A stretch of 59,424 nt of DNA from Deltaproteobacteria bacterium (GTDB lineage Bacteria; Desulfobacterota; Syntrophobacteria; BM002), in contig JAJDNB010000250.1 of the NCBI GenBank assembly GCA_022340905.1, forward strand, positions 1 through 59,424, written 5' to 3'. The translations under genes were made by a program, and so were the position numbers. Positions 1 through 59,424 of this stretch are shown here, one piece after another. Under the pieces are notes generated by a model. The model searched no databases. It worked only from the letters and a program-made list of their open reading frames with translations, and had not been told where the DNA came from. How positions within the stretch are numbered: the first letter of the stretch is position 1; every line of letters starts with the position of its first letter.

Positions 1-525
1 ACTGACACCAAGAAAGCTCTTGAATTTACCCGCCGGTGGTTGGACATTGGAGCAGACGATATTGAGCACGCGGATCATGACGGCTCTGCTTCACCTGACA
101 AGGTGTATGACTATTACAGTATGGTGTTGGATGCCTTGCCAGATCCCAAGCTCCATGTTGCCCACTTTCACACCACCCGAGGCTGGGGCTTGGCCAATGT
201 TCTAGCCGCCTTGCAGGCTGGTATTACCCACTTTGAAGGCACCATGGGTGGAACCGGCGGCCAGCCGGCAAATTTCGTGGATGGCGTGCCAGTGGCAGGA
301 ACGGGAGTTTATTACTATAGGGACCCCACTATAACTGGTTTGGTCTCCATGGAAGACATGGTGGTGATGATGGATGAAATGGGGATCGATACCGGAGTAG
401 ATGTAGATTGGGTTTTGGAGGTCGGCAGGGCCATGGAGAAAATACTCGGTCGGCAACTGCGATCGGAGGCAGTGCATACGGGTCGAGTACCCAAAAAGCC
501 AACGGGAATCAGGGAAGTAACCTAG
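1..525 (+). CDS. HMG-CoA lyase-like protein, 3' part
   Basis: This is the C-terminal 174 residues of a DRE-TIM-type metallolyase; the frame is open from the first base, so the start lies outside the window. The HFH motif near window residue 58 fits the HxH metal ligands of HMG-CoA lyase, and it is followed by TRGWGLANVLAALQAG, typical of the family. Known HMG-CoA lyases carry a catalytic cysteine in a GLGGCP loop; here the loop reads GTGGQP, so the cysteine is glutamine, and an extra stretch follows before the MEDMVVMMDEMGIDTG helix. It is therefore a family member, perhaps acting on a related 3-hydroxyacyl-CoA or 2-oxo acid, and not safely an HMG-CoA lyase. The neighbouring acyl-CoA dehydrogenase suggests acyl-CoA catabolism. 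Its TAG stop overlaps the end of a repeat element. Confidence 0.7.
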   Translation, partial: TDTKKALEFTRRWLDIGADDIEHADHDGSASPDKVYDYYSMVLDALPDPKLHVAHFHTTRGWGLANVLAALQAGITHFEGTMGGTGGQPANFVDGVPVAGTGVYYYRDPTITGLVSMEDMVVMMDEMGIDTGVDVDWVLEVGRAMEKILGRQLRSEAVHTGRVPKKPTGIREVT

Positions 526-704
526 CCCGGATGTTTCATGAATAACCTACTGCGACCACGCATATGGCCGTCCTTCCTGGCGTCCTCGGGTGTCGGCTCC
601 TGCGACGTACCGTTCAGGTACGCCTCGGAACCAACACCCTGTGGTTCCCAGGTGGCACGCCCATCTTCGTGGTCTCGCGACAGCAATTCATAAAACATCC
701 GGGC
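524..704. repeat. MITE-like element, copy 1
   Basis: A 181-bp non-coding element with terminal inverted repeats. The left end begins AGCCCGGATGTTTCATGAAT and the right end is its reverse complement with one or two changes. The core holds two inner inverted repeats, one around CGTACCGTTCAGGTACG and one with GGAACCA/TGGTTCC arms. Further copies lie at 23828-24058 and 53153-53301. The left end is preceded by T, giving a TA dinucleotide as in Tc1/IS630-type insertions; on the right the TA is not kept. The small open frames inside it recur in every copy only because the DNA is repeated. Confidence 0.85.
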
Positions 705-712
705 CAGGGAGT

Positions 713-788
713 GAGCAGGCAGCTTGCAGCAAGTACAAGGAATCTGCTAGCTGCCTGCTGTCAGCTGGAGTAAAGCGCTAAGCGCTTT
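713..788. repeat. Degenerate inverted-repeat array (GCAGGCAGC word)
   Basis: GCAGGCAGCT at 715-724 pairs perfectly with AGCTGCCTGC at 749-758. A second hairpin at 772-788 has 8-bp arms (AAAGCGCT and AGCGCTTT) around one base. It sits directly behind the stop of the minus-strand cupin regulator and may end its transcript, although no long T run follows. Confidence 0.6.
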
Positions 789-792
789 GCGA

Positions 793-1491
793 TCATTTGG
801 TTTCGGCAAAAAGGACGGCCAAAATCTTGGATGGCTTGCCCTGGTGACATTTGACCACATGGGGAACGGAAGAATGGTAGTAGATTGTATCGCCCGGATG
901 GAGCACTTCCCGATGTTCGCCAATAATAACCTCCATTTCGCCTTCCAGCACGTAGAGAAACTCCTCTCCTTCATGTGCTGAACCAGGCATTTCCTCTGCC
1001 GTGGGCGATAGGGTCACTAAAAACGGTTCCATGTTGCGGTCTTGCATTCCAGGGGATAGAGAAAGGTATGAATAGCCGTATTTACGTTGCTGTTCGGCTG
1101 CGTGTCGGCTCACCGGTTTTCTTTCATCTTTGCGGGTAATTACAAAAGGCCGGTGCTCGCCCGATGTGAGTAAATAGCCCATTTTCATGTCCAAGGCGCG
1201 AGCCAGTTTGGTTAGGATGCCAAGGGGAGGAGCAGTGACGTCCGCTTCAATGCTCTCAAGCATTTCTTCTGCGATGGAGGTTCTCTGTGCTAGATCGGCG
1301 AGGGAAAGTTTTTTGAGTTCACGGAGCTTTTTAATCCGTTCACCAACACCGATTGGTTCTTCCGGTTCTTGGTCATGTTCCGAACTTTGGCTGATGCCCT
1401 CCAAAAAATCTATTTCATGGGGATCCTGGCCATAAAAAGGCGTAGAGAAGGATTGCTCTCGTGCTGACGCATCGTCGTTATCTTGATTCAT
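793..1491 (-). CDS. XRE-family regulator with C-terminal cupin domain
   Basis: 232 residues. An N-terminal acidic stretch of about 45 residues is followed by an HTH_3 domain (about 46-105, starting GERIKKLRELKKLSLADLAQ) and a C-terminal cupin_2 domain (about 160-230) with HEGEEFLYVLEGEMEV and HPGDTIYYHSSVPHVV. This architecture is known from PuuR-like and other small-ligand-sensing repressors, where the cupin binds the effector. The start is supported by a GGAG 8 bases upstream. The gene stands alone and points away from the acyl-CoA dehydrogenase at 1654, so the 160-bp gap between them can hold divergent promoters; control of that gene is plausible but not shown. The ligand is unknown. Confidence 0.85.
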   Translation of the reverse strand: MNQDNDDASAREQSFSTPFYGQDPHEIDFLEGISQSSEHDQEPEEPIGVGERIKKLRELKKLSLADLAQRTSIAEEMLESIEADVTAPPLGILTKLARALDMKMGYLLTSGEHRPFVITRKDERKPVSRHAAEQQRKYGYSYLSLSPGMQDRNMEPFLVTLSPTAEEMPGSAHEGEEFLYVLEGEMEVIIGEHREVLHPGDTIYYHSSVPHVVKCHQGKPSKILAVLFAETK

Positions 1492-1653
1492 AGCTATTCT
1501 CCATTTTGGGGAAAATGGACAAAATTCTAATTATTGTTTCGTTAGGGGGGTAATGGCTACTATAATGTCATCATAGCTGGTCTAGGGTGCTTTGCAAGGA
1601 AAAATTCTTGCAACGACCCATTTCTTTTTATTCCGTCATGCTGAGGAAATGCC

Positions 1654-2805
1654 ATGGACTTCAGCCTGTCAACAGAACATGAGATCCTGCGAAACTCGGT
1701 ACGCAACTTTAGTACTAAGGAGATACAACCTTTGGCAAGGGATCTGGATAGGAGAGAAGAGTTTTCTCTGGACCTCACCCGGGCCATGGGAGGCTTGGGT
1801 CTTTTTGGTATGGTGATCCCAGAGGAATACGGCGGCCAGGGACTCGACCATCTAGGGTATATTATTGCGGTGGAAGAATTAGCCAGAGTAGACGGTTCGC
1901 AGGCAGCAACGGTGGCAGCAGCAAATTCTTTGGGAACTGGTCCTATTTACGAGTTTGGTACTGAAGAACAGAAGCGGAAGTATCTCCCTAAGCTTTGTAG
2001 CGGAGAAGCACTCTGGGGCTTTGGCCTTACGGAGCCCAATGCCGGCTCTGATGCAGGTAACACGCAGACAACGGCTTTTTTGGACGGAAACGAATGGATC
2101 ATTAATGGAAGTAAGATCTTTATTACCAATGCTTCCACAGAAATATCTCTCGGCGTTACTGTTTTGGCTAAAACTGGGATACGGGAGGATGGCAAGAAGG
2201 AGCTTAGCTGTATTCTGGTGGAAAGCGATGCTCCAGGCTATGAGGCCAGAGAAATGAAAGGGAAAATGGTCTGGCGGGCATCGAATACCAGCGAGCTCTA
2301 TTTCGAAGACTGTCGAGTTCCTAAAGAGAACCTTTTGGGTGAAAGAGGAGAAGGATTTCACCAGATGCTCAAGACCTTGGACGGCGGTCGACTCTCCATA
2401 GCCGCTATGGGTCTAGGCGGAGCTCAGGGGTGCTTCGACCGGGCTCTAGATTACGCCAAAGAGCGAGTGCAGTTCAACCGTCCCATTTCACAGTTTCAGG
2501 TCAACGCCTTCAAGCTTGCCGATATGGCCACAGAGATAGAATTGGCCAGGCTCCTTCTTTACAAGGCCTGCTGGCTGAAAGACCGGGGCAAGCCATTCGC
2601 TGTAGAAGCTGCCATGGCCAAGCTGTACTGCTCTGAGATGATGAGCCGCTGCGCCAATCACGCAGTGCAATTGCATGGCGGCTACGGACTCATGCGAGAA
2701 TATGACGTGGAAAGGTTTTATCGGGACCAGAAGCTCCTGGAGATTGGTGAAGGTACCTCAGAGGTGATGCGCATTGTTATTGCCCGCCTTATTGGTGCTT
2801 TGTAA
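1654..2805 (+). CDS. Acyl-CoA dehydrogenase (short-chain type)
   Basis: 383 residues, the normal length for a soluble acyl-CoA dehydrogenase such as butyryl-CoA dehydrogenase. It should catalyse FAD-dependent alpha,beta-dehydrogenation of an acyl-CoA and pass electrons to an electron transfer flavoprotein. Visible signatures are GFGLTEPNAGSDAG (FAD and substrate contact), the C-terminal QLHGGYGLMREYDVERFYRD, and EIGEGTSEVMRIVIAR, the segment that holds the catalytic glutamate in short-chain family members. The start has GAGGAA 5 bases upstream. It follows the HMG-CoA-lyase-like gene and precedes the chelatase locus by about 80 bp. Substrate length cannot be read from sequence; no etfAB genes are in the window. 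Confidence 0.9.
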   Translation: MDFSLSTEHEILRNSVRNFSTKEIQPLARDLDRREEFSLDLTRAMGGLGLFGMVIPEEYGGQGLDHLGYIIAVEELARVDGSQAATVAAANSLGTGPIYEFGTEEQKRKYLPKLCSGEALWGFGLTEPNAGSDAGNTQTTAFLDGNEWIINGSKIFITNASTEISLGVTVLAKTGIREDGKKELSCILVESDAPGYEAREMKGKMVWRASNTSELYFEDCRVPKENLLGERGEGFHQMLKTLDGGRLSIAAMGLGGAQGCFDRALDYAKERVQFNRPISQFQVNAFKLADMATEIELARLLLYKACWLKDRGKPFAVEAAMAKLYCSEMMSRCANHAVQLHGGYGLMREYDVERFYRDQKLLEIGEGTSEVMRIVIARLIGAL

Positions 2806-2884
2806 CGAATGTGGGCCAGGACTGTAAAAGATATGCTCTTAAAAGACTTTTTCCTTCCGAGATAATTTGCTAATAGACCAGGCC

Positions 2885-3973
2885 ATGGAACCTTACACTC
2901 CAGCATTTCCCTTCACTGCCATTGTCGGTCAGGCAGAAATGAAACAGGCTCTGATTTTGAGCTTAATCAACCCTGACATTGGCGGTGTTCTCATAAGGGG
3001 CGAGCGTGGCACCGGCAAATCTACCGCAGTACGAGCTCTCGCCAGCCTTCTCCCTCCCATCTCCGCGGTTGCTGACTGCCCCTTCCGATGTGATCCAGGT
3101 GAGACCAGCTTCATGTGCCACGAGTGTCTCCAACGGCACCGACAAGGCGAGACGCTGCCCGTGGTCCAAGCACCAATGAAGGTTGTAGAACTCCCTCTGG
3201 GTGCAACCGAGGAGATGGTGCTGGGGACGTTAAATATTGAACAGGCAGTCCGTCGAGGTGAGAAGTCATTTGAACCGGGACTCCTGGCAAAGGCCCACCG
3301 AGGATTTCTCTACGTGGACGAAGTGAATTTGTTGCCAGACCACCTGGTCGATATCTTGCTCGATGCAGCAGCCATGGGAATAAATGTAGTGGAGCGGGAA
3401 GGCATATCCTATAGCCATCCAAGTAAATTTATTTTAGTGGGCACCATGAATCCGGACGAGGGTGAATTGCGACCCCAGCTCCAGGATCGCTTTGCCCTCT
3501 GCGCTGCTGTGCAGGGAATCAAAGATGAAGAGGCTCGCAGCCAAGTGGTGACCAGGCGTCTGGATTTCGAGAAATCGCCCAAAGAATTCGTCTGTCAATG
3601 GGAAGAACAGGAAAAAGCTCTCGCTAGCCATATACTGGAGGCGAAGGAAAGAGTAACCAGCGTTTCTCTTTCCGCGAAGCAGATTACCTTCATAATCCGA
3701 CTGGCTTTGGATGCTCGTACAGATGGTCACAGGGCCGACATTGCCATGGCTAAGGCTGCCAAGGCCATGGCAGCTTATGTGGGCCGAAACGGAGTGACCC
3801 GACAAGAGGTCATAACTGCTGCTCGACTGGTTTTGCCCCATCGATTGCGCATAGATCCCTCCGAAGAAATTACAGCCCTGGAAAGGATCGAGCAAGTTCT
3901 GAAAAAGGTTCGCGAGACCAAGAACACTGCCCCTGAGGAACCAGAGAAGAGGAGTGAGATAAAAAAAAACTAG
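2885..3973 (+). CDS. chlI: Mg/Co-chelatase AAA+ subunit (ChlI/BchI-like)
   Basis: 362 residues from the ATG at 2885; a TTG at 2867 is possible, but the family starts close to the motif PFTAIVGQ. Walker A is GERGTGKST (39-47), Walker B is FLYVDEVNLL (141-150), followed by the chelatase-type segment GTMNPDEGELRPQLQDRF. In the ChlI/ChlD/CobN family this subunit drives metal insertion into a tetrapyrrole; in organisms without chlorophyll the usual partner is CobN of B12 synthesis. The C-terminus becomes charged (EEPEKRSEIKKN) and ends at TAG 3971-3973, directly after the heptamer A AAA AAC. The next frame continues into a ChlD-type von Willebrand domain, so this product is probably the short form of a frameshifted gene. 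Confidence 0.85.
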   Translation: MEPYTPAFPFTAIVGQAEMKQALILSLINPDIGGVLIRGERGTGKSTAVRALASLLPPISAVADCPFRCDPGETSFMCHECLQRHRQGETLPVVQAPMKVVELPLGATEEMVLGTLNIEQAVRRGEKSFEPGLLAKAHRGFLYVDEVNLLPDHLVDILLDAAAMGINVVEREGISYSHPSKFILVGTMNPDEGELRPQLQDRFALCAAVQGIKDEEARSQVVTRRLDFEKSPKEFVCQWEEQEKALASHILEAKERVTSVSLSAKQITFIIRLALDARTDGHRADIAMAKAAKAMAAYVGRNGVTRQEVITAARLVLPHRLRIDPSEEITALERIEQVLKKVRETKNTAPEEPEKRSEIKKN

Positions 3974-4008
3974 AGGGGCCAGGTTCGTTACTCCTTGACT
4001 GGGGAACC
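3950..4008 (+). promoter_or_regulatory. Probable -1 programmed frameshift signal (chlI to chlD)
   Basis: Canonical slippery heptamer A AAA AAC at 3964-3970, in the zero frame as A-AAA-AAC and followed at once by the TAG stop. An internal Shine-Dalgarno AGGAG lies at 3950-3954, 9 bases upstream, similar to the spacing known for E. coli dnaX. A short downstream stem can form between GGTTC (3982-3986) and GAACC (4004-4008). The whole A run is nine bases (3961-3969), so transcriptional slippage is an alternative route to the same fusion. Confidence 0.75.
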
Positions 4009-4830
4009 CGTTACCACATCGGAAGCACTTTTACAGTACGCACTCGTGGCAGATCGACAGTAAAGCAGCACTACCTATCCCGAGGGAAGAGATTTCGCCA
4101 GATCTCTCAACTTTCCAGCGGACGCTATACAAAGAGCCGTATCCCTCGAGGTCGTCCTCTCAATATTGCCTTTGATGCAAGCCTGCGAGTGGCAGCGGGG
4201 CGTGGAACCAAGGATTTGGTCAGCCACGGATGTATCCGGATAACCCCTTCTGATATTCGTGAGAAAATGCGGGTGCAACCAACTGCTGCCACCATTCTGT
4301 TTCTGCTGGATGCCAGTGGCTCCATGGGTGCCAATCGGCGGATGGTACTGACCAAAGGGATTATTCTCTCCATAGTCAACGATGCTTATCATAAAAGAGA
4401 CCAGGTTGCGCTCTTGGCCTTTCGAGCGGCTCACACTGAACTACTGCTTCCATTTACCAGGAGTCCCCTAGTGGCAAAATACCATCTGCGTGACTTGGCG
4501 GTTGGCGGGAAAACTCCATTGGGGCTGGGACTAAAGGAAGCCGAAATTCTTCTCAAGGCCGAAAGCCTGAAAAATCCCAAGGTAAAGCCTGTGCTGATTA
4601 TAGTCTCAGACGGCAAGGGAAATGTGGCCCTAGAGTATGATGATCCATATGATGAAGCGATGCATTATGCTGAAAGAGTAAAAAGAAGTCCCATTGAGGG
4701 TGTCTTCATCGACACTGAAGAGGATCCTTGCAGCTTCGGCTACGGACGGCAGGTAGCTCGTGCCATGGGTGCTCACTATATGCTCGCAGAAGATATCGTC
4801 AGCAGGGGGATGATAGAGTTGCCGTTGTAG
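3970..4830 (+). CDS. chlD: ChlD-like VWA part, read by -1 frameshift from chlI
   Basis: This frame has no ATG, GTG or TTG until GTG 4189, yet the ChlD-like sequence starts well before that: a charged linker, then GRYTKSRIPRGRPLNIAFDA, then VAAGRGTKDLV. The von Willebrand A domain carries the MIDAS motif LLDASGSMG, the threonine of GGKTPLG and the aspartate of IVSDGKGN. Joined to chlI by slipping back one base at 3964-3970, the product would be about 648 residues: AAA+ domain, linker, VWA domain, the normal layout and size of ChlD/BchD. Starting at GTG 4189 would remove the integrin-binding-like region and about 70 conserved residues. The gene ends opposite livF across a hairpin. Confidence 0.8.
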   Translation, partial: LEGPGSLLLDWGTRYHIGSTFTVRTRGRSTVKQHYLSRGKRFRQISQLSSGRYTKSRIPRGRPLNIAFDASLRVAAGRGTKDLVSHGCIRITPSDIREKMRVQPTAATILFLLDASGSMGANRRMVLTKGIILSIVNDAYHKRDQVALLAFRAAHTELLLPFTRSPLVAKYHLRDLAVGGKTPLGLGLKEAEILLKAESLKNPKVKPVLIIVSDGKGNVALEYDDPYDEAMHYAERVKRSPIEGVFIDTEEDPCSFGYGRQVARAMGAHYMLAEDIVSRGMIELPL

Positions 4831-4846
4831 GTTAAGAAGTAAGTCG

Positions 4847-4867
4847 GTTTAGCCGGCTCGGCTAAAC
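4847..4867. terminator. Bidirectional hairpin between chlD and livF
   Basis: GTTTAGCCG and CGGCTAAAC form a perfect 9-bp stem with a 3-base loop in the 49-bp gap between two converging genes. It belongs to a degenerate word series (GGCTAAACTGGCGTAACTGGC) that recurs at 12603-12655. No strong T run follows on either strand, so a terminator role is inferred from position. Confidence 0.5.
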
Positions 4868-4879
4868 TGGCGTAACTGG

Positions 4880-5596
4880 CTAACCTCCTAAGTAAACTTT
4901 TTTCACTTCCGGGTTTTCAAGAAGGTCCTCAGAATTGCCTTCAAGCACCAAGTTCCCGTGCTCCAGCACGTACCCTCTTTGGGCAAATTGAAGTGCCAGT
5001 CGGGCATTCTGCTCAACCAAAAGAATGGTGGTTCCACCCTCCCTGTTTATTTCCCGGAGAGCTTCGAACATATGGAGCATCAACAAGGGTGCAAGCCCCA
5101 TGGAGGGTTCGTCGAGCAACATCACATTCCTTCCACTCATGAAAGCTCTGCCGATCGCCAGCATCTGCTGCTCACCACCGCTCAAAGTCCCGCCCTTTTG
5201 GTTCCGTCGCTCTTCCAAGCGGGGAAAGATGGAGAAGACCCGCTCCAGATCTTCCCCGATCTTACCCGTACCGTCTTTTCTGGCGTAGGTGGCAAGTTTC
5301 AAGTTTTCCATGACCGTCAAGTTTTCAAGAATGCGCCTTCCCTCGGGGACGTGTGATATGCCCAGCTTACTAACTACCCTATCGGCTGGATACTTGAGCA
5401 GGTTTTGTTTCTTGTAGGTCATCCTGGTACCCGGTTCAACTGGGATCATCCTGGAGATGGCGCGCAGGGTGGTGCTCTTTCCGGCACCATTGGCGCCGAT
5501 AATACATACTATCTCTCCCTCATCAACGTTGAAGGTTATGCCGTGGAGGGCCCGGATCCTACCATAGGAGACCCTCAGGTTTTCCACCACCAACAT
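4880..5596 (-). CDS. livF: Branched-chain-type ABC transporter ATPase LivF
   Basis: 238 residues, normal for LivF. It carries Walker A GANGAGKST (about 34-42), the ABC signature LSGGEQQMLAIGRAF, Walker B VMLLDEPSMGLAP and the switch histidine region LVEQNARLAL. It is the second nucleotide-binding subunit of a HAAT-type importer. The start codon overlaps the livG stop by one base (TGATG), which indicates translational coupling. It is the last gene of livKHMGF. The location beside beta-oxidation genes suggests that the substrate may be a carboxylate or an aromatic acid instead of Leu/Ile/Val, as is known for several transporters of this family, but sequence does not settle it. Confidence 0.9.
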   Translation of the reverse strand: MLVVENLRVSYGRIRALHGITFNVDEGEIVCIIGANGAGKSTTLRAISRMIPVEPGTRMTYKKQNLLKYPADRVVSKLGISHVPEGRRILENLTVMENLKLATYARKDGTGKIGEDLERVFSIFPRLEERRNQKGGTLSGGEQQMLAIGRAFMSGRNVMLLDEPSMGLAPLLMLHMFEALREINREGGTTILLVEQNARLALQFAQRGYVLEHGNLVLEGNSEDLLENPEVKKVYLGG

Positions 5597-6366
5597 CAGA
5601 GAATCGTCTCCTTGCCTAAATAGGCTTCTATCACCTTAGGATCGTTTTGGATCTCCTCGGAAGAACCCTCGGCGATGACCTCACCAAAAACCAGGGTCTG
5701 AATGATTTCACAGAGTTCCATGACCACTTTTAGCCGGTGTTCGATGAGAAAGATCGCGAGGCCAAACTCGCTGTGGATCCGCCGGATAATGTCCATCATC
5801 TGCTTGAGTTCTTCAGGATTCATTCCCGCAGTAGGTTCATCAAGAAACAGAATCTTTGGCTCTGTAGCGAGTGCTCTGGCCATTTCCACCCGTCGTTGGG
5901 CCCCATAGGGAAGATTGAGAATTACCTGATCTGCGAGATCGGCCACACCCACCAGTTTTAGAAGACTATAAGCTTTCTCTTCAATGTCTGCTTCCTCTCT
6001 TCTCCGTTTTGGCGTGCCAAAGAAGGCTCCAAGCAGTCCATAGTTGATCTTTGAGTAACGTGCCATTTTTACATGCTCAAGGACAGTCATGTGACGCCAC
6101 AAACGGAGGTTCTGAAAGGTCCTGCCAAGACCCATGGCGGCAATTTGATAAGGTTTAAGGCCGACGATGGATTTGCCATTCAGTAGGATTTCACCTTCGG
6201 TTGGACTGTAAATGCCACTTATGAGATTAAAGATGGTGGTTTTGCCCGCGCCATTGGGACCGATCAGTCCTCTAATTTGGCCGGATTCGATCTCAAGGTT
6301 GTAGTTATTCACAGCCCGGAGTCCGCCGAAATCGTGGCTCATTTTATTAATCTGAAGAATTGGCAT
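5596..6366 (-). CDS. livG: Branched-chain-type ABC transporter ATPase LivG
   Basis: 256 residues from the ATG at 6366, where the normal LivG beginning MPILQINKMSHDFGGL is found; the frame is open farther upstream, but that part overlaps a GATTGCGGATT-type repeat. Walker A is GPNGAGKTT, the signature region LPYGAQRRVEMARAL, Walker B ILFLDEPTAGMNP, followed by LIEHRLKVVMELC. The C-terminal segment ending in VIEAYLG is the LivG-specific tail. It forms the heteromeric ATPase with LivF on the cytoplasmic side of the LivHM permease. Confidence 0.9.
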   Translation of the reverse strand: MPILQINKMSHDFGGLRAVNNYNLEIESGQIRGLIGPNGAGKTTIFNLISGIYSPTEGEILLNGKSIVGLKPYQIAAMGLGRTFQNLRLWRHMTVLEHVKMARYSKINYGLLGAFFGTPKRRREEADIEEKAYSLLKLVGVADLADQVILNLPYGAQRRVEMARALATEPKILFLDEPTAGMNPEELKQMMDIIRRIHSEFGLAIFLIEHRLKVVMELCEIIQTLVFGEVIAEGSSEEIQNDPKVIEAYLGKETIL

Positions 6367-6423
6367 GGTGTACCCAACTTTTAGGCTAAGTCTCCGCATT
6401 CCCAAATCCGCAATCTGCCATGC

Positions 6424-7716
6424 TTAGGTCTTCTCCTTCGGTCTAATCAGCTTCATTACGTCGAAGTCTTTAAAGGCGATCAACCCAGTAGGCCTGTAGA
6501 TCATTACCAATATCAACAGGAGCGGAATGATGATCCATTTGAATATTTCCAGTGGCCGCAAAACCTCACCCAGAAGACTCAAGCTCACCGCTCCGACAAT
6601 GGAGCCGTAGACGGAATTGAGACCGCCAAAATAAACCATTGCCAAAACCTCAGCGAGTTTCTGGATGCCGAAGGTTCCAGGGTTTACATATCTCAGCACG
6701 TGAGCAAAGAGCCCGCCGGCCACACCGGCCCAAAAGGCGGCGAAAAGGAAGGCCAAAATCTTGGTGCGCCGGGTGTTGACGGTCATAGCATCGGCCGCCA
6801 TCTCGTCGTCCCGCACCGCATTGAGGGCTTTTCCTGTAGTGGAGCGGACAAAATTGTTGATAATCCACACTGCGGCTACGGTCCAAATGAATACCGTAGG
6901 CAGATCGACATAATTGGGCTGGCTGCTCAAGCCGCGAGGTCCTCGGACGAATTCCAGATTCTCGATGATACTTTTGACGATGAACATAAACGCCAGGGAG
7001 ATGATGGCCAGATAGTCACCTCTCGTCCTGAAAGAGGGTATGGCAATAGCAATGGCACCGATGGCAGCGACGACTCCGCCTAAGATGAGAGCGAGAGGGA
7101 ACATGAACGGTCCCAGGAATTTGGGAAGAAATGCAGCTCCGAACACCTTGTCGTCCACAAAGAAAAAGAGGGTGAAGACCGAGGCGGTGTAGGCGCCCAG
7201 GGCGAGAAAGCCGGGATGAGAACAGGAGAATTCTCCCATGTAACCATTGATCACGTTAAGGCTCAAGGTGACAATTACTGCAATCAAAGTGAGTTTGAGG
7301 GTGAGAAGCCGGTAACCGCTGATGTCGGCCCACAAACTCAAGATCATGTATAACAGTGTGAGGTGGATAGCCACAGACACAGCGGGGGACAAACGGAAAA
7401 ACCAGCCTGCCAGCCTATTCAGTATTGAACCAAAGAGTCGCGGAATGACAATTACTGGTACTACATATATTAGGAACAGAAAGGCGACAGTGCCAGGAAT
7501 GAGCTGAGGTTTTTTGAGAACAATTCCAGCGCCGAAAAGGGCGGGGATTTTGGGCAGGCCCAAGATCTCCGTGAGCGGATCACCAAAAAAGCGTTCAAGC
7601 AAGACCGCCCCCAGAACTCCACACAGCCAGGCCAAAAGGGGAACCTGGGCAAAGGAATCCCGAAGGCGATCTGCCAGCCTCTTGTTTTCAGGAGAAAGGG
7701 AGTTGTTTATCTGCAC
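6424..7716 (-). CDS. livM: Branched-chain-type ABC transporter permease LivM
   Basis: About 430 residues. The start is taken as GTG 7716 because GAGGAA lies 6 bases upstream; a TTG at 7743 is also in frame. An N-terminal extension with several hydrophobic segments precedes the conserved LivM core, which begins around ITLSLNVINGYMGEFSCSHPGFLALGAY. The EAA-like loop TGKALNAVRDDEMAADAMTV and the end region IYRPTGLIAFKD are typical. It spans the inner membrane with LivH. The extended form of LivM is known from proteobacteria. 57 bp separate it from livG. Confidence 0.88.
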   Translation of the reverse strand: MQINNSLSPENKRLADRLRDSFAQVPLLAWLCGVLGAVLLERFFGDPLTEILGLPKIPALFGAGIVLKKPQLIPGTVAFLFLIYVVPVIVIPRLFGSILNRLAGWFFRLSPAVSVAIHLTLLYMILSLWADISGYRLLTLKLTLIAVIVTLSLNVINGYMGEFSCSHPGFLALGAYTASVFTLFFFVDDKVFGAAFLPKFLGPFMFPLALILGGVVAAIGAIAIAIPSFRTRGDYLAIISLAFMFIVKSIIENLEFVRGPRGLSSQPNYVDLPTVFIWTVAAVWIINNFVRSTTGKALNAVRDDEMAADAMTVNTRRTKILAFLFAAFWAGVAGGLFAHVLRYVNPGTFGIQKLAEVLAMVYFGGLNSVYGSIVGAVSLSLLGEVLRPLEIFKWIIIPLLLILVMIYRPTGLIAFKDFDVMKLIRPKEKT

Positions 7717-7768
7717 AACTACTTCCTCGTATTCCAGAGTCAAATCACCATCTGCTATAGGCTTTAGA

Positions 7769-8692
7769 TTACAGCCTCAGACGGGCACTGTAAGGCTCTC
7801 CGAAAAACCCGTGGGGCCTAAAGGTCAAGATCAGCAAAATGATAGAGTAAGCGATGAAGTCCCGCAAAGTGGACGGGAAGATCATGGCTACAAAAATCTC
7901 AATGAATCCAAGTAAGAAGCCAGCTAAACAAGCCCCGAGAATGGAACCTCTTCCTCCAAGAATGGCAGCCACAAAGGCCTTCCAGCCGAAGATGATCCCC
8001 ATGTATGGGTCGAGAACAGGATAGGCCACGCCGAAGAATATCCCTGCCACGGCGGCCAAAGCCGAACCGATGGCAAAAGTCATGCGGGCAATGTTGTTTA
8101 TGGGTACCCCCAGAAGGGGAACCACCACGTAGTCAAAGGCCATGGCGCGCATGGCCATTCCCCATCGGGTCTTGCGGACGAACAAGTGCAGCGCGTACAT
8201 GAGGGCAATGGAAACTAAGACGATCATGATCTTCTTGTTGGTGACAAAAACACCGCCCAGATTGTAAGTGGTTGACTGGACAAGGGCAGGAAAACTTATT
8301 CGTTGGGCGCCAAGAAGGGCCAGATTTCCTGTCTCCAATATGATGCCAATCATCAGGCCGGTAATTGCAGCGGAGGCCCTGGGGGCATCTCGCAAGGGTC
8401 TGTAGCCCACTCGCTCCACGATCATGCCTACGAAGGAGGTCAGAAACATGGAAATGAGGATGGTCAATACCAGAATCAACCAGTGGGGTAGTGCCAGGGC
8501 TCCCATGGAAGATAAGGCCACCAGGCCGGTTGCCACCCCAAAACCTATATATGCTCCCACCATAAAAATATCGCCATGGGCAAAATTAAAGAGCATCAGG
8601 ACGCCATAAACCATGGAATAACCCAGGGCGATCAGGGCATAAAAGCTACCCCACTGAAGAGCGTTGATCAGGTTTTGGAAGAAAAAAGTCAC
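7769..8692 (-). CDS. livH: Branched-chain-type ABC transporter permease LivH
   Basis: 307 residues from GTG 8692. That start has AAGGAG 8 bases upstream, while the in-frame GTG at 8701 would overlap the ribosome binding site. Characteristic segments are YALIALGYSMVYGVLMLFNF, the cytoplasmic loop TRWGMAMRAMAFD, and the late GGRGSILGACLAGFLLG. It forms the permease channel with LivM. It lies 279 bp downstream of livK, behind a terminator hairpin, so it is probably made at a lower level than the binding protein. Confidence 0.9.
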   Translation of the reverse strand: MTFFFQNLINALQWGSFYALIALGYSMVYGVLMLFNFAHGDIFMVGAYIGFGVATGLVALSSMGALALPHWLILVLTILISMFLTSFVGMIVERVGYRPLRDAPRASAAITGLMIGIILETGNLALLGAQRISFPALVQSTTYNLGGVFVTNKKIMIVLVSIALMYALHLFVRKTRWGMAMRAMAFDYVVVPLLGVPINNIARMTFAIGSALAAVAGIFFGVAYPVLDPYMGIIFGWKAFVAAILGGRGSILGACLAGFLLGFIEIFVAMIFPSTLRDFIAYSIILLILTFRPHGFFGEPYSARLRL

Positions 8693-8888
8693 CGCAAGCA
8701 CTCCTTATCTGAAAGATCCCACATCCCCCGAAACTCTATTCCCTCAGCATACTGGGACACCCTTGGTTGCTTTAACACCCTGTCTGCGGCGTGGGGTAAA
8801 AGGGCCAACCCTGTCAAACGTACTACCTCATTCGACAAGAAAAAGGCGAGGAGGGCGTGAAATGTTCCCTTGATCTTTAAAGAAAAGG

Positions 8889-8913
8889 AGGCCAGGGCTC
8901 TTGGCCCTGGCCT
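8889..8913 (-). terminator. Intrinsic terminator after livK
   Basis: A perfect 10-bp stem (AGGCCAGGGC and GCCCTGGCCT) with a 5-base loop. On the minus strand it is followed by CCTTTTCTTT. Placed between livK and livH, it should let part of the transcripts end after livK, giving excess binding protein. Confidence 0.75.
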
Positions 8914-8971
8914 GCTTACTTCAAGCAGTTTGTATTCACTGATGTGTATGCCACCTGACTCAAACTTCAGT

Positions 8972-10144
8972 CTACGGGCAGACAGATTTATAAAATTCGA
9001 ACTCTCCCTTATCGCTTATCCTAACAATAACCGCACACTTAAGTGGGTCGCCCTCTTCGGTGAAGGTCATCTTGCCGGTAATGCCGTCGAATTCCTTGAT
9101 CTTGGCCAGGGCGTCACGAACACACTGGCGGTCTTTCTCAATTTTGCCGGTAATTTCGCCACAGTTCTGGATGGCCGTTTGAACGATGCGGATTGAATCC
9201 CAGGTCAAGGCGCCCACATCGTCGGGCACGTAGCCATAAGTCTTGTTGTAACGATCAATGAAAGCTTTTGTATCCCCGGTCGCTCCGGCAGCAGCGTAAT
9301 GGGTGCTGAAGAAGAGGCCGTAACAGTCTTCGCCGCAGAGTTTAACCGTTTCGGCCGATCCCCAACTATCGCTGCCCACGATGGGTTTGTTCCACCCCAG
9401 TTCATGAGCCTGCTGGACGATCAAGGCCACCTCGTTGTAGTACTGGGGGGTGAACAGTACTTCGGCTCCTGAGCGAATGATCTTGGTTAACTGAGAGCTG
9501 AAGTCGGTGTCTTTGGTGGTGAAACTTTCATAGGCCACCACAGAGCCCGCCCCATGGAGCTTTTCCCAGGCCTCTTGAAAGAACTCGGCCAATCCCTTGG
9601 GATAGTCACTTGCCACGTCATACAAAACAGCGGCTTTAGAAAAATGGAACTCCTGGGTAATGAAATTGGCCAAAACCGGCCCTTGAAAGGGATCGAGGAA
9701 ACAGCCACGGAAAACAAAGGGACGATCTTTGGTAGTATCCGGATTGGTTGACCAGGGGCTAATCATGGGAGTTTTGTAACTATTGCACACAGCGCCTGCA
9801 GGAACCGCCTGTTTGGAGGCCTGAGGTCCGACAATAGCCAGAACTTCGTCCTCGACAATCATCTTGGTTGCGGCCTTTACCGCCGACTCAGCCTTGGACT
9901 CGTTGTCTTCAAGGACCAATTCGACCTTATAGGTTTTGTCTCCAACTTTAAGACCGCCGGCTTTGTTGATGTCTTCGAGCCACATCTGGGCTGCGAACTT
10001 TGTCCCTTCTCCCACTTTGGGTATATCACCCGTCATGGGCGCGTTGATACCGATTTTGATGGTTTTTGACTTGCACCAGGCCGAAGGTGAGAATACCAGA
10101 CCTACAACCAAAAACGAGACAATAAGAATCCAACTCTTTTTCAT
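8972..10144 (-). CDS. livK: Periplasmic substrate-binding protein LivK-like
   Basis: About 390 residues. Three tandem ATG codons follow GGAGG; the third (10144) has the best spacing. The N-terminus MKKSWILIVSFLVVGLVF followed by SPSAWC-K is a signal peptide, with cleavage expected after the AWC region. The mature part starts KTIKIGINAPMTGDIPKVGE, the normal opening of type I periplasmic binding proteins of the HAAT family, and GPQASKQAVPAGAVCNSYKT lines the expected ligand cleft. First gene of livKHMGF. The ligand cannot be read from sequence. Confidence 0.9.
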   Translation of the reverse strand: MKKSWILIVSFLVVGLVFSPSAWCKSKTIKIGINAPMTGDIPKVGEGTKFAAQMWLEDINKAGGLKVGDKTYKVELVLEDNESKAESAVKAATKMIVEDEVLAIVGPQASKQAVPAGAVCNSYKTPMISPWSTNPDTTKDRPFVFRGCFLDPFQGPVLANFITQEFHFSKAAVLYDVASDYPKGLAEFFQEAWEKLHGAGSVVAYESFTTKDTDFSSQLTKIIRSGAEVLFTPQYYNEVALIVQQAHELGWNKPIVGSDSWGSAETVKLCGEDCYGLFFSTHYAAAGATGDTKAFIDRYNKTYGYVPDDVGALTWDSIRIVQTAIQNCGEITGKIEKDRQCVRDALAKIKEFDGITGKMTFTEEGDPLKCAVIVRISDKGEFEFYKSVCP

Positions 10145-10283
10145 CATCATCCTCCCCTTATTCTCTTTACGCGCTGATTTGATAGAGATAAACCACGTCC
10201 ACCAGGAAAGCCGTACTCAGGACTTCTAACAGAAAACCCTTTCTTTTTTAACAATTGGGGATACCCAGAAGATAAATGTGAGA

Positions 10284-10312
10284 TTTTTAGCACATAGCCG
10301 ATGGATTTTCAA
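10284..10312 (-). promoter_or_regulatory. Putative sigma-70-type promoter of livK
   Basis: On the minus strand TTGAAA (10307-10312) and TAAAAA (10284-10289) are separated by 17 bases, about 135 bp upstream of livK. The fit is fair, not perfect; no operator was recognised. Confidence 0.4.
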
Positions 10313-10330
10313 CGATTATTTGTGGAGAGG

Positions 10331-10505
10331 CTACCAAACAGTAGGCAACAGGCGGCTCGCAACAGAGAGGCAGGAATGAAACGGAGATGGGGCGAAACGG
10401 CGAGGCAAAAGCCAGCAAGCAGCTGACAGCAAGAGGACAGAAGACAACAGGCGAAACATTTCAGAACTGTTAAAGTGCCTAGTGCCTAGTTGAAACCGCT
10501 GCCAG
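10331..10505. repeat. Degenerate word array (GGCAACAGGCGGC and AGTGCCTAGTGCCTAG)
   Basis: Intergenic stretch between livK and fadB built of purine-rich variants of CAGCAGGCAGC followed by AGTGCCTAGTGCCTAG at about 10477. The same two words follow each other in the arrays at 29883 and 35364. No gene is visible in 10151-10537. Confidence 0.55.
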
Positions 10506-10537
10506 CGAGGTAGGAGCGACAATATTGACTCAAGCGG

Positions 10538-12583
10538 TTAAAAAGTAAAGAATACCTTTTGGAGCACCTTGGGTGTATATCCCGCCATATCGAGATACAT
10601 GGTTACCCCACCCATGAAAAATGGCCAGCCTGCGCCCATAATCATGGCCAAATCCACGTCCCTGGTGTCTCCCACGACTTTCTCCTCCATGATGAGATCA
10701 ATCTCGCGGGTTAGATTAGTTAAAACCCGTTCGGTGATCTCCTCTCTGCGAAACTCTTTTTCTCCCCTTTTCTGCCACAGATCTTTCAGTTCCGGATTTT
10801 CTCTAAGGTTTGGTGGTTCACCTATATAAATTCCCGGCATATTGGCATCCACCATTCGCCTCAAATTTTGGTTGACGGGGAAGCGTTGAGGTCCGAAGGC
10901 ACGGTTTAGCGTTTCCAGTACATGGGCTGCTACCGCCGGTCCCACAAACCCCAACAGTTCAAAAGGAGCCATGGGCAACCCCAGGCTGAGGGCGGCTTCA
11001 TCAACACGTTGAAAATCAGCTCCCTCGTCTACCATGTCGAGGCAGTCCACCAGCATTTTTGTCAGAATGCGATTAACCAGGAACCCAGCAGAATCCTTCA
11101 CTCGTATGGCAGTCTTCCGCAGTTGCTTGGCAACAGCGAAAGTGGTGGCAATAGTGACGTCGTTAGTTTTATCTCCAGGGATTATCTCCACCAGCGGCAG
11201 CACAGCAACTGGGTTGAAGAAGTGAAGTCCAACCACCCTCTCGGGGTGTCGAAGCTTAGAGGCCATCGTTGTAATGGAAAGGCTCGAGGTGTTGGTGGCA
11301 AGGATGCACTTCGATGAGACCACCTCCTCGGCCTCGGCGAATACCTGCTGCTTTACCTGCATTTGCTCAAAAACCGCCTCGATGACGAAGTCACAGTCAG
11401 CAAAATCGGTCCAATCGAGCGTACCCTGCACCAGGGTTAACAGGTGGCGTGCTTTGGCTTCTGACAGCCTCTCTTTTTCCACCAGTTTGTCCAATTCCGC
11501 CTGAATGTATTTAATTCCCTTGTCAACAAACTCCTGCTTGATGTCTTTGATCACCACGGGTATTTCGTAACGGCGGAGGAATAAAAGGGCCAGTTGGGAG
11601 GCCATAAGACCTGCTCCGATAATTCCGATCTTGGAGACTTTCAGGGGGTCTGTTTGAGGCACTCCAGCTGGCCGCTTGGCGCGCCGCTGGACCAGATCAA
11701 AGGAATATATGCTCGCCTTGCATTGGCGGCTTTTGATAAGATCGCCCAAGGCCTTGTCTTCTTCAGAAAAACCCTGATCCACGTCCCAGCTGAATGCACC
11801 TTCTATCAACTCCAGGGCTCGATAAGGCGCAATAGCGGCACCATGCACCTTGCTGTCAACAAAATCACGAGCCTTTTTCAGTAAGGGCTTCAAATTGCTG
11901 GAATCAACTGGTTTGCGTTCAACCTTTTCCCTGCTCTCTATGATCCCTTCCAAAAAACGAATAGAATCATCCAGGAACTCGGCAGTATCAAACAAACGAT
12001 CTGCCAGGCCCATATCGAAGGCCTGGAACCCTTTGATCATGCGATTTTGGTTCAGAGGATTGTAAACGATCAGCTCCAGGGCCTTCTCTGGGCCGAGCAA
12101 CCGGGGCGCCAAAGTGGAGCCACCCCAGCCAGGGATGATACCCAGAAAACACTCAGGGAAAGCTAGGGCAGTGACTCCTTTTGATACTGTCCGGTAATCG
12201 CAGTAGAGTGATATCTCCAATCCACCACCGAGGGCAGCACCATTTATGGCTGCCACGGTAGGGTATGGAAGCTCCATGATTCTCTTAAAGGTTGCGTGGC
12301 CGAACTGTCCAATGGCTTTTCCCTGCTCGAAAGTGTTGATGAAGGGTATCTGGGTAAGATCAGCGCCAGCAGCGAAGATGTACGGTTTTCCCGTGAGAAG
12401 AATACCTTTGACATCTGATTCTTTTTGAATAGAGTCGAGCGCCTTGTTTAGAGAGTTTAGTGCCTCCTCGTCAAAAGTGGTTGGCTTCTTGTAATCTTCT
12501 CCGTTGTCCATGGTAAGCAGAGCAATCTTACCCACTCTGGATTCGAAAAAACGCGGATAAAACTGAGTGACGATTTTGGCCAT
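10538..12583 (-). CDS. fadB: Bifunctional enoyl-CoA hydratase / 3-hydroxyacyl-CoA dehydrogenase
   Basis: 681 residues. The N-terminal crotonase domain (about 1-200) carries IFAAGADLTQIPF and NGAALGGGLEISLYCDYR; the central Rossmann domain begins KIGIIGAGLMASQLALLF (about 320), with ATNTSSLSIT and LHFFNPVAVLPLVEI, followed by two C-terminal 3-hydroxyacyl-CoA dehydrogenase C domains. It carries out hydration and NAD-dependent oxidation in beta-oxidation. At 681 residues it is slightly shorter than E. coli FadB (729). It is the last gene of tetR-fadE-fadA-fadB. A trifunctional-type complex with FadA is expected from the family. Confidence 0.92.
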   Translation of the reverse strand: MAKIVTQFYPRFFESRVGKIALLTMDNGEDYKKPTTFDEEALNSLNKALDSIQKESDVKGILLTGKPYIFAAGADLTQIPFINTFEQGKAIGQFGHATFKRIMELPYPTVAAINGAALGGGLEISLYCDYRTVSKGVTALAFPECFLGIIPGWGGSTLAPRLLGPEKALELIVYNPLNQNRMIKGFQAFDMGLADRLFDTAEFLDDSIRFLEGIIESREKVERKPVDSSNLKPLLKKARDFVDSKVHGAAIAPYRALELIEGAFSWDVDQGFSEEDKALGDLIKSRQCKASIYSFDLVQRRAKRPAGVPQTDPLKVSKIGIIGAGLMASQLALLFLRRYEIPVVIKDIKQEFVDKGIKYIQAELDKLVEKERLSEAKARHLLTLVQGTLDWTDFADCDFVIEAVFEQMQVKQQVFAEAEEVVSSKCILATNTSSLSITTMASKLRHPERVVGLHFFNPVAVLPLVEIIPGDKTNDVTIATTFAVAKQLRKTAIRVKDSAGFLVNRILTKMLVDCLDMVDEGADFQRVDEAALSLGLPMAPFELLGFVGPAVAAHVLETLNRAFGPQRFPVNQNLRRMVDANMPGIYIGEPPNLRENPELKDLWQKRGEKEFRREEITERVLTNLTREIDLIMEEKVVGDTRDVDLAMIMGAGWPFFMGGVTMYLDMAGYTPKVLQKVFFTF

Positions 12584-12602
12584 GACTTTCTCCTCTAAAG
12601 GT

Positions 12603-12655
12603 ACAGCCGGTTAAGCCTGTTATGCCTGCCAAACTGGCTGAACTGACTAAACCTA
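12603..12655. repeat. Degenerate word array (GCCGGTTAAGCCTGTTATGCC)
   Basis: Series of GGTTAAGCC, GTTATGCC, CAAACTGGC and TGAACTGAC-like words between fadA and fadB, related to the hairpin at 4847-4867. Confidence 0.5.
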
Positions 12656-12656
12656 C

Positions 12657-13892
12657 TTACTTCTTTTTTCCCTTGGCTGGCGATTTCTTTTTGGTTGTCT
12701 TCTTGCCCTCGGCTTGCACATTTTCCCAGATTACCGAGCCCCCTTGCCCCAACCCCACACACATGGTGGCCAGCCCATACTTCGCTTTGGGAGTTTCAGC
12801 AAACTCGTTCATGAGGTGAACCATCAAACGGGGACCAGAAGAGGCCAGAGGGTGGCCGAAGGCAATGGCTCCTCCCCATGGATTCAGCCGGGGTTCATCC
12901 GGCCGTTTGAGCTTGAATTCCTGCATGAAGGCAATGCACTGGACGGCAAAGGCCTCATTTAGTTCAATGAAATCCATATGGTCCATGGTCAAACCGGCGA
13001 TCTTGAGGACCTTGTGCGTGGCAGGGATGGGACCGAGCCCCATAACTTCTGGTCGGACCCCGGCGTAGGTATACGCAACGAGGCGCATTTTCGGCTGGAG
13101 GTCCAACTCCTTAGCCTTTTCAGCGGACATGAGTAGAACGCCGCAGGCACCGTCATTGAGGCCTGAGGCGTTTCCTGGTGTCACCTTACCCATTGCCCGG
13201 AAAGGAGTCTTCAATTCCTGCAACCCCTCCATGGTAGTATCGGGCCGGGGTTGTTGGTCACGATCTGCAACAACCCAGCCCTCAGGGGTATAGACTGTCA
13301 TGGGCACGATCATTTTGCTAATTTTTCCCTCTTTGTATGCCTTGGCAGTTCTTTGCTGGGAGAGCATGGCATATTCGTCCGCCATTTCTTTGGTTATCTC
13401 GGGGAACATGTCGTGCAGATTTTCGGCTGTTTTTCCCATAACCAAGGCATCTTCCGAAACCAGCCGATCCACAAGGAACCTAGGGTTGGGATCTGCAGTG
13501 GCGCCCATCGGATGGTGTCCCATATGCTCAACGCCCCCTGCTATAGCAATATCAAAAGCGCCCAGAGCGATTTCTGAGGCAGCAGTAGTGACTGCCGTCA
13601 TGCCACTGGCGCACATGCGATCGATGGAGGCACCAGCGCATTTCTCAGAAAGTCCGGCGAGTACGGCGGTGGTTCTACCGAGGGTAAGGCCTTGATCTCC
13701 CTCTTGAGTTGTTGCTCCCCAGACATTCTCCTCAACCATGTCAGGCCTAACCTGGGGATTGCGGCGAAGAAGCTCACGAATCACTTTCACCACCATGTCG
13801 TCAGCGCGAGTTTGCCAGAAAAATCCCTTGTCTCCGGCCCTACCGTAGGCCGTACGAATGCCGTCCACTAGGACCACTTCTCTTGCTTTCAT
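12657..13892 (-). CDS. fadA: Acetyl-CoA acyltransferase (3-ketoacyl-CoA thiolase)
   Basis: 411 residues. The nucleophilic cysteine sits in SIDRMCASGMTAV (about residue 92), with the second active-site set GGAIAFGHPLASSGPR (histidine) and TMCVGLGQGGSV (cysteine) near the C-terminus. It performs the thiolytic last step of beta-oxidation. The normal enzyme ends soon after the GGSVIWE segment; here a tail of about 20 residues rich in lysine (KKTTKKKSPAKGKKK) is added. Such a basic tail is uncommon and may bind nucleic acid, membrane or a partner, or be neutral. Second-last gene of the fad operon, 133 bp behind fadE with a hairpin-forming array in the gap. Confidence 0.92.
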   Translation of the reverse strand: MKAREVVLVDGIRTAYGRAGDKGFFWQTRADDMVVKVIRELLRRNPQVRPDMVEENVWGATTQEGDQGLTLGRTTAVLAGLSEKCAGASIDRMCASGMTAVTTAASEIALGAFDIAIAGGVEHMGHHPMGATADPNPRFLVDRLVSEDALVMGKTAENLHDMFPEITKEMADEYAMLSQQRTAKAYKEGKISKMIVPMTVYTPEGWVVADRDQQPRPDTTMEGLQELKTPFRAMGKVTPGNASGLNDGACGVLLMSAEKAKELDLQPKMRLVAYTYAGVRPEVMGLGPIPATHKVLKIAGLTMDHMDFIELNEAFAVQCIAFMQEFKLKRPDEPRLNPWGGAIAFGHPLASSGPRLMVHLMNEFAETPKAKYGLATMCVGLGQGGSVIWENVQAEGKKTTKKKSPAKGKKK

Positions 13893-13931
13893 ATCTCGAC
13901 TCCTTTTTCTGAGAGCGAATGGCTAGTATTT

Positions 13932-14017
13932 CACCACAAAGGGCACAAAGCTCACAAAGCTATAAAATGTCTATATTTCCCTTTGTGCTCTTTGTGTTCT
14001 TCGTGGTCCACAAAATT
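13932..14017. repeat. Inverted array (CACAAAG word) between fadA and fadE
   Basis: Left arm from 13933 (ACCACAAAGGGCACAAAG) and right arm ending at 14009 (CTTTGTGCTCTTTGTGTTC...CGTGGT) are imperfect reverse complements, about 27 bp each, made of repeats of CACAAAG. In the transcript this forms a stem-loop between two operon genes. Confidence 0.6.
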
Positions 14018-14025
14018 AACATGCC

Positions 14026-15885
14026 TCAACTTAAGGCAAATGACTCCTCCGGGATGTCAACTACTGACCGTTGGCCGCTCATGATTGCTTTGGCCTTGCC
14101 CTTGGACAAAGAGAGAACATTGGTAATAAAGAATTCAGCTGAAGCCACCTTACCCCGATAAAAGGCGGCGCTCCTATTAGAGGCTAAGACCTCCTTCTGA
14201 GATGCAGTATCTGTGGCTCCTGCATCTACATAGATTTCCTGCAGACGCCGCTGGGCGATGAGCGCCTGCCATAAAAGCATAAACCCTATGGCAACATCCC
14301 CGAACAACTCCAGATAGGGGGTGGCATAGAGTAGAGTCTCGATATAATCTTCGGTCATACCTTTCAAACCGAAGTACTTGGTTACGTGGATGAGTTGTTC
14401 TCGAGCGGTTTCAAAGAGGGCCACCTGTTCCCGCAGCTCAAAATCTCTTCGGGCCCATTTCAGAAAGTCTTCGGTTTCCGCTATCAACCGTTTGAAGAGT
14501 TGTCCCCTCTTGATGACCAATTTCCGTCCCACTAAATCCAAGGCTTGAATACCGTTGGTTCCCTCATAAATGGACGCGATCTTACAATCGCGCAGGTGTT
14601 GTTCGACGGGATATTCCTGACAATAGCCGTAGCCACCGTGTACCTGGATTGCGGTTTCACAAACCCTGAATCCCATGTCGCTGCCATAGGCCTTGCAGAC
14701 AGGGATGAGGATATCGATAAAGTCCTGGTACTTCTCTTTCTCTTCTTCGTCGGTGGTGGAACGGACCATGTCCTCGCAAAAACCGACATAATAGAGGAGA
14801 GCCCGGAGCCCTTCGCTTACAGATTTCATGAACATGAGCATGCGCCGCACATTAGGATGCTTAATGATGGCCACTCTGGGCGCGGTTGGATCCTTCATTC
14901 GATCGACCTCAGTACCCTGGATGCGTTCCTTGGCAAACTGAAGGGCGGCGAGGTAGGCTGCGGTGGCGTGAGAGAGCCCCTGCATGCCAACAAAAAGCCT
15001 GGCCTCATTCATCATCTGGAACATGATGCGCATCCCTCGGTTCTCCTCTCCGAGCAAGTAACCGATACAGTTGTTGTTTTCCCCAAAATTCAGCACGGAG
15101 GTGGGGGAGCCGTGAATTCCCAGCTTGTGTTCTACACCACCGCAGGCGACATCGTTAGCAATGAGTTGGCCGTTTTCCAGCCGCTTTTTGGGGACAATAA
15201 AAATGGAAATGCCTTTTGTACCGAGCGGGGATCCCTCTACTCGGGCCAGCACCATGTGTACAATGTTTTCAGTGAGGTCATGCTCACCACAGGAGATGAA
15301 GATTTTTGTGCCTGAAATGTTGTAAGTACCGTCTGCATTCCGCACTGCTTTGGTGCGCAGGGCGCCCACATCAGTTCCAGCCTGAGGCTCGGTGAGGCAC
15401 ATGGTCCCGCACCACTTGCCGCTATAGAGTTTGTCCATGAAAATGTGCCTTTGCTCTTTGGTGCCAAAGATCTCAACTAGTCTGGCGGCGCCGTGAGTGA
15501 GACCAGGGAACATGATAAGACTCCAATTGGCGGCTCCGAATGATTCTATGGCGGCGAGACTGAGGGCTACCGGGAGACCCTGACCACCCACTTCGACTCT
15601 GTCGGCCATGGCTAGCCAACCGCCCTGACAGTACATGCCGTAGGCTCGATGGTAGGATTCCGGCACCCTTACCGAGCCATCTTCGTAAATACAGCCCTCC
15701 AGATCCCCTTTGCGGTTGGCCGGTGCAAGTTCGCTCTCCGCCAACTTCCATGCCTGCTCCAGTACCATGTCGTACATATCTCTGGAATACTCTGCGTACT
15801 TAGCGGTGTTGCCCAACTGTTCGATGTCGAGCTGCTCATAGAGCACGAATTTAACGTCTCTTTCATCCACCAATAAATTCGCCAT
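14026..15885 (-). CDS. fadE: Acyl-CoA dehydrogenase, long C-terminal type
   Basis: 619 residues, the length of the class with an extra C-terminal domain (as in DmdC and many anaerobe FadE-like enzymes). Signatures are MCLTEPQAGTDVGALRTKAV (FAD and substrate contacts), IHGSPTSVLNFGENNNC, QVHGGYGYCQEYPVEQHLRD and SIYEGTNGIQALDLVGRKL, where the glutamate of YEGTNGIQ corresponds to the catalytic base. It starts the beta-oxidation cycle and needs an electron transfer flavoprotein, which is not in the window. It follows the tetR gene by 40 bp and so is the first enzyme of the regulated operon. Confidence 0.92.
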   Translation of the reverse strand: MANLLVDERDVKFVLYEQLDIEQLGNTAKYAEYSRDMYDMVLEQAWKLAESELAPANRKGDLEGCIYEDGSVRVPESYHRAYGMYCQGGWLAMADRVEVGGQGLPVALSLAAIESFGAANWSLIMFPGLTHGAARLVEIFGTKEQRHIFMDKLYSGKWCGTMCLTEPQAGTDVGALRTKAVRNADGTYNISGTKIFISCGEHDLTENIVHMVLARVEGSPLGTKGISIFIVPKKRLENGQLIANDVACGGVEHKLGIHGSPTSVLNFGENNNCIGYLLGEENRGMRIMFQMMNEARLFVGMQGLSHATAAYLAALQFAKERIQGTEVDRMKDPTAPRVAIIKHPNVRRMLMFMKSVSEGLRALLYYVGFCEDMVRSTTDEEEKEKYQDFIDILIPVCKAYGSDMGFRVCETAIQVHGGYGYCQEYPVEQHLRDCKIASIYEGTNGIQALDLVGRKLVIKRGQLFKRLIAETEDFLKWARRDFELREQVALFETAREQLIHVTKYFGLKGMTEDYIETLLYATPYLELFGDVAIGFMLLWQALIAQRRLQEIYVDAGATDTASQKEVLASNRSAAFYRGKVASAEFFITNVLSLSKGKAKAIMSGQRSVVDIPEESFALS

Positions 15886-15925
15886 AGTTAACTCCTCGTA
15901 TGCAGTCAGCCCTCAGCGATTAACA

Positions 15926-16516
15926 TCATTCTCTAAGTCCCCGAGTGAACAAATCGGCCAGGGGATCTGCCATGTGGGCAAGATCGTAGTTTTTACCTGC
16001 CAACAACCATGAGGTGACCGTTTCATCCAGTGCACCAAAAAAGGCCCTCTTAATAGCGCTCACGTAGACATCCTTGCGAAACAACCCCTGCTGCTGCCCT
16101 TCTTCGATGATGTCACCAATGAGGTCGAAATAGACCTTCAGGTCCGTTTTGGGGTAAGCGCTCATGAAATGACGACTCTGGCGGAGTTCGAGTTGAAAGA
16201 CTGCCGCCAGATCAGGATGCTTTTGCATCTCGACGAGGTGAAGGTGGACGAGTTTTGAAAGTTTGACTTGGGCATTTTTTTCTCTGCTCAACTGTCGATG
16301 GAATTCCTGAATAAATCTTTGGACTTTTTCCTCAAAGATACTGATGAGGAGGTCATCTTTGTTCTTGAAATAGAGATAGATGGTTCCAGCAGCCACCCCC
16401 GCTTCTCGGGCCACATCAGCAATTGTTGCTTGGTGATATCCATACTGAGCAAATGAGGCTATTGCTGCATTCATAATCCGGTCGCGCTTATCGTTGGTTT
16501 TTTTTACCCGTGCCAT
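15926..16516 (-). CDS. TetR/AcrR-family regulator of the fad operon
   Basis: 196 residues from ATG 16516 (MARVKKTNDKRD); an ATG three codons upstream is also in frame. The HTH covers about residues 10-55, with DVAREAGVAAGTIYLYFKNK, a very typical TetR recognition helix region. The C-terminal part resembles fatty-acid-responsive FadR proteins of the TetR type, such as that of Bacillus. It is the first gene of tetR-fadE-fadA-fadB, and a perfect palindrome of FadR type lies between its promoter and its start, so autoregulation and release by acyl-CoA are likely. The ligand is inferred from family and operon only. Confidence 0.88.
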   Translation of the reverse strand: MARVKKTNDKRDRIMNAAIASFAQYGYHQATIADVAREAGVAAGTIYLYFKNKDDLLISIFEEKVQRFIQEFHRQLSREKNAQVKLSKLVHLHLVEMQKHPDLAAVFQLELRQSRHFMSAYPKTDLKVYFDLIGDIIEEGQQQGLFRKDVYVSAIKRAFFGALDETVTSWLLAGKNYDLAHMADPLADLFTRGLRE

Positions 16517-16573
16517 AAGGAGCATCCCAAGAAATCAATTCTTAGAACGGTTCGCCGTGCTGTCAGCTGAATT

Positions 16574-16593
16574 ATGAATGAATATTCATTCAT
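16574..16593. promoter_or_regulatory. FadR-type operator of the tetR-fadEAB operon
   Basis: Perfect 20-bp palindrome ATGAATGAATATTCATTCAT. It matches the known box of TetR-type FadR from Bacillus (TGAATGA, centre, TCATTCA). It starts 7 bp downstream of the -10 box and so overlaps the expected transcription start. Confidence 0.85.
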
Positions 16594-16600
16594 CAACGTT

Positions 16601-16630
16601 AGTATACTTTTTGTTTGACTAATATGTCAA
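16601..16630 (-). promoter_or_regulatory. Sigma-70-type promoter of tetR-fadEAB
   Basis: On the minus strand a consensus TTGACA (16625-16630) and TATACT (16601-16606) with an 18-base spacer. The expected start near 16594 falls at the edge of the operator, which fits simple repression. Confidence 0.75.
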
Positions 16631-17010
16631 TAGTTTTCCGTATTTTAAAAAAATATAGAATTTTAAATAGTTATGAGCGCCAAAAGTAAATGCTCCAGTG
16701 GTGTGCCAGGGAGATATGAGGACTATTTTATTAATGAACAGTTGTTCATTTAAGCGGTGAGGAATGAAACATGGGTGAACTGCAAAATGTTGACAAATGT
16801 CTCCCTGCCAGCGAACATCCTTGCTCATAGGAAGAAAAGATTCTACAATTCGGCTACCGCGCAAAGGGCGAGGCAAATAGATGGCTGATAGCAAGCGGCA
16901 TACACTTAGCAATTGGCAAAATTGTTTCTTTGTCCTGTGGCTGTCCAATTAAATTGTAAGAGCTGCCTACTGCCGCCTGCCCGCTGCTAGCTAATCAGGG
17001 AGAAATAACG
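16631..17010. other. Intergenic region between tetR and queF
   Basis: 380 bp without a supported gene. It holds a second palindrome (AATGAACA and TGTTCATT at 16733-16750), a TTGACA at 16792 without a good -10, and near 16955 a degenerate CTGCCTACTGCCGCCTGCCCGC array. No preQ1 riboswitch pattern was recognised in front of queF. Confidence 0.5.
16733..16750. promoter_or_regulatory. Second palindrome upstream of tetR/queF
   Basis: AATGAACA and TGTTCATT, 8-bp perfect arms with a 2-base spacer. It shares the TGAA/TTCA half-site character of the FadR-type box but differs in sequence; it could serve the same or another regulator. Confidence 0.35.
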
Positions 17011-17418
17011 ATGACCGATAAGTTTAGACATCTTGGCAGTGGTGAGACAAAGTACGAATATCAAGTGAATCCTGACCTGTTGGAGACCTTTGACAATCCT
17101 CACCCGGATAGGGACTACAGGGTAACCTTTACCACCAGCGAACTGACCAGCCTCTGTCCAATCACCGGCCAACCAGATTTTTACCGACTAACCATTACCT
17201 ATATTCCGGATCGGCGATGTCTGGAATCCAAATCACTGAAGCTATACCTTTTCAGCTACCGGCAAAGTGGTATGTTCGCTGAGGATATGGCCAATCGCAT
17301 CCTCGACGATCTGGTAGAAATATGCCGCCCCCGCTGGATGGAGTTGGAAAGTGAAATGAATCCTAGAGGTGGGATAGGTTTGACTGTACGGGTGGAGCAC
17401 AAAGCTCATGAAATCTAG
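17011..17418 (+). CDS. queF: NADPH-dependent preQ0 reductase QueF
   Basis: 135 residues, the unimodular (short) QueF type. The enzyme reduces 7-cyano-7-deazaguanine to the aminomethyl form in queuosine synthesis. The catalytic cysteine is in TSLCPITGQPDF (about residue 51), and the family motif ESKSLKLYLFSYR (about 71-83) binds NADPH. The histidine and glutamate of VRVEHK lie near the C-terminus. The start has GGGAG upstream. yhhQ overlaps its 3' end by 11 bases, so the two are co-translated. No queC, queD or queE is seen here. Confidence 0.95.
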   Translation: MTDKFRHLGSGETKYEYQVNPDLLETFDNPHPDRDYRVTFTTSELTSLCPITGQPDFYRLTITYIPDRRCLESKSLKLYLFSYRQSGMFAEDMANRILDDLVEICRPRWMELESEMNPRGGIGLTVRVEHKAHEI

Positions 17419-18067
17419 TGATTCGCAACGAGGATTAAACTACTTAGCTTTGCTCGCTTGCGTTTTTGCCGGGAGCTTGGTCCTTGCTGCTGTTATGGCA
17501 AGTAAGATTATCAAGGTGGGCCCAATAGTTGTCCCCGCCGGCGTATTGGCATACTGCCTCACTTTCCTGATCACTGATGTGATCAGTGAAATCTGGGGTA
17601 AAGAGCAGGCTCAGACAGTGGTTATGGGGGGGTTTTTTACTCTGGTGCTGGTCTTTGTCCTGACTACCGCAAGTATTGTATGGCCTCCGGCTTCTTTCTG
17701 GCCCCACCAGCAAGCATATCAGACCATCCTTGGGAGCAGTGCGCGAATTATGGTAGCCAGTTTAACCGCCTATCTCTTCAGTCAGTATCATGATGTTTGG
17801 GCCTTTCACTTCTGGAAGCGAGTGACTGACGAACGATTTTTGTGGTTGCGGAACAACGCCTCTACAATTGTTTCGCAGTTATTGGACAGTGTGATATTCA
17901 TTACCATTGCTTTCTATGGTTCCTTGCCGCTGATGCCACTCATATTGGGACAATGGGTTGTAAAAGTGGGTATCGCCTTATTAGATACGCCTTTTGTTTA
18001 CCTTCTTGTATATGTGGTGAGACGTCGGCTCCCTTCTGCAGGACTGGGGCCAACCTTTGAGACATAG
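17408..18067 (+). CDS. yhhQ: Queuosine precursor transporter (YhhQ/QPTR)
   Basis: 219 residues with about six hydrophobic segments. Family-typical parts are ITDVISEIWGKEQAQTVV and the loop LRNNASTIVSQLLDSVIFIT. Members import preQ0 or preQ1. The overlap with queF links import of preQ0 to its reduction and suggests that this organism salvages the precursor, whether or not it also makes it. The TAG stop (18065-18067) coincides with the TAG that begins a degraded repeat-element end. Confidence 0.92.
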   Translation: MKSSDSQRGLNYLALLACVFAGSLVLAAVMASKIIKVGPIVVPAGVLAYCLTFLITDVISEIWGKEQAQTVVMGGFFTLVLVFVLTTASIVWPPASFWPHQQAYQTILGSSARIMVASLTAYLFSQYHDVWAFHFWKRVTDERFLWLRNNASTIVSQLLDSVIFITIAFYGSLPLMPLILGQWVVKVGIALLDTPFVYLLVYVVRRRLPSAGLGPTFET

Positions 18068-18101
18068 CCTGGATACTGCATGAATCACCCGCTGCGAGAC
18101 G
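18065..18101. repeat. Degraded end of the MITE-like element
   Basis: TAGCCTGGATACTGCATGAA followed by TCACCCGCTGCGAGACG matches the left end of the element at 524 in most positions. The rest of the element cannot be followed beyond this. As at 524, the TAG is the stop codon of the preceding gene. Confidence 0.5.
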
Positions 18102-18336
18102 TATCGTGTCCGTTCAGGAGGCTCGTCCGGAATGACGTGTTCGGCGCATGGTGACATGGTTTCGAATGAAAAAAGAGACTATTGCTCGCTCATTTATAGG
18201 TATATTATTTTTTTTCTTGCCCTGAGTCACATAGCTCGCTAGCCTAGTGTTTGTGCAAGGAGTTGAAATGCAATCAACAAAGGAACTGATACGCCACAGC
18301 GTTTGACACTCAGGCAATATAGGAGGTTAGACTTTG

Positions 18337-19920
18337 ATGAAAATCCTCATAAGTGACAACCTTGCCCAGAGGGGCATCGATCTGCTAAGCAGCGTCCCTG
18401 AGTTCGAGGTGGAATTCAAACCCGGGCTCTCTCTGGAAGATCTTAAAAGCGCTATTAGTGATGCAGAGGCACTCATCATTAGGAGTGGTACTGAGGTGAC
18501 CTCGGAAATCATTGGGGCTGCTAAAAGGTTGAGGGTAATTGGTCGAGCCGGCATAGGGTTGGATAACGTGGATATACCGGCGGCGAGCAAACGGGGCATT
18601 GTGGTAATGAATACCCCTGACGGCAACGTAATTACCACAGCCGAACACTCAATAGCCATGCTTATGGCTCTTTCTAGGAATATCCACCAAGCCACCACTT
18701 CCATGAAAAGCGGCAAATGGGATAAAAAACGATTTCTTGGACAAGAAGTCTTCCACAAAACTTTGGGAATAATCGGCATCGGCCGCATTGGGCGGATTGT
18801 AGCTGAGCGTGCCCTGGGACTGCGGATGCAGGTGTTTGCCTATGATCCCCACATGGAGCCAGAGACTATTCAGAAATTGGGCGTTGTTTCCGTGGATTTG
18901 GATGAGCTACTCAATAAGTCTGACTACATTACCGTACACACACCTCTCACCAGGGAGACCAAGGGACTGCTCAATCGTGAGGCTTTCGCCAAAATGAAGG
19001 ATGGCGTTATGATAATCAACTGTGCCCGAGGTGGCATCGTCAACGAGCAGGACCTCTATGAGGCGATTACCAGCGGCAAGGTAGCAGGGGCAGCCCTTGA
19101 TGTATTTGAACAAGAACCGCCTGGTGACCATCCCCTGCTCAAATTAGATCAAGTGATCTGCACTCCCCATCTCGGGGCCTCCACCGGTGAAGCCCAAGAG
19201 AATGTAGCTGTGTCCGTAGCCGAGCAGATAAAAGAGTTTCTTCTCGCTGGCGGCATTCGCAACGCGGTAAATACTCCTCAGATAACGTGCGAACTCATGA
19301 GCGAGATTTGCCATTATCTTACTTTGGCTGAAAGATTGGGGTGTTTTCTAGGGCAGATAACTCAGGGTGCTATGAAAGAGGTGACCATCGAATACATGGG
19401 CGGTGTTGCTCAGTTGGACACAGCACCCATTACCTTGTCAGCTTTGAAAGGGCTTCTCGAGCCTATACTCCAACACGAGGTGAACTATGTAAACGCCCCA
19501 ATCCTGGCTAGGGAAAGGGGAATTTTTGTAAAGGACTCCCGGAGTGAAGAGGCTCAGGATTACCTAAATCTCATAACCATTCGGGTGAAAAGTACGGCTG
19601 AAGAAACATCGGCTTCGGGAACGTTATTTGGCAAAAAAGAACCGAGGCTCGTTCGTTTCAACGACATTGCTCTGGAAGCAGATATGAGGGGCCATTTAGT
19701 ACTCATTTACAATGAAGATGTGCCCGGGACTTTCGGGAGTATCGGCACCTGCTTCGGCAACCACAGTATCAATATCTCCATGTGGAAAGCCGGCCAGATC
19801 GTTGAAACGGGAGAGAATGTCCTGCTCCTTAGAGTCGACAACCCGGTGGACGAAAATACCATGGAAGATCTCATAGATCTTCCCAATGTCAATTCAGTGC
19901 AACTGTTGGATATTCGGTAA
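18337..19920 (+). CDS. serA: D-3-phosphoglycerate dehydrogenase
   Basis: 527 residues, the long SerA type with an intervening domain and a C-terminal ACT domain. The start has AGGAGG upstream. The nucleotide site is TLGIIGIGRIGRIVAERAL (about 146-164); catalytic residues lie in NCARGGIVNEQDL (arginine), the glutamate after DVFEQEP and the histidine of TPHLGAST. The ACT domain (about 455-527) begins GHLVLIYNEDVPGTFGSIG and is the usual serine-sensing site. It oxidises 3-phosphoglycerate as the first step of serine synthesis. It stands alone, without serB or serC in the window. Confidence 0.95.
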   Translation: MKILISDNLAQRGIDLLSSVPEFEVEFKPGLSLEDLKSAISDAEALIIRSGTEVTSEIIGAAKRLRVIGRAGIGLDNVDIPAASKRGIVVMNTPDGNVITTAEHSIAMLMALSRNIHQATTSMKSGKWDKKRFLGQEVFHKTLGIIGIGRIGRIVAERALGLRMQVFAYDPHMEPETIQKLGVVSVDLDELLNKSDYITVHTPLTRETKGLLNREAFAKMKDGVMIINCARGGIVNEQDLYEAITSGKVAGAALDVFEQEPPGDHPLLKLDQVICTPHLGASTGEAQENVAVSVAEQIKEFLLAGGIRNAVNTPQITCELMSEICHYLTLAERLGCFLGQITQGAMKEVTIEYMGGVAQLDTAPITLSALKGLLEPILQHEVNYVNAPILARERGIFVKDSRSEEAQDYLNLITIRVKSTAEETSASGTLFGKKEPRLVRFNDIALEADMRGHLVLIYNEDVPGTFGSIGTCFGNHSINISMWKAGQIVETGENVLLLRVDNPVDENTMEDLIDLPNVNSVQLLDIR

Positions 19921-19965
19921 AACCGTGGCACACGCTATCCATGTCAACCGGGCGGTGGTCTCTGG

Positions 19966-20155
19966 GTTAGCGGCATAGAGCATGGCGCATGGAGCATAGG
20001 GTAAAAGGTACATTTCAAATTTGGAATTTTTCGACCCTCATATCGTAGCCCTCAATTCGAAATTCGCTAACCGCATTTCGAAATCATCTCTCTGCTATCA
20101 GCTATTGGCTGCATACTGACGCCATGCGCTTTGCGGTGAACGAAGTGAACGTACA
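19966..20155. repeat. Composite degenerate word array upstream of the enoyl-CoA hydratase
   Basis: Contains GCATAGAGCATGGCGCATGG-type words (from 19973), then TTCAAATTTGGAATTTTTCG and AATTCGAAATTCGC words (20013-20085), then CTATCAGCTATTGGCTGC, and finally GCGCTTTGCGGTGAACG (from about 20126). No gene is seen in 19921-20181. Confidence 0.6.
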
Positions 20156-20181
20156 AATAACCACAATGAACAGGAGCAACA

Positions 20182-20955
20182 ATGAATTACAAGAATATCC
20201 AAGTCCATACTGACGGTGCTATAAGTACTCTCATCTTAAACCGGCCGGGAAAAAGAAACGCTCTGTCCTTAAACACCCTTGAGGAGATGGGCCAGGCTCT
20301 CAAAGATTTGGCGGAACGCCAGGAGGTAAAGGTAGTGATCTTAAGAGGTAATGGATCGGTATTTTCAGCTGGCCACGACCTGAAAGAACTCGTTGAGGGA
20401 GGGCTCAAAGAATATCGTAAAATTTTTGCAACCTGTTTGAAGGCGATGCTCTTGCTGCGAAAGATTCCACAACCGGTGATTGCGGCTGTGCATGGAATTG
20501 CCACCGCTGCTGGCTGTCAACTGGTGGCGGCATGTGATTTGGCGGTTGCCACCGAGGATGCCCGCTTTGCCACCCCTGGAGTGAAGATAGGGTTTTTTTG
20601 TACAACGCCAATGGTGCCTTTGAGTCGAGTAGTGGGTCGGAAAAAAGCCCTAGAGATGCTGTTCACAGGGGAGTTCATCTCAGCTCAAGAGGCGTTGCAG
20701 TTTGGTCTCGTCAACAGGGTCGTACCAGCAGAGGAGCTTGATGAAGCGGTAAAAGATCTGGCTGAACGTATCTGCCAGTTTAGCCGGACAGTCCTGGGAT
20801 CAGGAAAGGAGGCTTTTTACCGACAGATTGAAATGTCTGAAAGCTTGGCCTATGCCTACGCCACTGAGGTTATTTCGGCCAACGGGGTGATGCCAGTGGC
20901 CCGGGAGGGTATGGCCGCCTTTTTGGAAAAAAGGCGGCCAGTGTGGCCAGAATGA
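20182..20955 (+). CDS. Enoyl-CoA hydratase/isomerase family protein
   Basis: 257 residues, normal for a single-domain crotonase. The oxyanion-hole segments are FSAGHDLKEL (about 59-68) and HGIATAAGCQLVAACDLAVA (about 100-119). The residue positions that hold the two catalytic glutamates of classical enoyl-CoA hydratase are not clearly glutamate here (GIATAAGCQLV and PGVKIGFFCTTPM), so this is closer to the ECHDC3-like subgroup, whose reaction is uncertain. The start has AGGAGC upstream. The AhpD-like gene follows after a repeat array of about 140 bp. Confidence 0.85.
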   Translation: MNYKNIQVHTDGAISTLILNRPGKRNALSLNTLEEMGQALKDLAERQEVKVVILRGNGSVFSAGHDLKELVEGGLKEYRKIFATCLKAMLLLRKIPQPVIAAVHGIATAAGCQLVAACDLAVATEDARFATPGVKIGFFCTTPMVPLSRVVGRKKALEMLFTGEFISAQEALQFGLVNRVVPAEELDEAVKDLAERICQFSRTVLGSGKEAFYRQIEMSESLAYAYATEVISANGVMPVAREGMAAFLEKRRPVWPE

Positions 20956-20959
20956 TATT

Positions 20960-21094
20960 CGCTTAGCGCATAGCAAAAGAAAAGAGTGAAAGGGGAATGA
21001 TAAACGGTGAACATTGCGGAACCAGCAAATAATCGGCTTACCGTTTACTGTTTACCCAACGCTCCGCGCTCTGCGCTTTGCGTTCGACGAAAGG
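20960..21094. repeat. Composite inverted array (GCGCATAGC, TAAACGGTGAAC words)
   Basis: Starts with TTAGCGCATAGC, continues with TAAACGGTGAACATTGCGG at 21001, its inverted partner CTTACCGTTTACTGTTTACC at 21037, and CGCTCTGCGCTTTGCG near 21065. The central part is closely related to 37240-37315, including GTGAAC, TTGCGGA(G/A)CCAG and the right arm. Confidence 0.65.
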
Positions 21095-21102
21095 AGATAC
21101 CA

Positions 21103-21420
21103 ATGTACTTGCCTAAGCCATTCAAAAAGTTCGAGAGTCAATATCCCGAAATTGCTAAACTCTATGAAGAATTGGGAGTCAAGTGTCAAGCGGCCGGACC
21201 TCTCGATGCTAAGACACGATATTTGATTAACTTGGGGATCGCTGTGGGGGCGGTCTCTCCGGGGGCGGTGAAGTCTCACGCCCGTAAAGCAATTGAGCAT
21301 GGAGCGTCCACCGGAGAAGTCTATCATGCTTTGCTGCTTGCTCTCACTACCGTTGGTTTTCCGGCCATGATTGCTGCTATGGGATGGGTGGAAGAAGTAG
21401 TGTCGGCTGCAACCCCATAG
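21103..21420 (+). CDS. AhpD-like (carboxymuconolactone decarboxylase fold) protein
   Basis: 105 residues from ATG 21103, which has AAGGAGA upstream; the longer open frame from 21007 runs through a repeat array. The segment SHARKAIEHGASTGEVYHAL is the AhpD/CMD core. Active AhpD-type proteins have a CxxC before this helix; here the place reads SPGAVKSH, without cysteines, so thiol peroxidase activity is unlikely. The single cysteine is at the start of CQAAG. Function unknown. Confidence 0.8.
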   Translation: MYLPKPFKKFESQYPEIAKLYEELGVKCQAAGPLDAKTRYLINLGIAVGAVSPGAVKSHARKAIEHGASTGEVYHALLLALTTVGFPAMIAAMGWVEEVVSAATP

Positions 21421-21424
21421 GCTA

Positions 21425-21964
21425 ATGGTCATGTTCAGCCCAGCAGAAATCGAGGTGGTCTCCCAGGCGGTGGAAATTGCCGAAGATGTGACGGCCAATC
21501 ATTTCAAGATTTCCACTGCCCGCTGGAAACATGTGCGCTACGACATCCGCACTCTTGCTGAGCTCAGCCCTCATGAGATAACAGACTATGCCTTTGCCCA
21601 GATAACCCGCTACAGTGGCAAAACTGAGCTGTCCGGGCAACGGCACTATGATTACTTCAAAATCTGTTTGCAAGACCAAAACATAAAGGCGGCAGTGGAA
21701 CGGGATGAACGGGTGAGACTCCTTCCCCTTGGTATTTATGTGGTTACCCATGAATTGGTTCACATTGTTCGTTTCTGTAAGTTTCTCCAGCGCTTCGATG
21801 CCGAGCCTCTGGAGCGTCAACGAGAGGAGATGAGAGTTCATGAGATCACTCAACGGGTCCTCGGCAGTCTGAAACTTCCTCATCTGGGTTATGTTCTAGA
21901 GGTTTACGGTGACTATCAATTTATGGAAAAGCTCAAAGATCACTCTCTGGCCGCTTCCACTTGA
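21425..21964 (+). CDS. Putative zinc-binding protein with HExxH-type motif
   Basis: 179 residues; I do not recognise a named family. It contains VVTHELVHIVRF, with HELVH at about residues 109-113, followed by a glutamate-rich helix and VHEITQ near 139. This could give the His-Glu-His pair of a zincin and a downstream third ligand. No signal peptide or membrane segment is visible, so it would be cytoplasmic. It begins 4 bp after the AhpD-like gene and precedes the FmdB-type gene by 80 bp, all on the plus strand. The start (21425, or ATG 21431) has no clear ribosome binding site and may be coupled to the gene before. Confidence 0.65.
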   Translation: MVMFSPAEIEVVSQAVEIAEDVTANHFKISTARWKHVRYDIRTLAELSPHEITDYAFAQITRYSGKTELSGQRHYDYFKICLQDQNIKAAVERDERVRLLPLGIYVVTHELVHIVRFCKFLQRFDAEPLERQREEMRVHEITQRVLGSLKLPHLGYVLEVYGDYQFMEKLKDHSLAAST

Positions 21965-22044
21965 CAAGTTACCGACGGTGATTATATATATCTTGGTTGT
22001 CAAGTTGTTGGCATAATCGATCTGTTCGTTGGAGGTGGTTGAGA

Positions 22045-22341
22045 GTGCCTATTTATGAATATGAATGCGTAAAATGTCACCAGACAACTGAGGCATTGCA
22101 AAAGTTCTCTGACCCTCCTTTGAGCAAGTGCCCTCAGTGTAACGGACGCTTAAAGAAGCTTATGTCCTTGAATAGTTTTCACCTTAAGGGTAGTGGCTGG
22201 TATGTAACAGATTACGCTGGAAAGAAACCGAGCAGCCATGCGGACAAAAGCCCTAGCGACAGTGGTGGCAAACCCGATAATGCTAAAGCTAGTAAGTCGG
22301 AAAAAAGCAAAAGCAGCAGCGAAAGCGCTACTCAGTCCTAA
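22045..22341 (+). CDS. FmdB-type zinc-ribbon protein
   Basis: 98 residues from GTG 22045, with GGAGG 10 bases upstream; an earlier in-frame start (21997) would add residues unlike the family. The protein begins PIYEYEC, the invariant FmdB/CxxC_CXXC_SSSS opening, with CVKCH and CPQC as the zinc ligands. The C-terminal third is low complexity, rich in Ser, Lys and Asp, as is common in this family. Members are known as regulators of amidase/formamidase genes in one case; elsewhere the role is unknown. Confidence 0.88.
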   Translation: MPIYEYECVKCHQTTEALQKFSDPPLSKCPQCNGRLKKLMSLNSFHLKGSGWYVTDYAGKKPSSHADKSPSDSGGKPDNAKASKSEKSKSSSESATQS

Positions 22342-22413
22342 CTCCTACCTAAAGTCTCATCAAACTCTGCCTATGTGAAATCTCAAGTCACTTTTCGTCT
22401 AACCATCACTTCC

Positions 22414-22842
22414 CTAGAGAACATATTCCCAGGTCTGAGATGTAAACATGTACCGGGGAAACTGGGAGATAAGCCGACCGGGTAAGTGAAGAGCACAACC
22501 GATTATTAGAGAGGTGCTGACAACAATGACGTACCCAGGAGTGCCGGCGAACTCAGTCTTGATTTCTCTCCTTTCAACCAGATCACGCAACTGAGCTGAT
22601 GTGAGAGTGACTATATTTTTGTTTGCATGAGCACCGAGGAGCTGTAATGCCACTGAAGTTGGTTTCAGGTGAGGTCCTAGCCAGCGGAGGAGTGGCATGC
22701 CAATAGACTTCACCTGAAGTAAGGCCAAATCCTGCAAGCGTATGTCTTTATTCACCAGCCATGCGGTGCGGCCTCTTCTATAAAGATAATAATTGGAAAA
22801 GATTGCCCCAGGGATGCCGAAGCGACGCCGGAAGAATTCCAC
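22414..22842 (-). CDS. C-terminal RNA-binding part of an RsmF-type methyltransferase
   Basis: About 142 residues from GTG 22842, which has AAGGGG 7 bases upstream. The sequence (FFRRRFGIP, LKPTSVALQLLGAHANKN, GTPGYVIVV, PGRLISQFPR) resembles the domain that follows the methyltransferase domain in RsmF/NOL1-NOP2-sun proteins. The methyltransferase gene ends 13 bp upstream in another frame, so what is usually one protein appears as two. It could be a natural split with two cooperating chains, or a frameshift in an originally single gene. TTG 22872 is an alternative start that would overlap the methyltransferase. Confidence 0.65.
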   Translation of the reverse strand: MEFFRRRFGIPGAIFSNYYLYRRGRTAWLVNKDIRLQDLALLQVKSIGMPLLRWLGPHLKPTSVALQLLGAHANKNIVTLTSAQLRDLVERREIKTEFAGTPGYVIVVSTSLIIGCALHLPGRLISQFPRYMFTSQTWEYVL

Positions 22843-22855
22843 CAGGTGACCCCTT

Positions 22856-23773
22856 TCAGGATCCTTTACCAACTTTGGCCATGAAGAATCCCACTGTATC
22901 GATTTGCTGGGGGTAGATGCGCCAGCAATATTTGATGGAGGCATCATAGGAGGTCTCCTTCCATTGCTGCAACCCTGGACTGTGTGGCAGGTCCATTGCA
23001 ATGGGTTGAATCTCTGCCGGCCTGGTTTCTAATAAGAACTGGACCACGCCTTCGTTTTCATCGGGAGAATAGGTGCAGGTGGAATAAACCAAGGTACCAC
23101 CAACCTTGAGCAGATCAAATGCCATCAGGAGAAGGTCACGCTGCAACCTCGTTAGTTTCTTACTAGCCTGGGTTGACTGTCTGAGGGTTCCACTCGGACC
23201 GGCCCGCAAAGTGCCCTCGGCCGAACATGGAACATCTACCAGAACTCGGTCAAAGAAAAATCTCTTGGGAAAGGTTTGGCCCGGATAGCGGGTGATCACG
23301 GTATTGGTCACACCTAATCTCTTTAAATTTGCTTTTAAAGGGATAAGACGGTCTGGGTTCCTATCGTTGGCCACGATTATTCCCTTGTTTTGCATTAACT
23401 GAGCAAGCAGACTAGTCTTGCTCCCAGGTGCAGCACAGAGATCCAATACTGTTTCGTCCGGCTCTGGTCCAAGAACAAAGGCAGCCAGAACTGACGAAAG
23501 CGCTTGAGAATGCAAAAGACCCAAAGAGAATTCGAGAAGGTGGCCAGGTTGGCTAATATTCACGGCTCGGTACACGAAGTCGAAAGGATCTTCTTTCACT
23601 AGCAGAGCGCCTTGCTCTTCAAGGTGCAGGCGAGTTTCACTCACAGGAGCTTTGAGGGTGTTCATCCGGAGGTGTACTGGCAAGGGGTCGGACAATTTTC
23701 TACAAAAAGCCACAAAATCGGGGATTATTTGAGAGAACGGGGCGAAGTACGCTTCAGGTGTCAAGCTAGCCAT
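22856..23773 (-). CDS. NOL1/NOP2/sun-family RNA cytosine-5 methyltransferase
   Basis: 305 residues. S-adenosylmethionine motif I is VLDLCAAPGSKTSLLAQ; motif IV with the first catalytic cysteine is VLVDVPCSAEGT; motif VI with the nucleophilic cysteine is GTLVYSTCTYSPDENE. It should methylate C5 of a cytosine in rRNA or tRNA. It is shorter than RsmB or RsmF because the C-terminal domain is encoded separately by the next gene. The region upstream of the start is occupied by copy 2 of the MITE-like element. Confidence 0.9.
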   Translation of the reverse strand: MASLTPEAYFAPFSQIIPDFVAFCRKLSDPLPVHLRMNTLKAPVSETRLHLEEQGALLVKEDPFDFVYRAVNISQPGHLLEFSLGLLHSQALSSVLAAFVLGPEPDETVLDLCAAPGSKTSLLAQLMQNKGIIVANDRNPDRLIPLKANLKRLGVTNTVITRYPGQTFPKRFFFDRVLVDVPCSAEGTLRAGPSGTLRQSTQASKKLTRLQRDLLLMAFDLLKVGGTLVYSTCTYSPDENEGVVQFLLETRPAEIQPIAMDLPHSPGLQQWKETSYDASIKYCWRIYPQQIDTVGFFMAKVGKGS

Positions 23774-23827
23774 GGAGGAAATCCTGGCTGGAATGGCGAG
23801 TTAGAGATTGCTTTCGGTAAAATCTTT

Positions 23828-24058
23828 AGCCCGGATATTTCATAAATCATCTGCTGCGACCACGAAACAGGGAACCCACTTGTGGGACTGAGCGGAGCGC
23901 AGCGAGCGCGAATAATATGGCCGTCCTTCCTGGCGTCCTCGGGTGTCGGCTCCTGCGACGTACCGTTCAGGTACGCCTCGGAACCAACACCCTGTGGTTG
24001 CCAGGTGGCACGCCCATCTTCATGGTCTCGCGACAGTAATTCATGAAACATCCGGGCT
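23828..24058. repeat. MITE-like element, copy 2
   Basis: 231 bp, same ends and core as the copy at 524-704, with about 50 extra bases inserted between the left end and the core (from 23865). Both ends are flanked by TA (TTTAGCCCGG on the left, CCGGGCTAGG on the right), as expected for a TA target duplication. The right end supplies the last residues and the stop codon of the minus-strand gene at 24041. Confidence 0.85.
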
Positions 24059-24340
24059 AGGATCCTCGTATTCAGAAGAATCTGTAATCAGTCGGGGGCT
24101 TTCCACAGGCCCCTGGGGAACACTGTTCCGCAGACGACCTATCACTCTAATGATAACCGCAACCATGACCACGACACTGATTAGTATAATGAGGTTGGAG
24201 GCAAAAAAGGTGAGGATAAACTGATAGGGATGGTTGAGACTGTAAGAGGATATGCATAGACTGATACCCACAAAAAGAAAAAAAATGGACAGTAGTGCAC
24301 TGGCACCGCATGCGGTCCACCAGAGCAACTTCCTCACCAT
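24041..24340 (-). CDS. Small membrane protein, 3' end from a repeat element
   Basis: 99 residues with two hydrophobic segments (about 8-32 and 44-68) and a short polar C-terminal tail. No family recognised. The last residues, SPDVS and the TGA stop, are read from the inverted end of the MITE-like element, so the natural C-terminus was probably replaced on insertion. It overlaps the 3' end of the sensor kinase gene by 7 bases and so belongs to its transcript; a role beside the kinase is possible but only suggested by this overlap. Confidence 0.65.
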   Translation of the reverse strand: MVRKLLWWTACGASALLSIFFLFVGISLCISSYSLNHPYQFILTFFASNLIILISVVVMVAVIIRVIGRLRNSVPQGPVESPRLITDSSEYEDPSPDVS

Positions 24341-25758
24341 ATTGTTCTCCTGTCTGCTTTTTCGCCACTGCTCATATCCACCTTGTCATGTCTTTGTGGC
24401 AAGATAAAGTAAAAAGTGTTTCCATACTTTTGGGGCTCTACTCCTACCTCCCCACCGTGGATTTCGATTACATGTTTGACAAAGTGTAGGCCGTGACCGG
24501 TGCCCACCTCTAATTCGCTTCCGGCACTCCTATAGCCCTCGTCAAAAACACGATCACTCTCGTCAGGGCCAACTGGTTTGCCAGTGGTGAAAACGGTGAA
24601 CTTAACCCCGTCTATTTCCTCGCCAAAATAGTCTTTTAAAAGTTTTTTCCCGTAAGATAAGAACTTTACCTTGTAGCCGTATTCGTCTTCAATCGTCTCT
24701 GTGTATTTCACCGCATTAGAAAAGAAATTGTCATAAACTTGTGCCAGAAGGCCCTTGTCTACAACCAGTTCCAACGATTCGTCAGGGACTTCTTCCAGGC
24801 GGTTGTCAACTTTGATGTCCCTTTGCTTAAATTGTGGCAAGTATCGAGCCAGGGTGGGTTCAATAATTTCCGTTCTGAAGTTGCACCGTTGCTTACGGAG
24901 AACGTAGGTCCCGTGGCGGAAATGCTCACGTCTTAGGAGGGTTTCTAGATAGAGGCTGGTGCGTTCGTAATGTCTTGTCATCTCCTTTCTGGACTTATCG
25001 AGGGCGGTGATACTGTCCTCCAGAGCGTGAAATATTTCCCGCAGTTTTTGGCAAGTGCGATCATCGATCTCCGGGCAGAATGATACCAGCTCTCGCACTT
25101 TTTCCTGAATAGCAACATTCTCTTTGATCTCTCCTTTAAGCTTCCGCAAAAATAGGCGGTAGTAAAGATTAGGCGAGATGACATTGTGATCGATGTCAGC
25201 AACCAGTTGGTTTATGAACTTGATGTGATGCAGGTTTTGATGGATTAATTGCTTCTGATGAAGATTGTAGCCAATGCGATTGGTAAATTTCTCCAAAAAA
25301 AAGCGCTGCTGTTCGGTGATTTTTTCAGCAGGATATATCTCAAACATGCCGAGGATGTCTTTGAGATGCTGAAATGGCAGAAGTTCTCCTACCGCCCTGT
25401 TGCCTTGAATGGGAATCACATATGAATCTCCAACAAAGTAAGCGCTTTCTTGGACTACTACTTCGGGATTTCCGTCTGCAGAGTCGTTTTGCAGGCCATT
25501 AATGCTGGAGCAAACAAGGCTGAGGCTTTTACCGTCTGCCCCCAAAAGGTAAAGGCGAACATCAAGGTCGAAAAATTCCTTGGGTACGAGAGTACAAACG
25601 AGATAGAGATTTTCCAAAGTAGTATATTCTTGGGCCAAATCGAAGAAGGAGGCAAAAGCCTCTTCCTGAAGACGCTCGAAGTTGTAGCGTTCATAGCTTT
25701 CAAGCTTTTCTCTGACCCTCTCACGAACTCTTTCCATCCTGCTCTGGTGCTGATGCAT
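24334..25758 (-). CDS. Sensor histidine kinase, cytoplasmic
   Basis: 474 residues without membrane segments. A GAF-like N-terminal part (about 30-175) is followed by a dimerisation region with the probable phospho-acceptor in DIDHNVISPN (about 201-210), then a HATPase_c domain: N-box QVYDNFFSNAVKYTE, G-box GTGHGLHFVKHVIEIHGGEV. The unusual H-box (HN in place of HE) is seen in a subgroup of kinases. No response regulator lies beside it; the PAS kinase at 26092 is on the same strand 333 bp upstream. Confidence 0.85.
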   Translation of the reverse strand: MHQHQSRMERVRERVREKLESYERYNFERLQEEAFASFFDLAQEYTTLENLYLVCTLVPKEFFDLDVRLYLLGADGKSLSLVCSSINGLQNDSADGNPEVVVQESAYFVGDSYVIPIQGNRAVGELLPFQHLKDILGMFEIYPAEKITEQQRFFLEKFTNRIGYNLHQKQLIHQNLHHIKFINQLVADIDHNVISPNLYYRLFLRKLKGEIKENVAIQEKVRELVSFCPEIDDRTCQKLREIFHALEDSITALDKSRKEMTRHYERTSLYLETLLRREHFRHGTYVLRKQRCNFRTEIIEPTLARYLPQFKQRDIKVDNRLEEVPDESLELVVDKGLLAQVYDNFFSNAVKYTETIEDEYGYKVKFLSYGKKLLKDYFGEEIDGVKFTVFTTGKPVGPDESDRVFDEGYRSAGSELEVGTGHGLHFVKHVIEIHGGEVGVEPQKYGNTFYFILPQRHDKVDMSSGEKADRRTIW

Positions 25759-26091
25759 TGGCTCCTCTGTATTAAAAAGTCAGGGCAAAACTAAGCTGTA
25801 TCTTAATGTAACCAAAGATGCAAATGAAGCAAATAGTACAGTGAGAACTCTGGGTAGAATTTAATTTATAAGGTTACGAAGGGCAGATTTCAAGCTTTAA
25901 CTAGGAGTTTCCCCAAGCAAAGGCAGCTCAAGGAGCTTAAGAACGGCAGCAACTAATGCTGGTTTACCGAGTAGCTCACTCTGGCCTCTCAACTCTTAGA
26001 TCGTCCCCTCCAGGCAAGTCGCAGATGAGCCGTGAAAAAAAGAAGAAACTCATGGTAACGAGCTGAATGCGGATGGAAGGACAAGTATCTA
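25759..26091. other. Intergenic region between two sensor kinases
   Basis: 333 bp, moderately AT-rich. I see no gene, no strong hairpin and no recognisable operator here. Confidence 0.5.
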
Positions 26092-27231
26092 CTATTTTGA
26101 GGACGGGCGAGGCATGGGTAGGGTTATCATCAGAATTGACTCTTGCTTGGAGCCGTTTTTGATAACCACGTTGCCGCCGTGCTGAGAGATGATTTGCTGC
26201 GACAAGGGAATTCCGATTCCGCCATCGAAGGATGGTTCGCGGTAAAAGGGGAAGAAGAGCTGACATCTGTCGAGAGAACCCGGGTTGAGACACAAACCAC
26301 AGATCTCGATCACCACATAGTGGAGATTAGGGGCAGTAGTAATGGTGAGTTCACCACCCTGTTGCATGCCTCGCAGGGAGGTCTTGATTATGGAACGGAG
26401 ACCCTCCTCGATAAGATGTCGATCCAATTCTATATGGGGTATCCTGTTACTTAGGTTGGTAGTAAGCTCAATACCCGTATGATGAAATTCATGACTCAAT
26501 TGATTGATAACCCGAGCGAGGATTGCATTTATATCAGTCGGCACCAGATGCAAGCGGATTCGCTTGAACCCGTCCAGGACACGATTCACGGTAGCTTCCA
26601 AGCGTGAGACCTCTTTCAGAATGATCTCAAGATGGGGCCGACTAGGATCGCTTCGTGCCATCCTGCGCTCGAGCAACCGGGCAAAACCACCGATGGAAGT
26701 CAGAGGATTCCTGATCTCGTGGGCCACCCCCAAAGACATGTCATTGAGTACTTTGATCCTCTCTGTGAGTACAAGCTGGTCTTCCAGGTTTTTTCTGGTT
26801 GTAATGTCAAAGACGAAGCCGTCGATCAGCTCGATACTATTGTTGTGGCTTATTGGAATTGTGTGGTTAATTATGTGCCGCACCGTTTGATCTCGGTGGA
26901 CGATTTTGTACTCCATATTGAAACTACTACCCCGTTTCAAGTAGCGTTCTCTGTGAAGTTGGACTCGTTGCTGATCTTCAGGGTGAATATGTCGCATCCA
27001 GAAAAGATGGTCTTTTTGGATTTCCTCATCGGTGTAGCCAAATGTCTTGAGACAATAAGGGCTGATGTAGAGTGTACGCAGTTGATCGTCCAAGGTGTAG
27101 GCAACAAGGGGAGCGTTTTCGAAGAGGCGATGGTAACGGTTGACACAATCTTCCAACCCTCTGGTTCGCTCAAGATTGGTTCGACTATCGAAGTCGGAAG
27201 CTGCGGCTGGGGGGGATCCCATCAGACTCAT
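26092..27231 (-). CDS. PAS-domain sensor kinase with degenerate ATP-binding domain
   Basis: 379 residues, soluble. A PAS/PAC domain spans about 27-150 (LFENAPLVAYTLDD to DGFVFDITTRKN). The H-box is intact, LGVAHEIRNPLTSIGGFARL (about 168). The HATPase_c domain is degenerate: the N-box has no asparagine (GLRSIIKTSLRGMQQGG), the usual DxGxG segment reads EICGLCLNPGS, while the later GIGIPLSQQIISQHGG is kept. It may therefore be unable to bind ATP and act as a signal-sensing partner, phosphorylated in trans, perhaps by the kinase at 24334. Confidence 0.8.
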   Translation of the reverse strand: MSLMGSPPAAASDFDSRTNLERTRGLEDCVNRYHRLFENAPLVAYTLDDQLRTLYISPYCLKTFGYTDEEIQKDHLFWMRHIHPEDQQRVQLHRERYLKRGSSFNMEYKIVHRDQTVRHIINHTIPISHNNSIELIDGFVFDITTRKNLEDQLVLTERIKVLNDMSLGVAHEIRNPLTSIGGFARLLERRMARSDPSRPHLEIILKEVSRLEATVNRVLDGFKRIRLHLVPTDINAILARVINQLSHEFHHTGIELTTNLSNRIPHIELDRHLIEEGLRSIIKTSLRGMQQGGELTITTAPNLHYVVIEICGLCLNPGSLDRCQLFFPFYREPSFDGGIGIPLSQQIISQHGGNVVIKNGSKQESILMITLPMPRPSSK

Positions 27232-27559
27232 CCTGGATTGTGGATTCAGATTGACTTAAGGCCCCATTGATGAGTGCTAGGGGCGGAGTGTAAAATATTT
27301 TTTCTCATTTCTCAAGAGAAAAATGCTAAAAAGGGAGAAAAAACCAAATTTTATTACTAACAAAATAATTAACATTTATTTAACATTGCCTTCTACCGAT
27401 CGTGATTTGTCTCTATGCGGCCTATATTGCCTTCACTGTCAACTCGCTTCGACAGAGATGGCAGTATGCTAACTTGAACACAAACGGTTTCTGTTGGTAG
27501 TTTGGTCAGCCTTCCAGGGGAGGGAAAGTCATACCGATAACAAGGGGAGCTAAGGTTCC
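27232..27559. other. AT-rich intergenic region upstream of fabH
   Basis: 328 bp between divergently read genes. It holds a hairpin with arms TTTTTCTC (27299-27306) and GAGAAAAA (27316-27323) and a very AT-rich stretch at about 27290-27385 that is the likely site of promoters in both directions. No operator was recognised. Confidence 0.45.
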
Positions 27560-28549
27560 ATGAATGGATTTAGGATTGCAGGCACAGGATCCTACTTGCC
27601 AGAAAGGGTTCTTTCTAACTTTGATCTTGAAGAAGTGTTAGATACCTCTGACGAGTGGATTCGTAAACGAACCGGTATCAGTGAGCGACGTCTGGCCCGT
27701 CCTGAACAAGCAGCTTCGGATCTAGGTAGTGAGGCGGCTATCCGGGCTCTAACGCAGGCAGAAATGGAGCCAGCCGACCTTGATCTTTTGATCATGGCAA
27801 CAATTACTCCGGATACCTGCTGTCCGTCAGGAGCGAACTGGTTGGAAAAGAAAATTGGTGCCCATGGAGCGGTCTCCTTTGACGTTACAGCTGCCTGCTG
27901 TGGCTTTCTCTTCGGTCTTTCGGTGGCCGAGCACTATCTAAAAGTAGGAACATTTGCTAACGCCATGGTAGTAGCAGCGGAAGTAATGAGTCGAACAGTA
28001 AACTGGCAAGATCGCAGTTCGTGTATTCTCTGGGGTGACGGTGCTGGGGCTGTAATATTGGACACTCGAAGCAAGAATGGTGCTGAGATCTTATCTACTA
28101 TTGTTCACACGGATGGTTCCAGGGGGGAGAACCTCCTCATGCCCGGAGGCGGTTCAAGCACAACCCCCATAAGTTATGAGAGTGTAGATCAAGGAATTCA
28201 CTACCTGAAACTCATTGAAGCTCCCACGACCTTTCGCGTTGCTGTGGAACATTTTACCATGGCCTGTGAAGAGGCCCTGGAGGTGAATGGGCTAACCGCG
28301 GATCAAATAGCTTTGTATATTCCCCATCAGGCCAATATAAGAATCATGCAGGCTATGGCCAAAAAGCTCAAAGTCTCCATGGATCGCATCTTTGTAAACA
28401 TTGATCATTATGGCAACATCTCTTCAGCCAGTATGGCTATCGGCTTGGATGAGGCCAGTCAGCAGGGTCGCATTAACAAAGGAGATCTCGTGCTCCTTTG
28501 CGGTTTTGGGGGTGGTCTAACCTGGGGCAGCAGTTTAATCCGCTGGTAA
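27560..28549 (+). CDS. fabH: Beta-ketoacyl-ACP synthase III
   Basis: 329 residues, the normal FabH length. Catalytic triad: cysteine in DVTAACCGF (about residue 113), histidine in YIPHQANIR, asparagine in DHYGNISSAS. The C-terminal GFGGGLTWGSSLIRW is a strong FabH signature. It condenses an acyl-CoA starter with malonyl-ACP to begin fatty acid synthesis. The start has GGGGAG upstream. It is not in a fab cluster; a FabD-like gene lies far away at 50519. Several FabH copies are common in such bacteria, so a special starter unit is possible. Confidence 0.93.
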   Translation: MNGFRIAGTGSYLPERVLSNFDLEEVLDTSDEWIRKRTGISERRLARPEQAASDLGSEAAIRALTQAEMEPADLDLLIMATITPDTCCPSGANWLEKKIGAHGAVSFDVTAACCGFLFGLSVAEHYLKVGTFANAMVVAAEVMSRTVNWQDRSSCILWGDGAGAVILDTRSKNGAEILSTIVHTDGSRGENLLMPGGGSSTTPISYESVDQGIHYLKLIEAPTTFRVAVEHFTMACEEALEVNGLTADQIALYIPHQANIRIMQAMAKKLKVSMDRIFVNIDHYGNISSASMAIGLDEASQQGRINKGDLVLLCGFGGGLTWGSSLIRW

Positions 28550-28604
28550 AGTGCTCACAAGTGACGCCTCCCATTTTTTAACCTCAGAGATCCCAGAGAG
28601 ATAT

Positions 28605-28700
28605 AATTTCAGATTCTTGGTTGCAGATTGCAGATTACGAAACCTGCTGGTTCCTATTTGTTTCAATCTGCAATCTTAAATCTAAAATCTAAAATTTTGC
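28605..28700. repeat. Inverted array (GATTGCAGATT / AATCTGCAATC words)
   Basis: Left arm GATTCTTGGTTGCAGATTGC (from 28613) and right arm CAATCTGCAATCTTAAATC with further AAATCTAAAATC units (28664-28697) are imperfect reverse complements. Located between fabH and the flavin oxidoreductase. The word recurs at 6396, 30033, 52151 and 54688. Confidence 0.6.
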
Positions 28701-28762
28701 TCTGTGCTCTTCGTACACTCGGTGGTTTTAATTCTCAGTCCTTTACCTGCAGGAGGTTTGTT

Positions 28763-29881
28763 ATGACTACATTCAAGAATCTGTTTTCGCCTCTGAAGAT
28801 GGGGCGACTCACCTTGAGAAACCGAATAACCATGGCACCTCTCTACCTCGGTTATGGAGGAGAGGGGGGCACGGTTGGCAAATTACTGCTGGAATACTAT
28901 CAGGAGATGGCCAAGAGCGGCGTGGCCATGGTGGTGGTTGAGAATGCCACGGTTGATCACCCCACCGGTAGCGGTTCTAATCGAACCATACGGGTAGACA
29001 CTGATGATAATCTAGAGGGTCTGAGCCAACTGGCGACGACCATAAAAATGGAAGGGGCCTTGGCTTGTCAGCAAATCAACCATGCCGGTCGTTTCGCCGG
29101 TTCTGCCCAGCCAGTGGCACCTTCTGCCGTGGAAACATTTGGCCGCATACCCAGGGCCTTGAGCACGAAAGACATAGGTGAGATAGTGGACAAGTTTGCC
29201 GAGGGTGCTCTCAGGGTCAAAAGAGCAGGGTTCGACATAGTAGAACTGCACGGAGGCACTGGCTACTTGCTTGCCCAGTTCCTTTCCCCACGGTCCAATA
29301 AAAGAGAGGACGAGTACGGCGGGTCCCTGGAGAACCGTCAGAGGTTTCCTCTAGAGGTGGTATCGGCAGTCAAGGATGCGGTGAAAGATTTTCCTGTAGG
29401 CTATAGGTTTCTAGCGGACGAATGGCTTGGTGATGGACTGACGTTGGAAGAGTCAAGCCAATTCGCCAAGTCGCTTGCCGCAGCGGGTGTGGCCTATATT
29501 TCGGTCATGGGTGGGACCTATGAGTCCTTTTTCTTGCCGGAGATTATAGAAAAATCCAAAAGTAAAGGTTACATGGCTGATTTGGCAGCGGTGGTCAAGA
29601 AAGAGGTTGATGTTCCTGTTATTACCGCCGGAAGGATTGACACCGGAGAGGTGGCTGAACACATACTTGCCAGTGGCAAGGCGGATTTAATCGGTCTTGC
29701 CCGGGTTTTATGGACAGATCCAAAATGGCCTGAAAAGGTGGAACAGGGGAGAGAAGAGGAGATCCTCCATTGCGATCCTGAGTGCGATACCTGCACCCAA
29801 TTGGTGGTGAAAGGAAGGCCTGCCTTCTGTGTACGGTGGCCCCATACAAAAATGCGGGCTTGGAAAGACAAGTTCGAATAG
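28763..29881 (+). CDS. NADH:flavin oxidoreductase (old yellow enzyme family)
   Basis: 372 residues from ATG 28763, which has AGGAGG 7 bases upstream; the frame is open upstream through a repeat array. TIM-barrel OYE signatures are the start LFSPLKMGRLTLRNRITMAP, QINHAGRFA (substrate histidine region), FDIVELHGGTGYLLAQFLSP and RSNKREDEYGGSLENRQRFP. The C-terminus has CDPECDTCTQ and then a further cysteine (AFC), the kind of four-cysteine set that holds the 4Fe-4S cluster in 2,4-dienoyl-CoA reductase-type members. The FAD/NAD(P)H domain that follows there is missing, so electrons must come from a separate partner. An enoate or dienoyl-CoA reductase role is likely. Confidence 0.88.
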   Translation: MTTFKNLFSPLKMGRLTLRNRITMAPLYLGYGGEGGTVGKLLLEYYQEMAKSGVAMVVVENATVDHPTGSGSNRTIRVDTDDNLEGLSQLATTIKMEGALACQQINHAGRFAGSAQPVAPSAVETFGRIPRALSTKDIGEIVDKFAEGALRVKRAGFDIVELHGGTGYLLAQFLSPRSNKREDEYGGSLENRQRFPLEVVSAVKDAVKDFPVGYRFLADEWLGDGLTLEESSQFAKSLAAAGVAYISVMGGTYESFFLPEIIEKSKSKGYMADLAAVVKKEVDVPVITAGRIDTGEVAEHILASGKADLIGLARVLWTDPKWPEKVEQGREEEILHCDPECDTCTQLVVKGRPAFCVRWPHTKMRAWKDKFE

Positions 29882-29882
29882 A

Positions 29883-30110
29883 GTTGGCAGCTCGCAGCGG
29901 GCGGCAGGCAGCAGGATTAAATGAAAGCTAGGTACTATGCACTACGCACCAGGCACTTTGGAATTTCGGATTTATGATTTCGGATTGCGGATTTGGAGAG
30001 GCATAGGGCATGGCGCATAGGGTTCAAACACTGCAAAGTCTGCAATCTCCAATCGAAAATCATAATTGCTCCAATACTCCAGCACTCCCAGACTCCGTGG
30101 ACAGATAAAT
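29883..30110. repeat. Large composite degenerate word array
   Basis: A run of at least five word classes: GGCAGCTCGCAGCGGGCGGC (29886), CTAGGTACTATGCACTACGC (29928), GGAATTTCGGATTTATGATT with TTCGGATTGCGG (from 29959), GCATAGGGCATGGCGCATAG (30001), TCTGCAATCTCC (about 30038), then CTCCAATACTCCAGCACTCC (about 30069). Each word is repeated two to four times with substitutions. No gene is visible in 29882-30142. Confidence 0.65.
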
Positions 30111-30142
30111 TGCCACTGTTTCCTCAAAGAGGTTGAGTTCGA

Positions 30143-30898
30143 GTGACTTTTTCAATAGAGACAATACGGCAACTGTTAGCAGAATCTACCAATCAGCGAC
30201 GTGCCTTAATGGAGGCTTACGCTTGCTTACCGCACACACGCTGCCGGCGGCAAACCTACTGCTGCTCTCTTCTTCCTGAGATGAGTTTGCTCGAGGCCCT
30301 GTCGGCAATCCAAGGGCTGCTGGAAATGAAATCCGAACAAAGGTCTTGGATGAGCAAAAGACTCATCCGTTATTTCCTCTTGAACCCGGTTGAAATTCTA
30401 AGGTGTCCATTCTTGGAGAGTAACAGTTGTCTCATTTACCCTACAAGGTTTTTTGGTTGCAGGGCCTATGGGCTTTGGTCAAAAAAGCATTACCGGAAGA
30501 AGGCAGAGCAAAGCAGACAGGCAAAGACTCTAAACCAGAGGCAGTGGCAAAGGTTAGGAGTCTCGCTGCCCCAGGAGGTTGTCGATTTCAATGTGGACTA
30601 CTGCCCATATGTAGAACGGGATGGAAATACAGAGGTGGACGATACATTTCTTCTCAACACATTCTATTTCATTGATACTCTATCAGAACATTTGTTGCCG
30701 TGGCACAATACCTTTCATCACCAGTATTTCTCTGATTTGAGCTTTTTACTGGCCTCCATTTTGTTCGGCCTGCAAAGGGCTGTTCAGCTGAAATTCGAAG
30801 TTGTTCGCCATGTTCTGCTTACGGGCGATAAAGGGAGAGTCGATCAGCTGATAGACAAGCACGATGATTTCCTTGTAAATCTAGTGGCTTGGCAATAG
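30143..30898 (+). CDS. Cysteine-rich protein, YkgJ-like (putative metal-binding)
   Basis: 251 residues from GTG 30143 with GAGG upstream. Cysteines cluster at ACLPHTRCRRQTYCC (about 27-41) and RCPFLESNSCLIYPTRFFGC (about 88-107), a spacing that resembles the YkgJ/CxxCxxCC zinc-or-iron-chelating family, whose function is unknown. The C-terminal half is helical without clear motifs. It stands alone between two repeat arrays. Confidence 0.6.
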   Translation: MTFSIETIRQLLAESTNQRRALMEAYACLPHTRCRRQTYCCSLLPEMSLLEALSAIQGLLEMKSEQRSWMSKRLIRYFLLNPVEILRCPFLESNSCLIYPTRFFGCRAYGLWSKKHYRKKAEQSRQAKTLNQRQWQRLGVSLPQEVVDFNVDYCPYVERDGNTEVDDTFLLNTFYFIDTLSEHLLPWHNTFHHQYFSDLSFLLASILFGLQRAVQLKFEVVRHVLLTGDKGRVDQLIDKHDDFLVNLVAWQ

Positions 30899-30976
30899 AA
30901 GGTTTATGCATATTTTTACTGTTTTTCCGGTTTTTGTTCGGATGACATTACAAAAGAGTGGGATTGGCCAGGAACA

Positions 30977-31034
30977 GCAGAATGATGAATTGATCACTTC
31001 GATATTTCCGCCTGAGGCGGATTCGACATTCTGC
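30977..31034. repeat. Long inverted repeat behind the YkgJ-like gene
   Basis: Outer arms GCAGAATG and CATTCTGC enclose an inner hairpin TCCGCC-TGA-GGCGGA. It lies between two converging genes (ending at 30898 and 31049) and could act as a transcription barrier. Confidence 0.5.
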
Positions 31035-31048
31035 GGTTCAAAGAGGGG

Positions 31049-31597
31049 CTAAACGAGCTGGACCAGTTCAGCTAATTGGTCCGGCCCAAAATCCAGTCTC
31101 CCAAACAGCTTCCTTTCAATCCCTTTGCAGATATTAAAATTCATGTGCACAAGCTGGGTTAATCTGGAATCATACTGGCCGTACCGCTTTATAATGTCAT
31201 CCATCCTCTCATTCAGGCTGACCACTGATGTGTGCAAAACTCTCTTGTCAGCATAGTAGACAATTTCATTTTCGGAATAGAGTCCATCGAGGGAATAACT
31301 CTTCAGCCAAATGTGCTCAGCCACAATGTCGGCAATTTCATCTAATTGGTGCTGCAGGCATATTTCTCTGCCAAGAGCAGCGTGGTCCCCACCTGTTTGG
31401 AGACACTGGGTCTTGGCGATGTCGTGCAGTAGAGCGCCTGCTACTGCCTTATCCACCGCAAGCTGCACGCCGGAAGTCACAAGGCCGTTCGCAATAGCCC
31501 TGACAATCTCAGCTACCACAATGCTGTGCTCTCTGATGTTGTCCAACATCTGGTACTTCTCCATGAGGTCGTAACATTCTTTCTCACTAGGTATCAC
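31049..31597 (-). CDS. HD-domain phosphohydrolase
   Basis: 182 residues. The HD superfamily metal site is visible as NIREHSIVV (first histidine), AGALLHDIAKTQ (HD pair) and a distal VYYADKRV aspartate. Proteins of this size act on nucleotides or small phosphates; the substrate is unknown. Its GTG start overlaps the stop of the MFS gene by 4 bases (GTGA), so the two are co-translated. A link between a drug-type exporter and a phosphohydrolase is suggested only by this. Confidence 0.82.
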   Translation of the reverse strand: MIPSEKECYDLMEKYQMLDNIREHSIVVAEIVRAIANGLVTSGVQLAVDKAVAGALLHDIAKTQCLQTGGDHAALGREICLQHQLDEIADIVAEHIWLKSYSLDGLYSENEIVYYADKRVLHTSVVSLNERMDDIIKRYGQYDSRLTQLVHMNFNICKGIERKLFGRLDFGPDQLAELVQLV

Positions 31598-33153
31598 TGT
31601 ACAATTTTCCTTTCTGGCATGAGCTTACACATTATAATGCTCAGAAAAGATACAAGCAATGCCGTCCAGAAAACAGCCTTGATTCCCTCGCCGATAGATG
31701 TCCGTATGGCTGTGAGAGCGGTGCTAGAAAGGGATTCTATAATTTCGGGACGAAGAAATTCCTGCAGATTTTTGGCAAGCTGCGATGCCATGTTGGGCGG
31801 TATTTCCGAGCGCAGTGGTGAGTTCAGTAAGCTGTTGATCGATTTATCGAGGTAATGAGATACCAAGGCGCCAGAAAATCCAATTCCTATTGTTCCTCCC
31901 AGGGTTCTGGCAAATTGCTGTGAAGATGTGGCAACGCCTAGGTCGCTCTCATGCAGGCTGTTTTGTACCTTGAGTAAGGTCGAAACAGATACGAATCCCA
32001 TTCCAATACCTATGGGGCAAACAACCACACTAAAATAAAACAGATCTGTATCCGCGTTGAAGGTTAACGTCAGAGCAATGCTGACAAACATGAGTATTGC
32101 TCCCAGCACAGCAGATAGTTTCTCTCCGAGTCGGTTGACAAGCTGACCGCAGATCAAGGCACCCGCCGACCACCCCAAGCTAAGAGGGACCATTACTAGG
32201 CCAAGCTCCGCAGCGGTTCTTCCCAGGGTTCCCTGGATGAAGAGGGGAAGAAAAGCGAGAAGAGAAAAAATGGCAAAACTGCTGAAAAAGGCTGCTCCGT
32301 TGGACAAGGTAAAACCAGGTGTCAGCAAGAAATGGAGGGGTAGGATTGGTTCCGAGGCCCTTCTTTCAGCGTACCAGAAAAGTCCGCCTGCAGAGGCAGA
32401 AAGCACAAAAAGAGCAATCAGGCCCGGTGAGTACCAAACGTGTGCTTCGCCCAAGAGGAGGAAAGCAAATAGCAGGGCTAGGATGGAAGTACTCAAAGTC
32501 AGTCCACCTAGGTAGTCAACGGAAACACCGCTTTTTTTCTGGCGTGATTCTTGGAAATAACGAAGGATGAAAAAGACTGCCAAACCGCCGACAGGCAGGT
32601 TAATGTAGAACACCCACGGCCAAGTTAGATAGGTAACTATAAAGCCCCCCATAATTGGACCCATAACGGATGAAACTCCCCAGACAAAGCTTATAAGTCC
32701 CATCATCCGCCCACGCTCCTCCGGCGAAGAAACTTCAGAGACTACGATATAGGCGAGAGCAAAATTACCCCCTGCCCCGATACCCTGCAAACCCCGCAAA
32801 CACACAAGTTGCGGCATGCTGTCCACCATGCCCGCAAGTAAGGAACCCAGGATAAAAGCCCCCACCGCAAAAACGAAAAGCTTTTTACTGCTGTAGAGAT
32901 CAGCTAACTTTCCGAACAAGGGTAAGGAAATGGTTCGGGTCAGCATGTAGGCTGAAAAAACCCAGCTATAAAGTTCCAGGCCCCCCAGGTCGGCAATGAT
33001 GGTGGGCATTGCTGCTCCAATAATGAGCGCATCAAGGGCACCTAAGAAAACCGCCAGCAGGGCAGCGGTGAGTATGAGAACTCTGGTATTTTTCCTCAGG
33101 GCGATGGTCACAGCGGCGCCTGCATTTTGAAAGGTCTTTCCAAAAAGGATCAA
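31594..33153 (-). CDS. MFS drug exporter, EmrB/QacA (DHA2) type
   Basis: 519 residues with about 14 hydrophobic segments. DHA2 signatures are LDALIIGAAMPTIIADLGG near the first segment, GKLADLYSSKKLF (motif A) and LQGIGAGGNFALAYIV followed by ERGRMMGLISFVWGVSSVMGP (motif C region). A proton-coupled exporter of toxic compounds is expected. The start is uncertain: TTG 33153 or GTG 33111. First gene of a two-gene unit with the HD protein. Confidence 0.88.
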   Translation of the reverse strand: MILFGKTFQNAGAAVTIALRKNTRVLILTAALLAVFLGALDALIIGAAMPTIIADLGGLELYSWVFSAYMLTRTISLPLFGKLADLYSSKKLFVFAVGAFILGSLLAGMVDSMPQLVCLRGLQGIGAGGNFALAYIVVSEVSSPEERGRMMGLISFVWGVSSVMGPIMGGFIVTYLTWPWVFYINLPVGGLAVFFILRYFQESRQKKSGVSVDYLGGLTLSTSILALLFAFLLLGEAHVWYSPGLIALFVLSASAGGLFWYAERRASEPILPLHFLLTPGFTLSNGAAFFSSFAIFSLLAFLPLFIQGTLGRTAAELGLVMVPLSLGWSAGALICGQLVNRLGEKLSAVLGAILMFVSIALTLTFNADTDLFYFSVVVCPIGIGMGFVSVSTLLKVQNSLHESDLGVATSSQQFARTLGGTIGIGFSGALVSHYLDKSINSLLNSPLRSEIPPNMASQLAKNLQEFLRPEIIESLSSTALTAIRTSIGEGIKAVFWTALLVSFLSIIMCKLMPERKIVQ

Positions 33154-33264
33154 AAAATCTAATATATCAGGTAAGCATCCGGCGGTCAGCTATCAGTTTC
33201 CGGCCATGCCGGGTGTGAGAGATTTTTAGAACTTCAGGATTGCTTGTTCGCAAGAGGGAGTGGA

Positions 33265-34152
33265 ATGAGAGAGTCAGAAGGAATGCACTACGAGGGGACC
33301 ATAATTCGTCCTCCCAGCGAGGCCTTAAGCATTCTGCTCCAGGTCACTCTGGGGTGTTCGCATAATAAGTGCACATTTTGTGGGACCTATAAAGACAAGC
33401 GTTTTTCCATTAAGGATGACCAGACCATTCTGGCGGATTTGCAGTTTGCTGCAAAATACATGGTCAATCAAAGGCGGCTGTTCTTGATGGATGGAGATGG
33501 ACTCATAATCCCCCAGCCAAAGCTGGTGTGGATATTGGACATGATCAAAAACTACCTCCCCTGGGTAAGAAGGGTTGGCGCGTACGCCAATGCCAAGAGC
33601 ATCATGATGAAAAGCGATGAGGACTTGGTTCAACTCAAGGAAAAGGGGTTGGGCATTGTCTATTTGGGCGTTGAAAGTGGCGATAACAAAACACTTCAGA
33701 AGGTGTGCAAAGGGACTACGGCAGAAAACCTGATCCAACAGGGAAGGAGGATAAAAGAGGCGGGGATCAAGCTTTCGGTGACGGTTCTCCTGGGTATTGC
33801 TGGTCGCTCGGACTCCCTAAAACATGCCAGGGCAACAGGAAAACTTCTCAGCGCCATGGATCCCAATTATACAGGTGCTCTAACTGTAATGATCCTTCCA
33901 AACACACCTCTTGATGATGATTACAGGGCAGGTCGATTTGAGCTCCCTGATACCCGTGAACTTCTTCTGGAATTGCGAGAGATGTTCAAGCACACTCATC
34001 TGAGTGGGGGCCTCTTTATGTCGAACCACGCCTCCAATTATTTACCAATCAAAGCCAGGTTGCCCAAAGATCGAGAGAAGACTTTGGATCTCATTGATGC
34101 AGCGTTGCGGGGTGAGATTGATCTGAAGCCTGAATGGATGAGGGGGCTATGA
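33265..34152 (+). CDS. Radical SAM protein
   Basis: About 295 residues from ATG 33265 (GGGAG close upstream). The cluster-binding motif is GCSHNKCTFCGTYKDKRF, CxxxCxxC. The opening YEGTIIRPPSEALSILLQVT and later GVESGDNKTLQKVCKG are typical of a widespread family of uncharacterised radical SAM proteins related to HemN/Elp3-type folds. No partner gene tells the substrate; dinB starts 19 bp after its stop and may be co-transcribed. Confidence 0.85.
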   Translation: MRESEGMHYEGTIIRPPSEALSILLQVTLGCSHNKCTFCGTYKDKRFSIKDDQTILADLQFAAKYMVNQRRLFLMDGDGLIIPQPKLVWILDMIKNYLPWVRRVGAYANAKSIMMKSDEDLVQLKEKGLGIVYLGVESGDNKTLQKVCKGTTAENLIQQGRRIKEAGIKLSVTVLLGIAGRSDSLKHARATGKLLSAMDPNYTGALTVMILPNTPLDDDYRAGRFELPDTRELLLELREMFKHTHLSGGLFMSNHASNYLPIKARLPKDREKTLDLIDAALRGEIDLKPEWMRGL

Positions 34153-34171
34153 TTTTAACCGACAAGAGTGG

Positions 34172-35365
34172 ATGACTAACCCCATGGAGACTTGTCGTTG
34201 GTCTAGAGCAATCATCCATGTGGACATGGATGCCTTTTATGCTGCAGTCGAGGTTTTGGACAATCCCGAACTGAGAGGGAAACCGGTTATTGTCGGCGGC
34301 AGCAAAGAGAGAGGTGTTGTTTCATCGGCATCCTATGAGGCACGGGCATTCGGCGTTCACTCAGCTCAACCAATTGCCACTGCCGTGCGTTTGTGTCCAC
34401 ATGGAGTTTTCCTGCCGGTTAGAATGGAAAGATACAGACAGGTCTCACAGCAGATCTTTGAGATCTTTCAGCGTTTTAGCCCTCTAGTTGAACCTCTATC
34501 CTTGGACGAGGCATTTTTGGATGTGACCGGTTCCACCCGCCTTTTTGGGCCGCCGGAAGAGGTTGCCAAAAAGATCAAGGAGCAGGTGGTCCAGGAGACG
34601 GGACTTACTGTCTCTGCCGGGATCGCTCCCAGCAAATTTGTGGCTAAGATCGCCTCGGACTTGCAGAAGCCCGATGGGCTTACCATTGTGCCGGAAGGAC
34701 AGGTGAGAGAATTCCTGGAACCACTGCCCATAGAAAAGTTGTGGGGAGTGGGGAAGGCAACACGCAAGATTCTCGCACATCTTGGGGTAAGAACAATAGG
34801 AGACCTAAGCCTTCTTTCCTCAACGCTTTTGGTGAAGAAGCTAGGTAAACAAGGGCTCCATCTCTATCTCCTTGCACAGGGGATTGATGAAAGGGAGGTG
34901 GAACCGGAGCATGAGGTCAAGTCCCTTGGTCATGAGGACACGTATTCCTTGGACATCGCCGACTTGGAAGAGGCGAGAAAACAAATCCTTTCTCTCGCCA
35001 CCAGGGTGGCGAAAAGGCTTCGCAGCTGTGGTCTTGCCGGCAAAACAGTAACCCTCAAGGTGAAGTATCATGACTTTGTCCAAATTACTCGTTCATCTAC
35101 CCTCGGAGAGCCCACGGATGACAGTAGAGAGATCTTCCAGATCTGTTGTGATCTCTTGGGGAAGACCGAGGTGGGCAGGAGGCCCGTAAGGCTCCTGGGT
35201 ATCTCTCTCTCCCAGCTAAGTGACCTGGATGAAACAAAGCAGCTTGCCCTTTTTGCGGCAAATGAACCAGACAAGAGGAGAAAACTGAACAGGGCCCTAG
35301 ATACCATCTCAGAAAAATTCGGTGATAGGGCGATTGTTCCGGGTACTCTTTTAGATGATAGCTAG
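34172..35365 (+). CDS. dinB: DNA polymerase IV
   Basis: 397 residues. Y-family catalytic residues are in IHVDMDAFYAAVE (aspartate) and PLSLDEAFLDVTGS (Asp-Glu). The little-finger domain covers about 245-360. The C-terminal DETKQLALF resembles the beta-clamp-binding peptide QLxLF, as expected for Pol IV. It copies past DNA lesions. No LexA-like box was recognised upstream, and the tight spacing to the radical SAM gene suggests shared transcription. Confidence 0.94.
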   Translation: MTNPMETCRWSRAIIHVDMDAFYAAVEVLDNPELRGKPVIVGGSKERGVVSSASYEARAFGVHSAQPIATAVRLCPHGVFLPVRMERYRQVSQQIFEIFQRFSPLVEPLSLDEAFLDVTGSTRLFGPPEEVAKKIKEQVVQETGLTVSAGIAPSKFVAKIASDLQKPDGLTIVPEGQVREFLEPLPIEKLWGVGKATRKILAHLGVRTIGDLSLLSSTLLVKKLGKQGLHLYLLAQGIDEREVEPEHEVKSLGHEDTYSLDIADLEEARKQILSLATRVAKRLRSCGLAGKTVTLKVKYHDFVQITRSSTLGEPTDDSREIFQICCDLLGKTEVGRRPVRLLGISLSQLSDLDETKQLALFAANEPDKRRKLNRALDTISEKFGDRAIVPGTLLDDS

Positions 35366-35520
35366 CAGCAGGCAGCTATTTTAACTAGGCACTAGGCACG
35401 AATGAGCCAGTGGTCCGTGGTCAAAGACGCATAGCGCAGAGAGCATAGCGCAAAGCGGATGACTGGATTGCAAAGACACGCTATGCGCTTGGCGCTCTGC
35501 GGTGAACGAAGTGAAAAGGT
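35364..35520. repeat. Composite inverted array downstream of dinB
   Basis: GCTAGCAGCAGGCAGC, then ACTAGGCACTAGGCAC, then CGCATAGCGCAGAGAGCATA with GCGCAAAGCGG (from 35429) and its inverted partner CGCTATGCGCTTGGCGCTCT (from about 35479). The last two form an imperfect stem of nearly 30 bp. Confidence 0.6.
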
Positions 35521-35593
35521 ACTGGGCATCTCCGAGGGAACTGGCAGTGGGGAGAGCGGAGCCTGGCAAATGCCGGGAAATGTTGGATGAACA

Positions 35594-36616
35594 ATGACTA
35601 ATCGCATGGAAGAAAAGCTGGTTGAGACCCTGAAGGTCAACGAAGAAATCGCTCAGAAATTTTTTGAAATTGAGGTGAGTATATTGTCTATTCTTAACTT
35701 CAAGGATCTTTTTGAAAAACTGCTCACAGAAATAAGGGAAAAATTTGGTGTACCCTATGTTTGGATCTCTATGATAGACAAAAGCGAGGTTTCAGACCTG
35801 ATTAAGACACTGGAGTCGTCGAAGATACTCAAAGGGGGATTAAATATTATAAAAAAGAGAAATTTTCTTGACCTCATCGAGAACAATACAAAACCAGTCC
35901 TTATTAACGGCGACCTTCGTCCCTATTATCAACTTCTTCCCCAAGGGCAGATGCATTTCATTCGCTCCCTTGCCATCGCCCCTATAACCCTTGATGGTGA
36001 AGTTATTGGAAGTCTGAATCAAGCAGATCTTTCCAGGTTGAGATACCGACCTGGGATGGACACTCGCCTGCTGGAGCAACTCGCAGTCAAGGTATCCATC
36101 TGCCTGTCTAACGTTACAGCCCATGAAAAGTTGAAGTGGTTCGCCTGGAGAGATCCCCTGACAGGTCTGGTCAATCGTAGGGTGATGGAAAAGGTGCTGC
36201 AACGGGAATATAAACGGGCCCTGAGATACGGATCTCCTCTGACCCTGGCATTTTTAGACCTAGATGATTTCAAGGCTGTAAATGATAAATATGGTCACGA
36301 TCGGGGCGACGAATTGCTGACATATGTTGCGGAAGTTCTCGAGGAGCTGACTCGTGATAGCGATTTGGTTTCTCGATATGCAGGGGATGAATTTGTAATA
36401 ATCCTTCCAGGAACCAGCACCGAGGAGTGTCTGCTCCTTATTCAGCGGCTGCAAAACTATTTTAACAGAAACCCTCTGGATGCTGATGGTGAGGAAATCC
36501 TGGTTTCCGTCAGTTATGGGATTTCCTCAATAGGAGATACTGGAGTGAATGATCCTCACTCTCTCCTGAGAAAAGCTGACCAAATGCTCTACAAAGCTAA
36601 AGACCAAAAAATGTGA
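35594..36616 (+). CDS. GAF/DUF484-type sensor diguanylate cyclase
   Basis: 340 residues. An N-terminal coiled helix and a GAF-like DUF484 domain (about 1-165, including FDLFEKLLTEI-type helix and RSLAIAPITLDGEVIGSLN) precede a GGDEF domain (about 180-340). The active-site loop is RYAGDEFVII, that is AGDEF, a variant found in active enzymes, and FLDLDDFKAVNDKYGHDRGD carries the metal and GTP contacts. No RxxD inhibitory site is evident. It should make cyclic di-GMP in response to a small ligand; the pilus genes at 42-44 kb are a possible target. Confidence 0.88.
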   Translation: MTNRMEEKLVETLKVNEEIAQKFFEIEVSILSILNFKDLFEKLLTEIREKFGVPYVWISMIDKSEVSDLIKTLESSKILKGGLNIIKKRNFLDLIENNTKPVLINGDLRPYYQLLPQGQMHFIRSLAIAPITLDGEVIGSLNQADLSRLRYRPGMDTRLLEQLAVKVSICLSNVTAHEKLKWFAWRDPLTGLVNRRVMEKVLQREYKRALRYGSPLTLAFLDLDDFKAVNDKYGHDRGDELLTYVAEVLEELTRDSDLVSRYAGDEFVIILPGTSTEECLLLIQRLQNYFNRNPLDADGEEILVSVSYGISSIGDTGVNDPHSLLRKADQMLYKAKDQKM

Positions 36617-36685
36617 GACAGTCCACCATTCCACTATCATCATCAGATCATACTATCCGCCCTTGCTACGCAATCTGGTTCCCCT

Positions 36686-36708
36686 AGCCCGGATAAACCA
36701 TCCGGGCT
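36686..36708. terminator. Hairpin equal to the joined ends of the MITE-like element
   Basis: Perfect 9-bp arms AGCCCGGAT and ATCCGGGCT around a 5-base loop, between converging genes. The arms are identical to the first nine bases of the MITE-like element's ends and are preceded by T, giving TAGCCCGG. The last base of the hairpin is the first plus-strand base of the FKBP stop codon. It may work as a bidirectional terminator and may be a deletion product of the element. Confidence 0.6.
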
Positions 36709-37145
36709 CAGGTGATCTGGTGGACGTCCACAACTTTTACCCAGTATTTGAGAGTGCGTCCGGCGAGGGGATGGTTAAAATCGAGGACAAAATAGTCATC
36801 CTGGATGTCACCAACGAAACAAAGACCCGTTTCCCCCGGTGATATTTCTACCTGGAGAAGGGTACCTTTCTTGAGTTTTTTGCCCTTGGGAAATTCTTCT
36901 AGGGGCACGCGCAGAACCCTTGTCTCATCAAACTCACCAAAAGCTTCCTCGGGCTCGAGCTTAAATTCCCTTTCAGTTCCGGGATTGAGACCGACAATCT
37001 CCTCTTCTATCTTAGGAAAAACCTCACCCGAACCGAAGCGAAAGATCAAGGGATCCTTTTTATTGGTGCCAAGCACTCTTGTTCCTGACTCTAGAAAAGC
37101 GTCATATTCGATGGTGACGTATGTTCCGGGACCAACCTGCGGCAT
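36708..37145 (-). CDS. FKBP/SlyD-type peptidyl-prolyl isomerase
   Basis: 145 residues from ATG 37145, with GGAAGG 7 bases upstream. SlyD-type features are GTYVTIEYDAFLESGTRV, the inserted-flap region beginning REFKLEPEEAFGE, and FVLDFNHPLAGRTLKYWVKV at the end. It accelerates proline isomerisation and acts as a folding helper in the cytoplasm. The metal-binding histidine-rich tail of E. coli SlyD is missing. Confidence 0.9.
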   Translation of the reverse strand: MPQVGPGTYVTIEYDAFLESGTRVLGTNKKDPLIFRFGSGEVFPKIEEEIVGLNPGTEREFKLEPEEAFGEFDETRVLRVPLEEFPKGKKLKKGTLLQVEISPGETGLCFVGDIQDDYFVLDFNHPLAGRTLKYWVKVVDVHQIT

Positions 37146-37195
37146 GGAAAAACCTTCCAGCAAGGGATTTCGCTAGGAAACCACAAGGACCACAA

Positions 37196-37360
37196 TTTGG
37201 CATAGGGCAAAGAGCATAGCGCATAGCGAAAAAGAGAGCAAACGGTAAATTGTAAACGGTGAACGGTTGCGGAGCCAGGGCATTATCAGTTTACCATTCA
37301 CCCTTTACCAAGCGCTCTGCGGCAAACTCTCTGTGGACTTTGTGGTGGAAAACTAACCAC
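37196..37360. repeat. Composite inverted array upstream of the FKBP gene
   Basis: GCATAGGGCAAAGAGCATAG (37200), GTAAATTGTAAACGGTGAAC (37245) with its inverted partner CAGTTTACCATTCACCC (37287), GCGCTCTGCGGC, then CTGTGGACTTTGTGGTGG. The central part is closely related to 21001-21060. The rest of 37146-37532 shows no gene. Confidence 0.65.
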
Positions 37361-37532
37361 TGTGAACGCCGTTGAATTATAACGAATTCGTCCAACTATT
37401 GGAACCACTAAACTTCTCCTTTGGCTGTGGTTGACTCAATGACTCTTAAAGGGGATAATGCCCAAGACTTTGCATAATTAATGGACAGGCCTAGTAAATA
37501 GTCTTCTCTCCTTCTCCCAGTGGAGGTGGGTT

Positions 37533-38666
37533 ATGCGCAGGTTTACGGCAATTTGCCTCGCTTCTCTGTTGCTTTTTGTAGTGACAACGGCCTCCGGTCA
37601 GAAGGGGGACTTTGAAAAAGAGCAGAGACAGCAAAAAGAGCAATGGGAGCAATTCACCAAGGAAGGGGAGGACCTGTTCATCGAGACGGAGCAGGAGTGG
37701 CAGCAAATGCTCCGAGAGCAGCAAGAAGACTGGGAGCGAATGGTGGCAGAGATTGACCGCATCTGGCGTGATAGCCTTACCACCACCAAAAAGGAGTGGG
37801 TAGATTACAGTGACGGATACTCCACTCGCTCCTATGTAAATTTCGAAGACGGGGATATGGTGCTGGCAACCATGATTGCAACCAGCGAGAAGCGGATCAC
37901 CGAGCTGAGCAAAGAGCGAATCAGAAGGCAGTTGGCCAAGGCCCTGTCATCCAACAATTCCTCCGGGCGCTCCATCTTGGCGGGCCAAATTGTCGATAGT
38001 CGTGGACAAGTGGTCACTGAACAAAATTTGGACCGCTACCTAGACGAAGAAGTCTTTCCACGAGTCAAGCGCGATCCGCAACCTATCCTTGGCAAAGACG
38101 GTTTGCCCCGATATAAGCTCTTTGTTCCCATGAAGCTGATCCCGAATCATACCATGGTGCGGGCACGACCCTACATCTCTGAGGTAAAGCGGCAATCACA
38201 ACGATTTCGCTTGCGACCAGAGTTGGTGATGGCAGTAATACACACCGAATCATATTTCGATCCCCTGGCGCGATCCCATGTCCCGGCTTATGGCCTCATG
38301 CAGCTCGTGCCAATTTATGGGGCGAGGGAAGCATATAACTATGTCTATGGACATGACCGGGTTCTTCCAGCCAACTATCTTTACCAGCCCACAAACAATA
38401 TCGAATTGGGTGCGGCCTACCTAAACTTATTGATCTACAAGCATTTCGCCAGCGAAACCCAGCCGATGAAGAACTTGTATCTTTCCATTTGTGGTTACAA
38501 CTGGGGCCCTTCATCTATCCAACGCAAGATCATTCGTCGATACCCCACCTCCACCATGACTTCCGAGCAGCTTTATGTGGTACTCCGACAACGTTCACCT
38601 CGAGAGACGAGTGACTACCTTCAGCGGGTCACCCAGCGGATGCCCATGTACCAACCGTTTTTTTAA
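37533..38666 (+). CDS. Lytic murein transglycosylase, MltC-like
   Basis: 377 residues; the start has TGGAGG upstream. A signal peptide (MRRFTAICLASLLLFVVTTA) is followed by a highly charged coiled-coil segment (about 24-80) rich in Glu, Gln and Lys, then a DUF3393-like region, then an SLT domain (about 215-370). The catalytic glutamate is in AVIHTESYFDPLARS, followed by AYGLMQLVP and CGYNWGP. It cleaves peptidoglycan between MurNAc and GlcNAc in the periplasm. Unlike MltC there is no lipobox, so it is probably soluble or held by the coiled coil. Confidence 0.87.
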   Translation: MRRFTAICLASLLLFVVTTASGQKGDFEKEQRQQKEQWEQFTKEGEDLFIETEQEWQQMLREQQEDWERMVAEIDRIWRDSLTTTKKEWVDYSDGYSTRSYVNFEDGDMVLATMIATSEKRITELSKERIRRQLAKALSSNNSSGRSILAGQIVDSRGQVVTEQNLDRYLDEEVFPRVKRDPQPILGKDGLPRYKLFVPMKLIPNHTMVRARPYISEVKRQSQRFRLRPELVMAVIHTESYFDPLARSHVPAYGLMQLVPIYGAREAYNYVYGHDRVLPANYLYQPTNNIELGAAYLNLLIYKHFASETQPMKNLYLSICGYNWGPSSIQRKIIRRYPTSTMTSEQLYVVLRQRSPRETSDYLQRVTQRMPMYQPFF

Positions 38667-38692
38667 AGAGTACAAGAAGCACTGCGGTCTTT

Positions 38693-38830
38693 CTCCACAA
38701 AGTCCACAAAGATCACAAACATTTTGCCGCAGGGCGCAGAGCGATTGGTAAACAGTGAAGGGTGATTGGTGAACCGAAAATGGTTTGGTTTCGCAAGCGT
38801 TTACCGGTTACTTTCTTTTTCGCTTTACTG
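38693..38830. repeat. Composite degenerate word array downstream of the transglycosylase
   Basis: TCCACAAAGTCCACAAAGAT (38694), CCGCAGGGCGCAGAGCG (38727), GGTAAACAGTGAAGGGTGAT and TGGTGAACCG (38747-38775), then the partial inverse GCGTTTACCGGTTAC (38799). The order (CACAAAG, GCGCAGAGC, GTAAACGGTGAAC) mirrors the order at 37196-37360 read on the other strand. Confidence 0.6.
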
Positions 38831-38863
38831 AAATGGTTTCGATTGCTTTCTAGCGACGATCAC

Positions 38864-39529
38864 TTAAGGGTTACTTTTGGCCTCTCGAGTCAACTCCGGC
38901 TTTGGGATGAGGGCACCGGTGGGACAAATTGTGGCGCAGGCTAGGCAGGTGTGACAGGGTAGATCCGTAGGGTCGATGTCACCGAAAAAACCAATAACGG
39001 TGTCAAAGCCCCGTTGGGCAAAAGTCAACAGATTGTGTTCATTCTTTTCTCGACAAACATAGACGCATTTCCCGCAAAGCACACAGCGAAAAGGATAGTA
39101 GGTGAAAAAAGTGAGGTCAACCTCTTCCTCAACTTCTCGTTCAAGGAATTCTAGAGGTTTTGGATTCAGACCGACTTTGAGGTACTTGGCAGTGCGGATC
39201 AGCTGACAGCCACCCTTGACCGGACAAACTTTTGCCTCACAGGGATGTCCTGACATGAGAAGCTTAAAGGCCATGCGCTGCAGACGTCTCACTGGTGGTG
39301 TGTCGGTCCTCACCACCAATCCCTCACGCACTTTCTCCGTGCACGAAGTCACAGGCCTGTCAAACCCCTCGATTTCTACGAAGCACAATCTGCACGAGGC
39401 GTGGGGCTGCTGCCTTGTTTTTATGAAGCATAGATTGGGGATGAATATGCCATTCTCAAGACATGCTTGGAGAACAGACCTTCCCTCTTCTGTCTCTATT
39501 TCCTTTTCATCGACAATAAGTTTGATCAT
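38864..39529 (-). CDS. NuoG/HoxU-like iron-sulfur subunit
   Basis: 221 residues from ATG 39529 (MIKLIVDEKEIETEEG). An N-terminal 2Fe-2S ferredoxin domain has cysteines in NLCFIKTRQQPHASCRLCF and VTSC. A His/Cys 4Fe-4S segment (SGHPCEAKVCPVKGGCQL) follows, then two ferredoxin-type clusters in CVLCGKCVYVC and CHTCLACATICPTG. This is the N-terminal third of NuoG without the molybdopterin-like part, as in HoxU, HydA-N and NADH-linked formate dehydrogenases. It passes electrons from NuoF to a catalytic subunit that is not encoded nearby. Confidence 0.88.
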   Translation of the reverse strand: MIKLIVDEKEIETEEGRSVLQACLENGIFIPNLCFIKTRQQPHASCRLCFVEIEGFDRPVTSCTEKVREGLVVRTDTPPVRRLQRMAFKLLMSGHPCEAKVCPVKGGCQLIRTAKYLKVGLNPKPLEFLEREVEEEVDLTFFTYYPFRCVLCGKCVYVCREKNEHNLLTFAQRGFDTVIGFFGDIDPTDLPCHTCLACATICPTGALIPKPELTREAKSNP

Positions 39530-39534
39530 TTTTC

Positions 39535-39590
39535 TTCCGCCCACCCACCATTCCAATCTTCCACCATTCTACAATTCCAAAGACACCGCA
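39535..39590. repeat. Degenerate array (CCACCATTCC word)
   Basis: CCACCCACCATTCCAATCTT followed by CCACCATTCTACAATTCC in the gap between the NuoF-like and NuoG-like genes; related to GTCCACCATTCCAC at 36620. Confidence 0.45.
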
Positions 39591-39650
39591 CCAAAAAGAA
39601 CCTCGAAGGTCTGGTAACCTCAAACTGTTGCAAAAATTTCTAACCGCGTC

Positions 39651-41591
39651 CTACTTCTTTTCCTTTATGTCCTCAGGTGGCCGCTCGATAACCGGAGCTA
39701 GCTCCGGCGGCGAAACTTTAAATACCGCATCATATTCCGGAGGGCATGCCACCCTGCATTCTCCACATTTGACACAAAGCTCTTGGTCTATGGCTTTTTT
39801 CCTTCCCTTGGTAGTGAAAATGGCATCCACTGGACAGCAGCCAACACATACTTCACATCCTCTGGCGCATTTTTCCAGATCGATGTAGAAAGCGGTAAGA
39901 GCTCTACACTTTAAAGCCGGACATCTCTTCTCATTGATGTGCGCTTCGTATTCTTCTCGAAAATATTTGAGAGAGGTTAGCACTGGATTGGGAGCAGTTT
40001 TACCCAGTCCACATAGGGAGCCATCTTTGATATCCTTGCTTAATGTCTCTAGCAGTTCGAGATCTCCGTCCCGACCTTCTCCTTTGGTGATACGTTGCAG
40101 GATGTTGAGAAGGTGTTTAGTCCCCATGCGGCAAAAGGTGCATTTGCCGCACGATTCCTTCTGAGTAAAGTCGAGAAAATATCGGGACACGTCCACCATA
40201 CAGCTGTCCTCATCCATCACCACCATGCCGCCAGAACCCATCATTGCCCCTGCTTGGGTGAGGGAATCAAAGTCAATTGGAGTATCGAGAAAGCTAGCAG
40301 GCAAACAACCGCCAGAAGGTCCGCCAATCTGCACTGCTTTGAACTCTTTTTTGTTGGGGATTCCTCCGCAGACATCAAAGATAAGCGTCCGGAGACTCGT
40401 TCCCATGGCAATTTCAACTAGGCCAGGATGTTTGACATTGCCCACCACAGAGAAAATGGCAGTTCCGGGGCTGCGCTCAGTACCGATGGTTCGAAACCAT
40501 TCAGCTCCCCTTACCATGATTGGGGGCACGGCGGATAGGGTTTTGACGTTGTTTACTACCGTCGGACGTCCCCAAAGCCCCTTTTCCACTGGGAAGGGAG
40601 GGCGGTGCTGTGGCATTCCCCGCTTTCCCTCTATGGACTGGATAAGGGCTGTTTCCTCGCCGCAAACGAAAGCCCCGGAACCTTGAAATACAGAGACCTC
40701 GAGACTGAATGATGTGCCGAGAATAGAAGGCCCGAGGAGAGAGAGCTCCTTGGCGCTTTTTATTGCCTTCTGGATGGCCTTTACGGCAAGGGGATATTCC
40801 GCTCTTACATAGACAATGGATTGGTTCGCTCCCACTGCATGGGCACAAATGGCGAGACCTTCCAACAACTGGTGCGGATTACTTTCCAAAATAGTGCGGT
40901 CCATGTAGGCGCCCGGGTCCCCTTCATCACCGTTGCAAATAACAAATTTGCCATCACCTTCGGCAGTTCTTGCAATTCGCCACTTGCGACCAGAAGGAAA
41001 ACCAGCACCCCCTCTGCCCCTGAGGCCCGACTCCTCGATGAGATTAATTACCTCTTCGGGATCAGAATCCAAAGCCTTGACCAAACCAGAGTATCCCCCC
41101 CTGGCAATGTATTGATGAATGTCGTCCGGGTCTATAAGGCCGCAGTGTTCCATGACCAAACGTTGCTCCAGGCTGAAGCGGGGAAAGTCCATTACTGCAG
41201 GAATCAGATCATTTTCTTCCATGGCGCCCAAAACATACTTGAGAACAGGATCTCCTCCTTCCAGGTATGATCTGACCAAAATTCGTGCCCGGTCAGCATT
41301 TATTTGGTAATAACAAATGGGCGGAAATCCCGCAGTGGGATGATCTATGATGACCAGGGGTTCAGCATAGCAGTGGCCGATACAGCCGACGGGGACAATT
41401 CTTGCTGCAATGGACTTTTCAGAAAGGGCTTCTTCGAAGGCCTGTTTGGTCTCGGCTGCTCCAGAGGCCAGACCGCAGGTGGACATGACCAAGAAGATGG
41501 TTGGAATGGATTCTCTCTTTTGCTCCTCCATACGGTGTTTCGATTCCGATTGAATGGGAGCAAAGCGTTTTTTTGCCTTTTGCTCACTCAC
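39651..41591 (-). CDS. NuoF/HydB-type NADH-binding flavoprotein
   Basis: About 646 residues from GTG 41591, which overlaps the NuoE-like stop by 8 bases; the frame is open farther upstream within the nuoE gene. The N-terminal thioredoxin-like 2Fe-2S domain has MSTCGLASGA and VGCIGHCY. The NADH/FMN domain has GRGGAGFPSGRKW and VICNGDEGDPGAYMDRT. A 4Fe-4S site is in SCGKCTFCRMGTKH, and the C-terminal two-cluster ferredoxin has CARGCEVCVGCCPVDAI and CVKCGECRVACPPE. This layout is that of HydB of electron-bifurcating hydrogenases and of NADH-dependent formate dehydrogenases, where it exchanges electrons between NADH and ferredoxin-level clusters. Confidence 0.92.
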   Translation of the reverse strand: MSEQKAKKRFAPIQSESKHRMEEQKRESIPTIFLVMSTCGLASGAAETKQAFEEALSEKSIAARIVPVGCIGHCYAEPLVIIDHPTAGFPPICYYQINADRARILVRSYLEGGDPVLKYVLGAMEENDLIPAVMDFPRFSLEQRLVMEHCGLIDPDDIHQYIARGGYSGLVKALDSDPEEVINLIEESGLRGRGGAGFPSGRKWRIARTAEGDGKFVICNGDEGDPGAYMDRTILESNPHQLLEGLAICAHAVGANQSIVYVRAEYPLAVKAIQKAIKSAKELSLLGPSILGTSFSLEVSVFQGSGAFVCGEETALIQSIEGKRGMPQHRPPFPVEKGLWGRPTVVNNVKTLSAVPPIMVRGAEWFRTIGTERSPGTAIFSVVGNVKHPGLVEIAMGTSLRTLIFDVCGGIPNKKEFKAVQIGGPSGGCLPASFLDTPIDFDSLTQAGAMMGSGGMVVMDEDSCMVDVSRYFLDFTQKESCGKCTFCRMGTKHLLNILQRITKGEGRDGDLELLETLSKDIKDGSLCGLGKTAPNPVLTSLKYFREEYEAHINEKRCPALKCRALTAFYIDLEKCARGCEVCVGCCPVDAIFTTKGRKKAIDQELCVKCGECRVACPPEYDAVFKVSPPELAPVIERPPEDIKEKK

Positions 41592-42135
41592 TCGCTTTAT
41601 CCCTTTCTTCCCGCTCTCGCTCAATCTGGAATTGTAGGAATATACCCTCGACCTTGCTCGGTTGCATATATCCCTGCACATTGTCATTAATCACGGCCAC
41701 GGGTGCCAGGGCACAGCATCCGACACATGCCACTCTTTCGATGCTATATTCGCGGTCGGCAGTAGTCTCTCCGTCCTTTATCCCCAGTTTTCGTTCGAAG
41801 TTTTCCAGAATAATGTCGCCGCCTGCTACGTGGCAGGCAGTACCAAGACAGACCTTTATCTGATTCCTACCCGGGGGGTGGAAGCGAAACTGATTGTAAA
41901 AGGTGGCGACTCCATAAACTTCGCTGGGGGAGATGTCTAGATGACTTGCCACCATCTCCATAGCAGCAGAGGCAAGATAAGAATGTTTCTCTTGAATAGA
42001 CTGGAGGATAGGAATGAGGTTTCCCCTGTGTTTTTTGAACTTGGACAGCGAACGTTTAATCTCTTGGATCATTGCTCGTTCTTCTTGGTCCAAGTCGGAA
42101 GCTGTCATATCTATTCCATCGTTGTGAAACGCCAC
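41584..42135 (-). CDS. NuoE/HydC-type 2Fe-2S subunit
   Basis: 183 residues from GTG 42135; ATG 42108 is also possible. The thioredoxin-like fold has the four cluster cysteines in CLGTACHVAGG and VACVGCCALAPV. The preceding SEVYGVATFYNQFRF is a strong family mark. First gene of a three-gene unit nuoE-nuoF-nuoG-like on the minus strand. It forms the diaphorase with the NuoF-like protein. Confidence 0.92.
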   Translation of the reverse strand: MAFHNDGIDMTASDLDQEERAMIQEIKRSLSKFKKHRGNLIPILQSIQEKHSYLASAAMEMVASHLDISPSEVYGVATFYNQFRFHPPGRNQIKVCLGTACHVAGGDIILENFERKLGIKDGETTADREYSIERVACVGCCALAPVAVINDNVQGYMQPSKVEGIFLQFQIEREREERDKASE

Positions 42136-42363
42136 AGGTATTTTCCCTCTTCGTCCAACCTGCCATTACCATCTCAGGCTACGCATTTCAAGTTAATCAG
42201 GGCTAATGCTGGCATGTTAATTATAGCACAAACTGCGTGTGCTTGCGCAAATGAGCACGAATATTTTGGAGGGTCTTTCGCATTCACAGGTGGCAGGAGG
42301 CTCTGAATGTGTTCTTTGGCGGGTAATTAGGGAAATTTTTGCTTACTAGCTGCTGAATCCAGC

Positions 42364-43188
42364 TTATTTCTCTGTCTTGACCTTTTTCAATTTAAGGACT
42401 ACCTCAGTTGGTTCCAAACGACCTTTGGCAGGATCTCGTCTGTACTCCTCAACAATTATCCTGTCTTGGTATATCTTTTTTACTATGCCGTCGTGCTGAC
42501 CAACGTACGTGCCCTCCTGGACCACATAACCCTTGCCGGTGGCGTCTTCCACCAAAGCCTTGCTGCCAAAATGCCCCCAAATAATCGCCTTGAGACCGGC
42601 TTGGATTTCGCTCAGAGGCATTTTCTGTAATGGGGTAAGTTGACGATGAACCACCACCGGCGCTTCCTCGGTAGCTGCGGCGGCGAGAATGAAAGGCTTA
42701 AACGGGTCAGGCTTGCCAGTGGGGTCATATTTCCAGCCGGTGTCGGTAGTTGAAAGTTGTGCTGTGGGGCCAACTGGTGATGTACCCGGCGAGGAACCGG
42801 TGGCTCCGGTCGGTTTTTTCTGGTCCCCAGGTTTCTTGGCCGCAACTTTGATTGCTCCGCCAGCTTTCGGAGCAACAAGACGGTAAGCCTGGGCATTGAC
42901 GTAGTGATACTCAAAATTTCTATCCTGAGCCTCTTTTATGGTCTTGGCATCTAGGTATTTACCTTTGAGCTGGTCCAGGCTTTTGGGTACATTCCCATTG
43001 TTATCCTTTTTATAGGCTATGATTCCCTTGTTGACTTTTCTTAAGAGAGCAATCTGAGGGTTTTGTTCGGCTCTTTGAACCGCAGTGGATGGACGCTCCA
43101 CAACCTTGGTCTTGTTGGTGTACCAGACAAAGTATCCTACCAGCGCCAATAAAATGACGGCAAGAATTATGATTTTCTTGTCTTTCAT
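42364..43188 (-). CDS. PilP-like type IV pilus protein
   Basis: 274 residues with an N-terminal membrane anchor (IIILAVILLALVGYFVWYT). A region similar to a short pilin-associated domain (about 45-110) is followed by a proline/threonine-rich linker and a C-terminal PilP domain (about 180-270) with LTPLQKMPLSEIQ, GSKALVEDATGKGYVV and EGTYVGQHDGIVKKI. PilP links the inner membrane pilus platform to the secretin in the periplasm. Normal PilP is a lipoprotein of about 170-180 residues; this one is longer and has a transmembrane anchor in place of the lipobox. It lies 200 bp downstream of the pilin. Confidence 0.75.
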   Translation of the reverse strand: MKDKKIIILAVILLALVGYFVWYTNKTKVVERPSTAVQRAEQNPQIALLRKVNKGIIAYKKDNNGNVPKSLDQLKGKYLDAKTIKEAQDRNFEYHYVNAQAYRLVAPKAGGAIKVAAKKPGDQKKPTGATGSSPGTSPVGPTAQLSTTDTGWKYDPTGKPDPFKPFILAAAATEEAPVVVHRQLTPLQKMPLSEIQAGLKAIIWGHFGSKALVEDATGKGYVVQEGTYVGQHDGIVKKIYQDRIIVEEYRRDPAKGRLEPTEVVLKLKKVKTEK

Positions 43189-43388
43189 CCATCACCCCCC
43201 GGTGATATTGTGCTCGGCACAAGTTTGGAACAATTTGATATCACAGTAGATAATTGTCTATATAGTATATGCAAGAAATATGCAAGCCGAAATGGCTAGT
43301 AGATGAAGAAACGTCTTCATTGTCCGGCAACATTACGAGAAAGACTATCTGCTTGCTGAGAAAATGAAGGGACAGGCTAAAACAGCCT

Positions 43389-43901
43389 CTATACCCCTGC
43401 CAAGGTGCGATATCCTGTAAAGTCGTAGCTATTCTGGGTATCAAAGCTCGGCACCAGTTTGTCGGATGGTATGGCTGGATCAGGGGCTGCTGCTGGCTTC
43501 AGGTCGTAGGAGCAGTTATCGCTGGGAAGCCAAAAATAGAAACCCAGTTTTCCCCCCTCGTGGGCAAGATAAAAGTCCCATCTCGCGTCGCCATCTTCGT
43601 TATAGGTGATAAACAGGGACATTCCGGGATTCAAGGTGATCTCAGGATAATCAGCTGGGGAAGTTCCGCCATTTACGACTTGAATAGGGCTGCTCTCGTC
43701 GGGCAAGTCGGTTTCGGCTCTGGTCAGCAGGTTTCGCATGAGTGTAATGGCCTGGGCGTCATTGGCCTTCATTCTCTCTTCCGTAACCATCTTGATTGCG
43801 ATGCTGGCGAGGACTCCTAAGATAGCAATAACCATCAAGAGCTCGACGAGTGTGAAACCTTTCTTATCTGAAATTGAATAAAGCCTCATTTTGCTGCGCA
43901 T
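43389..43901 (-). CDS. Type IV pilin or pseudopilin
   Basis: 170 residues from ATG 43901, with GGAGGA upstream. The prepilin site is KKG-FTLVELLMVIAILGVLA with glutamate at +5, followed by the long hydrophobic helix. The globular part is short (about 130 residues), acidic, with a C-terminal YDFTGYRT segment. It is preceded by a sigma-54 promoter, as known for pilA genes of Geobacter and Myxococcus. It could be a minor pilin or pseudopilin, since the mature globular domain is small and contains a single cysteine. Confidence 0.88.
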   Translation of the reverse strand: MRSKMRLYSISDKKGFTLVELLMVIAILGVLASIAIKMVTEERMKANDAQAITLMRNLLTRAETDLPDESSPIQVVNGGTSPADYPEITLNPGMSLFITYNEDGDARWDFYLAHEGGKLGFYFWLPSDNCSYDLKPAAAPDPAIPSDKLVPSFDTQNSYDFTGYRTLAGV

Positions 43902-44326
43902 ATCCGCTTCCTCCAAGGTGGAATAAAACCATTAGGTTTCAGTGTCCTTATGCATACGCCCAACCAAAGGGGCAAAAAACCTCTTGACCGCTCTGTCACT
44001 TCTGCTGAGCAAGCAATATCAGTGCCAACAAGCCTAAAAACAAAGTTCCGTGTTTGAACTGTCCATAATAATACTTTGGATAAGAATACTAATTCTTGAG
44101 ATAATAAACACTTAGATAATATCTTTTTCTATCTCCCACTTGTCGACCCATAAAGCCAGCGACAAGGGTGAGGTTGCGATTTCTGACACTCTATGACAAA
44201 CTTCGCCATCTCATGTCAACTGTCCCCCCTAATCCCCCGGAGGGCTCGTTTGGTTTTGGAGATATAGACTTCGAACGGAGTGTCGTTGGGCCCCGTCTAA
44301 ACCGCAGTCGGGGCGAGGGCTCATTA
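43902..44326. other. Intergenic region upstream of the pilin gene
   Basis: 425 bp. Besides the sigma-54 promoter at 44012-44028, it holds an AT-rich stretch at 44080-44140, a candidate place for an activator site, and a GC-rich part with arms GCCCCG (44291-44296) and CGGGGC (44310-44315). No gene is supported. Confidence 0.5.
44012..44028 (-). promoter_or_regulatory. Sigma-54 promoter of the pilin gene
   Basis: Minus-strand sequence TTGGCACTGATATTGCT, which fits the -24/-12 consensus TGGCAC-N5-TTGC exactly, with correct GG-GC spacing. Expected start near 44001, giving a leader of about 100 bases before ATG 43901. Confidence 0.85.
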
Positions 44327-44521
44327 CTAGCGCACCCTTGCGGCGCCCTGTGTTTTCTTGTACTCTTTAAATTCCGGGCAGTTGCGGCATGAAAAGCTCA
44401 CCCAGTACTTTTTCACTGCCTCCTCCAAACACTTCTGGTAGTGGGGGCAGTCAAAGTATCGATGGGCAGTTACGTTACCGTATCTGAGCTCTTTCTGTAA
44501 TTCCTTAGCGGGCGTAGGCAT
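44327..44521 (-). CDS. Small cysteine-rich protein
   Basis: 64 residues from ATG 44521, with GAGGA close upstream. Cysteines are placed in FDCPHYQKCLEEA and SFSCRNCPEF, a pattern that could bind one zinc or iron ion. No family is recognised. The gene is alone, and the following 44093-44326 contains only non-coding sequence. The composition and cysteine spacing suggest a real protein, but the length leaves room for doubt. Confidence 0.5.
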   Translation of the reverse strand: MPTPAKELQKELRYGNVTAHRYFDCPHYQKCLEEAVKKYWVSFSCRNCPEFKEYKKTQGAARVR

Positions 44522-44695
44522 CAATTCCTCTGCCTCCTCATCTGGGCCTGGTCGATATCCAGGGCAGGCGCGTATTTGCGATCAAACCCCAATCCGAAAA
44601 AATCGATCAGAGCAAGCCGAAATCAATTATGATAACTAGTTGTTGAAATATATTTATAACATTTTCATTTGAAAATGAAAAGTATTATCTAACTC

Positions 44696-45562
44696 TTACG
44701 GGCCTGTAGCGCTGTACCAGGTACTGTTGGGATACTTGGCAAGACGGGCGCCCCTAGCATCTTGAATCAATTGTATAGCAGCAGCTGCGTTGGCATTACC
44801 CATTGAGGCAGCCTGGCGTAACATGGGCAAGGCCGGGTCTTCAATGAGGGCCAGGCAAGCAGGGGCACCGCCCAGCACTCTTTTCCGCGCAAAGGCTGGC
44901 ATCTTTGCGAGGAAGCCAGTGGCAGGACTGGAGCTTTCGCCTGCCTTTCGGACCAGCAGTTGTAACAGGCGATTGTCGCTCATCCAGGCGCGGTCGGAAG
45001 TGCTCAAAGTGCCGCCGTTCATGACGATGTCACGCTTTTGCTGTAAAATGGCTTTGAGACCTCCCATTGCACCCTTCGCCACATCTGGGTTCGGGCTCTC
45101 CAGATAAAAAAGGATGGGACCCAGATACTCCATGGTGGCTGCTTTTTCGAATGCTGCATCCAAGAACTTGTTGTTAATTTTTTTATTCCAAGAGGTCTGG
45201 GGCATGGCAACTAATCTCGTCAGGACGGCCAAATTTGCCCCTGTAAGTCGGTTGAGGGTAATCTGATACTGTTGTTTGTAGTAAATGGCAGAGCTTCGGT
45301 TACGCTCTAAATAGTATTTCTGGGCATGGCCGTAGTAGATGAAGAGAAAAGCGTTGGAGTTGGGATCTTGTGCTTGGTTTTGTGCCGTCTCGATGGCTTT
45401 GTCGTAATTGTTTCTCTCGAAGGCTTGGAGATTGCCTTTTTCCCAGTCGAGTAAAGGCCGTTCCGCCCAAGTGACCGACTGAGCCGTAAGATTTGATGTA
45501 TTTCCACCTACCAGCAATAATACGATAACGGCGAAAGCAGTTACCCCGATCCTTTTGCCCAT
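44696..45562 (-). CDS. Exported protein of unknown function
   Basis: 288 residues from ATG 45562, with AAGGAG 8 bases upstream. A signal peptide (KRIGVTAFAVIVLLLVGG) ends near NLTAQS. The rest is helical with repeats of the kind seen in TPR/HEAT-like proteins: an N-terminal part with AFERNNYDKAIETAQNQA and a C-terminal AASMGNANAAAAIQLIQDA that resembles Sel1 repeats. Likely a periplasmic scaffold. It shares direction with the phosphodiesterase-like gene 150 bp upstream. Confidence 0.65.
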   Translation of the reverse strand: MGKRIGVTAFAVIVLLLVGGNTSNLTAQSVTWAERPLLDWEKGNLQAFERNNYDKAIETAQNQAQDPNSNAFLFIYYGHAQKYYLERNRSSAIYYKQQYQITLNRLTGANLAVLTRLVAMPQTSWNKKINNKFLDAAFEKAATMEYLGPILFYLESPNPDVAKGAMGGLKAILQQKRDIVMNGGTLSTSDRAWMSDNRLLQLLVRKAGESSSPATGFLAKMPAFARKRVLGGAPACLALIEDPALPMLRQAASMGNANAAAAIQLIQDARGARLAKYPNSTWYSATGP

Positions 45563-45652
45563 GGACTGGTCTCCTTTTTTAAGCATGGCCATTAATGGAT
45601 TGGCTGCAGATTATAGAAATGGCGAGCGATTATGTCAAACCAACGATGGTTT

Positions 45653-45715
45653 TAGGTGTCAGGAAGGATAAACACAAAGCCATTGGGCTTGAACACTGAA
45701 ACCTGAAACCTTAGC
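45653..45715. repeat. Degenerate array (TGAAACCTGAAACCT word)
   Basis: TTAGGTGTCAGGAAGG and, 30 bases on, GAACACTGAAACCTGAAACC. The same words form a larger inverted array at 47431-47516. Confidence 0.55.
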
Positions 45716-47353
45716 CTACTGGTTTTTATTGGATCGCAGGTTTGCCAGTGGATTAGAGCCATCTAGCCCTTCCGGTACAGGTATTCCCAACAGGTGGGTC
45801 ACCATGGGAACTAGGTCCAAGGTTGAAGCACGAGCCTTATATATATGTTGGCCTGGGATAACTGGTGACAGTCCTGGTCCTGCGACCCAGAATGAGACGA
45901 TGCAGTCGTCGGGATAGTAGCTGCCATGATGTCCGTACTTGTCGAAGTCGCGCTCGAAATAATATCCTTTTTTGTTGATCAGCTTTATGTCCGGAGCTGT
46001 CTGCCTGGTGTACTGTCTTCTGAGGCCTCGAAGCAGATATTGCCCCAATTCAAAGTGCTCTGTCAGCTCATTTAGAGGCTGCAAGGCCTGACGAAATCCA
46101 AAATTTCCGCTGCCGGTTGCTTGATAGCGTTCCCAGTCAAATAGCCACCATTGGTCGTTCTCCAGCTGACCCTCGTACCGTTCTCCGGGATATTGGCGAA
46201 TCAGCATTGCCTTCATGGAGGTTTGCACGTCGTGATTTGCCAGAATTAGATCCACCGCAGGTTTGACATCTGCTAGCAATCTGGGTGGATCCATCCATTT
46301 GTCGGTTTGCCGGTTTTTGAGATACACTTCCTTCGTGCAAGCCCCGGGCATAACGACAGCATCCGCCCGCCTGTTGCTTCTCAACCAACTCGGCAACTTG
46401 TAATGATCACCCAGACTGTGCTCCAAGGTGTCATCGGGAATGTGTTTTCGGATGCGGATGGAGCCGTGCTCCGAAACCAGAATGAAAATAGTATCCTCGT
46501 AAATTCCCAACTCTTTGAGGGCGTTGAGCAGCCTTCTCATGAGCGGGTCCAGAACGGTTTTAACATAGTGGCTCTGAATTTCGTTCATGGAGGCCTGACG
46601 TTTTTTGAAATCAGCCGAGGGATAGTGTGAAAAAAGGTCAGTTCCTAACAGTTGCACCACCATTACATCTGGCACCAGATGATGGTATTTGTAAATGCCT
46701 GCCAGGCTTCTCCTGAATGCGGATACATGGCCGGTGAGAAAGCCGTCGAGGGTCTTATTATCCACGTAGCAGCTGTTAGGTACCCATTTGCCATGGCGAA
46801 AAGCATTGAGAACAGAAGCATTTCCCCAGAAAAACGCGCCGGATTTAACCGACCAATCAGCACCTTTGGTGAGCATGAGCATAGTGGTCATGGATCGTTT
46901 GTCAGACTGACCAACATAGTCGAACAAGGACTTGACGTTCCGGTCCTTTAAAATGTTGTTGATTCTGTCTTGGGAGTAGGAAATGAGAGTGCGGATTTGA
47001 TAGGTGGCTCGGTCAAACCAAATGGTAGATACCACCCCGGTGCGCTGAGGATACAGTCCGGTGTACATGGAAGTCACAGCTGGTTGGGAGGCAGCAGGAA
47101 TGGTGGTAAAGACCTGGGGTAGATAGACGTAGGCTTGACTGCCAGTGGTTCCTTCGATAATTTCCCGGAAATTGGGCAGATTCTCGAGGTTATCGGCCAA
47201 AATTTCTTGCTTGAGACCATGGAATTCGAGAATGATTATCTTTGGACCCTTCTCACCAGCCGTTGCTCCTCCGGTACAGAGTATGATCAGGAGTAGACAG
47301 ACGCTTATCACCAGGGGCAAAGGTACTTTGCTAGGAAGACAATCAAGTTTCAC
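45716..47353 (-). CDS. Alkaline-phosphatase-fold phosphodiesterase-like protein
   Basis: 545 residues with an N-terminal signal peptide (LVISVCLLLIILCTGG). The type I phosphodiesterase fold is visible: IPAASQPAVTSMYTGLYPQR (nucleophile region), LGTDLFSHYPS (Asp and His metal ligands), LVSEHGSI (where SDHG is usual) and HHGSYYPDD. The first metal aspartate, normally in a SIDG segment, is replaced in ILEFHGL. Two metal positions thus deviate (Asp to His, Asp to Glu), so the enzyme may use other metals or be inactive. A periplasmic phosphodiester or phosphonate hydrolase or a lipid-modifying enzyme is the best guess. Confidence 0.75.
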   Translation of the reverse strand: MKLDCLPSKVPLPLVISVCLLLIILCTGGATAGEKGPKIIILEFHGLKQEILADNLENLPNFREIIEGTTGSQAYVYLPQVFTTIPAASQPAVTSMYTGLYPQRTGVVSTIWFDRATYQIRTLISYSQDRINNILKDRNVKSLFDYVGQSDKRSMTTMLMLTKGADWSVKSGAFFWGNASVLNAFRHGKWVPNSCYVDNKTLDGFLTGHVSAFRRSLAGIYKYHHLVPDVMVVQLLGTDLFSHYPSADFKKRQASMNEIQSHYVKTVLDPLMRRLLNALKELGIYEDTIFILVSEHGSIRIRKHIPDDTLEHSLGDHYKLPSWLRSNRRADAVVMPGACTKEVYLKNRQTDKWMDPPRLLADVKPAVDLILANHDVQTSMKAMLIRQYPGERYEGQLENDQWWLFDWERYQATGSGNFGFRQALQPLNELTEHFELGQYLLRGLRRQYTRQTAPDIKLINKKGYYFERDFDKYGHHGSYYPDDCIVSFWVAGPGLSPVIPGQHIYKARASTLDLVPMVTHLLGIPVPEGLDGSNPLANLRSNKNQ

Positions 47354-47430
47354 AGGCTATTTCTGCTACCTTCCAAAGTCACGGAGTGTTGAAGTCACAA
47401 AGAATTTCAAATAACAAATCACAATCAACA

Positions 47431-47530
47431 AGGTGTCAGGTTTCGGGTGTCAGGTTTCAGGAGAAAAAACCCAAGGGGGAAAATCTGGAACCTGAACACT
47501 GAAACCTGAAACCTGGAAATTTGGTGCTCG
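47431..47530. repeat. Inverted array (GTGTCAGGTTTCAGG word)
   Basis: Left arm AGGTGTCAGGTTTCGGGTGT plus CAGGTTTCAGG (47431-47461) and right arm CCTGAACACTGAAACCTGAA plus ACCTGG (47490-47515) are imperfect reverse complements, loop about 28 bases. It lies in the 272-bp gap between the phosphodiesterase-like and barrel genes, where no gene is seen. Confidence 0.65.
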
Positions 47531-47625
47531 GAAATTGACATTTTGCATGCTTCAGTACTCACCGCGTAGATATATTCCCAGACAGCCACTACAGCAATAC
47601 TTTCTCATGGTGTAATCCTCAGCTA

Positions 47626-48789
47626 CTATGCTCCCAATCTCAACACCAAATAGACTTTTGGATTGCGATCACGGTCAGTTACGCTTTGACCCACGTCAAA
47701 ACCCACCTCAAAGGGAATTTTGTCAAAGAGGAACATTTGCAAGCGGACTCCACCACCCACGCCTACTTCCGCACCGGATATTGACTTACTGTCGTTATAC
47801 TCTCGCCAGATTTGACCACTGTCCACAAAAGCCACAGCGAGGAGTTGGTGAAAATAAAAGAGATCCCAAGCTGTGGTAGTCCGGTCGATGACCACGAAGG
47901 GATAACGCAGTTCTAGACTGGCAGCCCACAGCTTCTCGCCAGAAAATTCGTTGAAATCGTATCCTCGCAGACTGTTCTCGCCTCCCAAGACGAATAGTCT
48001 GGGATCATCCTTTTTAACCCCACCGTGGACCCGCAATGATGGCACCAATCGTTGACCTGCCCCGAAAAGTTTTTCTAGAGCCAAGTTGGTGTAGAGCCTC
48101 ACATCTCCCGCATAACTTTGAAAGGTGGTCTCACTTCCCATGTACTCGTTACCATATTTCGCGGTGAGATCAACCTGACTGCCGGAAATAATCTCCATGA
48201 GGTAATAGTCGGCAGTATCTCGAACCAAACTGAGCACTAGACCATTGAGCCGCTCCCATTCGTCAGGCAAATCCACCCAGGAAATTTCATAGCCGGTAAC
48301 GATCCGGTGATAGAGATCGAGAGGAAAGCTAAAAGTAAGACTGCCGCCCGCCTCCCTGCGCCAGTCATCCTCATCATAACCTGTGTCCTTTAGGTCACCG
48401 TAATAGGTGTTCTTATCGAAGAGATTTAAGCCAACTGCGGGGTACCACCCGAGGTAGGTGTATCCTGCCAACAGTTGCTCCTTGCCGCTTTCTGTCCCCA
48501 CGCCGCCACGGAAGCTTAGGACGTGATCTCCTGTGTAATTGCTACCCTGCCACTCCACACCAGGAATGATTCCATCCTTTTCATTGTAGTCGAGGTAGGG
48601 CAAGAAGAAATCAGTGGAAAAACTGTCATGGTAGTCTTGCTCTTTATAGGTTTCCCCTCGGCAAGGTAAGACCAAGAAAAAGAGAAAAAAGACCGCCAGC
48701 ATGACCAACAGCAGTCTGTGCGGGTCAAATGACCTTGACCCCTGTACTTTGTCGGTTTTTTCCCGGCAACCATCAAGGTCAGCTACCAT
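47626..48789 (-). CDS. Omp85/BamA-type outer membrane barrel protein
   Basis: 387 residues. A hydrophobic signal segment (LLLVMLAVFFLFFLVLPC) is followed by a domain rich in alternating beta strands. Near the end lies LGGENSLRGYDFNEFSGEK, where LRGY corresponds to the conserved VRGY/F element of the Omp85 barrel, then AASLELRYPF and a last strand ending in VYLVLRLGA. No POTRA domains are present, so this is a barrel-only member. It overlaps the preceding protease-propeller gene by 11 bases, so the two are co-translated and likely work together at the outer membrane. Confidence 0.82.
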   Translation of the reverse strand: MVADLDGCREKTDKVQGSRSFDPHRLLLVMLAVFFLFFLVLPCRGETYKEQDYHDSFSTDFFLPYLDYNEKDGIIPGVEWQGSNYTGDHVLSFRGGVGTESGKEQLLAGYTYLGWYPAVGLNLFDKNTYYGDLKDTGYDEDDWRREAGGSLTFSFPLDLYHRIVTGYEISWVDLPDEWERLNGLVLSLVRDTADYYLMEIISGSQVDLTAKYGNEYMGSETTFQSYAGDVRLYTNLALEKLFGAGQRLVPSLRVHGGVKKDDPRLFVLGGENSLRGYDFNEFSGEKLWAASLELRYPFVVIDRTTTAWDLFYFHQLLAVAFVDSGQIWREYNDSKSISGAEVGVGGGVRLQMFLFDKIPFEVGFDVGQSVTDRDRNPKVYLVLRLGA

Positions 48790-50503
48790 TTGCGACTCCC
48801 GGCTCCAAAGGCATCATAGCACCTTCAAAAATCTTGTATTGTCCGTGGCGAAAATAGCTGAAGAGTAACCGTGTGCCATCCGGGCTGACCCGAGGGGAAA
48901 ATATTCCACCCACCACCTTGGACAGACGGTAAGTGTCTCCGCTCTCCAGGTCCAGGAGATAAAGATTGAAGATGCCAGTCTCGTCAGAGACGTAGAGGAT
49001 TTTTTTGGCCTCTGGCATGAGTAGCGGCCATATTTCATCCTGAGGCGTATTGGTGAGCCGGGTTTCCTTGCCGCTCACAAGGTCTTTGAGTACCAGATCA
49101 AATTGCATCTGGTACTCTCTGGAGAAAACTAGGAGATTGCCATCTGCAGACCAATTGGGGTAGGCTTCATCATTTGTAGTCCAGGTTAAACGGTTGAGTT
49201 TGCCGTCTTCCAGATTTACTTTATAGATATCGGCAAAACCATCAACCGTTGCAACAAATCCCACCTCCTCATCTCCTGGGAGAAAAGCTGGAAAGCTGTT
49301 TACTCTGAGGTTCTGCTTGATCGGTTTTTCCTTTTTCTGGTTTAAATCGTAAAGAAAAAGATCGCTACGATTATCTTCATCACTGACAAAGACTAGCCGA
49401 GTACCATCATGAGACCAGCCTAGAGGAGCTGGATACACGTACCGTTTTTTCAGTCTCGTGACCTGGCCGCTCGACCGCTCAAGCAGGTAAAGAGAAAACT
49501 CGAATGATTCATTTTCCAAGTCAGATATGAAGGCAATCCTGCTGCCGTCGGGACTATAGGCAGGGAAAAGATTCCAGCCCTTATTGGCGGTGAGAAGACG
49601 GACTTGGGCAAATGGATCTTGCCAGCCCTCTCCGCCTACGCGGAGCCGACTGTTGGCATACTCTCGCCAAGTCCACTCCAGGCGGCGGTAATCCTGGCCA
49701 GTAACCTGATAGAGAGCGCTGTGAAGGTTAAGCTTGTTTTTTATCAGCCGCAGGAGACGGGGAATGGTGTCTGGGCCGTAGGTGTCAACCAGAAACCGAA
49801 TGAAAAGGTCACTTTGGTAGTAAGCTGACCGTATCTGGTGGGGGGGTAAATGGCTAAAGCCTCGTAACTGATTGAGGGGGATGAGGCTGTGATCCATGAC
49901 CGCATCACGAACGTACATGGCCGAGGTAGAGTCCCAAGCCTTAGCTTCATATTGAGCGACCCCTTCCATGTACCACAGAGGCGAGAGCACCCCGGTGAGT
50001 ATGATTTGCAAAGAGCGGTAGGGACCATCGAGGAGATACTTGAGTTCAACGGCGTGAGTGATTTCGTGTAGAGCCAACCGCTGAAGAGCTCTATCATTGC
50101 TGGTTACGGGAAATACAACTCTCTCTTTAAAAAATTCAGTGAACCCACCGCTTCCTCTTACCAGCCCAGTTACAATGTTTGTAGTCTCATACTCCTTCTG
50201 GGACGGATAAATGAATACGGGAATGGTTTTATCGAAGTGCAGATCCAGGTCGTGGTTTATACCTGTAAGGTGGGTTGCATAAATCTGGGCTACGTCGAGG
50301 GCTCGCCTTTTCAACTGTTCCGGATAAATAACCCGAAACCCATTGCCTTGTACCTCCTTCCAGTCGTAGTCGGTGTCTTGTATTTTATTCTTGCCGTATA
50401 AGCGTTCAGAGCCTGTGACAGTCATTTGCTCGCGAGCACAGGAAAGGAGCGCTACCAGCAACAGTAATGGCCATAGTCTGTTAGGGGACACAAAACTCTC
50501 CAA
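48779..50503 (-). CDS. Lipoprotein: peptidase-MA-like domain plus TolB-type propeller
   Basis: 574 residues. The N-terminus (LWPLLLLVALLSCAREQ) ends in a lipobox LLSC, so it is probably lipid-anchored in the envelope. A gluzincin domain follows: HEITH at about 146-150 and the candidate third ligand in WYMEGVAQYEA, as in the peptidase MA family. From about residue 270 there are PD40/TolB propeller blades: SPDGSRIAFISD, SHDGTRLVFVSDEDN, SADGNLLVFSRE and SPDGTRLLFSYF. Fused metalloprotease and propeller, translated together with an Omp85-type barrel, suggest a processing or assembly unit at the outer membrane. The start is TTG 50503 or a GTG four codons on. Confidence 0.82.
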   Translation of the reverse strand: MESFVSPNRLWPLLLLVALLSCAREQMTVTGSERLYGKNKIQDTDYDWKEVQGNGFRVIYPEQLKRRALDVAQIYATHLTGINHDLDLHFDKTIPVFIYPSQKEYETTNIVTGLVRGSGGFTEFFKERVVFPVTSNDRALQRLALHEITHAVELKYLLDGPYRSLQIILTGVLSPLWYMEGVAQYEAKAWDSTSAMYVRDAVMDHSLIPLNQLRGFSHLPPHQIRSAYYQSDLFIRFLVDTYGPDTIPRLLRLIKNKLNLHSALYQVTGQDYRRLEWTWREYANSRLRVGGEGWQDPFAQVRLLTANKGWNLFPAYSPDGSRIAFISDLENESFEFSLYLLERSSGQVTRLKKRYVYPAPLGWSHDGTRLVFVSDEDNRSDLFLYDLNQKKEKPIKQNLRVNSFPAFLPGDEEVGFVATVDGFADIYKVNLEDGKLNRLTWTTNDEAYPNWSADGNLLVFSREYQMQFDLVLKDLVSGKETRLTNTPQDEIWPLLMPEAKKILYVSDETGIFNLYLLDLESGDTYRLSKVVGGIFSPRVSPDGTRLLFSYFRHGQYKIFEGAMMPLEPGVANGS

Positions 50504-50518
50504 TTTCTTATGACCGGA

Positions 50519-51448
50519 TCAGTTTAAATTTTGGAGACTCTTGAAGGTGTTTTCCAGAGTCCCTACTGTATCAGTTGTAAGCACCTCTGCCCGGCGGTGA
50601 ATCCATCGCACCGACCGACTAAGCACCTGGCCGGGTCCGATTTCAATCATAGGTGCCAAATTCTGTCGGGCCAATTCCTCTACTACTCCTACCCACTGAA
50701 CCTTACTTCGAAGCTGAATAGAGAGCAACTCCGCCACCTGAGATGCTTTCATTAACGGTTTTTGATCGATATAAGAGAGGATGGGAGTGTGAGGATCATT
50801 CATGGGAATTGTGGCAATCTTTTTGGCCAGACAGTGATCGGCTGCGGTAAGGAGGCTACAGTGATAGGGAGCCGCCGCAGGGAGTCGGTAAGCCTTTAGG
50901 GCTTCTGAGTCTTTTGCAGCCCGTAACAGCTCATCTACTGCCTCCCGCTCCCCGGAGACGATGATTTGATGTCGAGTGTTTACAATACTGACTTCAACCC
51001 TCCCCTCCACCTTTTCGCACATCTCCTCCACCTCCGCCAGTGAGAGGCCGAGCACCACCCCCATACCACCCTGGCAGTTGGCCTCTCTGATACAACGGTC
51101 GGCTTCCACTATGAGGTTGAGACCAGTTTCGAAGTCCACTGCCCCGCCTCCGTAAGCGGCCCCATATATGCCAGAGCTATAGGGTGCGAGCATTGCTGCC
51201 TTTATGGATTTACTTGCCATGAGATCGGCCACCATACAGCTTACGGTATAGACTGCCAGTTGGGCATTGAGATCTTCATGGAGTCGTTGCTCTGGTCCGG
51301 AAAACAAGATCTCTCCGAGGGAAAATTCAAGGTAGGATTCGGCTCGCTCGAGCAAATCTTTGCTCTCAGCGAACCTTTCTACGAGGTCACGACCCATGCC
51401 TACATATTGGGCACCCTGACCTGGAAACAAGAAGGAGCAACCTTTCAT
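50519..51448 (-). CDS. FabD-like acyltransferase with altered active site
   Basis: 309 residues, the FabD length. The start CSFLFPGQGAQYVGMGRDL, AAPYHCSLL (active-site histidine) and EIGPGQVLSRSV are typical. The nucleophile elbow, GHSLGE in malonyl-CoA:ACP transacylases, reads PYSSGI here: the serine is kept but the histidine and glutamate are replaced. The arginine that binds the malonyl carboxylate (LVxxRG) seems replaced by aspartate (LIVEADR). It may therefore transfer a non-carboxylated acyl group. It overlaps lolA by 4 bases and is 15 bp from the protease-propeller gene, so it belongs to an envelope operon and not to a fatty acid synthesis operon. Confidence 0.8.
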   Translation of the reverse strand: MKGCSFLFPGQGAQYVGMGRDLVERFAESKDLLERAESYLEFSLGEILFSGPEQRLHEDLNAQLAVYTVSCMVADLMASKSIKAAMLAPYSSGIYGAAYGGGAVDFETGLNLIVEADRCIREANCQGGMGVVLGLSLAEVEEMCEKVEGRVEVSIVNTRHQIIVSGEREAVDELLRAAKDSEALKAYRLPAAAPYHCSLLTAADHCLAKKIATIPMNDPHTPILSYIDQKPLMKASQVAELLSIQLRSKVQWVGVVEELARQNLAPMIEIGPGQVLSRSVRWIHRRAEVLTTDTVGTLENTFKSLQNLN

Positions 51449-52152
51449 GGCCGTCTCCCGGACTGATAGCTCTCGACCTTAAAACCTTCCGGCGGTTCAA
51501 CGCTAAATAGGCCACGTGAAAGGTTGGCATTTTCTATCAAGTTGGACAGGTAAATTAGGGTCCAGTCACCGTTGCCCTCTAAAATGGCAATTTCATTTGG
51601 CAGCCAGGTTTTCGGATCTATCTTGACTTCCAGCCGTTGGAAATAGCGCGAGTGAGTGGTAGTTTTCGGTTCCATGTTCATTTGTATCCAGCTGCTCCCT
51701 CCACCTCGAGCGACCAGTCGGATTTTTATGGCATACTGGCGCTGAAAGGTTTGCGGATCATCGGTCGCGCCCATGATTCGACCCAAAAGGTCCACCCCGG
51801 TTGGTCCGCGGTACAGGGTTGCCTTCTTGAGGTCTGGGTAAAGCAGAAGAATTTGGTCTTCATTCACCACTAGGGTTAGAGGGTCAGGTTGAATCACCTC
51901 CCAACGGAATCGCCCTGGTGGCAGCCAAAACAGCTCGCCTTTCGAGTCTATAGGTGTTACTAGAAGCCGAGAGTATTTTCGTTGTTCAAAAGAACCTTTG
52001 AGACTTTTCAGGGTCTTGGCTTTTGACTGGAGCTGCTCCAGAACTTCCGGTGCTGTCACCTGAGTTCCAGCCACTGAGACTTGAGAGCTAAGGGCAGCCA
52101 TACCACCGAGAATGAGTCCTAAATAAAGCAGGAGTTTCGGAGATTTGGTCAT
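51445..52152 (-). CDS. LolA-like outer membrane lipoprotein carrier
   Basis: 235 residues from ATG 52152; the frame is open farther upstream through a GGATTGTGGATTGCGG-type repeat. Signal peptide SPKLLLYLGLILGGMAALSS. The mature part has the LolA pattern LKSLKGSFEQRKYSRLLVTP, SKGELFWLPPGRFRWEVIQP, LVVNEDQILLLYP and a C-terminal LIYLSNLIENANL. It should carry lipidated proteins or other lipids through the periplasm. Being inside an acyltransferase cluster, it is more likely a dedicated carrier, as in aryl polyene clusters, than the housekeeping LolA. Confidence 0.85.
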   Translation of the reverse strand: MTKSPKLLLYLGLILGGMAALSSQVSVAGTQVTAPEVLEQLQSKAKTLKSLKGSFEQRKYSRLLVTPIDSKGELFWLPPGRFRWEVIQPDPLTLVVNEDQILLLYPDLKKATLYRGPTGVDLLGRIMGATDDPQTFQRQYAIKIRLVARGGGSSWIQMNMEPKTTTHSRYFQRLEVKIDPKTWLPNEIAILEGNGDWTLIYLSNLIENANLSRGLFSVEPPEGFKVESYQSGRRP

Positions 52153-52196
52153 TTTCAATCCACAATCCGCAATCCACAATCCGCAATCCGAAACCC
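52153..52196. repeat. Tandem degenerate repeat (CAATCC[AG]CAATCC)
   Basis: TTTCAATCCACAATCCGCAA followed by TCCACAATCCGCAATCCGAA, four or five 7- to 8-base units, directly upstream of the LolA-like start and overlapping the end of the acyltransferase gene. Confidence 0.6.
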
Positions 52197-53078
52197 TCAC
52201 AAAGGATCAACGATATACCACTGGTCCGGAAAACGGCGGATGTATTTTTCGAAAACCTCAGCCACTTGTCGCAGGTTATATTGCAATGCCTCTTTGCGAT
52301 TCGGGCCATATTTTAATTTCAAGGGGGATTCGACGATACCACGATAGCGTCCGGGAGCCACCATAACCGAAAAGGCCGGAACAATCGGTGCCCGAGCTGC
52401 CATGGCCAGCAGTACCGGACCCACGGGAAGCTGCACCGGACGATTAAAAAAAATAGTAGACTCGGATCTATCGGCAGCAAGAACCCTGTCACCCAAAACA
52501 GCCACGACCTCATTTCGATTCAGAGCCTTGATCAATTCAATAGCGCCATAGGCTGACTCCTCCACTTCAATGACCCGTATACCATGACGCCTGCGCATTG
52601 CATTAATCAAAGCATTGGTGAATGTAGTGTTGTGCTTTAAGGCTACCACGTTGACCGGATAGCCCATGGCCCGGAGCCCTAGACCTCCAATCTCCCAATG
52701 GCCGAGATGAGCAGTAAGGAGGACCGCCCCCTGCCCTCTTGCCAGGGCTTCATCGATATGCTGGCGACCCTGATAAAGACCAGCGAATGCCTGGCAATCT
52801 TCCAAGGTCATGCTCAGCAGACGAAAGAAATCGGCAACGTAGATTCCGTAGTTCTGGAAGAATCTCCACAGGAGCAACTTTCTACTAGCAGGGAGATTGC
52901 AGCCCTCAAAGATACGGTCGAAGTTGTGGGAGACATGCCGCCGATCCTGCGGTGAAAAGAGGTAAGCAAGTCCGGCAACGCATCTTGCTAGAGTATAGGT
53001 AACCGTCGGAGGCAGTGAGCGAACCGTTCTCAGAGCCTGCCTATACCAAAATGGTTTATCAAGAAAATGTTCACGCAT
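52197..53078 (-). CDS. LpxL/HtrB-type lysophospholipid acyltransferase
   Basis: About 293 residues from ATG 53078; ATG 53108 is an alternative. The family HxxxxE active site is in LLTAHLGHWEIGG (about residue 127). Further marks are VVALKHNTTFTNALI, LGDRVLAADRSESTIFF and PIVPAFSVMVAPGRYRG. Classic members add the secondary acyl chains to lipid A at the inner membrane; paralogues occur in aryl polyene and related lipid clusters. First gene of the minus-strand unit acyltransferase - lolA - fabD-like - protease/propeller - barrel. Confidence 0.88.
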   Translation of the reverse strand: MREHFLDKPFWYRQALRTVRSLPPTVTYTLARCVAGLAYLFSPQDRRHVSHNFDRIFEGCNLPASRKLLLWRFFQNYGIYVADFFRLLSMTLEDCQAFAGLYQGRQHIDEALARGQGAVLLTAHLGHWEIGGLGLRAMGYPVNVVALKHNTTFTNALINAMRRRHGIRVIEVEESAYGAIELIKALNRNEVVAVLGDRVLAADRSESTIFFNRPVQLPVGPVLLAMAARAPIVPAFSVMVAPGRYRGIVESPLKLKYGPNRKEALQYNLRQVAEVFEKYIRRFPDQWYIVDPL

Positions 53079-53152
53079 GACCTTTAACCATCTCCCTTGA
53101 TAGTGCAAACTATTTTCGCTGTCAACAGAGCTCTCTTTGTAAACTGGAATAC

Positions 53153-53301
53153 TAGCCCGGATGTTTCATCAATTGCCGTCGCGAGACCGTGAAGATGGAC
53201 GTGCCAACTGGCAGCCGCAGGGTGTTGGTTCCGAGGTGTACCTGAATGGTACGTCGCAGGAGCCGACACCCGAGGACGCCAGGAAGAACGGCCATATCCG
53301 T
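53153..53301. repeat. MITE-like element, copy 3 (truncated, inverted)
   Basis: 149 bp in inverted orientation to copies 1 and 2. It starts TAGCCCGGATGTTTCATCAA and runs through the core to GGCCATATCCG, where similarity stops; the second terminal repeat is missing. Located between the divergent acyltransferase and radical SAM genes, so it may influence their promoters. Confidence 0.8.
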
Positions 53302-53371
53302 TGACTCTTTCTTGACTTAATGAATGCAACTATGATACCGAGGCTTACTATTTCTATGCTGGAATGTGAAA

Positions 53372-54691
53372 ATGTCATTGAAGATATTGTTGATCTCACC
53401 CATAGGATTAAAGAAGATTTTGGGAGCGGACTTCTTCTTTAAACTGCCATTTTTGGGACTACCTACCGTTGCTGCCCATACGCCGCCGGACTGCGAAGTC
53501 AAAATGGTGGACGAGCGGATCAGGCCGGTGGATTTCGATGCCGATGCCGATTTAATCGGGATCTCGGTAATGACTCCCCTTGCCACCAGGGCTTATGAGA
53601 TAGCAGATGAATTTAAACGGCGCGGGAAGACTGTGGTCATGGGGGGCATGCATGTCTCTGCTTTGCCAGAAGAAGCTCTGGAGCATTGCGATGCCGTGGC
53701 CGTCGGAGAAGGTGAAAAAGTTTGGCCCCAGATGGTGGAAGACTTCAAGCGCGGAGAACTGAAGGAGATCTACCAAGCCAATCAACTGATAGATCTGGCT
53801 GAGGCGCTACCTCCTCGCTGGGACATTATCGACAAAAATATGTATAGTCCCGTGGACTTTATTGAAACTACGAGGGGATGTCCGATCAATTGCAATTTCT
53901 GTGCGGTCACTCAATTCTACGGGGCCAAATACCGCACGAAACCCGTCCATCTTGTTGAGGAGATGGTGGCGAAAGTTAAGCCGGTGGATAAGTTTTTCGC
54001 CCTCAAGAACCTAATATTCTTCGTTGATGACAATATTGTTGCCAATCGGAAACACTGCATGGAGCTGTTGAACATGCTGAAGTCCTATAATATACAGTGG
54101 CTTGGCCAGGCTTCTGTGTCGGTTGCAAAGGATGATGAACTCCTAAAGCTAATGTCCGAAACCAGATGCCTCGGGCTATTGATAGGCATGGAGAGCCTTT
54201 CTGAGGATACTTTGGCTGAATGTGGGAAACGGATAAATAAACCAGCCGAATATCTGGAGGCCGTGAACACGTTGCACCGTTATGGCATAGGGGTAAAGGC
54301 CACATTCATGATCGGCTTTGACAACGATGATATCTCGGTATTTCCCAAAATGGCCAGATTCATTACCAGATCCAACTTTGACAGTGTGTATTTCAGCATT
54401 CTCACGCCCTACCCGGGCACCCGGCTTTTTAAGAGGATGGAAAGCGAGGGCAGGTTGCTACATAAGGTTTGGGAAAAGTACGATACTGCTCATGTTGTCT
54501 TTCGTCCCAGAAAAATGACTGTAGAGCAGCTCGAAGAGGGATTTACTTGGCTTTACAAGAAAGCCCTTTCAATGAAATCGATAGCATTGCGTCTTGCCCG
54601 AGGCAGAACAAATCCTCAGTTCTTCCTTCCCGACAATCTGGCCTTTAGATCGTGTTTATTCAGAATGCTGCGAGGAAGTAAGAAAGATTGA
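53372..54691 (+). CDS. B12-binding-domain radical SAM protein
   Basis: 439 residues from ATG 53372. The N-terminal part (about 1-140) is a cobalamin-binding-like domain with LIGISVMTPLATRAYEIADE and GGMHVSALPEEALEHCDAVA; the usual DxHxxG histidine is not clearly present. The radical SAM motif is RGCPINCNFCAVTQFYG (CxxxCxxC, about 169-176). The C-terminal half has GMESLSEDTLAECGKRI and FMIGFDNDDISVF. Relatives methylate or rearrange lipids, hopanoids or natural products. First gene of a plus-strand group of envelope-type genes. Confidence 0.87.
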   Translation: MSLKILLISPIGLKKILGADFFFKLPFLGLPTVAAHTPPDCEVKMVDERIRPVDFDADADLIGISVMTPLATRAYEIADEFKRRGKTVVMGGMHVSALPEEALEHCDAVAVGEGEKVWPQMVEDFKRGELKEIYQANQLIDLAEALPPRWDIIDKNMYSPVDFIETTRGCPINCNFCAVTQFYGAKYRTKPVHLVEEMVAKVKPVDKFFALKNLIFFVDDNIVANRKHCMELLNMLKSYNIQWLGQASVSVAKDDELLKLMSETRCLGLLIGMESLSEDTLAECGKRINKPAEYLEAVNTLHRYGIGVKATFMIGFDNDDISVFPKMARFITRSNFDSVYFSILTPYPGTRLFKRMESEGRLLHKVWEKYDTAHVVFRPRKMTVEQLEEGFTWLYKKALSMKSIALRLARGRTNPQFFLPDNLAFRSCLFRMLRGSKKD

Positions 54692-54765
54692 GATTGCAGA
54701 TCGATAGTGTCAGATCATATACTCCAAGGTAAAATCTCAGATCTGCAATCTTTTAAACTTCAACC
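54685..54765. repeat. Inverted array (GATTGCAGATC / GATCTGCAATC)
   Basis: GAGATTGCAGATCGATAGTG (54691) and CTCAGATCTGCAATCTTTTA (54737) hold the perfect arms GATTGCAGAT and ATCTGCAATC. The TTTTAAA after the second arm makes this a plausible terminator for the radical SAM gene, whose stop lies at the start of the left arm. Confidence 0.6.
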
Positions 54766-54781
54766 GGGTTCGTAATCTCCC

Positions 54782-55417
54782 ATGTGCTCATTGGACGGTT
54801 CGCGCTCAATATTCATCTTGACTCTACTGGTCTTGACTTTGCATGGCTGTGCTACCCCTCCACCTGTTCCAAAAAGACTTGAGTTTCTCAACTATCAAGG
54901 ACAGGTAAATGAACACCATGTTATTATACAGGCTCCACCTTCTCACGTTTTTGACGTGCTCACCGATTATGACCGGTTCCTGACCTTGATACCCTCCGAT
55001 CGAGTTCGACTCAAAAAAATGACCCCCGGTCCCTACCATGTTGGCACCACCATTCGAGCCGTAACCGTCTTCAAAATAAAGCTCAGCTGGGAGTCACGGG
55101 TAGTGGAAATACAGAAGGATCGTTCTTTGGTACTTCAGTTCCAGAGTGGACCCTTCCGGGGGGGCTACGAGGTTTGGCAGCTCGAAGCCGCAGGAAGCTG
55201 CACCAGAGTGAGCCATACCCTGATTTACAATATTTCCAATTTCTTTTATCGATTGGTCTGGCTAATGAAGCGGGGAGAGAAAAAACACAACACCCTGACG
55301 GATGTTACCTTGCTGAATCTAAAACGGGAATGCGAAGAAGGACTTTTGCCCCCTTTTATGGGGGGACCGCGAGAAGAGGAGAGCTGTGACATTCTGCCAT
55401 CTTTGCCGAGGAAGTGA
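54782..55417 (+). CDS. SRPBCC-domain lipoprotein
   Basis: 211 residues. Signal peptide II: FILTLLVLTLHGC, lipobox LHGC at about 20-23. A START/polyketide-cyclase-like domain (about 44-185) begins EHHVIIQAPPSHVFDVLTDY, with SWESRVVEIQ and LVLQFQSGPFRGGYEVW strands and the long C-terminal helix. A ligand-binding fold fixed to a membrane by lipid suggests handling of a hydrophobic compound in the periplasm. The last 32 bases overlap the methyltransferase gene, so the products are made together. Confidence 0.78.
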   Translation: MCSLDGSRSIFILTLLVLTLHGCATPPPVPKRLEFLNYQGQVNEHHVIIQAPPSHVFDVLTDYDRFLTLIPSDRVRLKKMTPGPYHVGTTIRAVTVFKIKLSWESRVVEIQKDRSLVLQFQSGPFRGGYEVWQLEAAGSCTRVSHTLIYNISNFFYRLVWLMKRGEKKHNTLTDVTLLNLKRECEEGLLPPFMGGPREEESCDILPSLPRK

Positions 55418-56213
55418 ATTAAGACCATTTGTGCGTGAGGGTGAGTGGCAATATCTGCGCTGTCTCAACTGCGGTCTCATCTTCCTTGAGCCGCAACCCT
55501 CGAAGGAATTCCTCCGCAGCCATTATCAAGACTACCTGCCTGCCGATCCCCAAGAGATCGAAAACTGGCGTACTATGATGACCCAGGTTTTCACCAAGAG
55601 CGCCAACCTCATCCAGGATGTGATCCCTATTCCGGGACGCTTACTAGACGTAGGCTGCGGCTATGGTTTTTTCTTGCAAGAGATGGCTCGGCGGAACTGG
55701 CAGGCGGATGGAATTGAAATCTCGGCCACCGGGAGAGTTTACGCTCGAGATAAATTAGGATTGAATGTGTCGGACAGACCCCTGCCACGACCCGAGTGGC
55801 AAGATAATTGCTACGACGTGGTCACACTCTTTTATGTGATAGAACATTTACAAGATCCCAAGAGTTTGCTGGGGGAAGTTCGTCGTCTTCTTGGGACCGG
55901 TGGCTTGCTGCTGCTGAGGTGGCCGCACACAGCCCCTATTGCCACAATGTTTAAGCCCTGGGTATCGAGAATGAAACTGTATCAGGCCCCTTCTCATTTG
56001 TTTGACTTTTCACCATCGACTATATATAAAATCCTTGATCAACTTGACTTTCGAGAGATTCGCACCACGATCTGTGGATGGACCAAGCCAAACAGAAAGG
56101 GTGAGCACCTAGCCGCGTGGTTCTTTGGTAGTTTAGGCGAGCAATTGGCCAGAGTAACCCGTGATCGTCTGCTCTTGCCTGGGGTGAGCAAGACTACTTT
56201 AGCCCGACGCTGA
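55386..56213 (+). CDS. Class I SAM methyltransferase with N-terminal zinc ribbon
   Basis: 275 residues from GTG 55386, with GAGGAG upstream inside the preceding gene. Residues 4-40 hold two CxxC pairs (CHLC and CLNC) with GLIFLEPQPS, a zinc ribbon common in sugar and lipid O-methyltransferases of surface polysaccharide clusters. The methyltransferase motif I is LLDVGCGYGFFLQEM (about 81-95) and motif IV DVVTLFYVIEHLQDP. The end of the protein resembles the membrane-associated tail of this family. Confidence 0.82.
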   Translation: MTFCHLCRGSELRPFVREGEWQYLRCLNCGLIFLEPQPSKEFLRSHYQDYLPADPQEIENWRTMMTQVFTKSANLIQDVIPIPGRLLDVGCGYGFFLQEMARRNWQADGIEISATGRVYARDKLGLNVSDRPLPRPEWQDNCYDVVTLFYVIEHLQDPKSLLGEVRRLLGTGGLLLLRWPHTAPIATMFKPWVSRMKLYQAPSHLFDFSPSTIYKILDQLDFREIRTTICGWTKPNRKGEHLAAWFFGSLGEQLARVTRDRLLLPGVSKTTLARR

Positions 56214-56302
56214 ATCAAGGTGTGGTTTGTGAGGAAACTGGGGCATGAAGCATTCACTGGCGGGAAAATGTTAGGCAAATATTTACGGGCGGGGGGGAAG
56301 AT

Positions 56303-56692
56303 ATGATAAAGAAATTTGCTGTAAGGGTTGGCTCTATTATCTGTATTTCGCTGTTGGTTTTTGTTTTGACCATTGTCGATAGTGGTTGGGCTCAGCAAGG
56401 GAAAAATTACATCATTTCAACCAGACGCTCTTGTGTGTGGGTTTTGAACAAATCGACTCGGAAACTGATGTTTTTGAAATATCAGGATGAGAACACAGTG
56501 TGGAAGTCAGATCAGATAACCGTTCCCACAGGTATCGATCTGAACAACAGCCTGTTGATCGCCACAGGTAGAGAGGGAACGCAAGTCTTTCTTTACGACA
56601 ACTCTTCAGGTCTCGTTACCTTCTATGAGGTAGAGAAAGACCGGAGCATAAAAAAATTTGTAAGTGTTGATTTGGCAAATGATCTTAAATAG
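56303..56692 (+). CDS. Small exported protein of unknown function
   Basis: 129 residues; the start has GGGGGGAAG upstream. Signal peptide IICISLLVFVLTIVDSG ending WAQQG. The mature part (about 100 residues) is beta-rich: NYIISTRRSCVWVLNKSTRK, LLIATGREGTQVFLYDN and LVTFYEVEKDR. No family recognised. It shares direction with the PEGA-type lipoprotein that follows. Confidence 0.65.
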   Translation: MIKKFAVRVGSIICISLLVFVLTIVDSGWAQQGKNYIISTRRSCVWVLNKSTRKLMFLKYQDENTVWKSDQITVPTGIDLNNSLLIATGREGTQVFLYDNSSGLVTFYEVEKDRSIKKFVSVDLANDLK

Positions 56693-56788
56693 ATTTGCTT
56701 CTCTGTTATTAGCTGTCTATGGGGTCTCTTCCTCATATCGGCGGCAAGAGCAGTGAGCGACGGTCAACCAAAAAGTTCTGAGGTAGTC

Positions 56789-57139
56789 GTGTATAAAACT
56801 TCCATGATCGCCATGGTGTGTTGTGCTGCTCTTTTGATTTTGTCGGGTTGTACTAGCGACACGGGTATTGTGCGGCTCTACACGGAACCGTCAGGGGCAA
56901 AATACTATATTGATGGTATTGAGAAGGGGGTAACCCCGGCCGAGTTCGAATGGGACATGGATCAGACCATCTTGCTTGAGATCAAGAAAGAAGGCTACTA
57001 CCCTGAAAAGGAACTAATGGACAAAGCCTGGTTGAAATACCAGTTCAATAGAGGCAACGTTGGCAAGATCCAAGTCGGGAAGGTGACGAACCAATTGACT
57101 CTAACCATCAACCGCCAGTTGAAAGCCGAACCTCAATGA
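56789..57139 (+). CDS. PEGA-domain lipoprotein
   Basis: 116 residues from GTG 56789 with GAGG upstream; GTG 56753 and ATG 56804 are in frame. Lipobox LSGC after a hydrophobic segment (MIAMVCCAALLILSGC). The mature part is a single PEGA domain: LYTEPSGAKYYIDGIEKGVT, then EIKKEGYYPEKE. Such domains are surface or periplasmic beta modules that may bind glycans. No partner is evident. Confidence 0.75.
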   Translation: MYKTSMIAMVCCAALLILSGCTSDTGIVRLYTEPSGAKYYIDGIEKGVTPAEFEWDMDQTILLEIKKEGYYPEKELMDKAWLKYQFNRGNVGKIQVGKVTNQLTLTINRQLKAEPQ

Positions 57140-57193
57140 TGAATTCTCGGTGATAGCGGTTTGCCCAGTAAGCTGCCAACGCCCTAGAAGCCA

Positions 57194-59424
57194 ATGAATG
57201 ATCCGGAGCGAGAGCAGTTGACGACCCACTCATCATTGCATCCACACAAGGGGAACGATTTTACCGGATATGGGGCTGCCGCGCAGCAATCTGCGGCTGA
57301 TGCTCCGGTAGTTGGCATACCCCGCGGTCTTCTCTATTTCAGGTACCAACCCTTATGGGCTACCTTTTTCTCCCACCTGGGTGTCAAGATTAGAGTATCA
57401 CAGCCCACCGAGCGATCCAGTTTCGACACCGCTCAGAGCCTCACTCGCAGCGATCTTTGCCTTCCCGTTAAAGTCTTTCTCGAGCATGTTTCCAGATTAA
57501 AAGATACGGTGGACTTTCTCCTGCTTCCAAGGGTCATCAGCGTGAGTCCCGATGCTTACATGTGCCCCAAGATCCTGGGATTGACCGACATTGTTCGCAA
57601 TGTTTTTGCCGATCTACCTTCGCTTCTAACCCCAAGGGTAAACGCCAAGCTTCCGAAACCCGAAGGATTTGCCGAGGCATGTTTAGAGGTGGGTCACCGT
57701 TTTAGTAGCAGTACGTCACAAGTGGAAATTGCCTGGCAGGCTGCTTGCAGAGCTCAAGGGAAGTTCGAACAAAGGCTGCTGAGATATCCTCTGGACGAGG
57801 CGTTGAAACCATGGGATCGAGCCTTTGCACCAAAAAACGGTAATGCCGAAATTTCGCCTCGATACCGCGTAGCAGTAATTGGCCGGCCCTACATCTCCTT
57901 TGATAGAGCCCTGAGTCATGACCTGCTGCATTTGCTCAAACGGTACGCTGTTGAGATTGTTACCCCAGAGTCAGTACCCGAGAAAATCATAGCCAGAGAG
58001 AGTGAGAGACTGTCAAAGAAAGTTTACTGGGAATTGGGAAGAGAACTGGTGGCCGCCGCTTTGCACTACATGAAGGACCCAGAGGTGGATGGCATCATCA
58101 ATGTTTCCAGCTTTGGCTGTGGCCAAGATTCCTTCACCAACGCTCTGGTGGAATATTTCGTCACCAAACACTCGAACAAGCCCATGCTCAGCTTGGTCAT
58201 GGATGAGCACACCGCCGATGGTGGGTTAAACACCAGAGTAGAAGCTTTTCTGGACATGGTGGAGCAGCGAAAAAAGAATGGTACCGTGCGCTTGAGTGAA
58301 CGGGGCAAGGTGCAAGGGACGTCTTGTGTTGGTGATCCTGCAACAAGACCCAAGTCCGCGAAAATGCATCTCACCATTCCACACATGGGACATCTCCACA
58401 TAGGTTTCGAGCAAGTGTTCAAAAATCTCGGTGTCCATATTACAATGCCACCCCGTCCCAATAAAGAAGCTTTGATGCTGGGTACGCGCTATTCACCGGA
58501 ATGTTCCTGCCTGCCCTTTAAAATGAATTTGGGCAATATGATCCAAGCACTGAATCAAGGCGCCACCGATATTATGATGCCTGGCGGTTTTGGCCCCTGT
58601 CGCTTTGGCTACTACAGCGTAATCCAGGAACAAATCCTAAGAGATCTGGGTTACGAGTTCAGGATGGGCCGTGCGGATGATCCGGACAGTCTTCGTGACA
58701 TGTTGGACATGGTCAAGAGAATCGCCGGGCTCAACACCAAGTGGGATTCATACAAAGTTTTCTTCTTCATTCTCCATCGTCTCGCCCTAGTGGACTGGGC
58801 CTTACGTCGTGCCCACTGGTTGCGGCCGAGGGAGGTCAACAGACGTTCCACTGACCGGGCACTGCGTCGCTGCCTTCAAATCATAGATGAAACAGGCAGA
58901 TTCCGTGACTTGTGGTTGGCTAAACGAAAGGTCCGGCAGATACTGAGCAACGTGGCCTGCGAACCTGAACGGCCTACTCTCAGAGTGGGAATCGTAGGTG
59001 AGATATTTATGGTACTGGAGCACTATGCCAACATGAACGTGGAGGAACGGCTAGGCGAGATGGGAGTTGAGGTGCACCGCGGCGTTTGGCTTAGTGACTG
59101 GTTAAATGACCGTTATCGGTTCAAACTTTTCCGGCGTAACCAGTTCCAGTGGTCCCTCCGGCAGGCCAGACCATACCTGTGTGAACCCAGCGGTGGTGAA
59201 AGTGTGAAATCGGTGGGGAAAACAGTGGCCTTTGCCAAAAGGGGATTTGACGGTGTCGTGCACCTCATGCCCTTTACCTGCATGCCTGAGCTGGTAGCTC
59301 AGACGATCTTGGCTAAAGTTTCTCGTGACTATAATATCCCAGTGCTCACCCTGATCTTCGATGAGCATACTTCACCCGGTGGAGTGCAAACTCGGTTGGA
59401 GGCCTTCGTAGATCTTCTTAACCG
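57194..59424 (+). CDS. COG3580-COG3581 fusion, acyl-CoA dehydratase/activase-related, 5' part
   Basis: Open frame of 743 codons with no stop before the window ends; start ATG 57194 (or 57206-type internal starts are unlikely). The N-terminal module (about 40-375) is DUF2229/COG3580: VVGIPRGLLYFRYQPLWATF, CLPVKVFLEHV, YMCPKILG, SFGCGQDSFTN and MDEHTADGGLNTRVEAF. The second module (about 390-743) is COG3581-like: PHMGHLHIGFEQVFKNLG, SPECSCLPFKMNLGNMIQAL, GGFGPCRFGYYSV and FDEHTSPGGVQTRLEAF. In both families the cysteines are thought to hold an iron-sulfur cluster as in 2-hydroxyacyl-CoA dehydratases. The two are often separate genes or joined behind a BadF-type ATPase; here the ATPase is not in front. 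Confidence 0.85.
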   Translation, partial: MNDPEREQLTTHSSLHPHKGNDFTGYGAAAQQSAADAPVVGIPRGLLYFRYQPLWATFFSHLGVKIRVSQPTERSSFDTAQSLTRSDLCLPVKVFLEHVSRLKDTVDFLLLPRVISVSPDAYMCPKILGLTDIVRNVFADLPSLLTPRVNAKLPKPEGFAEACLEVGHRFSSSTSQVEIAWQAACRAQGKFEQRLLRYPLDEALKPWDRAFAPKNGNAEISPRYRVAVIGRPYISFDRALSHDLLHLLKRYAVEIVTPESVPEKIIARESERLSKKVYWELGRELVAAALHYMKDPEVDGIINVSSFGCGQDSFTNALVEYFVTKHSNKPMLSLVMDEHTADGGLNTRVEAFLDMVEQRKKNGTVRLSERGKVQGTSCVGDPATRPKSAKMHLTIPHMGHLHIGFEQVFKNLGVHITMPPRPNKEALMLGTRYSPECSCLPFKMNLGNMIQALNQGATDIMMPGGFGPCRFGYYSVIQEQILRDLGYEFRMGRADDPDSLRDMLDMVKRIAGLNTKWDSYKVFFFILHRLALVDWALRRAHWLRPREVNRRSTDRALRRCLQIIDETGRFRDLWLAKRKVRQILSNVACEPERPTLRVGIVGEIFMVLEHYANMNVEERLGEMGVEVHRGVWLSDWLNDRYRFKLFRRNQFQWSLRQARPYLCEPSGGESVKSVGKTVAFAKRGFDGVVHLMPFTCMPELVAQTILAKVSRDYNIPVLTLIFDEHTSPGGVQTRLEAFVDLLN

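Follow-up and report, generated by a model that had tools for sequence, protein, structure and literature searches.

The stretch of DNA analysed here, referred to as the window, comprises 59,424 nt of contig JAJDNB010000250.1 (assembly GCA_022340905.1) from a Deltaproteobacteria bacterium (Desulfobacterota; Syntrophobacteria; BM002), whose genome is designated G000. It harbors five minus-strand genes at positions 47626-53078, which encode an LpxL-type acyltransferase, a LolA, a FabD-like enzyme, a protease-propeller lipoprotein and an Omp85 barrel and are collectively termed the block; the open reading frames that a first-pass annotation had placed there were confirmed. The features of the block and its surroundings are as follows.

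44696..45592, minus strand: exported protein of unknown family, kept with the block in G002, G007 and G009
45716..47353, minus strand: exported alkaline-phosphatase-superfamily phosphodiesterase (PF01663), adjoining the block in G001, G002, G007 and G009
47626..48789, minus strand: Omp85 barrel without POTRA domains (PF01103, 7e-15)
48779..50503, minus strand: lipoprotein with a zinc peptidase domain (HEITH...EG; Peptidase_MA_2, PF13485, 4e-13) and a TolB-like PD40 propeller (PF07676, 1e-30); lipobox LLSC
50519..51448, minus strand: FabD-like acyltransferase (PF00698, 2e-28), with GHSLG changed to PYSSG and the malonyl-binding Arg to Ala
51445..52152, minus strand: LolA2, a second LolA (PF03548, 3e-16); a GTG start at 52200 is possible, without ortholog support
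52197..53078, minus strand: LpxL-type inner-membrane acyltransferase (PF03279, 6e-32), HX4E motif HLGHWE
53366..54691, plus strand: B12-binding radical SAM enzyme, divergent from LpxL, with homologs in ladderane-type clusters
54782..55417, plus strand: START/polyketide-cyclase-like protein (PF03364, 1e-9) with the lipoprotein-like signal LHGC; homolog at the second G060 locus
55386..56213, plus strand: SAM methyltransferase (PF13489); 49% homolog at the second G060 locus
59284..59424, no strand: window end, overlapping contig C268 over 141 bases at 95% identity

The spacing initially described for the block (4- and 11-base overlaps, a 15-base gap) is correct, except that the 4-base overlap between the LpxL-type and LolA genes requires the GTG start; with the ATG at 52152, which the orthologs favour, about 45 bases separate the two genes. 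Among the genus members compared (G001, G002, G003, G007 and G009), the gene order is kept in G001, G002, G007 and G009, and the block is present as fragments in G003, a 79% complete genome. Its flanks differ in G002 and mark a different chromosomal place, where it has been relocated or retained as a unit and behaves as a block. The phosphodiesterase and the exported protein, both on the minus strand, travel with the block, and no client protein gene conserved with it was found.

The five genes are not an obligate block, because they lie at two loci in G060 (CR_Bin_129), a distant relative. Independent occurrence had been regarded beforehand as a sign of chance proximity, but each of these loci carries pathway genes. 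At one of them, the propeller/barrel pair directly follows a FabG-4HBT-GT2-KS-CLF-rSAM_ladder series, while the other brings together LpxL, radical SAM, LolA, FabD-like and FabZ genes, the radical SAM gene between LpxL and LolA encoding a 44% homolog of the 53366..54691 product. The unit exceeds five genes and takes in the divergent radical SAM, START-lipoprotein and methyltransferase genes at 53366-56213, of which the START/polyketide-cyclase-like protein is possibly a lipid carrier.

A search for ketosynthase and carrier protein genes near the block revealed adjoining genes for a ketosynthase (KS), a chain-length factor (CLF), a reductase, a dehydratase, a thioesterase and an MMPL exporter, together with a carrier protein (ACP) in relatives. 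Apart from the ACP gene, these are located on C268, which carries the exporter at about 60574-63150 and a FabG-to-rSAM_ladder cluster at about 68417-75729 if the contigs are joined; the cluster, composed of FabG, FabZ-like, thioesterase, glycosyltransferase, ketosynthase, chain-length factor and TIGR04072 radical SAM genes, is about 15 kb from the block, with the exporter (853-858 aa) in between. Block and synthesis cluster occur in the same gene order on a single contig in G009 and are 0.8 Mb apart in G002. The KS retains Cys/His and the CLF is without them; a Pfam match to ACP was obtained in G002 only, and G009 has a 124-aa counterpart ORF. The KS/CLF pair is found in G000, G001, G002, G007 and G009 and in none of seven block-less relatives (Fisher p 0.005, calculated on related genomes), and it was not detected in the incomplete, block-bearing G003. 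The TIGR04072 cut-off of 360 bits is exceeded, among 14 genomes, solely in those bearing the block or the pair; scores are 390-401 bits in four genus members that have the block, and G060 reaches 373. Within 40 sampled ladderane-type neighbourhoods, LpxL appears in 11 and the FabD-like enzyme in nine at high score, and homologs of the 53366..54691 radical SAM enzyme exceed 400 bits in 11.

The LpxL-type acyltransferase has an ATG start matching those of its orthologs, and its HX4E motif is conserved in six of them. The gene is distinct from the lipid A type copies of the same genome, which score better, and a higher-scoring LolA is likewise encoded elsewhere, on contig C202. No match to the LolB profile PF03550, as distinct from the DUF3261 type (ApeN), was obtained in five genomes.

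The FabD label of the first-pass annotation stood as a family assignment, although its residues do not suggest an enzyme that transfers malonyl groups. It shares with FabD malonyl-CoA:ACP transacylase the fold, the GQGAQ motif, the nucleophilic Ser and the catalytic His, the last two being retained in an alignment to PDB FabD chains, and differs from it in having PYSSG for GHSLG and Ala for Arg. The Arg-to-Ala replacement is found in five of five orthologs and in G060, the Arg is likewise missing from all nine high-scoring copies in the sampled neighbourhoods, and the canonical FabD of the genus has Arg at this position. The score of 198.5 bits is below the fabD equivalog cut-off of 260.9. The enzyme is a paralog alongside a normal FabD in G002, G007 and G009, and its candidacy as the sole cellular malonyl transferase was rejected on that ground. 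No second FabD was found in G000, which is probably attributable to an assembly gap. The block supplies a concrete candidate for a non-malonyl FabD-like transferase.

The combined genes resemble two known kinds of cluster. With the aryl polyene cluster of E. coli CFT073 (apeA-R) they share KS, chain-length-type KS, KR, dehydratase, ACP and thioesterase, as well as an LpxL/lysophospholipid-type acyltransferase, a LolA-like protein and an RND/MMPL exporter (PMC8253772, Table 1), where the delivery set consists of ApeD, LolA-like ApeL, RND ApeM and LolB-like ApeN (PMC8253772). They differ in being without PF03550 LolB and without an acyl-ACP synthetase for the aryl starter, no adenylating ligase being present among the Pfam-annotated genes of two loci, and in adding radical SAM enzymes, the Arg-less FabD-like enzyme, and the protease-propeller lipoprotein and Omp85 barrel. 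With the ladderane-type FASII clusters of anammox Kuenenia and Desulfotalea psychrophila they share divergent FabF paralogs, ACP and the TIGR04072 B12/radical SAM enzyme; the difference is that outer-membrane delivery genes are attached here. No phytoene-desaturase-like amine oxidase stands beside the FASII genes in the loci read. Ladderane-type clusters are known in Deltaproteobacteria, and ladderanes were not detected in D. psychrophila (PMC2649909); such clusters have also been reported, with unknown role, in Desulfobacterota MAGs (PMC9902471). Each part of the system belongs to a known family, and the first-pass remark that no described system with this gene set was known agrees with the openly searchable literature as far as found.

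We consider it probable (roughly 0.6) that the block serves a type II fatty-acid pathway of the ladderane type as its arm for acyl transfer and for delivery to the outer membrane. The dedicated acylation and transport route proposed at first pass is in large part supported, being tied to a fatty-acid/polyketide-type pathway by the KS, CLF, reductase, dehydratase, thioesterase and MMPL genes, with delivery to or through the outer membrane continuing to be inferred. In the scheme that we infer for substrates, product, transport direction and the roles of barrel and protease, the KS/CLF pair, FabG, the FabZ-like dehydratase and the carrier protein would build a modified chain, probably polyunsaturated or cyclised, which the radical SAM enzymes would tailor. 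Without its malonyl-binding Arg, the FabD-like enzyme may pass a neutral acyl group, either a starter or a finished chain, from one carrier to another, and the LpxL-type enzyme would attach the chain to a lipid anchor at the inner membrane. Transport of the product to the outer membrane would fall to the MMPL exporter and LolA2, possibly aided by the START lipoprotein; there the protease-propeller lipoprotein and the POTRA-less barrel, as a split WD40-Omp85, would replace LolB in inserting the lipid or exposing it. Clusters of the ladderane type are common in bacteria other than anammox, and one survey assumed a likely intracellular role (PMC9902471); the attached LpxL, LolA, MMPL and barrel genes predict an outer-membrane-anchored product, as for aryl polyenes, which suggests that it reaches the cell surface.

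The propeller/barrel pair calls for separate treatment. The fusion of an HExxH protease to a TolB-like propeller in a lipoprotein was borne out by the Pfam matches and the lipobox, and the orthologs keep the lipobox, the HExxH motif and, in WxxEGxAxYE, the third ligand. No POTRA domain was matched in the barrel by Pfam; its AF2 model (pLDDT 65.5), with 15 strands called where the superfamily fold has 16, has BamA/TamA as top Foldseek matches (E 3e-8). In other phyla and families the propeller protein is fused to a barrel; the two form one chain in L059, L060, L061, L169 and L227, whereas L058, like the window, encodes them by two genes that overlap. Homology to the single-chain proteins amounts to 21-28% over the propeller protein and 20-27% over the barrel. 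On this comparison of sequences, they correspond to the halves of a protein encoded elsewhere as a single chain, akin in architecture to the WD40-Omp85 subfamily, in which a TolB-like propeller and an Omp85 barrel are joined (PMC4104836). Both proteins are present as first annotated, but their pairing, a split WD40-Omp85 architecture, is not new in itself; compared by architecture, the block pair differs in being split over two overlapping genes, with the propeller as a lipoprotein, in having an N-terminal zinc peptidase domain, in lacking POTRA, and in being encoded among lipid genes. The model of a fused protein (pLDDT 63.8) is too uncertain for propeller-barrel docking.

Restriction of the pair to the genus, as a narrow profile had it, was rejected when about 24 of 395 genomes proved, with a wider profile, to carry homologs, most of them fused. 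Most fused proteins found are not near ladderane-type clusters, and most Desulfobacterota ladderane-type clusters read are without the pair; both points weigh against the delivery-arm reading. In G144 and G269, members of two other families, a fused gene lies between those for rSAM_ladder and FabG, and fused copies near TIGR04072 genes occur in four other families, with 4 seen against about 0.15 expected within 20 kb (rough P 2e-5). A single common origin for all copies in lipid clusters is unsupported, because in the tree the split pair clusters with fusions from KSB1/Eisenbacteria, apart from the branch that holds those of G144/G269.

The Omp85 proteins that have been characterised act mostly on proteins rather than lipids, which counts against lipid delivery. 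An alternative less probable than the delivery-arm reading is that the lipoprotein works with the barrel in handling proteins, as a module for OMP assembly, protease quality control or secretion, the pathway lipid being needed by, or carried as an anchor on, the module or its client. WD40-Omp85 has been likened to a BamA-BamB fusion (PMC4104836), the zinc-protease motif is conserved, and fused relatives often lie outside lipid clusters; against these points, the tree shows at least two separate origins of the association with ladderane-type clusters, two fused copies stand directly between biosynthetic genes, and a conserved client gene is missing from the block. An HExxH protease suits protein handling better than lipid transfer, an observation that also counts against lipid delivery. 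The pair is a concrete candidate for a lipid-handling Omp85 system, and a rather doubtful extension of the delivery-arm reading would make it a lipid-specific outer-membrane insertase that replaces LolB for an exotic acyl lipid, with the metallopeptidase as gate or quality control, serving a ladderane-type pathway that would make a lipid of the surface rather than of internal membranes.

A role in altering LPS or lipid A, through extra acylation and a second LolA for extra lipoproteins and without relation to the distant cluster, is improbable for the block, although the LpxL and LolA family memberships and the separation of block and cluster in G002 might suggest it. The better-scoring LpxL copies and the other LolA speak against it, and modification of lipid A by the block alone was rejected because of the KS/CLF co-occurrence and contig linkage and because G060 places LpxL, LolA and FabD-like genes beside a radical SAM gene and a FabZ homolog of the cluster. 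Chance adjacency of unrelated envelope genes, which the many ladderane-type clusters lacking the pair might favour, is very improbable, being contradicted by synteny (a block with overlaps conserved in five species and relocated as such), by the second lineage and by the excess of fused copies near TIGR04072 genes. The TIGR04072 cut-off itself is exceeded in 84 of the 395 sampled genomes of the phylum.

The five-gene block studied here is read, with a probability of roughly 0.6 for the reading as a whole, as the acyl-transfer and outer-membrane delivery half of a ladderane-type lipid pathway, the synthesis genes of which (from FabG to rSAM_ladder, TIGR04072; termed the cluster) lie on another contig, C268, of the same genome, G000. 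The window genes concerned are listed below.

44696-45592: exported protein
45716-47353: phosphodiesterase
47626-53078, minus strand: the block, comprising LpxL-type, LolA (LolA2), FabD-like, protease-propeller lipoprotein and Omp85 barrel genes
53366-56213, divergent from the block: further genes, with a radical SAM enzyme at 53366

The five reading frames and spacings described in the first-pass annotation are present in the window sequence, and domain searches assigned the products to an LpxL-type acyltransferase, LolA, an acyltransferase (FabD-like), Peptidase_MA_2 with a PD40 propeller, and Omp85. None of the five scored high enough to pass the NCBIfam cut-off for the best-known family of its name, so they are regarded as divergent family members; elsewhere in G000, another LolA scored higher and LpxL-type genes scored better than the block copies. 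In the lipoprotein, the lipobox and the protease ligands HExxH and WxxEGxAxYE are all conserved. Domain search of the barrel gene gave no POTRA match, and the AlphaFold model of the barrel (pLDDT 65.5, 15 strands called) had BamA and TamA as top PDB matches. A short imperfect tandem repeat (GATTGTGGATTGCGGATT) at 52152-52200, ahead of the likely LolA start, permits a GTG-started LolA frame overlapping LpxL, and a repeat-like intergenic stretch (CAGGTTTCAG... and CCTGAAACCTGACACC) is located at 47440-47520 between the barrel and the phosphodiesterase.

The block gene order, which the annotation had proposed to seek in other genomes, recurs in four other species of the genus (G001, G002, G007 and G009), and the phosphodiesterase and exported protein travel with it. 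Two block genes were found on one short contig of G003, and the full-length lipoprotein was absent from four further species. The upstream neighbours in G002 (Obg, proB, nadD-type, rsfS and an M48-TPR protein) are unrelated, which implies that the block was relocated or kept as one.

The pathway genes were reached through a more distant relative, Desulfobacterales CR_Bin_129 (G060), found by scanning genome contigs with the peptidase domain. At its locus L058, only the lipoprotein and barrel of the block are present (66% and 59% identity), directly following FabG, a 4HBT thioesterase, a GT2, two ketosynthase-like genes and a B12/radical SAM enzyme, which at 373.6 bits passes the cut-off (360) of the ladderane-associated family TIGR04072. 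With the second ketosynthase-like protein as query, a 42-43% homolog was detected in exactly the block-bearing G000, G001, G002, G007 and G009, and only weaker, FabF-like matches in seven block-less relatives (Fisher p 0.005; the one exception, G003, is 79% complete). Around this gene, the cluster of the genus harbors FabG, 4HBT, FabZ-like, GT2, ketosynthase, chain-length factor, rSAM_ladder and polysaccharide deacetylase genes. The ketosynthase and carrier genes that the annotation had suggested looking for were thus recovered, the acyl carrier protein (ACP) being identified in G002 with a counterpart reading frame in G009. The first ketosynthase retains the Cys of TACSSS and the His of HGTGT; the second has His or Glu for the Cys and lacks the HGTGT His, losses shared with chain-length factors. 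TIGR04072 was matched above cut-off in G000, G002, G007, G009 and G060, and in none of nine other genomes tested.

Block and cluster share one contig in G009. In G000, the end of C268 overlaps the window end by 141 bases at 95% identity with the G009 gene order on both sides, so that a distance of about 15 kb between block and cluster is most likely; the gene for an 858 aa MMPL/RND exporter is located in this interval. In G002, 0.8 Mb separates the two. Beside the cluster (C268, L090, L096, and L091 in G002) there is also an NHL-repeat protein whose N terminus resembles CsgG, accompanied by a radical SAM/SPASM enzyme, a protein of the small multidrug export family and an ATP-grasp enzyme, in an order that the block-bearing genomes share and G060 partly retains.

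The best evidence for the parts working together is the two-locus arrangement of G060, in which the same genes are associated in two different layouts. Its second locus holds, consecutively, an LpxL of the block type (40%), a radical SAM enzyme (44%) homologous to that at 53366, LolA (30%), a FabD-like gene (36-37%) and a FabZ homolog, adjoined by START protein and methyltransferase homologs; judged by this homology, the set also includes the divergent genes at 53366-56213. The proposal of a dedicated route is partly supported, and the split block of G060 shows that the five-gene arrangement is not obligatory.

Aligned to solved FabD chains, the FabD-like protein shows the same GQGAQ, nucleophilic Ser and catalytic His. 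PYSSG stands where FabD has GHSLG, however, and Ala replaces the Arg that in FabD binds the malonyl carboxylate. This Ala is invariant in five orthologs and occurs in G060; in the shorter FabD-like proteins encoded by other ladderane-type clusters the Arg is likewise missing, whereas the canonical FabD of the genus has it. From these residues, a neutral acyl group is the natural inference for the substrate. Canonical FabD accompanies the paralog in other species of the genus; it was not found in G000 (94% complete), probably owing to a gap in the assembly.

Across the phylum, 84 of 395 genomes have a TIGR04072 match above cut-off. Among 40 neighbourhoods read, LpxL (at least 150 bits) was found in 11, a FabD-like gene in nine and a close homolog of the 53366 enzyme in 11. 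Single-chain relatives (920-1050 aa) joining peptidase, propeller and barrel are present in KSB1 and Eisenbacteria, and in about two dozen of the 395 genomes; this fusion argues for joint action of the block lipoprotein and barrel. Heinz and Lithgow described WD40-Omp85 and noNterm subfamilies (PMC4104836). Such single chains lie between rSAM_ladder and FabG in G144 (970 aa) and G269 (1000 aa). In the tree, the window pair groups with the KSB1/Eisenbacteria fusions and those of G144 and G269 are placed elsewhere, which indicates that the link to ladderane-type clusters arose at least twice. Leaving aside the window's own genus, at least four of about 26 propeller-barrel genes (G144, G269, G331, G149) have a TIGR04072 gene no more than 20 kb away, against about 0.15 expected by rough estimate; most others have none nearby. 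G067 and G139 each carry two separate single-chain genes (L235, L236, L238, L239), with no recognised lipid-cluster genes nearby.

In aryl polyene clusters, attachment of the pigment and its delivery to the outer membrane are ascribed to ApeD, ApeL (LolA-like), ApeM (RND) and ApeN (LolB-like) (PMC8253772). By comparison, the chain would be built on the dedicated ACP and transferred by the FabD-like enzyme, the LpxL-type enzyme would acylate an anchor, and the product would be exported through MMPL, carried by LolA2 and accepted at the outer membrane by the lipoprotein/barrel pair. LolB was not detected in five of the genomes concerned, so its role may fall to the pair or to the START lipoprotein. 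By analogy, the block protease might work like BepA, which acts near LptD and BAM (PMC8423444). A variant in which the barrel handles a protein instead of a lipid is considered less likely than the lipid-delivery reading. Each part falls within a known family, and the literature searched gave no account of a ladderane-type pathway combined with aryl-polyene-like export genes and a split protease-WD40-Omp85 pair.

Exit sets resembling aryl polyene export occur in ladderane-type clusters of other families of the phylum, namely LolA with an MMPL exporter at L184 and LolB at the cluster end at L190; both clusters also carry LpxL, GT2 and radical SAM genes and offer a natural comparison for what the propeller and barrel replace. 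The left part of the window (1654-20955) contains genes of beta-oxidation type (acyl-CoA dehydrogenases, enoyl-CoA hydratase and 3-hydroxyacyl-CoA dehydrogenase) together with branched-chain amino acid type ABC ATPases.

Follow-up and report, generated by a model that had tools for sequence, protein, structure and literature searches.

A fused two-module protein of the 2-hydroxyacyl-CoA dehydratase/benzoyl-CoA reductase superfamily, with a convergent activase, in a putative lipid gene cluster of Desulfobacterota

In the 2-hydroxyacyl-CoA dehydratases and benzoyl-CoA reductases (HAD/BCR), an activator passes a low-potential electron to the enzyme under ATP hydrolysis, and a ketyl radical forms on the thioester substrate. 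We know of no proven reaction for the related DUF2229-type proteins, and here the first-pass annotation of this DNA, made from its letters, was right. In BzdO, the catalytic subunit, the [4Fe-4S] cluster has three cysteine ligands (residues 95, 128 and 380), and BzdN and DCCP carry a double cubane on six (PMC11971306). The steps that build ladderanes appear as still unsettled in the accessible text of PMC2649909, PMC4790861 and PMC9821293, the last of which is a further source for the cluster comparison made at the end of this paper. Arylpolyenes of anaerobes are described as products of a type I PKS in a paper whose accessible text does not contain the word 'activase' (PMC12144888).

The stretch of DNA analysed here (the window, 59,424 nt) forms the end of contig C142 in a draft genome of 4.10 Mb and 278 contigs. 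Its last ORF (57194..59422, + strand) runs for 743 aa without a stop and is open at the window end; it carries two modules, M1 and M2, which we take to be COG3580 and COG3581 (Table 1). The ORF matches DUF2229 (PF09989) with 173 bits against a Pfam cut-off of 29.4, which places it in that family, and HGD-D (PF06050) with 53.9 bits against 28.4, each in two stretches, the best HGD-D stretch covering the C-terminal part of the model only. The first reading of one stop-free frame with both modules therefore stands. The same reading had pointed to twin DEHT-GG-TR-EAF motifs, and these, DEHTADGGLNTRVEAF at residue 337 and DEHTSPGGVQTRLEAF at residue 723, fall on conserved columns in alignments of homologous proteins and so are not chance. 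The M1 profile also matches M2, which means that the modules are homologous halves.

Table 1. Features of the fusion gene and its neighbours, in window coordinates.
Feature	Position	Strand	Basis or remark
FabD-like acyltransferase (AT)	50519..51448	-	PF00698
LolA-like carrier	51445..52200	-	via L035 homologue, PF03548
LpxL-like acyltransferase	52197..53108	-	PF03279
B12-binding radical SAM protein	53366..54691	+	relatives come after the ketosynthase pair in Nitrospirota
Putative lipoprotein (by eye), polyketide cyclase/START-like domain	54782..55417	+	PF03364
SAM-dependent methyltransferase	55386..56213	+	PF13489
PEGA-domain putative lipoprotein, just upstream of the fusion	56753..57139	+	homologues in L035, L039
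Fused HAD/BCR-type protein, M1+M2	57194..59424	+	ORF and Pfam; 3' end cut by contig end
Module 1 (M1, DUF2229 type)	57284..58300	+	Pfam, alignment, fold prediction
M1 conserved cysteine codons	C89 (57458), C124 (57563), C309 (58118)	+	
First motif DEHTADGGLNTRVEAF, aa 337-352	58202..58249	+	M1
Module 2 (M2)	58364..59422	+	alignment, fold prediction
M2 conserved cysteine codons	C439 (58508), C469 (58598), C696 (59279)	+	
Second motif DEHTSPGGVQTRLEAF, aa 723-738	59360..59407	+	M2

The fusion gene sits where its contig stops, and the draft genome shows signs of strain mixture. Both would fit an assembly artefact in which a frameshift error joined two genes, an explanation that the first-pass annotation had itself named as the one that could undo its reading. 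Against this, M1 and M2 share a single frame in ten near relatives (L035-L044) and also in G044, a genome that is not as closely related (67% identity); the remaining matches under G handles are probably from the same genomes as those ten loci. More distant single-frame fusions occur in 11 further loci (L055-L064 and L071). The intact frame in relatives refutes a frameshift, and we regard the chance of an artefact as negligible.

The missing 3' end was found in the same genome, where an almost identical allele of the end of the fusion gene (141 bp, 95% nucleotide identity, identical protein) lies at the end of contig C268; it completes the gene with RKKPSFPS and a stop, giving a full protein of about 751 aa. 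Reading beyond position 59,424, as had been proposed from the window, thus yielded a short C-terminus followed by an activase gene. In the near relative L035 the part of the window from about 48.8 kb onwards and C268 have their counterparts one after the other on a single contig; this synteny places C268 directly after the window.

Our locus set was taken from the best 80 of 103 stretches in GTDB genomes and comprises 79 loci; in 21 of these both modules share one frame of more than 600 aa. M1 and M2 are separate adjoining genes, often with an activase, in Nitrospirota and in many Bacillota and Actinomycetota. Our module tree held 72 rows, 22 fused (window included) and 50 split, loci without both full modules being left out; a probable further fused frame in L073 (Dehalococcoidia) is cut by the end of its locus and was kept out of the 22 by the length rule. 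On this quick tree, which has some long branches, the fused state needs two changes. A single origin was rejected by an AU test (p 7.5e-10, with the same quick tree and long branches in play). The fusion clade of the window has as its sister a split deltaproteobacterial gene (L048) and then split Nitrospirota genes (SH-aLRT 100). The tree indicates that fusion of these modules would have arisen at least twice, and relatives also hold larger one-frame proteins with both modules (open frames of 1,421 and 1,405 aa). Fusion as such is therefore ordinary and not special in itself; what looks new is the lipid-cluster context.

The modules were first described as relatives of 2-hydroxyacyl-CoA dehydratase components, and both Pfam and the predicted fold bear this out. 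AlphaFold models built from within-family alignments predict that both modules fold like HadB, BzdO and DCCP. Within the whole model (pLDDT 79.5), M1 matches HadB (3o3n_B) with Z 16.5 (rmsd 4.3, 283 aligned) and BzdO (8s02_B) with Z 16.4. M2 was modelled alone (pLDDT 91.5), since the search with the whole model gave poor coverage of the central part of the fusion, and matches HadB (3o3n_B) with Z 15.1 (rmsd 4.5, 307 aligned). In the structural search with each module the top ten rows are all members of the HAD/BCR/DCCP superfamily (Z 11.1-16.5); below the tenth come single-domain matches of other folds, up to Z 10. Identity to solved members is just 9-15%, and in a sequence search of solved structures the C-terminal stretch alone was recognisable. 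The fusion is thus a member of the 2-hydroxyacyl-CoA dehydratase/benzoyl-CoA reductase/DCCP superfamily. It is no known HAD or DCCP, since it scores far below the cut-offs of both the HadC model (NF052456, 2-hydroxyisocaproyl-CoA dehydratase; 13.9 of 700 bits) and the double-cubane reductase model (NF040772; 31.7 of 350 bits).

Each module has three conserved cysteine columns, with cysteine in 96-97% of 80 rows for M1 and in all of 87 rows (to two decimals) for M2, and the two alignments have no further column in which cysteine is the commonest residue in more than 30% of rows. The three cysteines of each module probably bind an Fe-S cluster. The double-cubane type of DCCP and BzdN is ruled out by the sharing of three cysteines per module rather than six. 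One extra cysteine, C437, stands next to C439 in the clade of the window.

An activator is also present. The gene behind the fusion, on C268 and on the opposite strand, encodes a 324-aa activase that matches TIGR00241 with 203.9 bits (cut-off 125.4), ranks first among the five PF01869 matches of the genome and matches the solved activators 1hux, 4eht, 7yyl_E and 9gai_D, which identifies it as an ATPase activator of the ASKHA type. The first-pass annotation had remarked that no BadF-type ATPase precedes the modules: this is true of the window ORFs that were read, and the activase follows instead, downstream and convergent. With this gene lying tail-to-tail with the fusion, the idea that the system lacks an activator was rejected.

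In the window clade (L035-L044), 8 of the 10 loci have the activase gene after the fusion and convergent with it, the two stop codons lying at most 8 nt apart in six of the eight and 46 and about 210 nt apart in the others. L036 ends 280 bases past the fusion gene, and L043 has another ORF in this place, by eye a metallo-beta-lactamase-like hydrolase. The Nitrospirota genes have the activase behind M2 on the same strand (9 of 9 loci), and an activase is present in 55 of the 79 loci (from the best 80 of 103 stretches). All 54 rows of the family share an invariant C-terminal CxxCxNxC...C tail, outside the region that aligns to solved activators (5-262); judging from this pattern, the four-cysteine tail may form a second metal site.

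What could such an enzyme do here? The neighbours had been said not to point to amino acid fermentation, and we agree: across the 94%-complete genome, PF06050 has no match at E<=0.001 besides the fusion gene, on which ground we rejected amino acid fermentation and class I aromatic reduction. They are informative all the same, contrary to the first impression, and make up what looks like an exported-lipid cluster resembling type II FAS/PKS systems (Table 1). Past the activase, C268 continues with an RND/MMPL exporter, a CsgG-NHL protein, a radical SAM-SPASM protein, a small-export-family protein and an ATP-grasp protein, then FabG, ACP, thioesterase, FabZ and a glycosyltransferase, and last KS-alpha, KS-beta, a B12-radical SAM protein and a polysaccharide deacetylase, some of these genes being assigned through their L035 or L041 homologues. 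KS-beta is a degenerate second ketosynthase, its nucleophile position being H, D, E or Q in all six aligned rows; without the nucleophile it resembles chain-length factors. The B12-radical SAM protein of the cluster (rSAM2) matches TIGR04072 (rSAM_ladder_B12) with 397.7 bits against a cut-off of 360, and its Nitrospirota counterpart in L140 scores 389.2 bits. Whether the PEGA-domain putative lipoprotein just upstream of the fusion is part of the system is uncertain.

The context is conserved beyond the window clade. One Nitrospirota contig (L065/L140) carries M1-M2-activase-LolA-KSa-KSb-rSAM-rSAM-rSAM2 as an unbroken run. In L051, L052 and L054 (L138, L139) LigB/pirin/MarR genes separate the activase from LolA or KS, and the KS genes of L047/L141 are set apart. 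The Desulfobacterota have the fusion in a rearranged cluster with genes homologous to this run. Of the 21 loci in the clade of Desulfobacterota and Nitrospirota, 16 have at least one of five core seeds (two KS, LolA, RND and ACP) nearby, vs 1 of 59 others (Fisher p 1.2e-11, a value that overstates the case because the loci share ancestry and differ in length), and 18 of 21 vs 6 of 59 have any of 15 seeds. The five clade loci without core seeds are L040 (a 3.3-kb contig), L043, L048, L050 (a 7.7-kb contig) and L053; L043 and L048 have other cluster genes, and L040, L050 and L053 have none of the 15 seeds. Among the outside loci, L092 has LolA-like and LpxL-like neighbours. At the level of 59 relative genomes, TIGR04072 is over its cut-off in 5 of the 7 with the fusion (>1,000 bits) vs 1 of the 52 others, a co-occurrence that is not independent because four of the five belong to one genus. 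The fusion carriers G001 and G004, each in more than 300 contigs, are without such a match, and G056 has TIGR04072 and no fusion.

This context, kept across a phylum split and a rearrangement, argues for a functional link between the fusion and the cluster. On the other hand, the 59 outside-clade loci show Bacillota and Actinomycetota with the module genes and no nearby lipid cluster; the core chemistry may therefore be general, and the lipid link a matter of recruitment or linkage. The genes could then encode a general housekeeping ATP-dependent reductase, for small molecules for example, as with DCCP, whose place in the lipid cluster would be chance linkage inherited in one clade. The spread of the genes over several phyla, with neighbours as different as SpoVA/GerA/Gpr (spore) genes in Bacillota, PyrBI and a cation ATPase, would fit this. 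The tight LolA-KS-KS-rSAM run in some Nitrospirota and the homologous rearranged cluster in Desulfobacterota make it rather improbable. Given those other contexts, spore genes in Bacillota included, the general role of the module genes may differ from their role in the lipid cluster.

We put at about 60% the probability that the fusion is an ATP-activated single-electron enzyme of the HAD/BCR type that acts on an acyl thioester in a ladderane-like or aryl-polyene-like lipid pathway. The chain would be a pseudo-heterodimer, with M1 and M2 in place of the two dehydratase subunits and each module most likely holding one [4Fe-4S] cluster on its three cysteines. By analogy with HAD, the convergent activase would pass low-potential electrons singly, driven by ATP, to these clusters. 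The system would serve as a tailoring enzyme of the type II FAS/PKS-like cluster in a clade of Desulfobacterota and Nitrospirota, where KS-alpha, KS-beta, ACP, FabG, FabZ, thioesterase, the B12-radical SAM enzymes, LolA, the LpxL-like enzyme and RND would build an exported lipid, perhaps a relative of the ladderane or aryl-polyene lipids. The natural thioester of a cluster of this kind would be an acyl-ACP or a CoA-bound starter, and on it the fusion probably performs a ketyl-radical dehydration or reduction.

The B12-radical SAM genes that accompany the system in both Desulfobacterota and Nitrospirota raise the chief competing explanation, in which fusion and activase are an ATP-driven injector of low-potential electrons for a different metalloenzyme, for example one that re-reduces cob(II)alamin in the adjoining B12-radical SAM enzymes. 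Both proteins match the methanogenesis marker 15 model below its cut-off (the fusion over 251-360, E 2.8e-6; the activase, E 1e-40), and ATP-dependent reduction of corrinoids by other activators is established for corrinoid methyltransferases (PMC6739815). However, those activators are monomeric, and the accessible text of that paper mentions no dehydratase-like partner. Moreover, a B12-radical SAM seed lies near just 1 of the 59 outside-clade loci, so that electron injection is unlikely as the general function; for this locus, too, we consider it unlikely, if still worth weighing.

Dehydration could also supply an aryl or enoyl starter, the system being an anaerobic route that turns an (R)-2-hydroxyacyl thioester, such as aryllactyl-CoA, into a cinnamoyl-type starter and so replaces the starter genes of aryl-polyene clusters. 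Many of the aryl-polyene genes of E. coli have a counterpart in the cluster (PMC8253772, accessible text), and the genome gave no match to PF00221, the ammonia-lyase family. But E. coli itself starts from 4-hydroxybenzoate and not from a lyase product (same source), the HadC score given above is far too low, and neither a CoA-transferase nor a hydroxyacid dehydrogenase was noticed in passing among the annotated neighbouring ORFs; we judge this route quite improbable.

Returning to a ketyl-radical enzyme on an acyl thioester, a bolder form of this reading is that the fusion could be the first HAD/BCR-type enzyme of its kind in lipid or polyketide biosynthesis, working on ACP-bound thioesters and, with B12-radical SAM enzymes, giving an O2-independent ladderane- or polyene-like outer-membrane lipid in Desulfobacterota and Nitrospirota, with the activase metal site as an extra electron relay. 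We hold this as a possibility that is somewhat doubtful. In the part of the literature searched we recognised no account of a HAD/BCR-type enzyme in a lipid or polyketide cluster, whether for ladderanes, aryl polyenes or another product; PMC12918008 is unrelated. The tie between one DUF2229-type clade, present in both phyla, and a defined cluster of lipid type makes the reaction testable on lipid extracts and on ACP- and CoA-thioesters, and it suggests a new candidate chemistry by which ladderane-like or polyene lipids could be made anaerobically.

Compared with the 2-hydroxyacyl-CoA dehydratases HadBC and HgdAB, the fusion is alike in its predicted fold, its three conserved cysteines per module and its TIGR00241-type activator. 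Unlike them, it has 9-15% identity, one chain instead of two, and biosynthetic rather than fermentative neighbours, and its activase carries the extra four-cysteine tail. With BzdNO/MbdON and DCCP it shares the predicted fold (the 8s02, 9g87 and 6eno rows) and an ATP-dependent activator, while it keeps three shared cysteines per module, unlike BzdN and DCCP. The first cysteine spacing (35 in M1, 30 in M2) is like that of BzdO (33), whereas the second (185 and 227) is shorter than in BzdO (252). The fusion resembles the BadF-containing DUF2229/COG3580-COG3581 chains in being over the DUF2229 cut-off, at about 24-34% identity among the matches listed. Contig C77 of the same genome encodes such a BadF-BadF-DUF2229 chain, with M2 as a separate gene; the window chain differs in having no ATPase domain, its activase being a separate convergent gene.

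As for the cluster, the FASII clusters for ladderanes and polyunsaturated hydrocarbons in Kuenenia and Desulfotalea likewise combine a degenerate with a normal KS, ACP, FabZ and FabG, and also share a glycosyltransferase, a methyltransferase, a polysaccharide deacetylase and a B12-radical SAM protein (PMC2649909, PMC4790861, accessible parts); the TIGR04072 match of the cluster described here adds to this likeness. The same parts describe, differently, phytoene-desaturase-like genes and a phenylacetyl-CoA ligase. No phytoene-desaturase-like gene was noticed in passing among the annotated ORFs of the window's cluster. A HAD-type enzyme is not named in the accessible main text of PMC2649909 ('hydroxyglutaryl' and 'benzoyl' are absent) or in that of PMC4790861 ('hydroxyglutaryl', 'benzoyl-CoA' and 'activase' are absent), and the accessible text of PMC9821293 likewise names neither such an enzyme nor an activase. 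An ApeH-type acyl-ACP synthetase was, in passing, not noticed among the annotated ORFs of the cluster either. E. coli CFT073 has an aryl polyene cluster whose MT, LPLAT, ACP, DH, GT, TE, LolA, RND, KS/KS-CLF and KR have counterparts here (PMC8253772, accessible text); unlike that cluster, the window's cluster has extra radical-SAM genes and a dehydratase-like system.

The last 141 bp of the window overlap the end of C268, a contig of the same genome placed directly after the window through a syntenic relative, with 95% nucleotide identity and an identical protein, which points to a strain mixture in the assembly of this organism.

The modules M1 and M2, fused in the window, occur elsewhere as separate genes in other arrangements. 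In the related loci L068, L070 and L092, the consecutive gene order is M2, activase (the ATPase activator gene), M1, M2, M1, and L093 and L095 show this order in part; this row, with its extra modules, adjoins ATP-grasp and polysaccharide deacetylase genes. Locus L083, recorded under the title Negativicutes bacterium, carries two divergent M1-M2 pairs on opposite strands with one activase.

Sporulation and germination genes lie near M1/M2 genes in Bacillota (L066, L069, L075, L076 and L088; L056, L057, L059 and L061): SpoVAC/SpoVAEB family, SpoVAD and the germination protease Gpr, with GerA in some loci. These neighbours were annotated with Pfam for the representatives L066 and L056, and by clustering for the other seven loci.

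The window's NuoF-like protein scores below the NuoF cut-off; together with the NuoE-like protein it is possibly an NADH:ferredoxin-type module. The genome G056, from the same phylum, does not carry the fused gene; one of its genes matches TIGR04072 (rSAM_ladder_B12) at 593 bits and is thus a closer ladderane-type radical SAM gene.

Coordinates of the features discussed
Feature	Position	Strand
NuoF-like protein with long N-terminal part, and NuoE-like 2Fe-2S thioredoxin-like protein	window 39651-42135	-
Overlap with C268	window 59284-59424	
TIGR04072 match	G056:C335:2319-3644	
Two divergent M1-M2 pairs	L083:4902-9994	both
Activase with four-cysteine tail	L114:13900-14874	

The activase subfamily has a four-cysteine C-terminal tail, invariant in 54 of 54 members, that may form an extra metal site; matches to solved activators do not extend over it.
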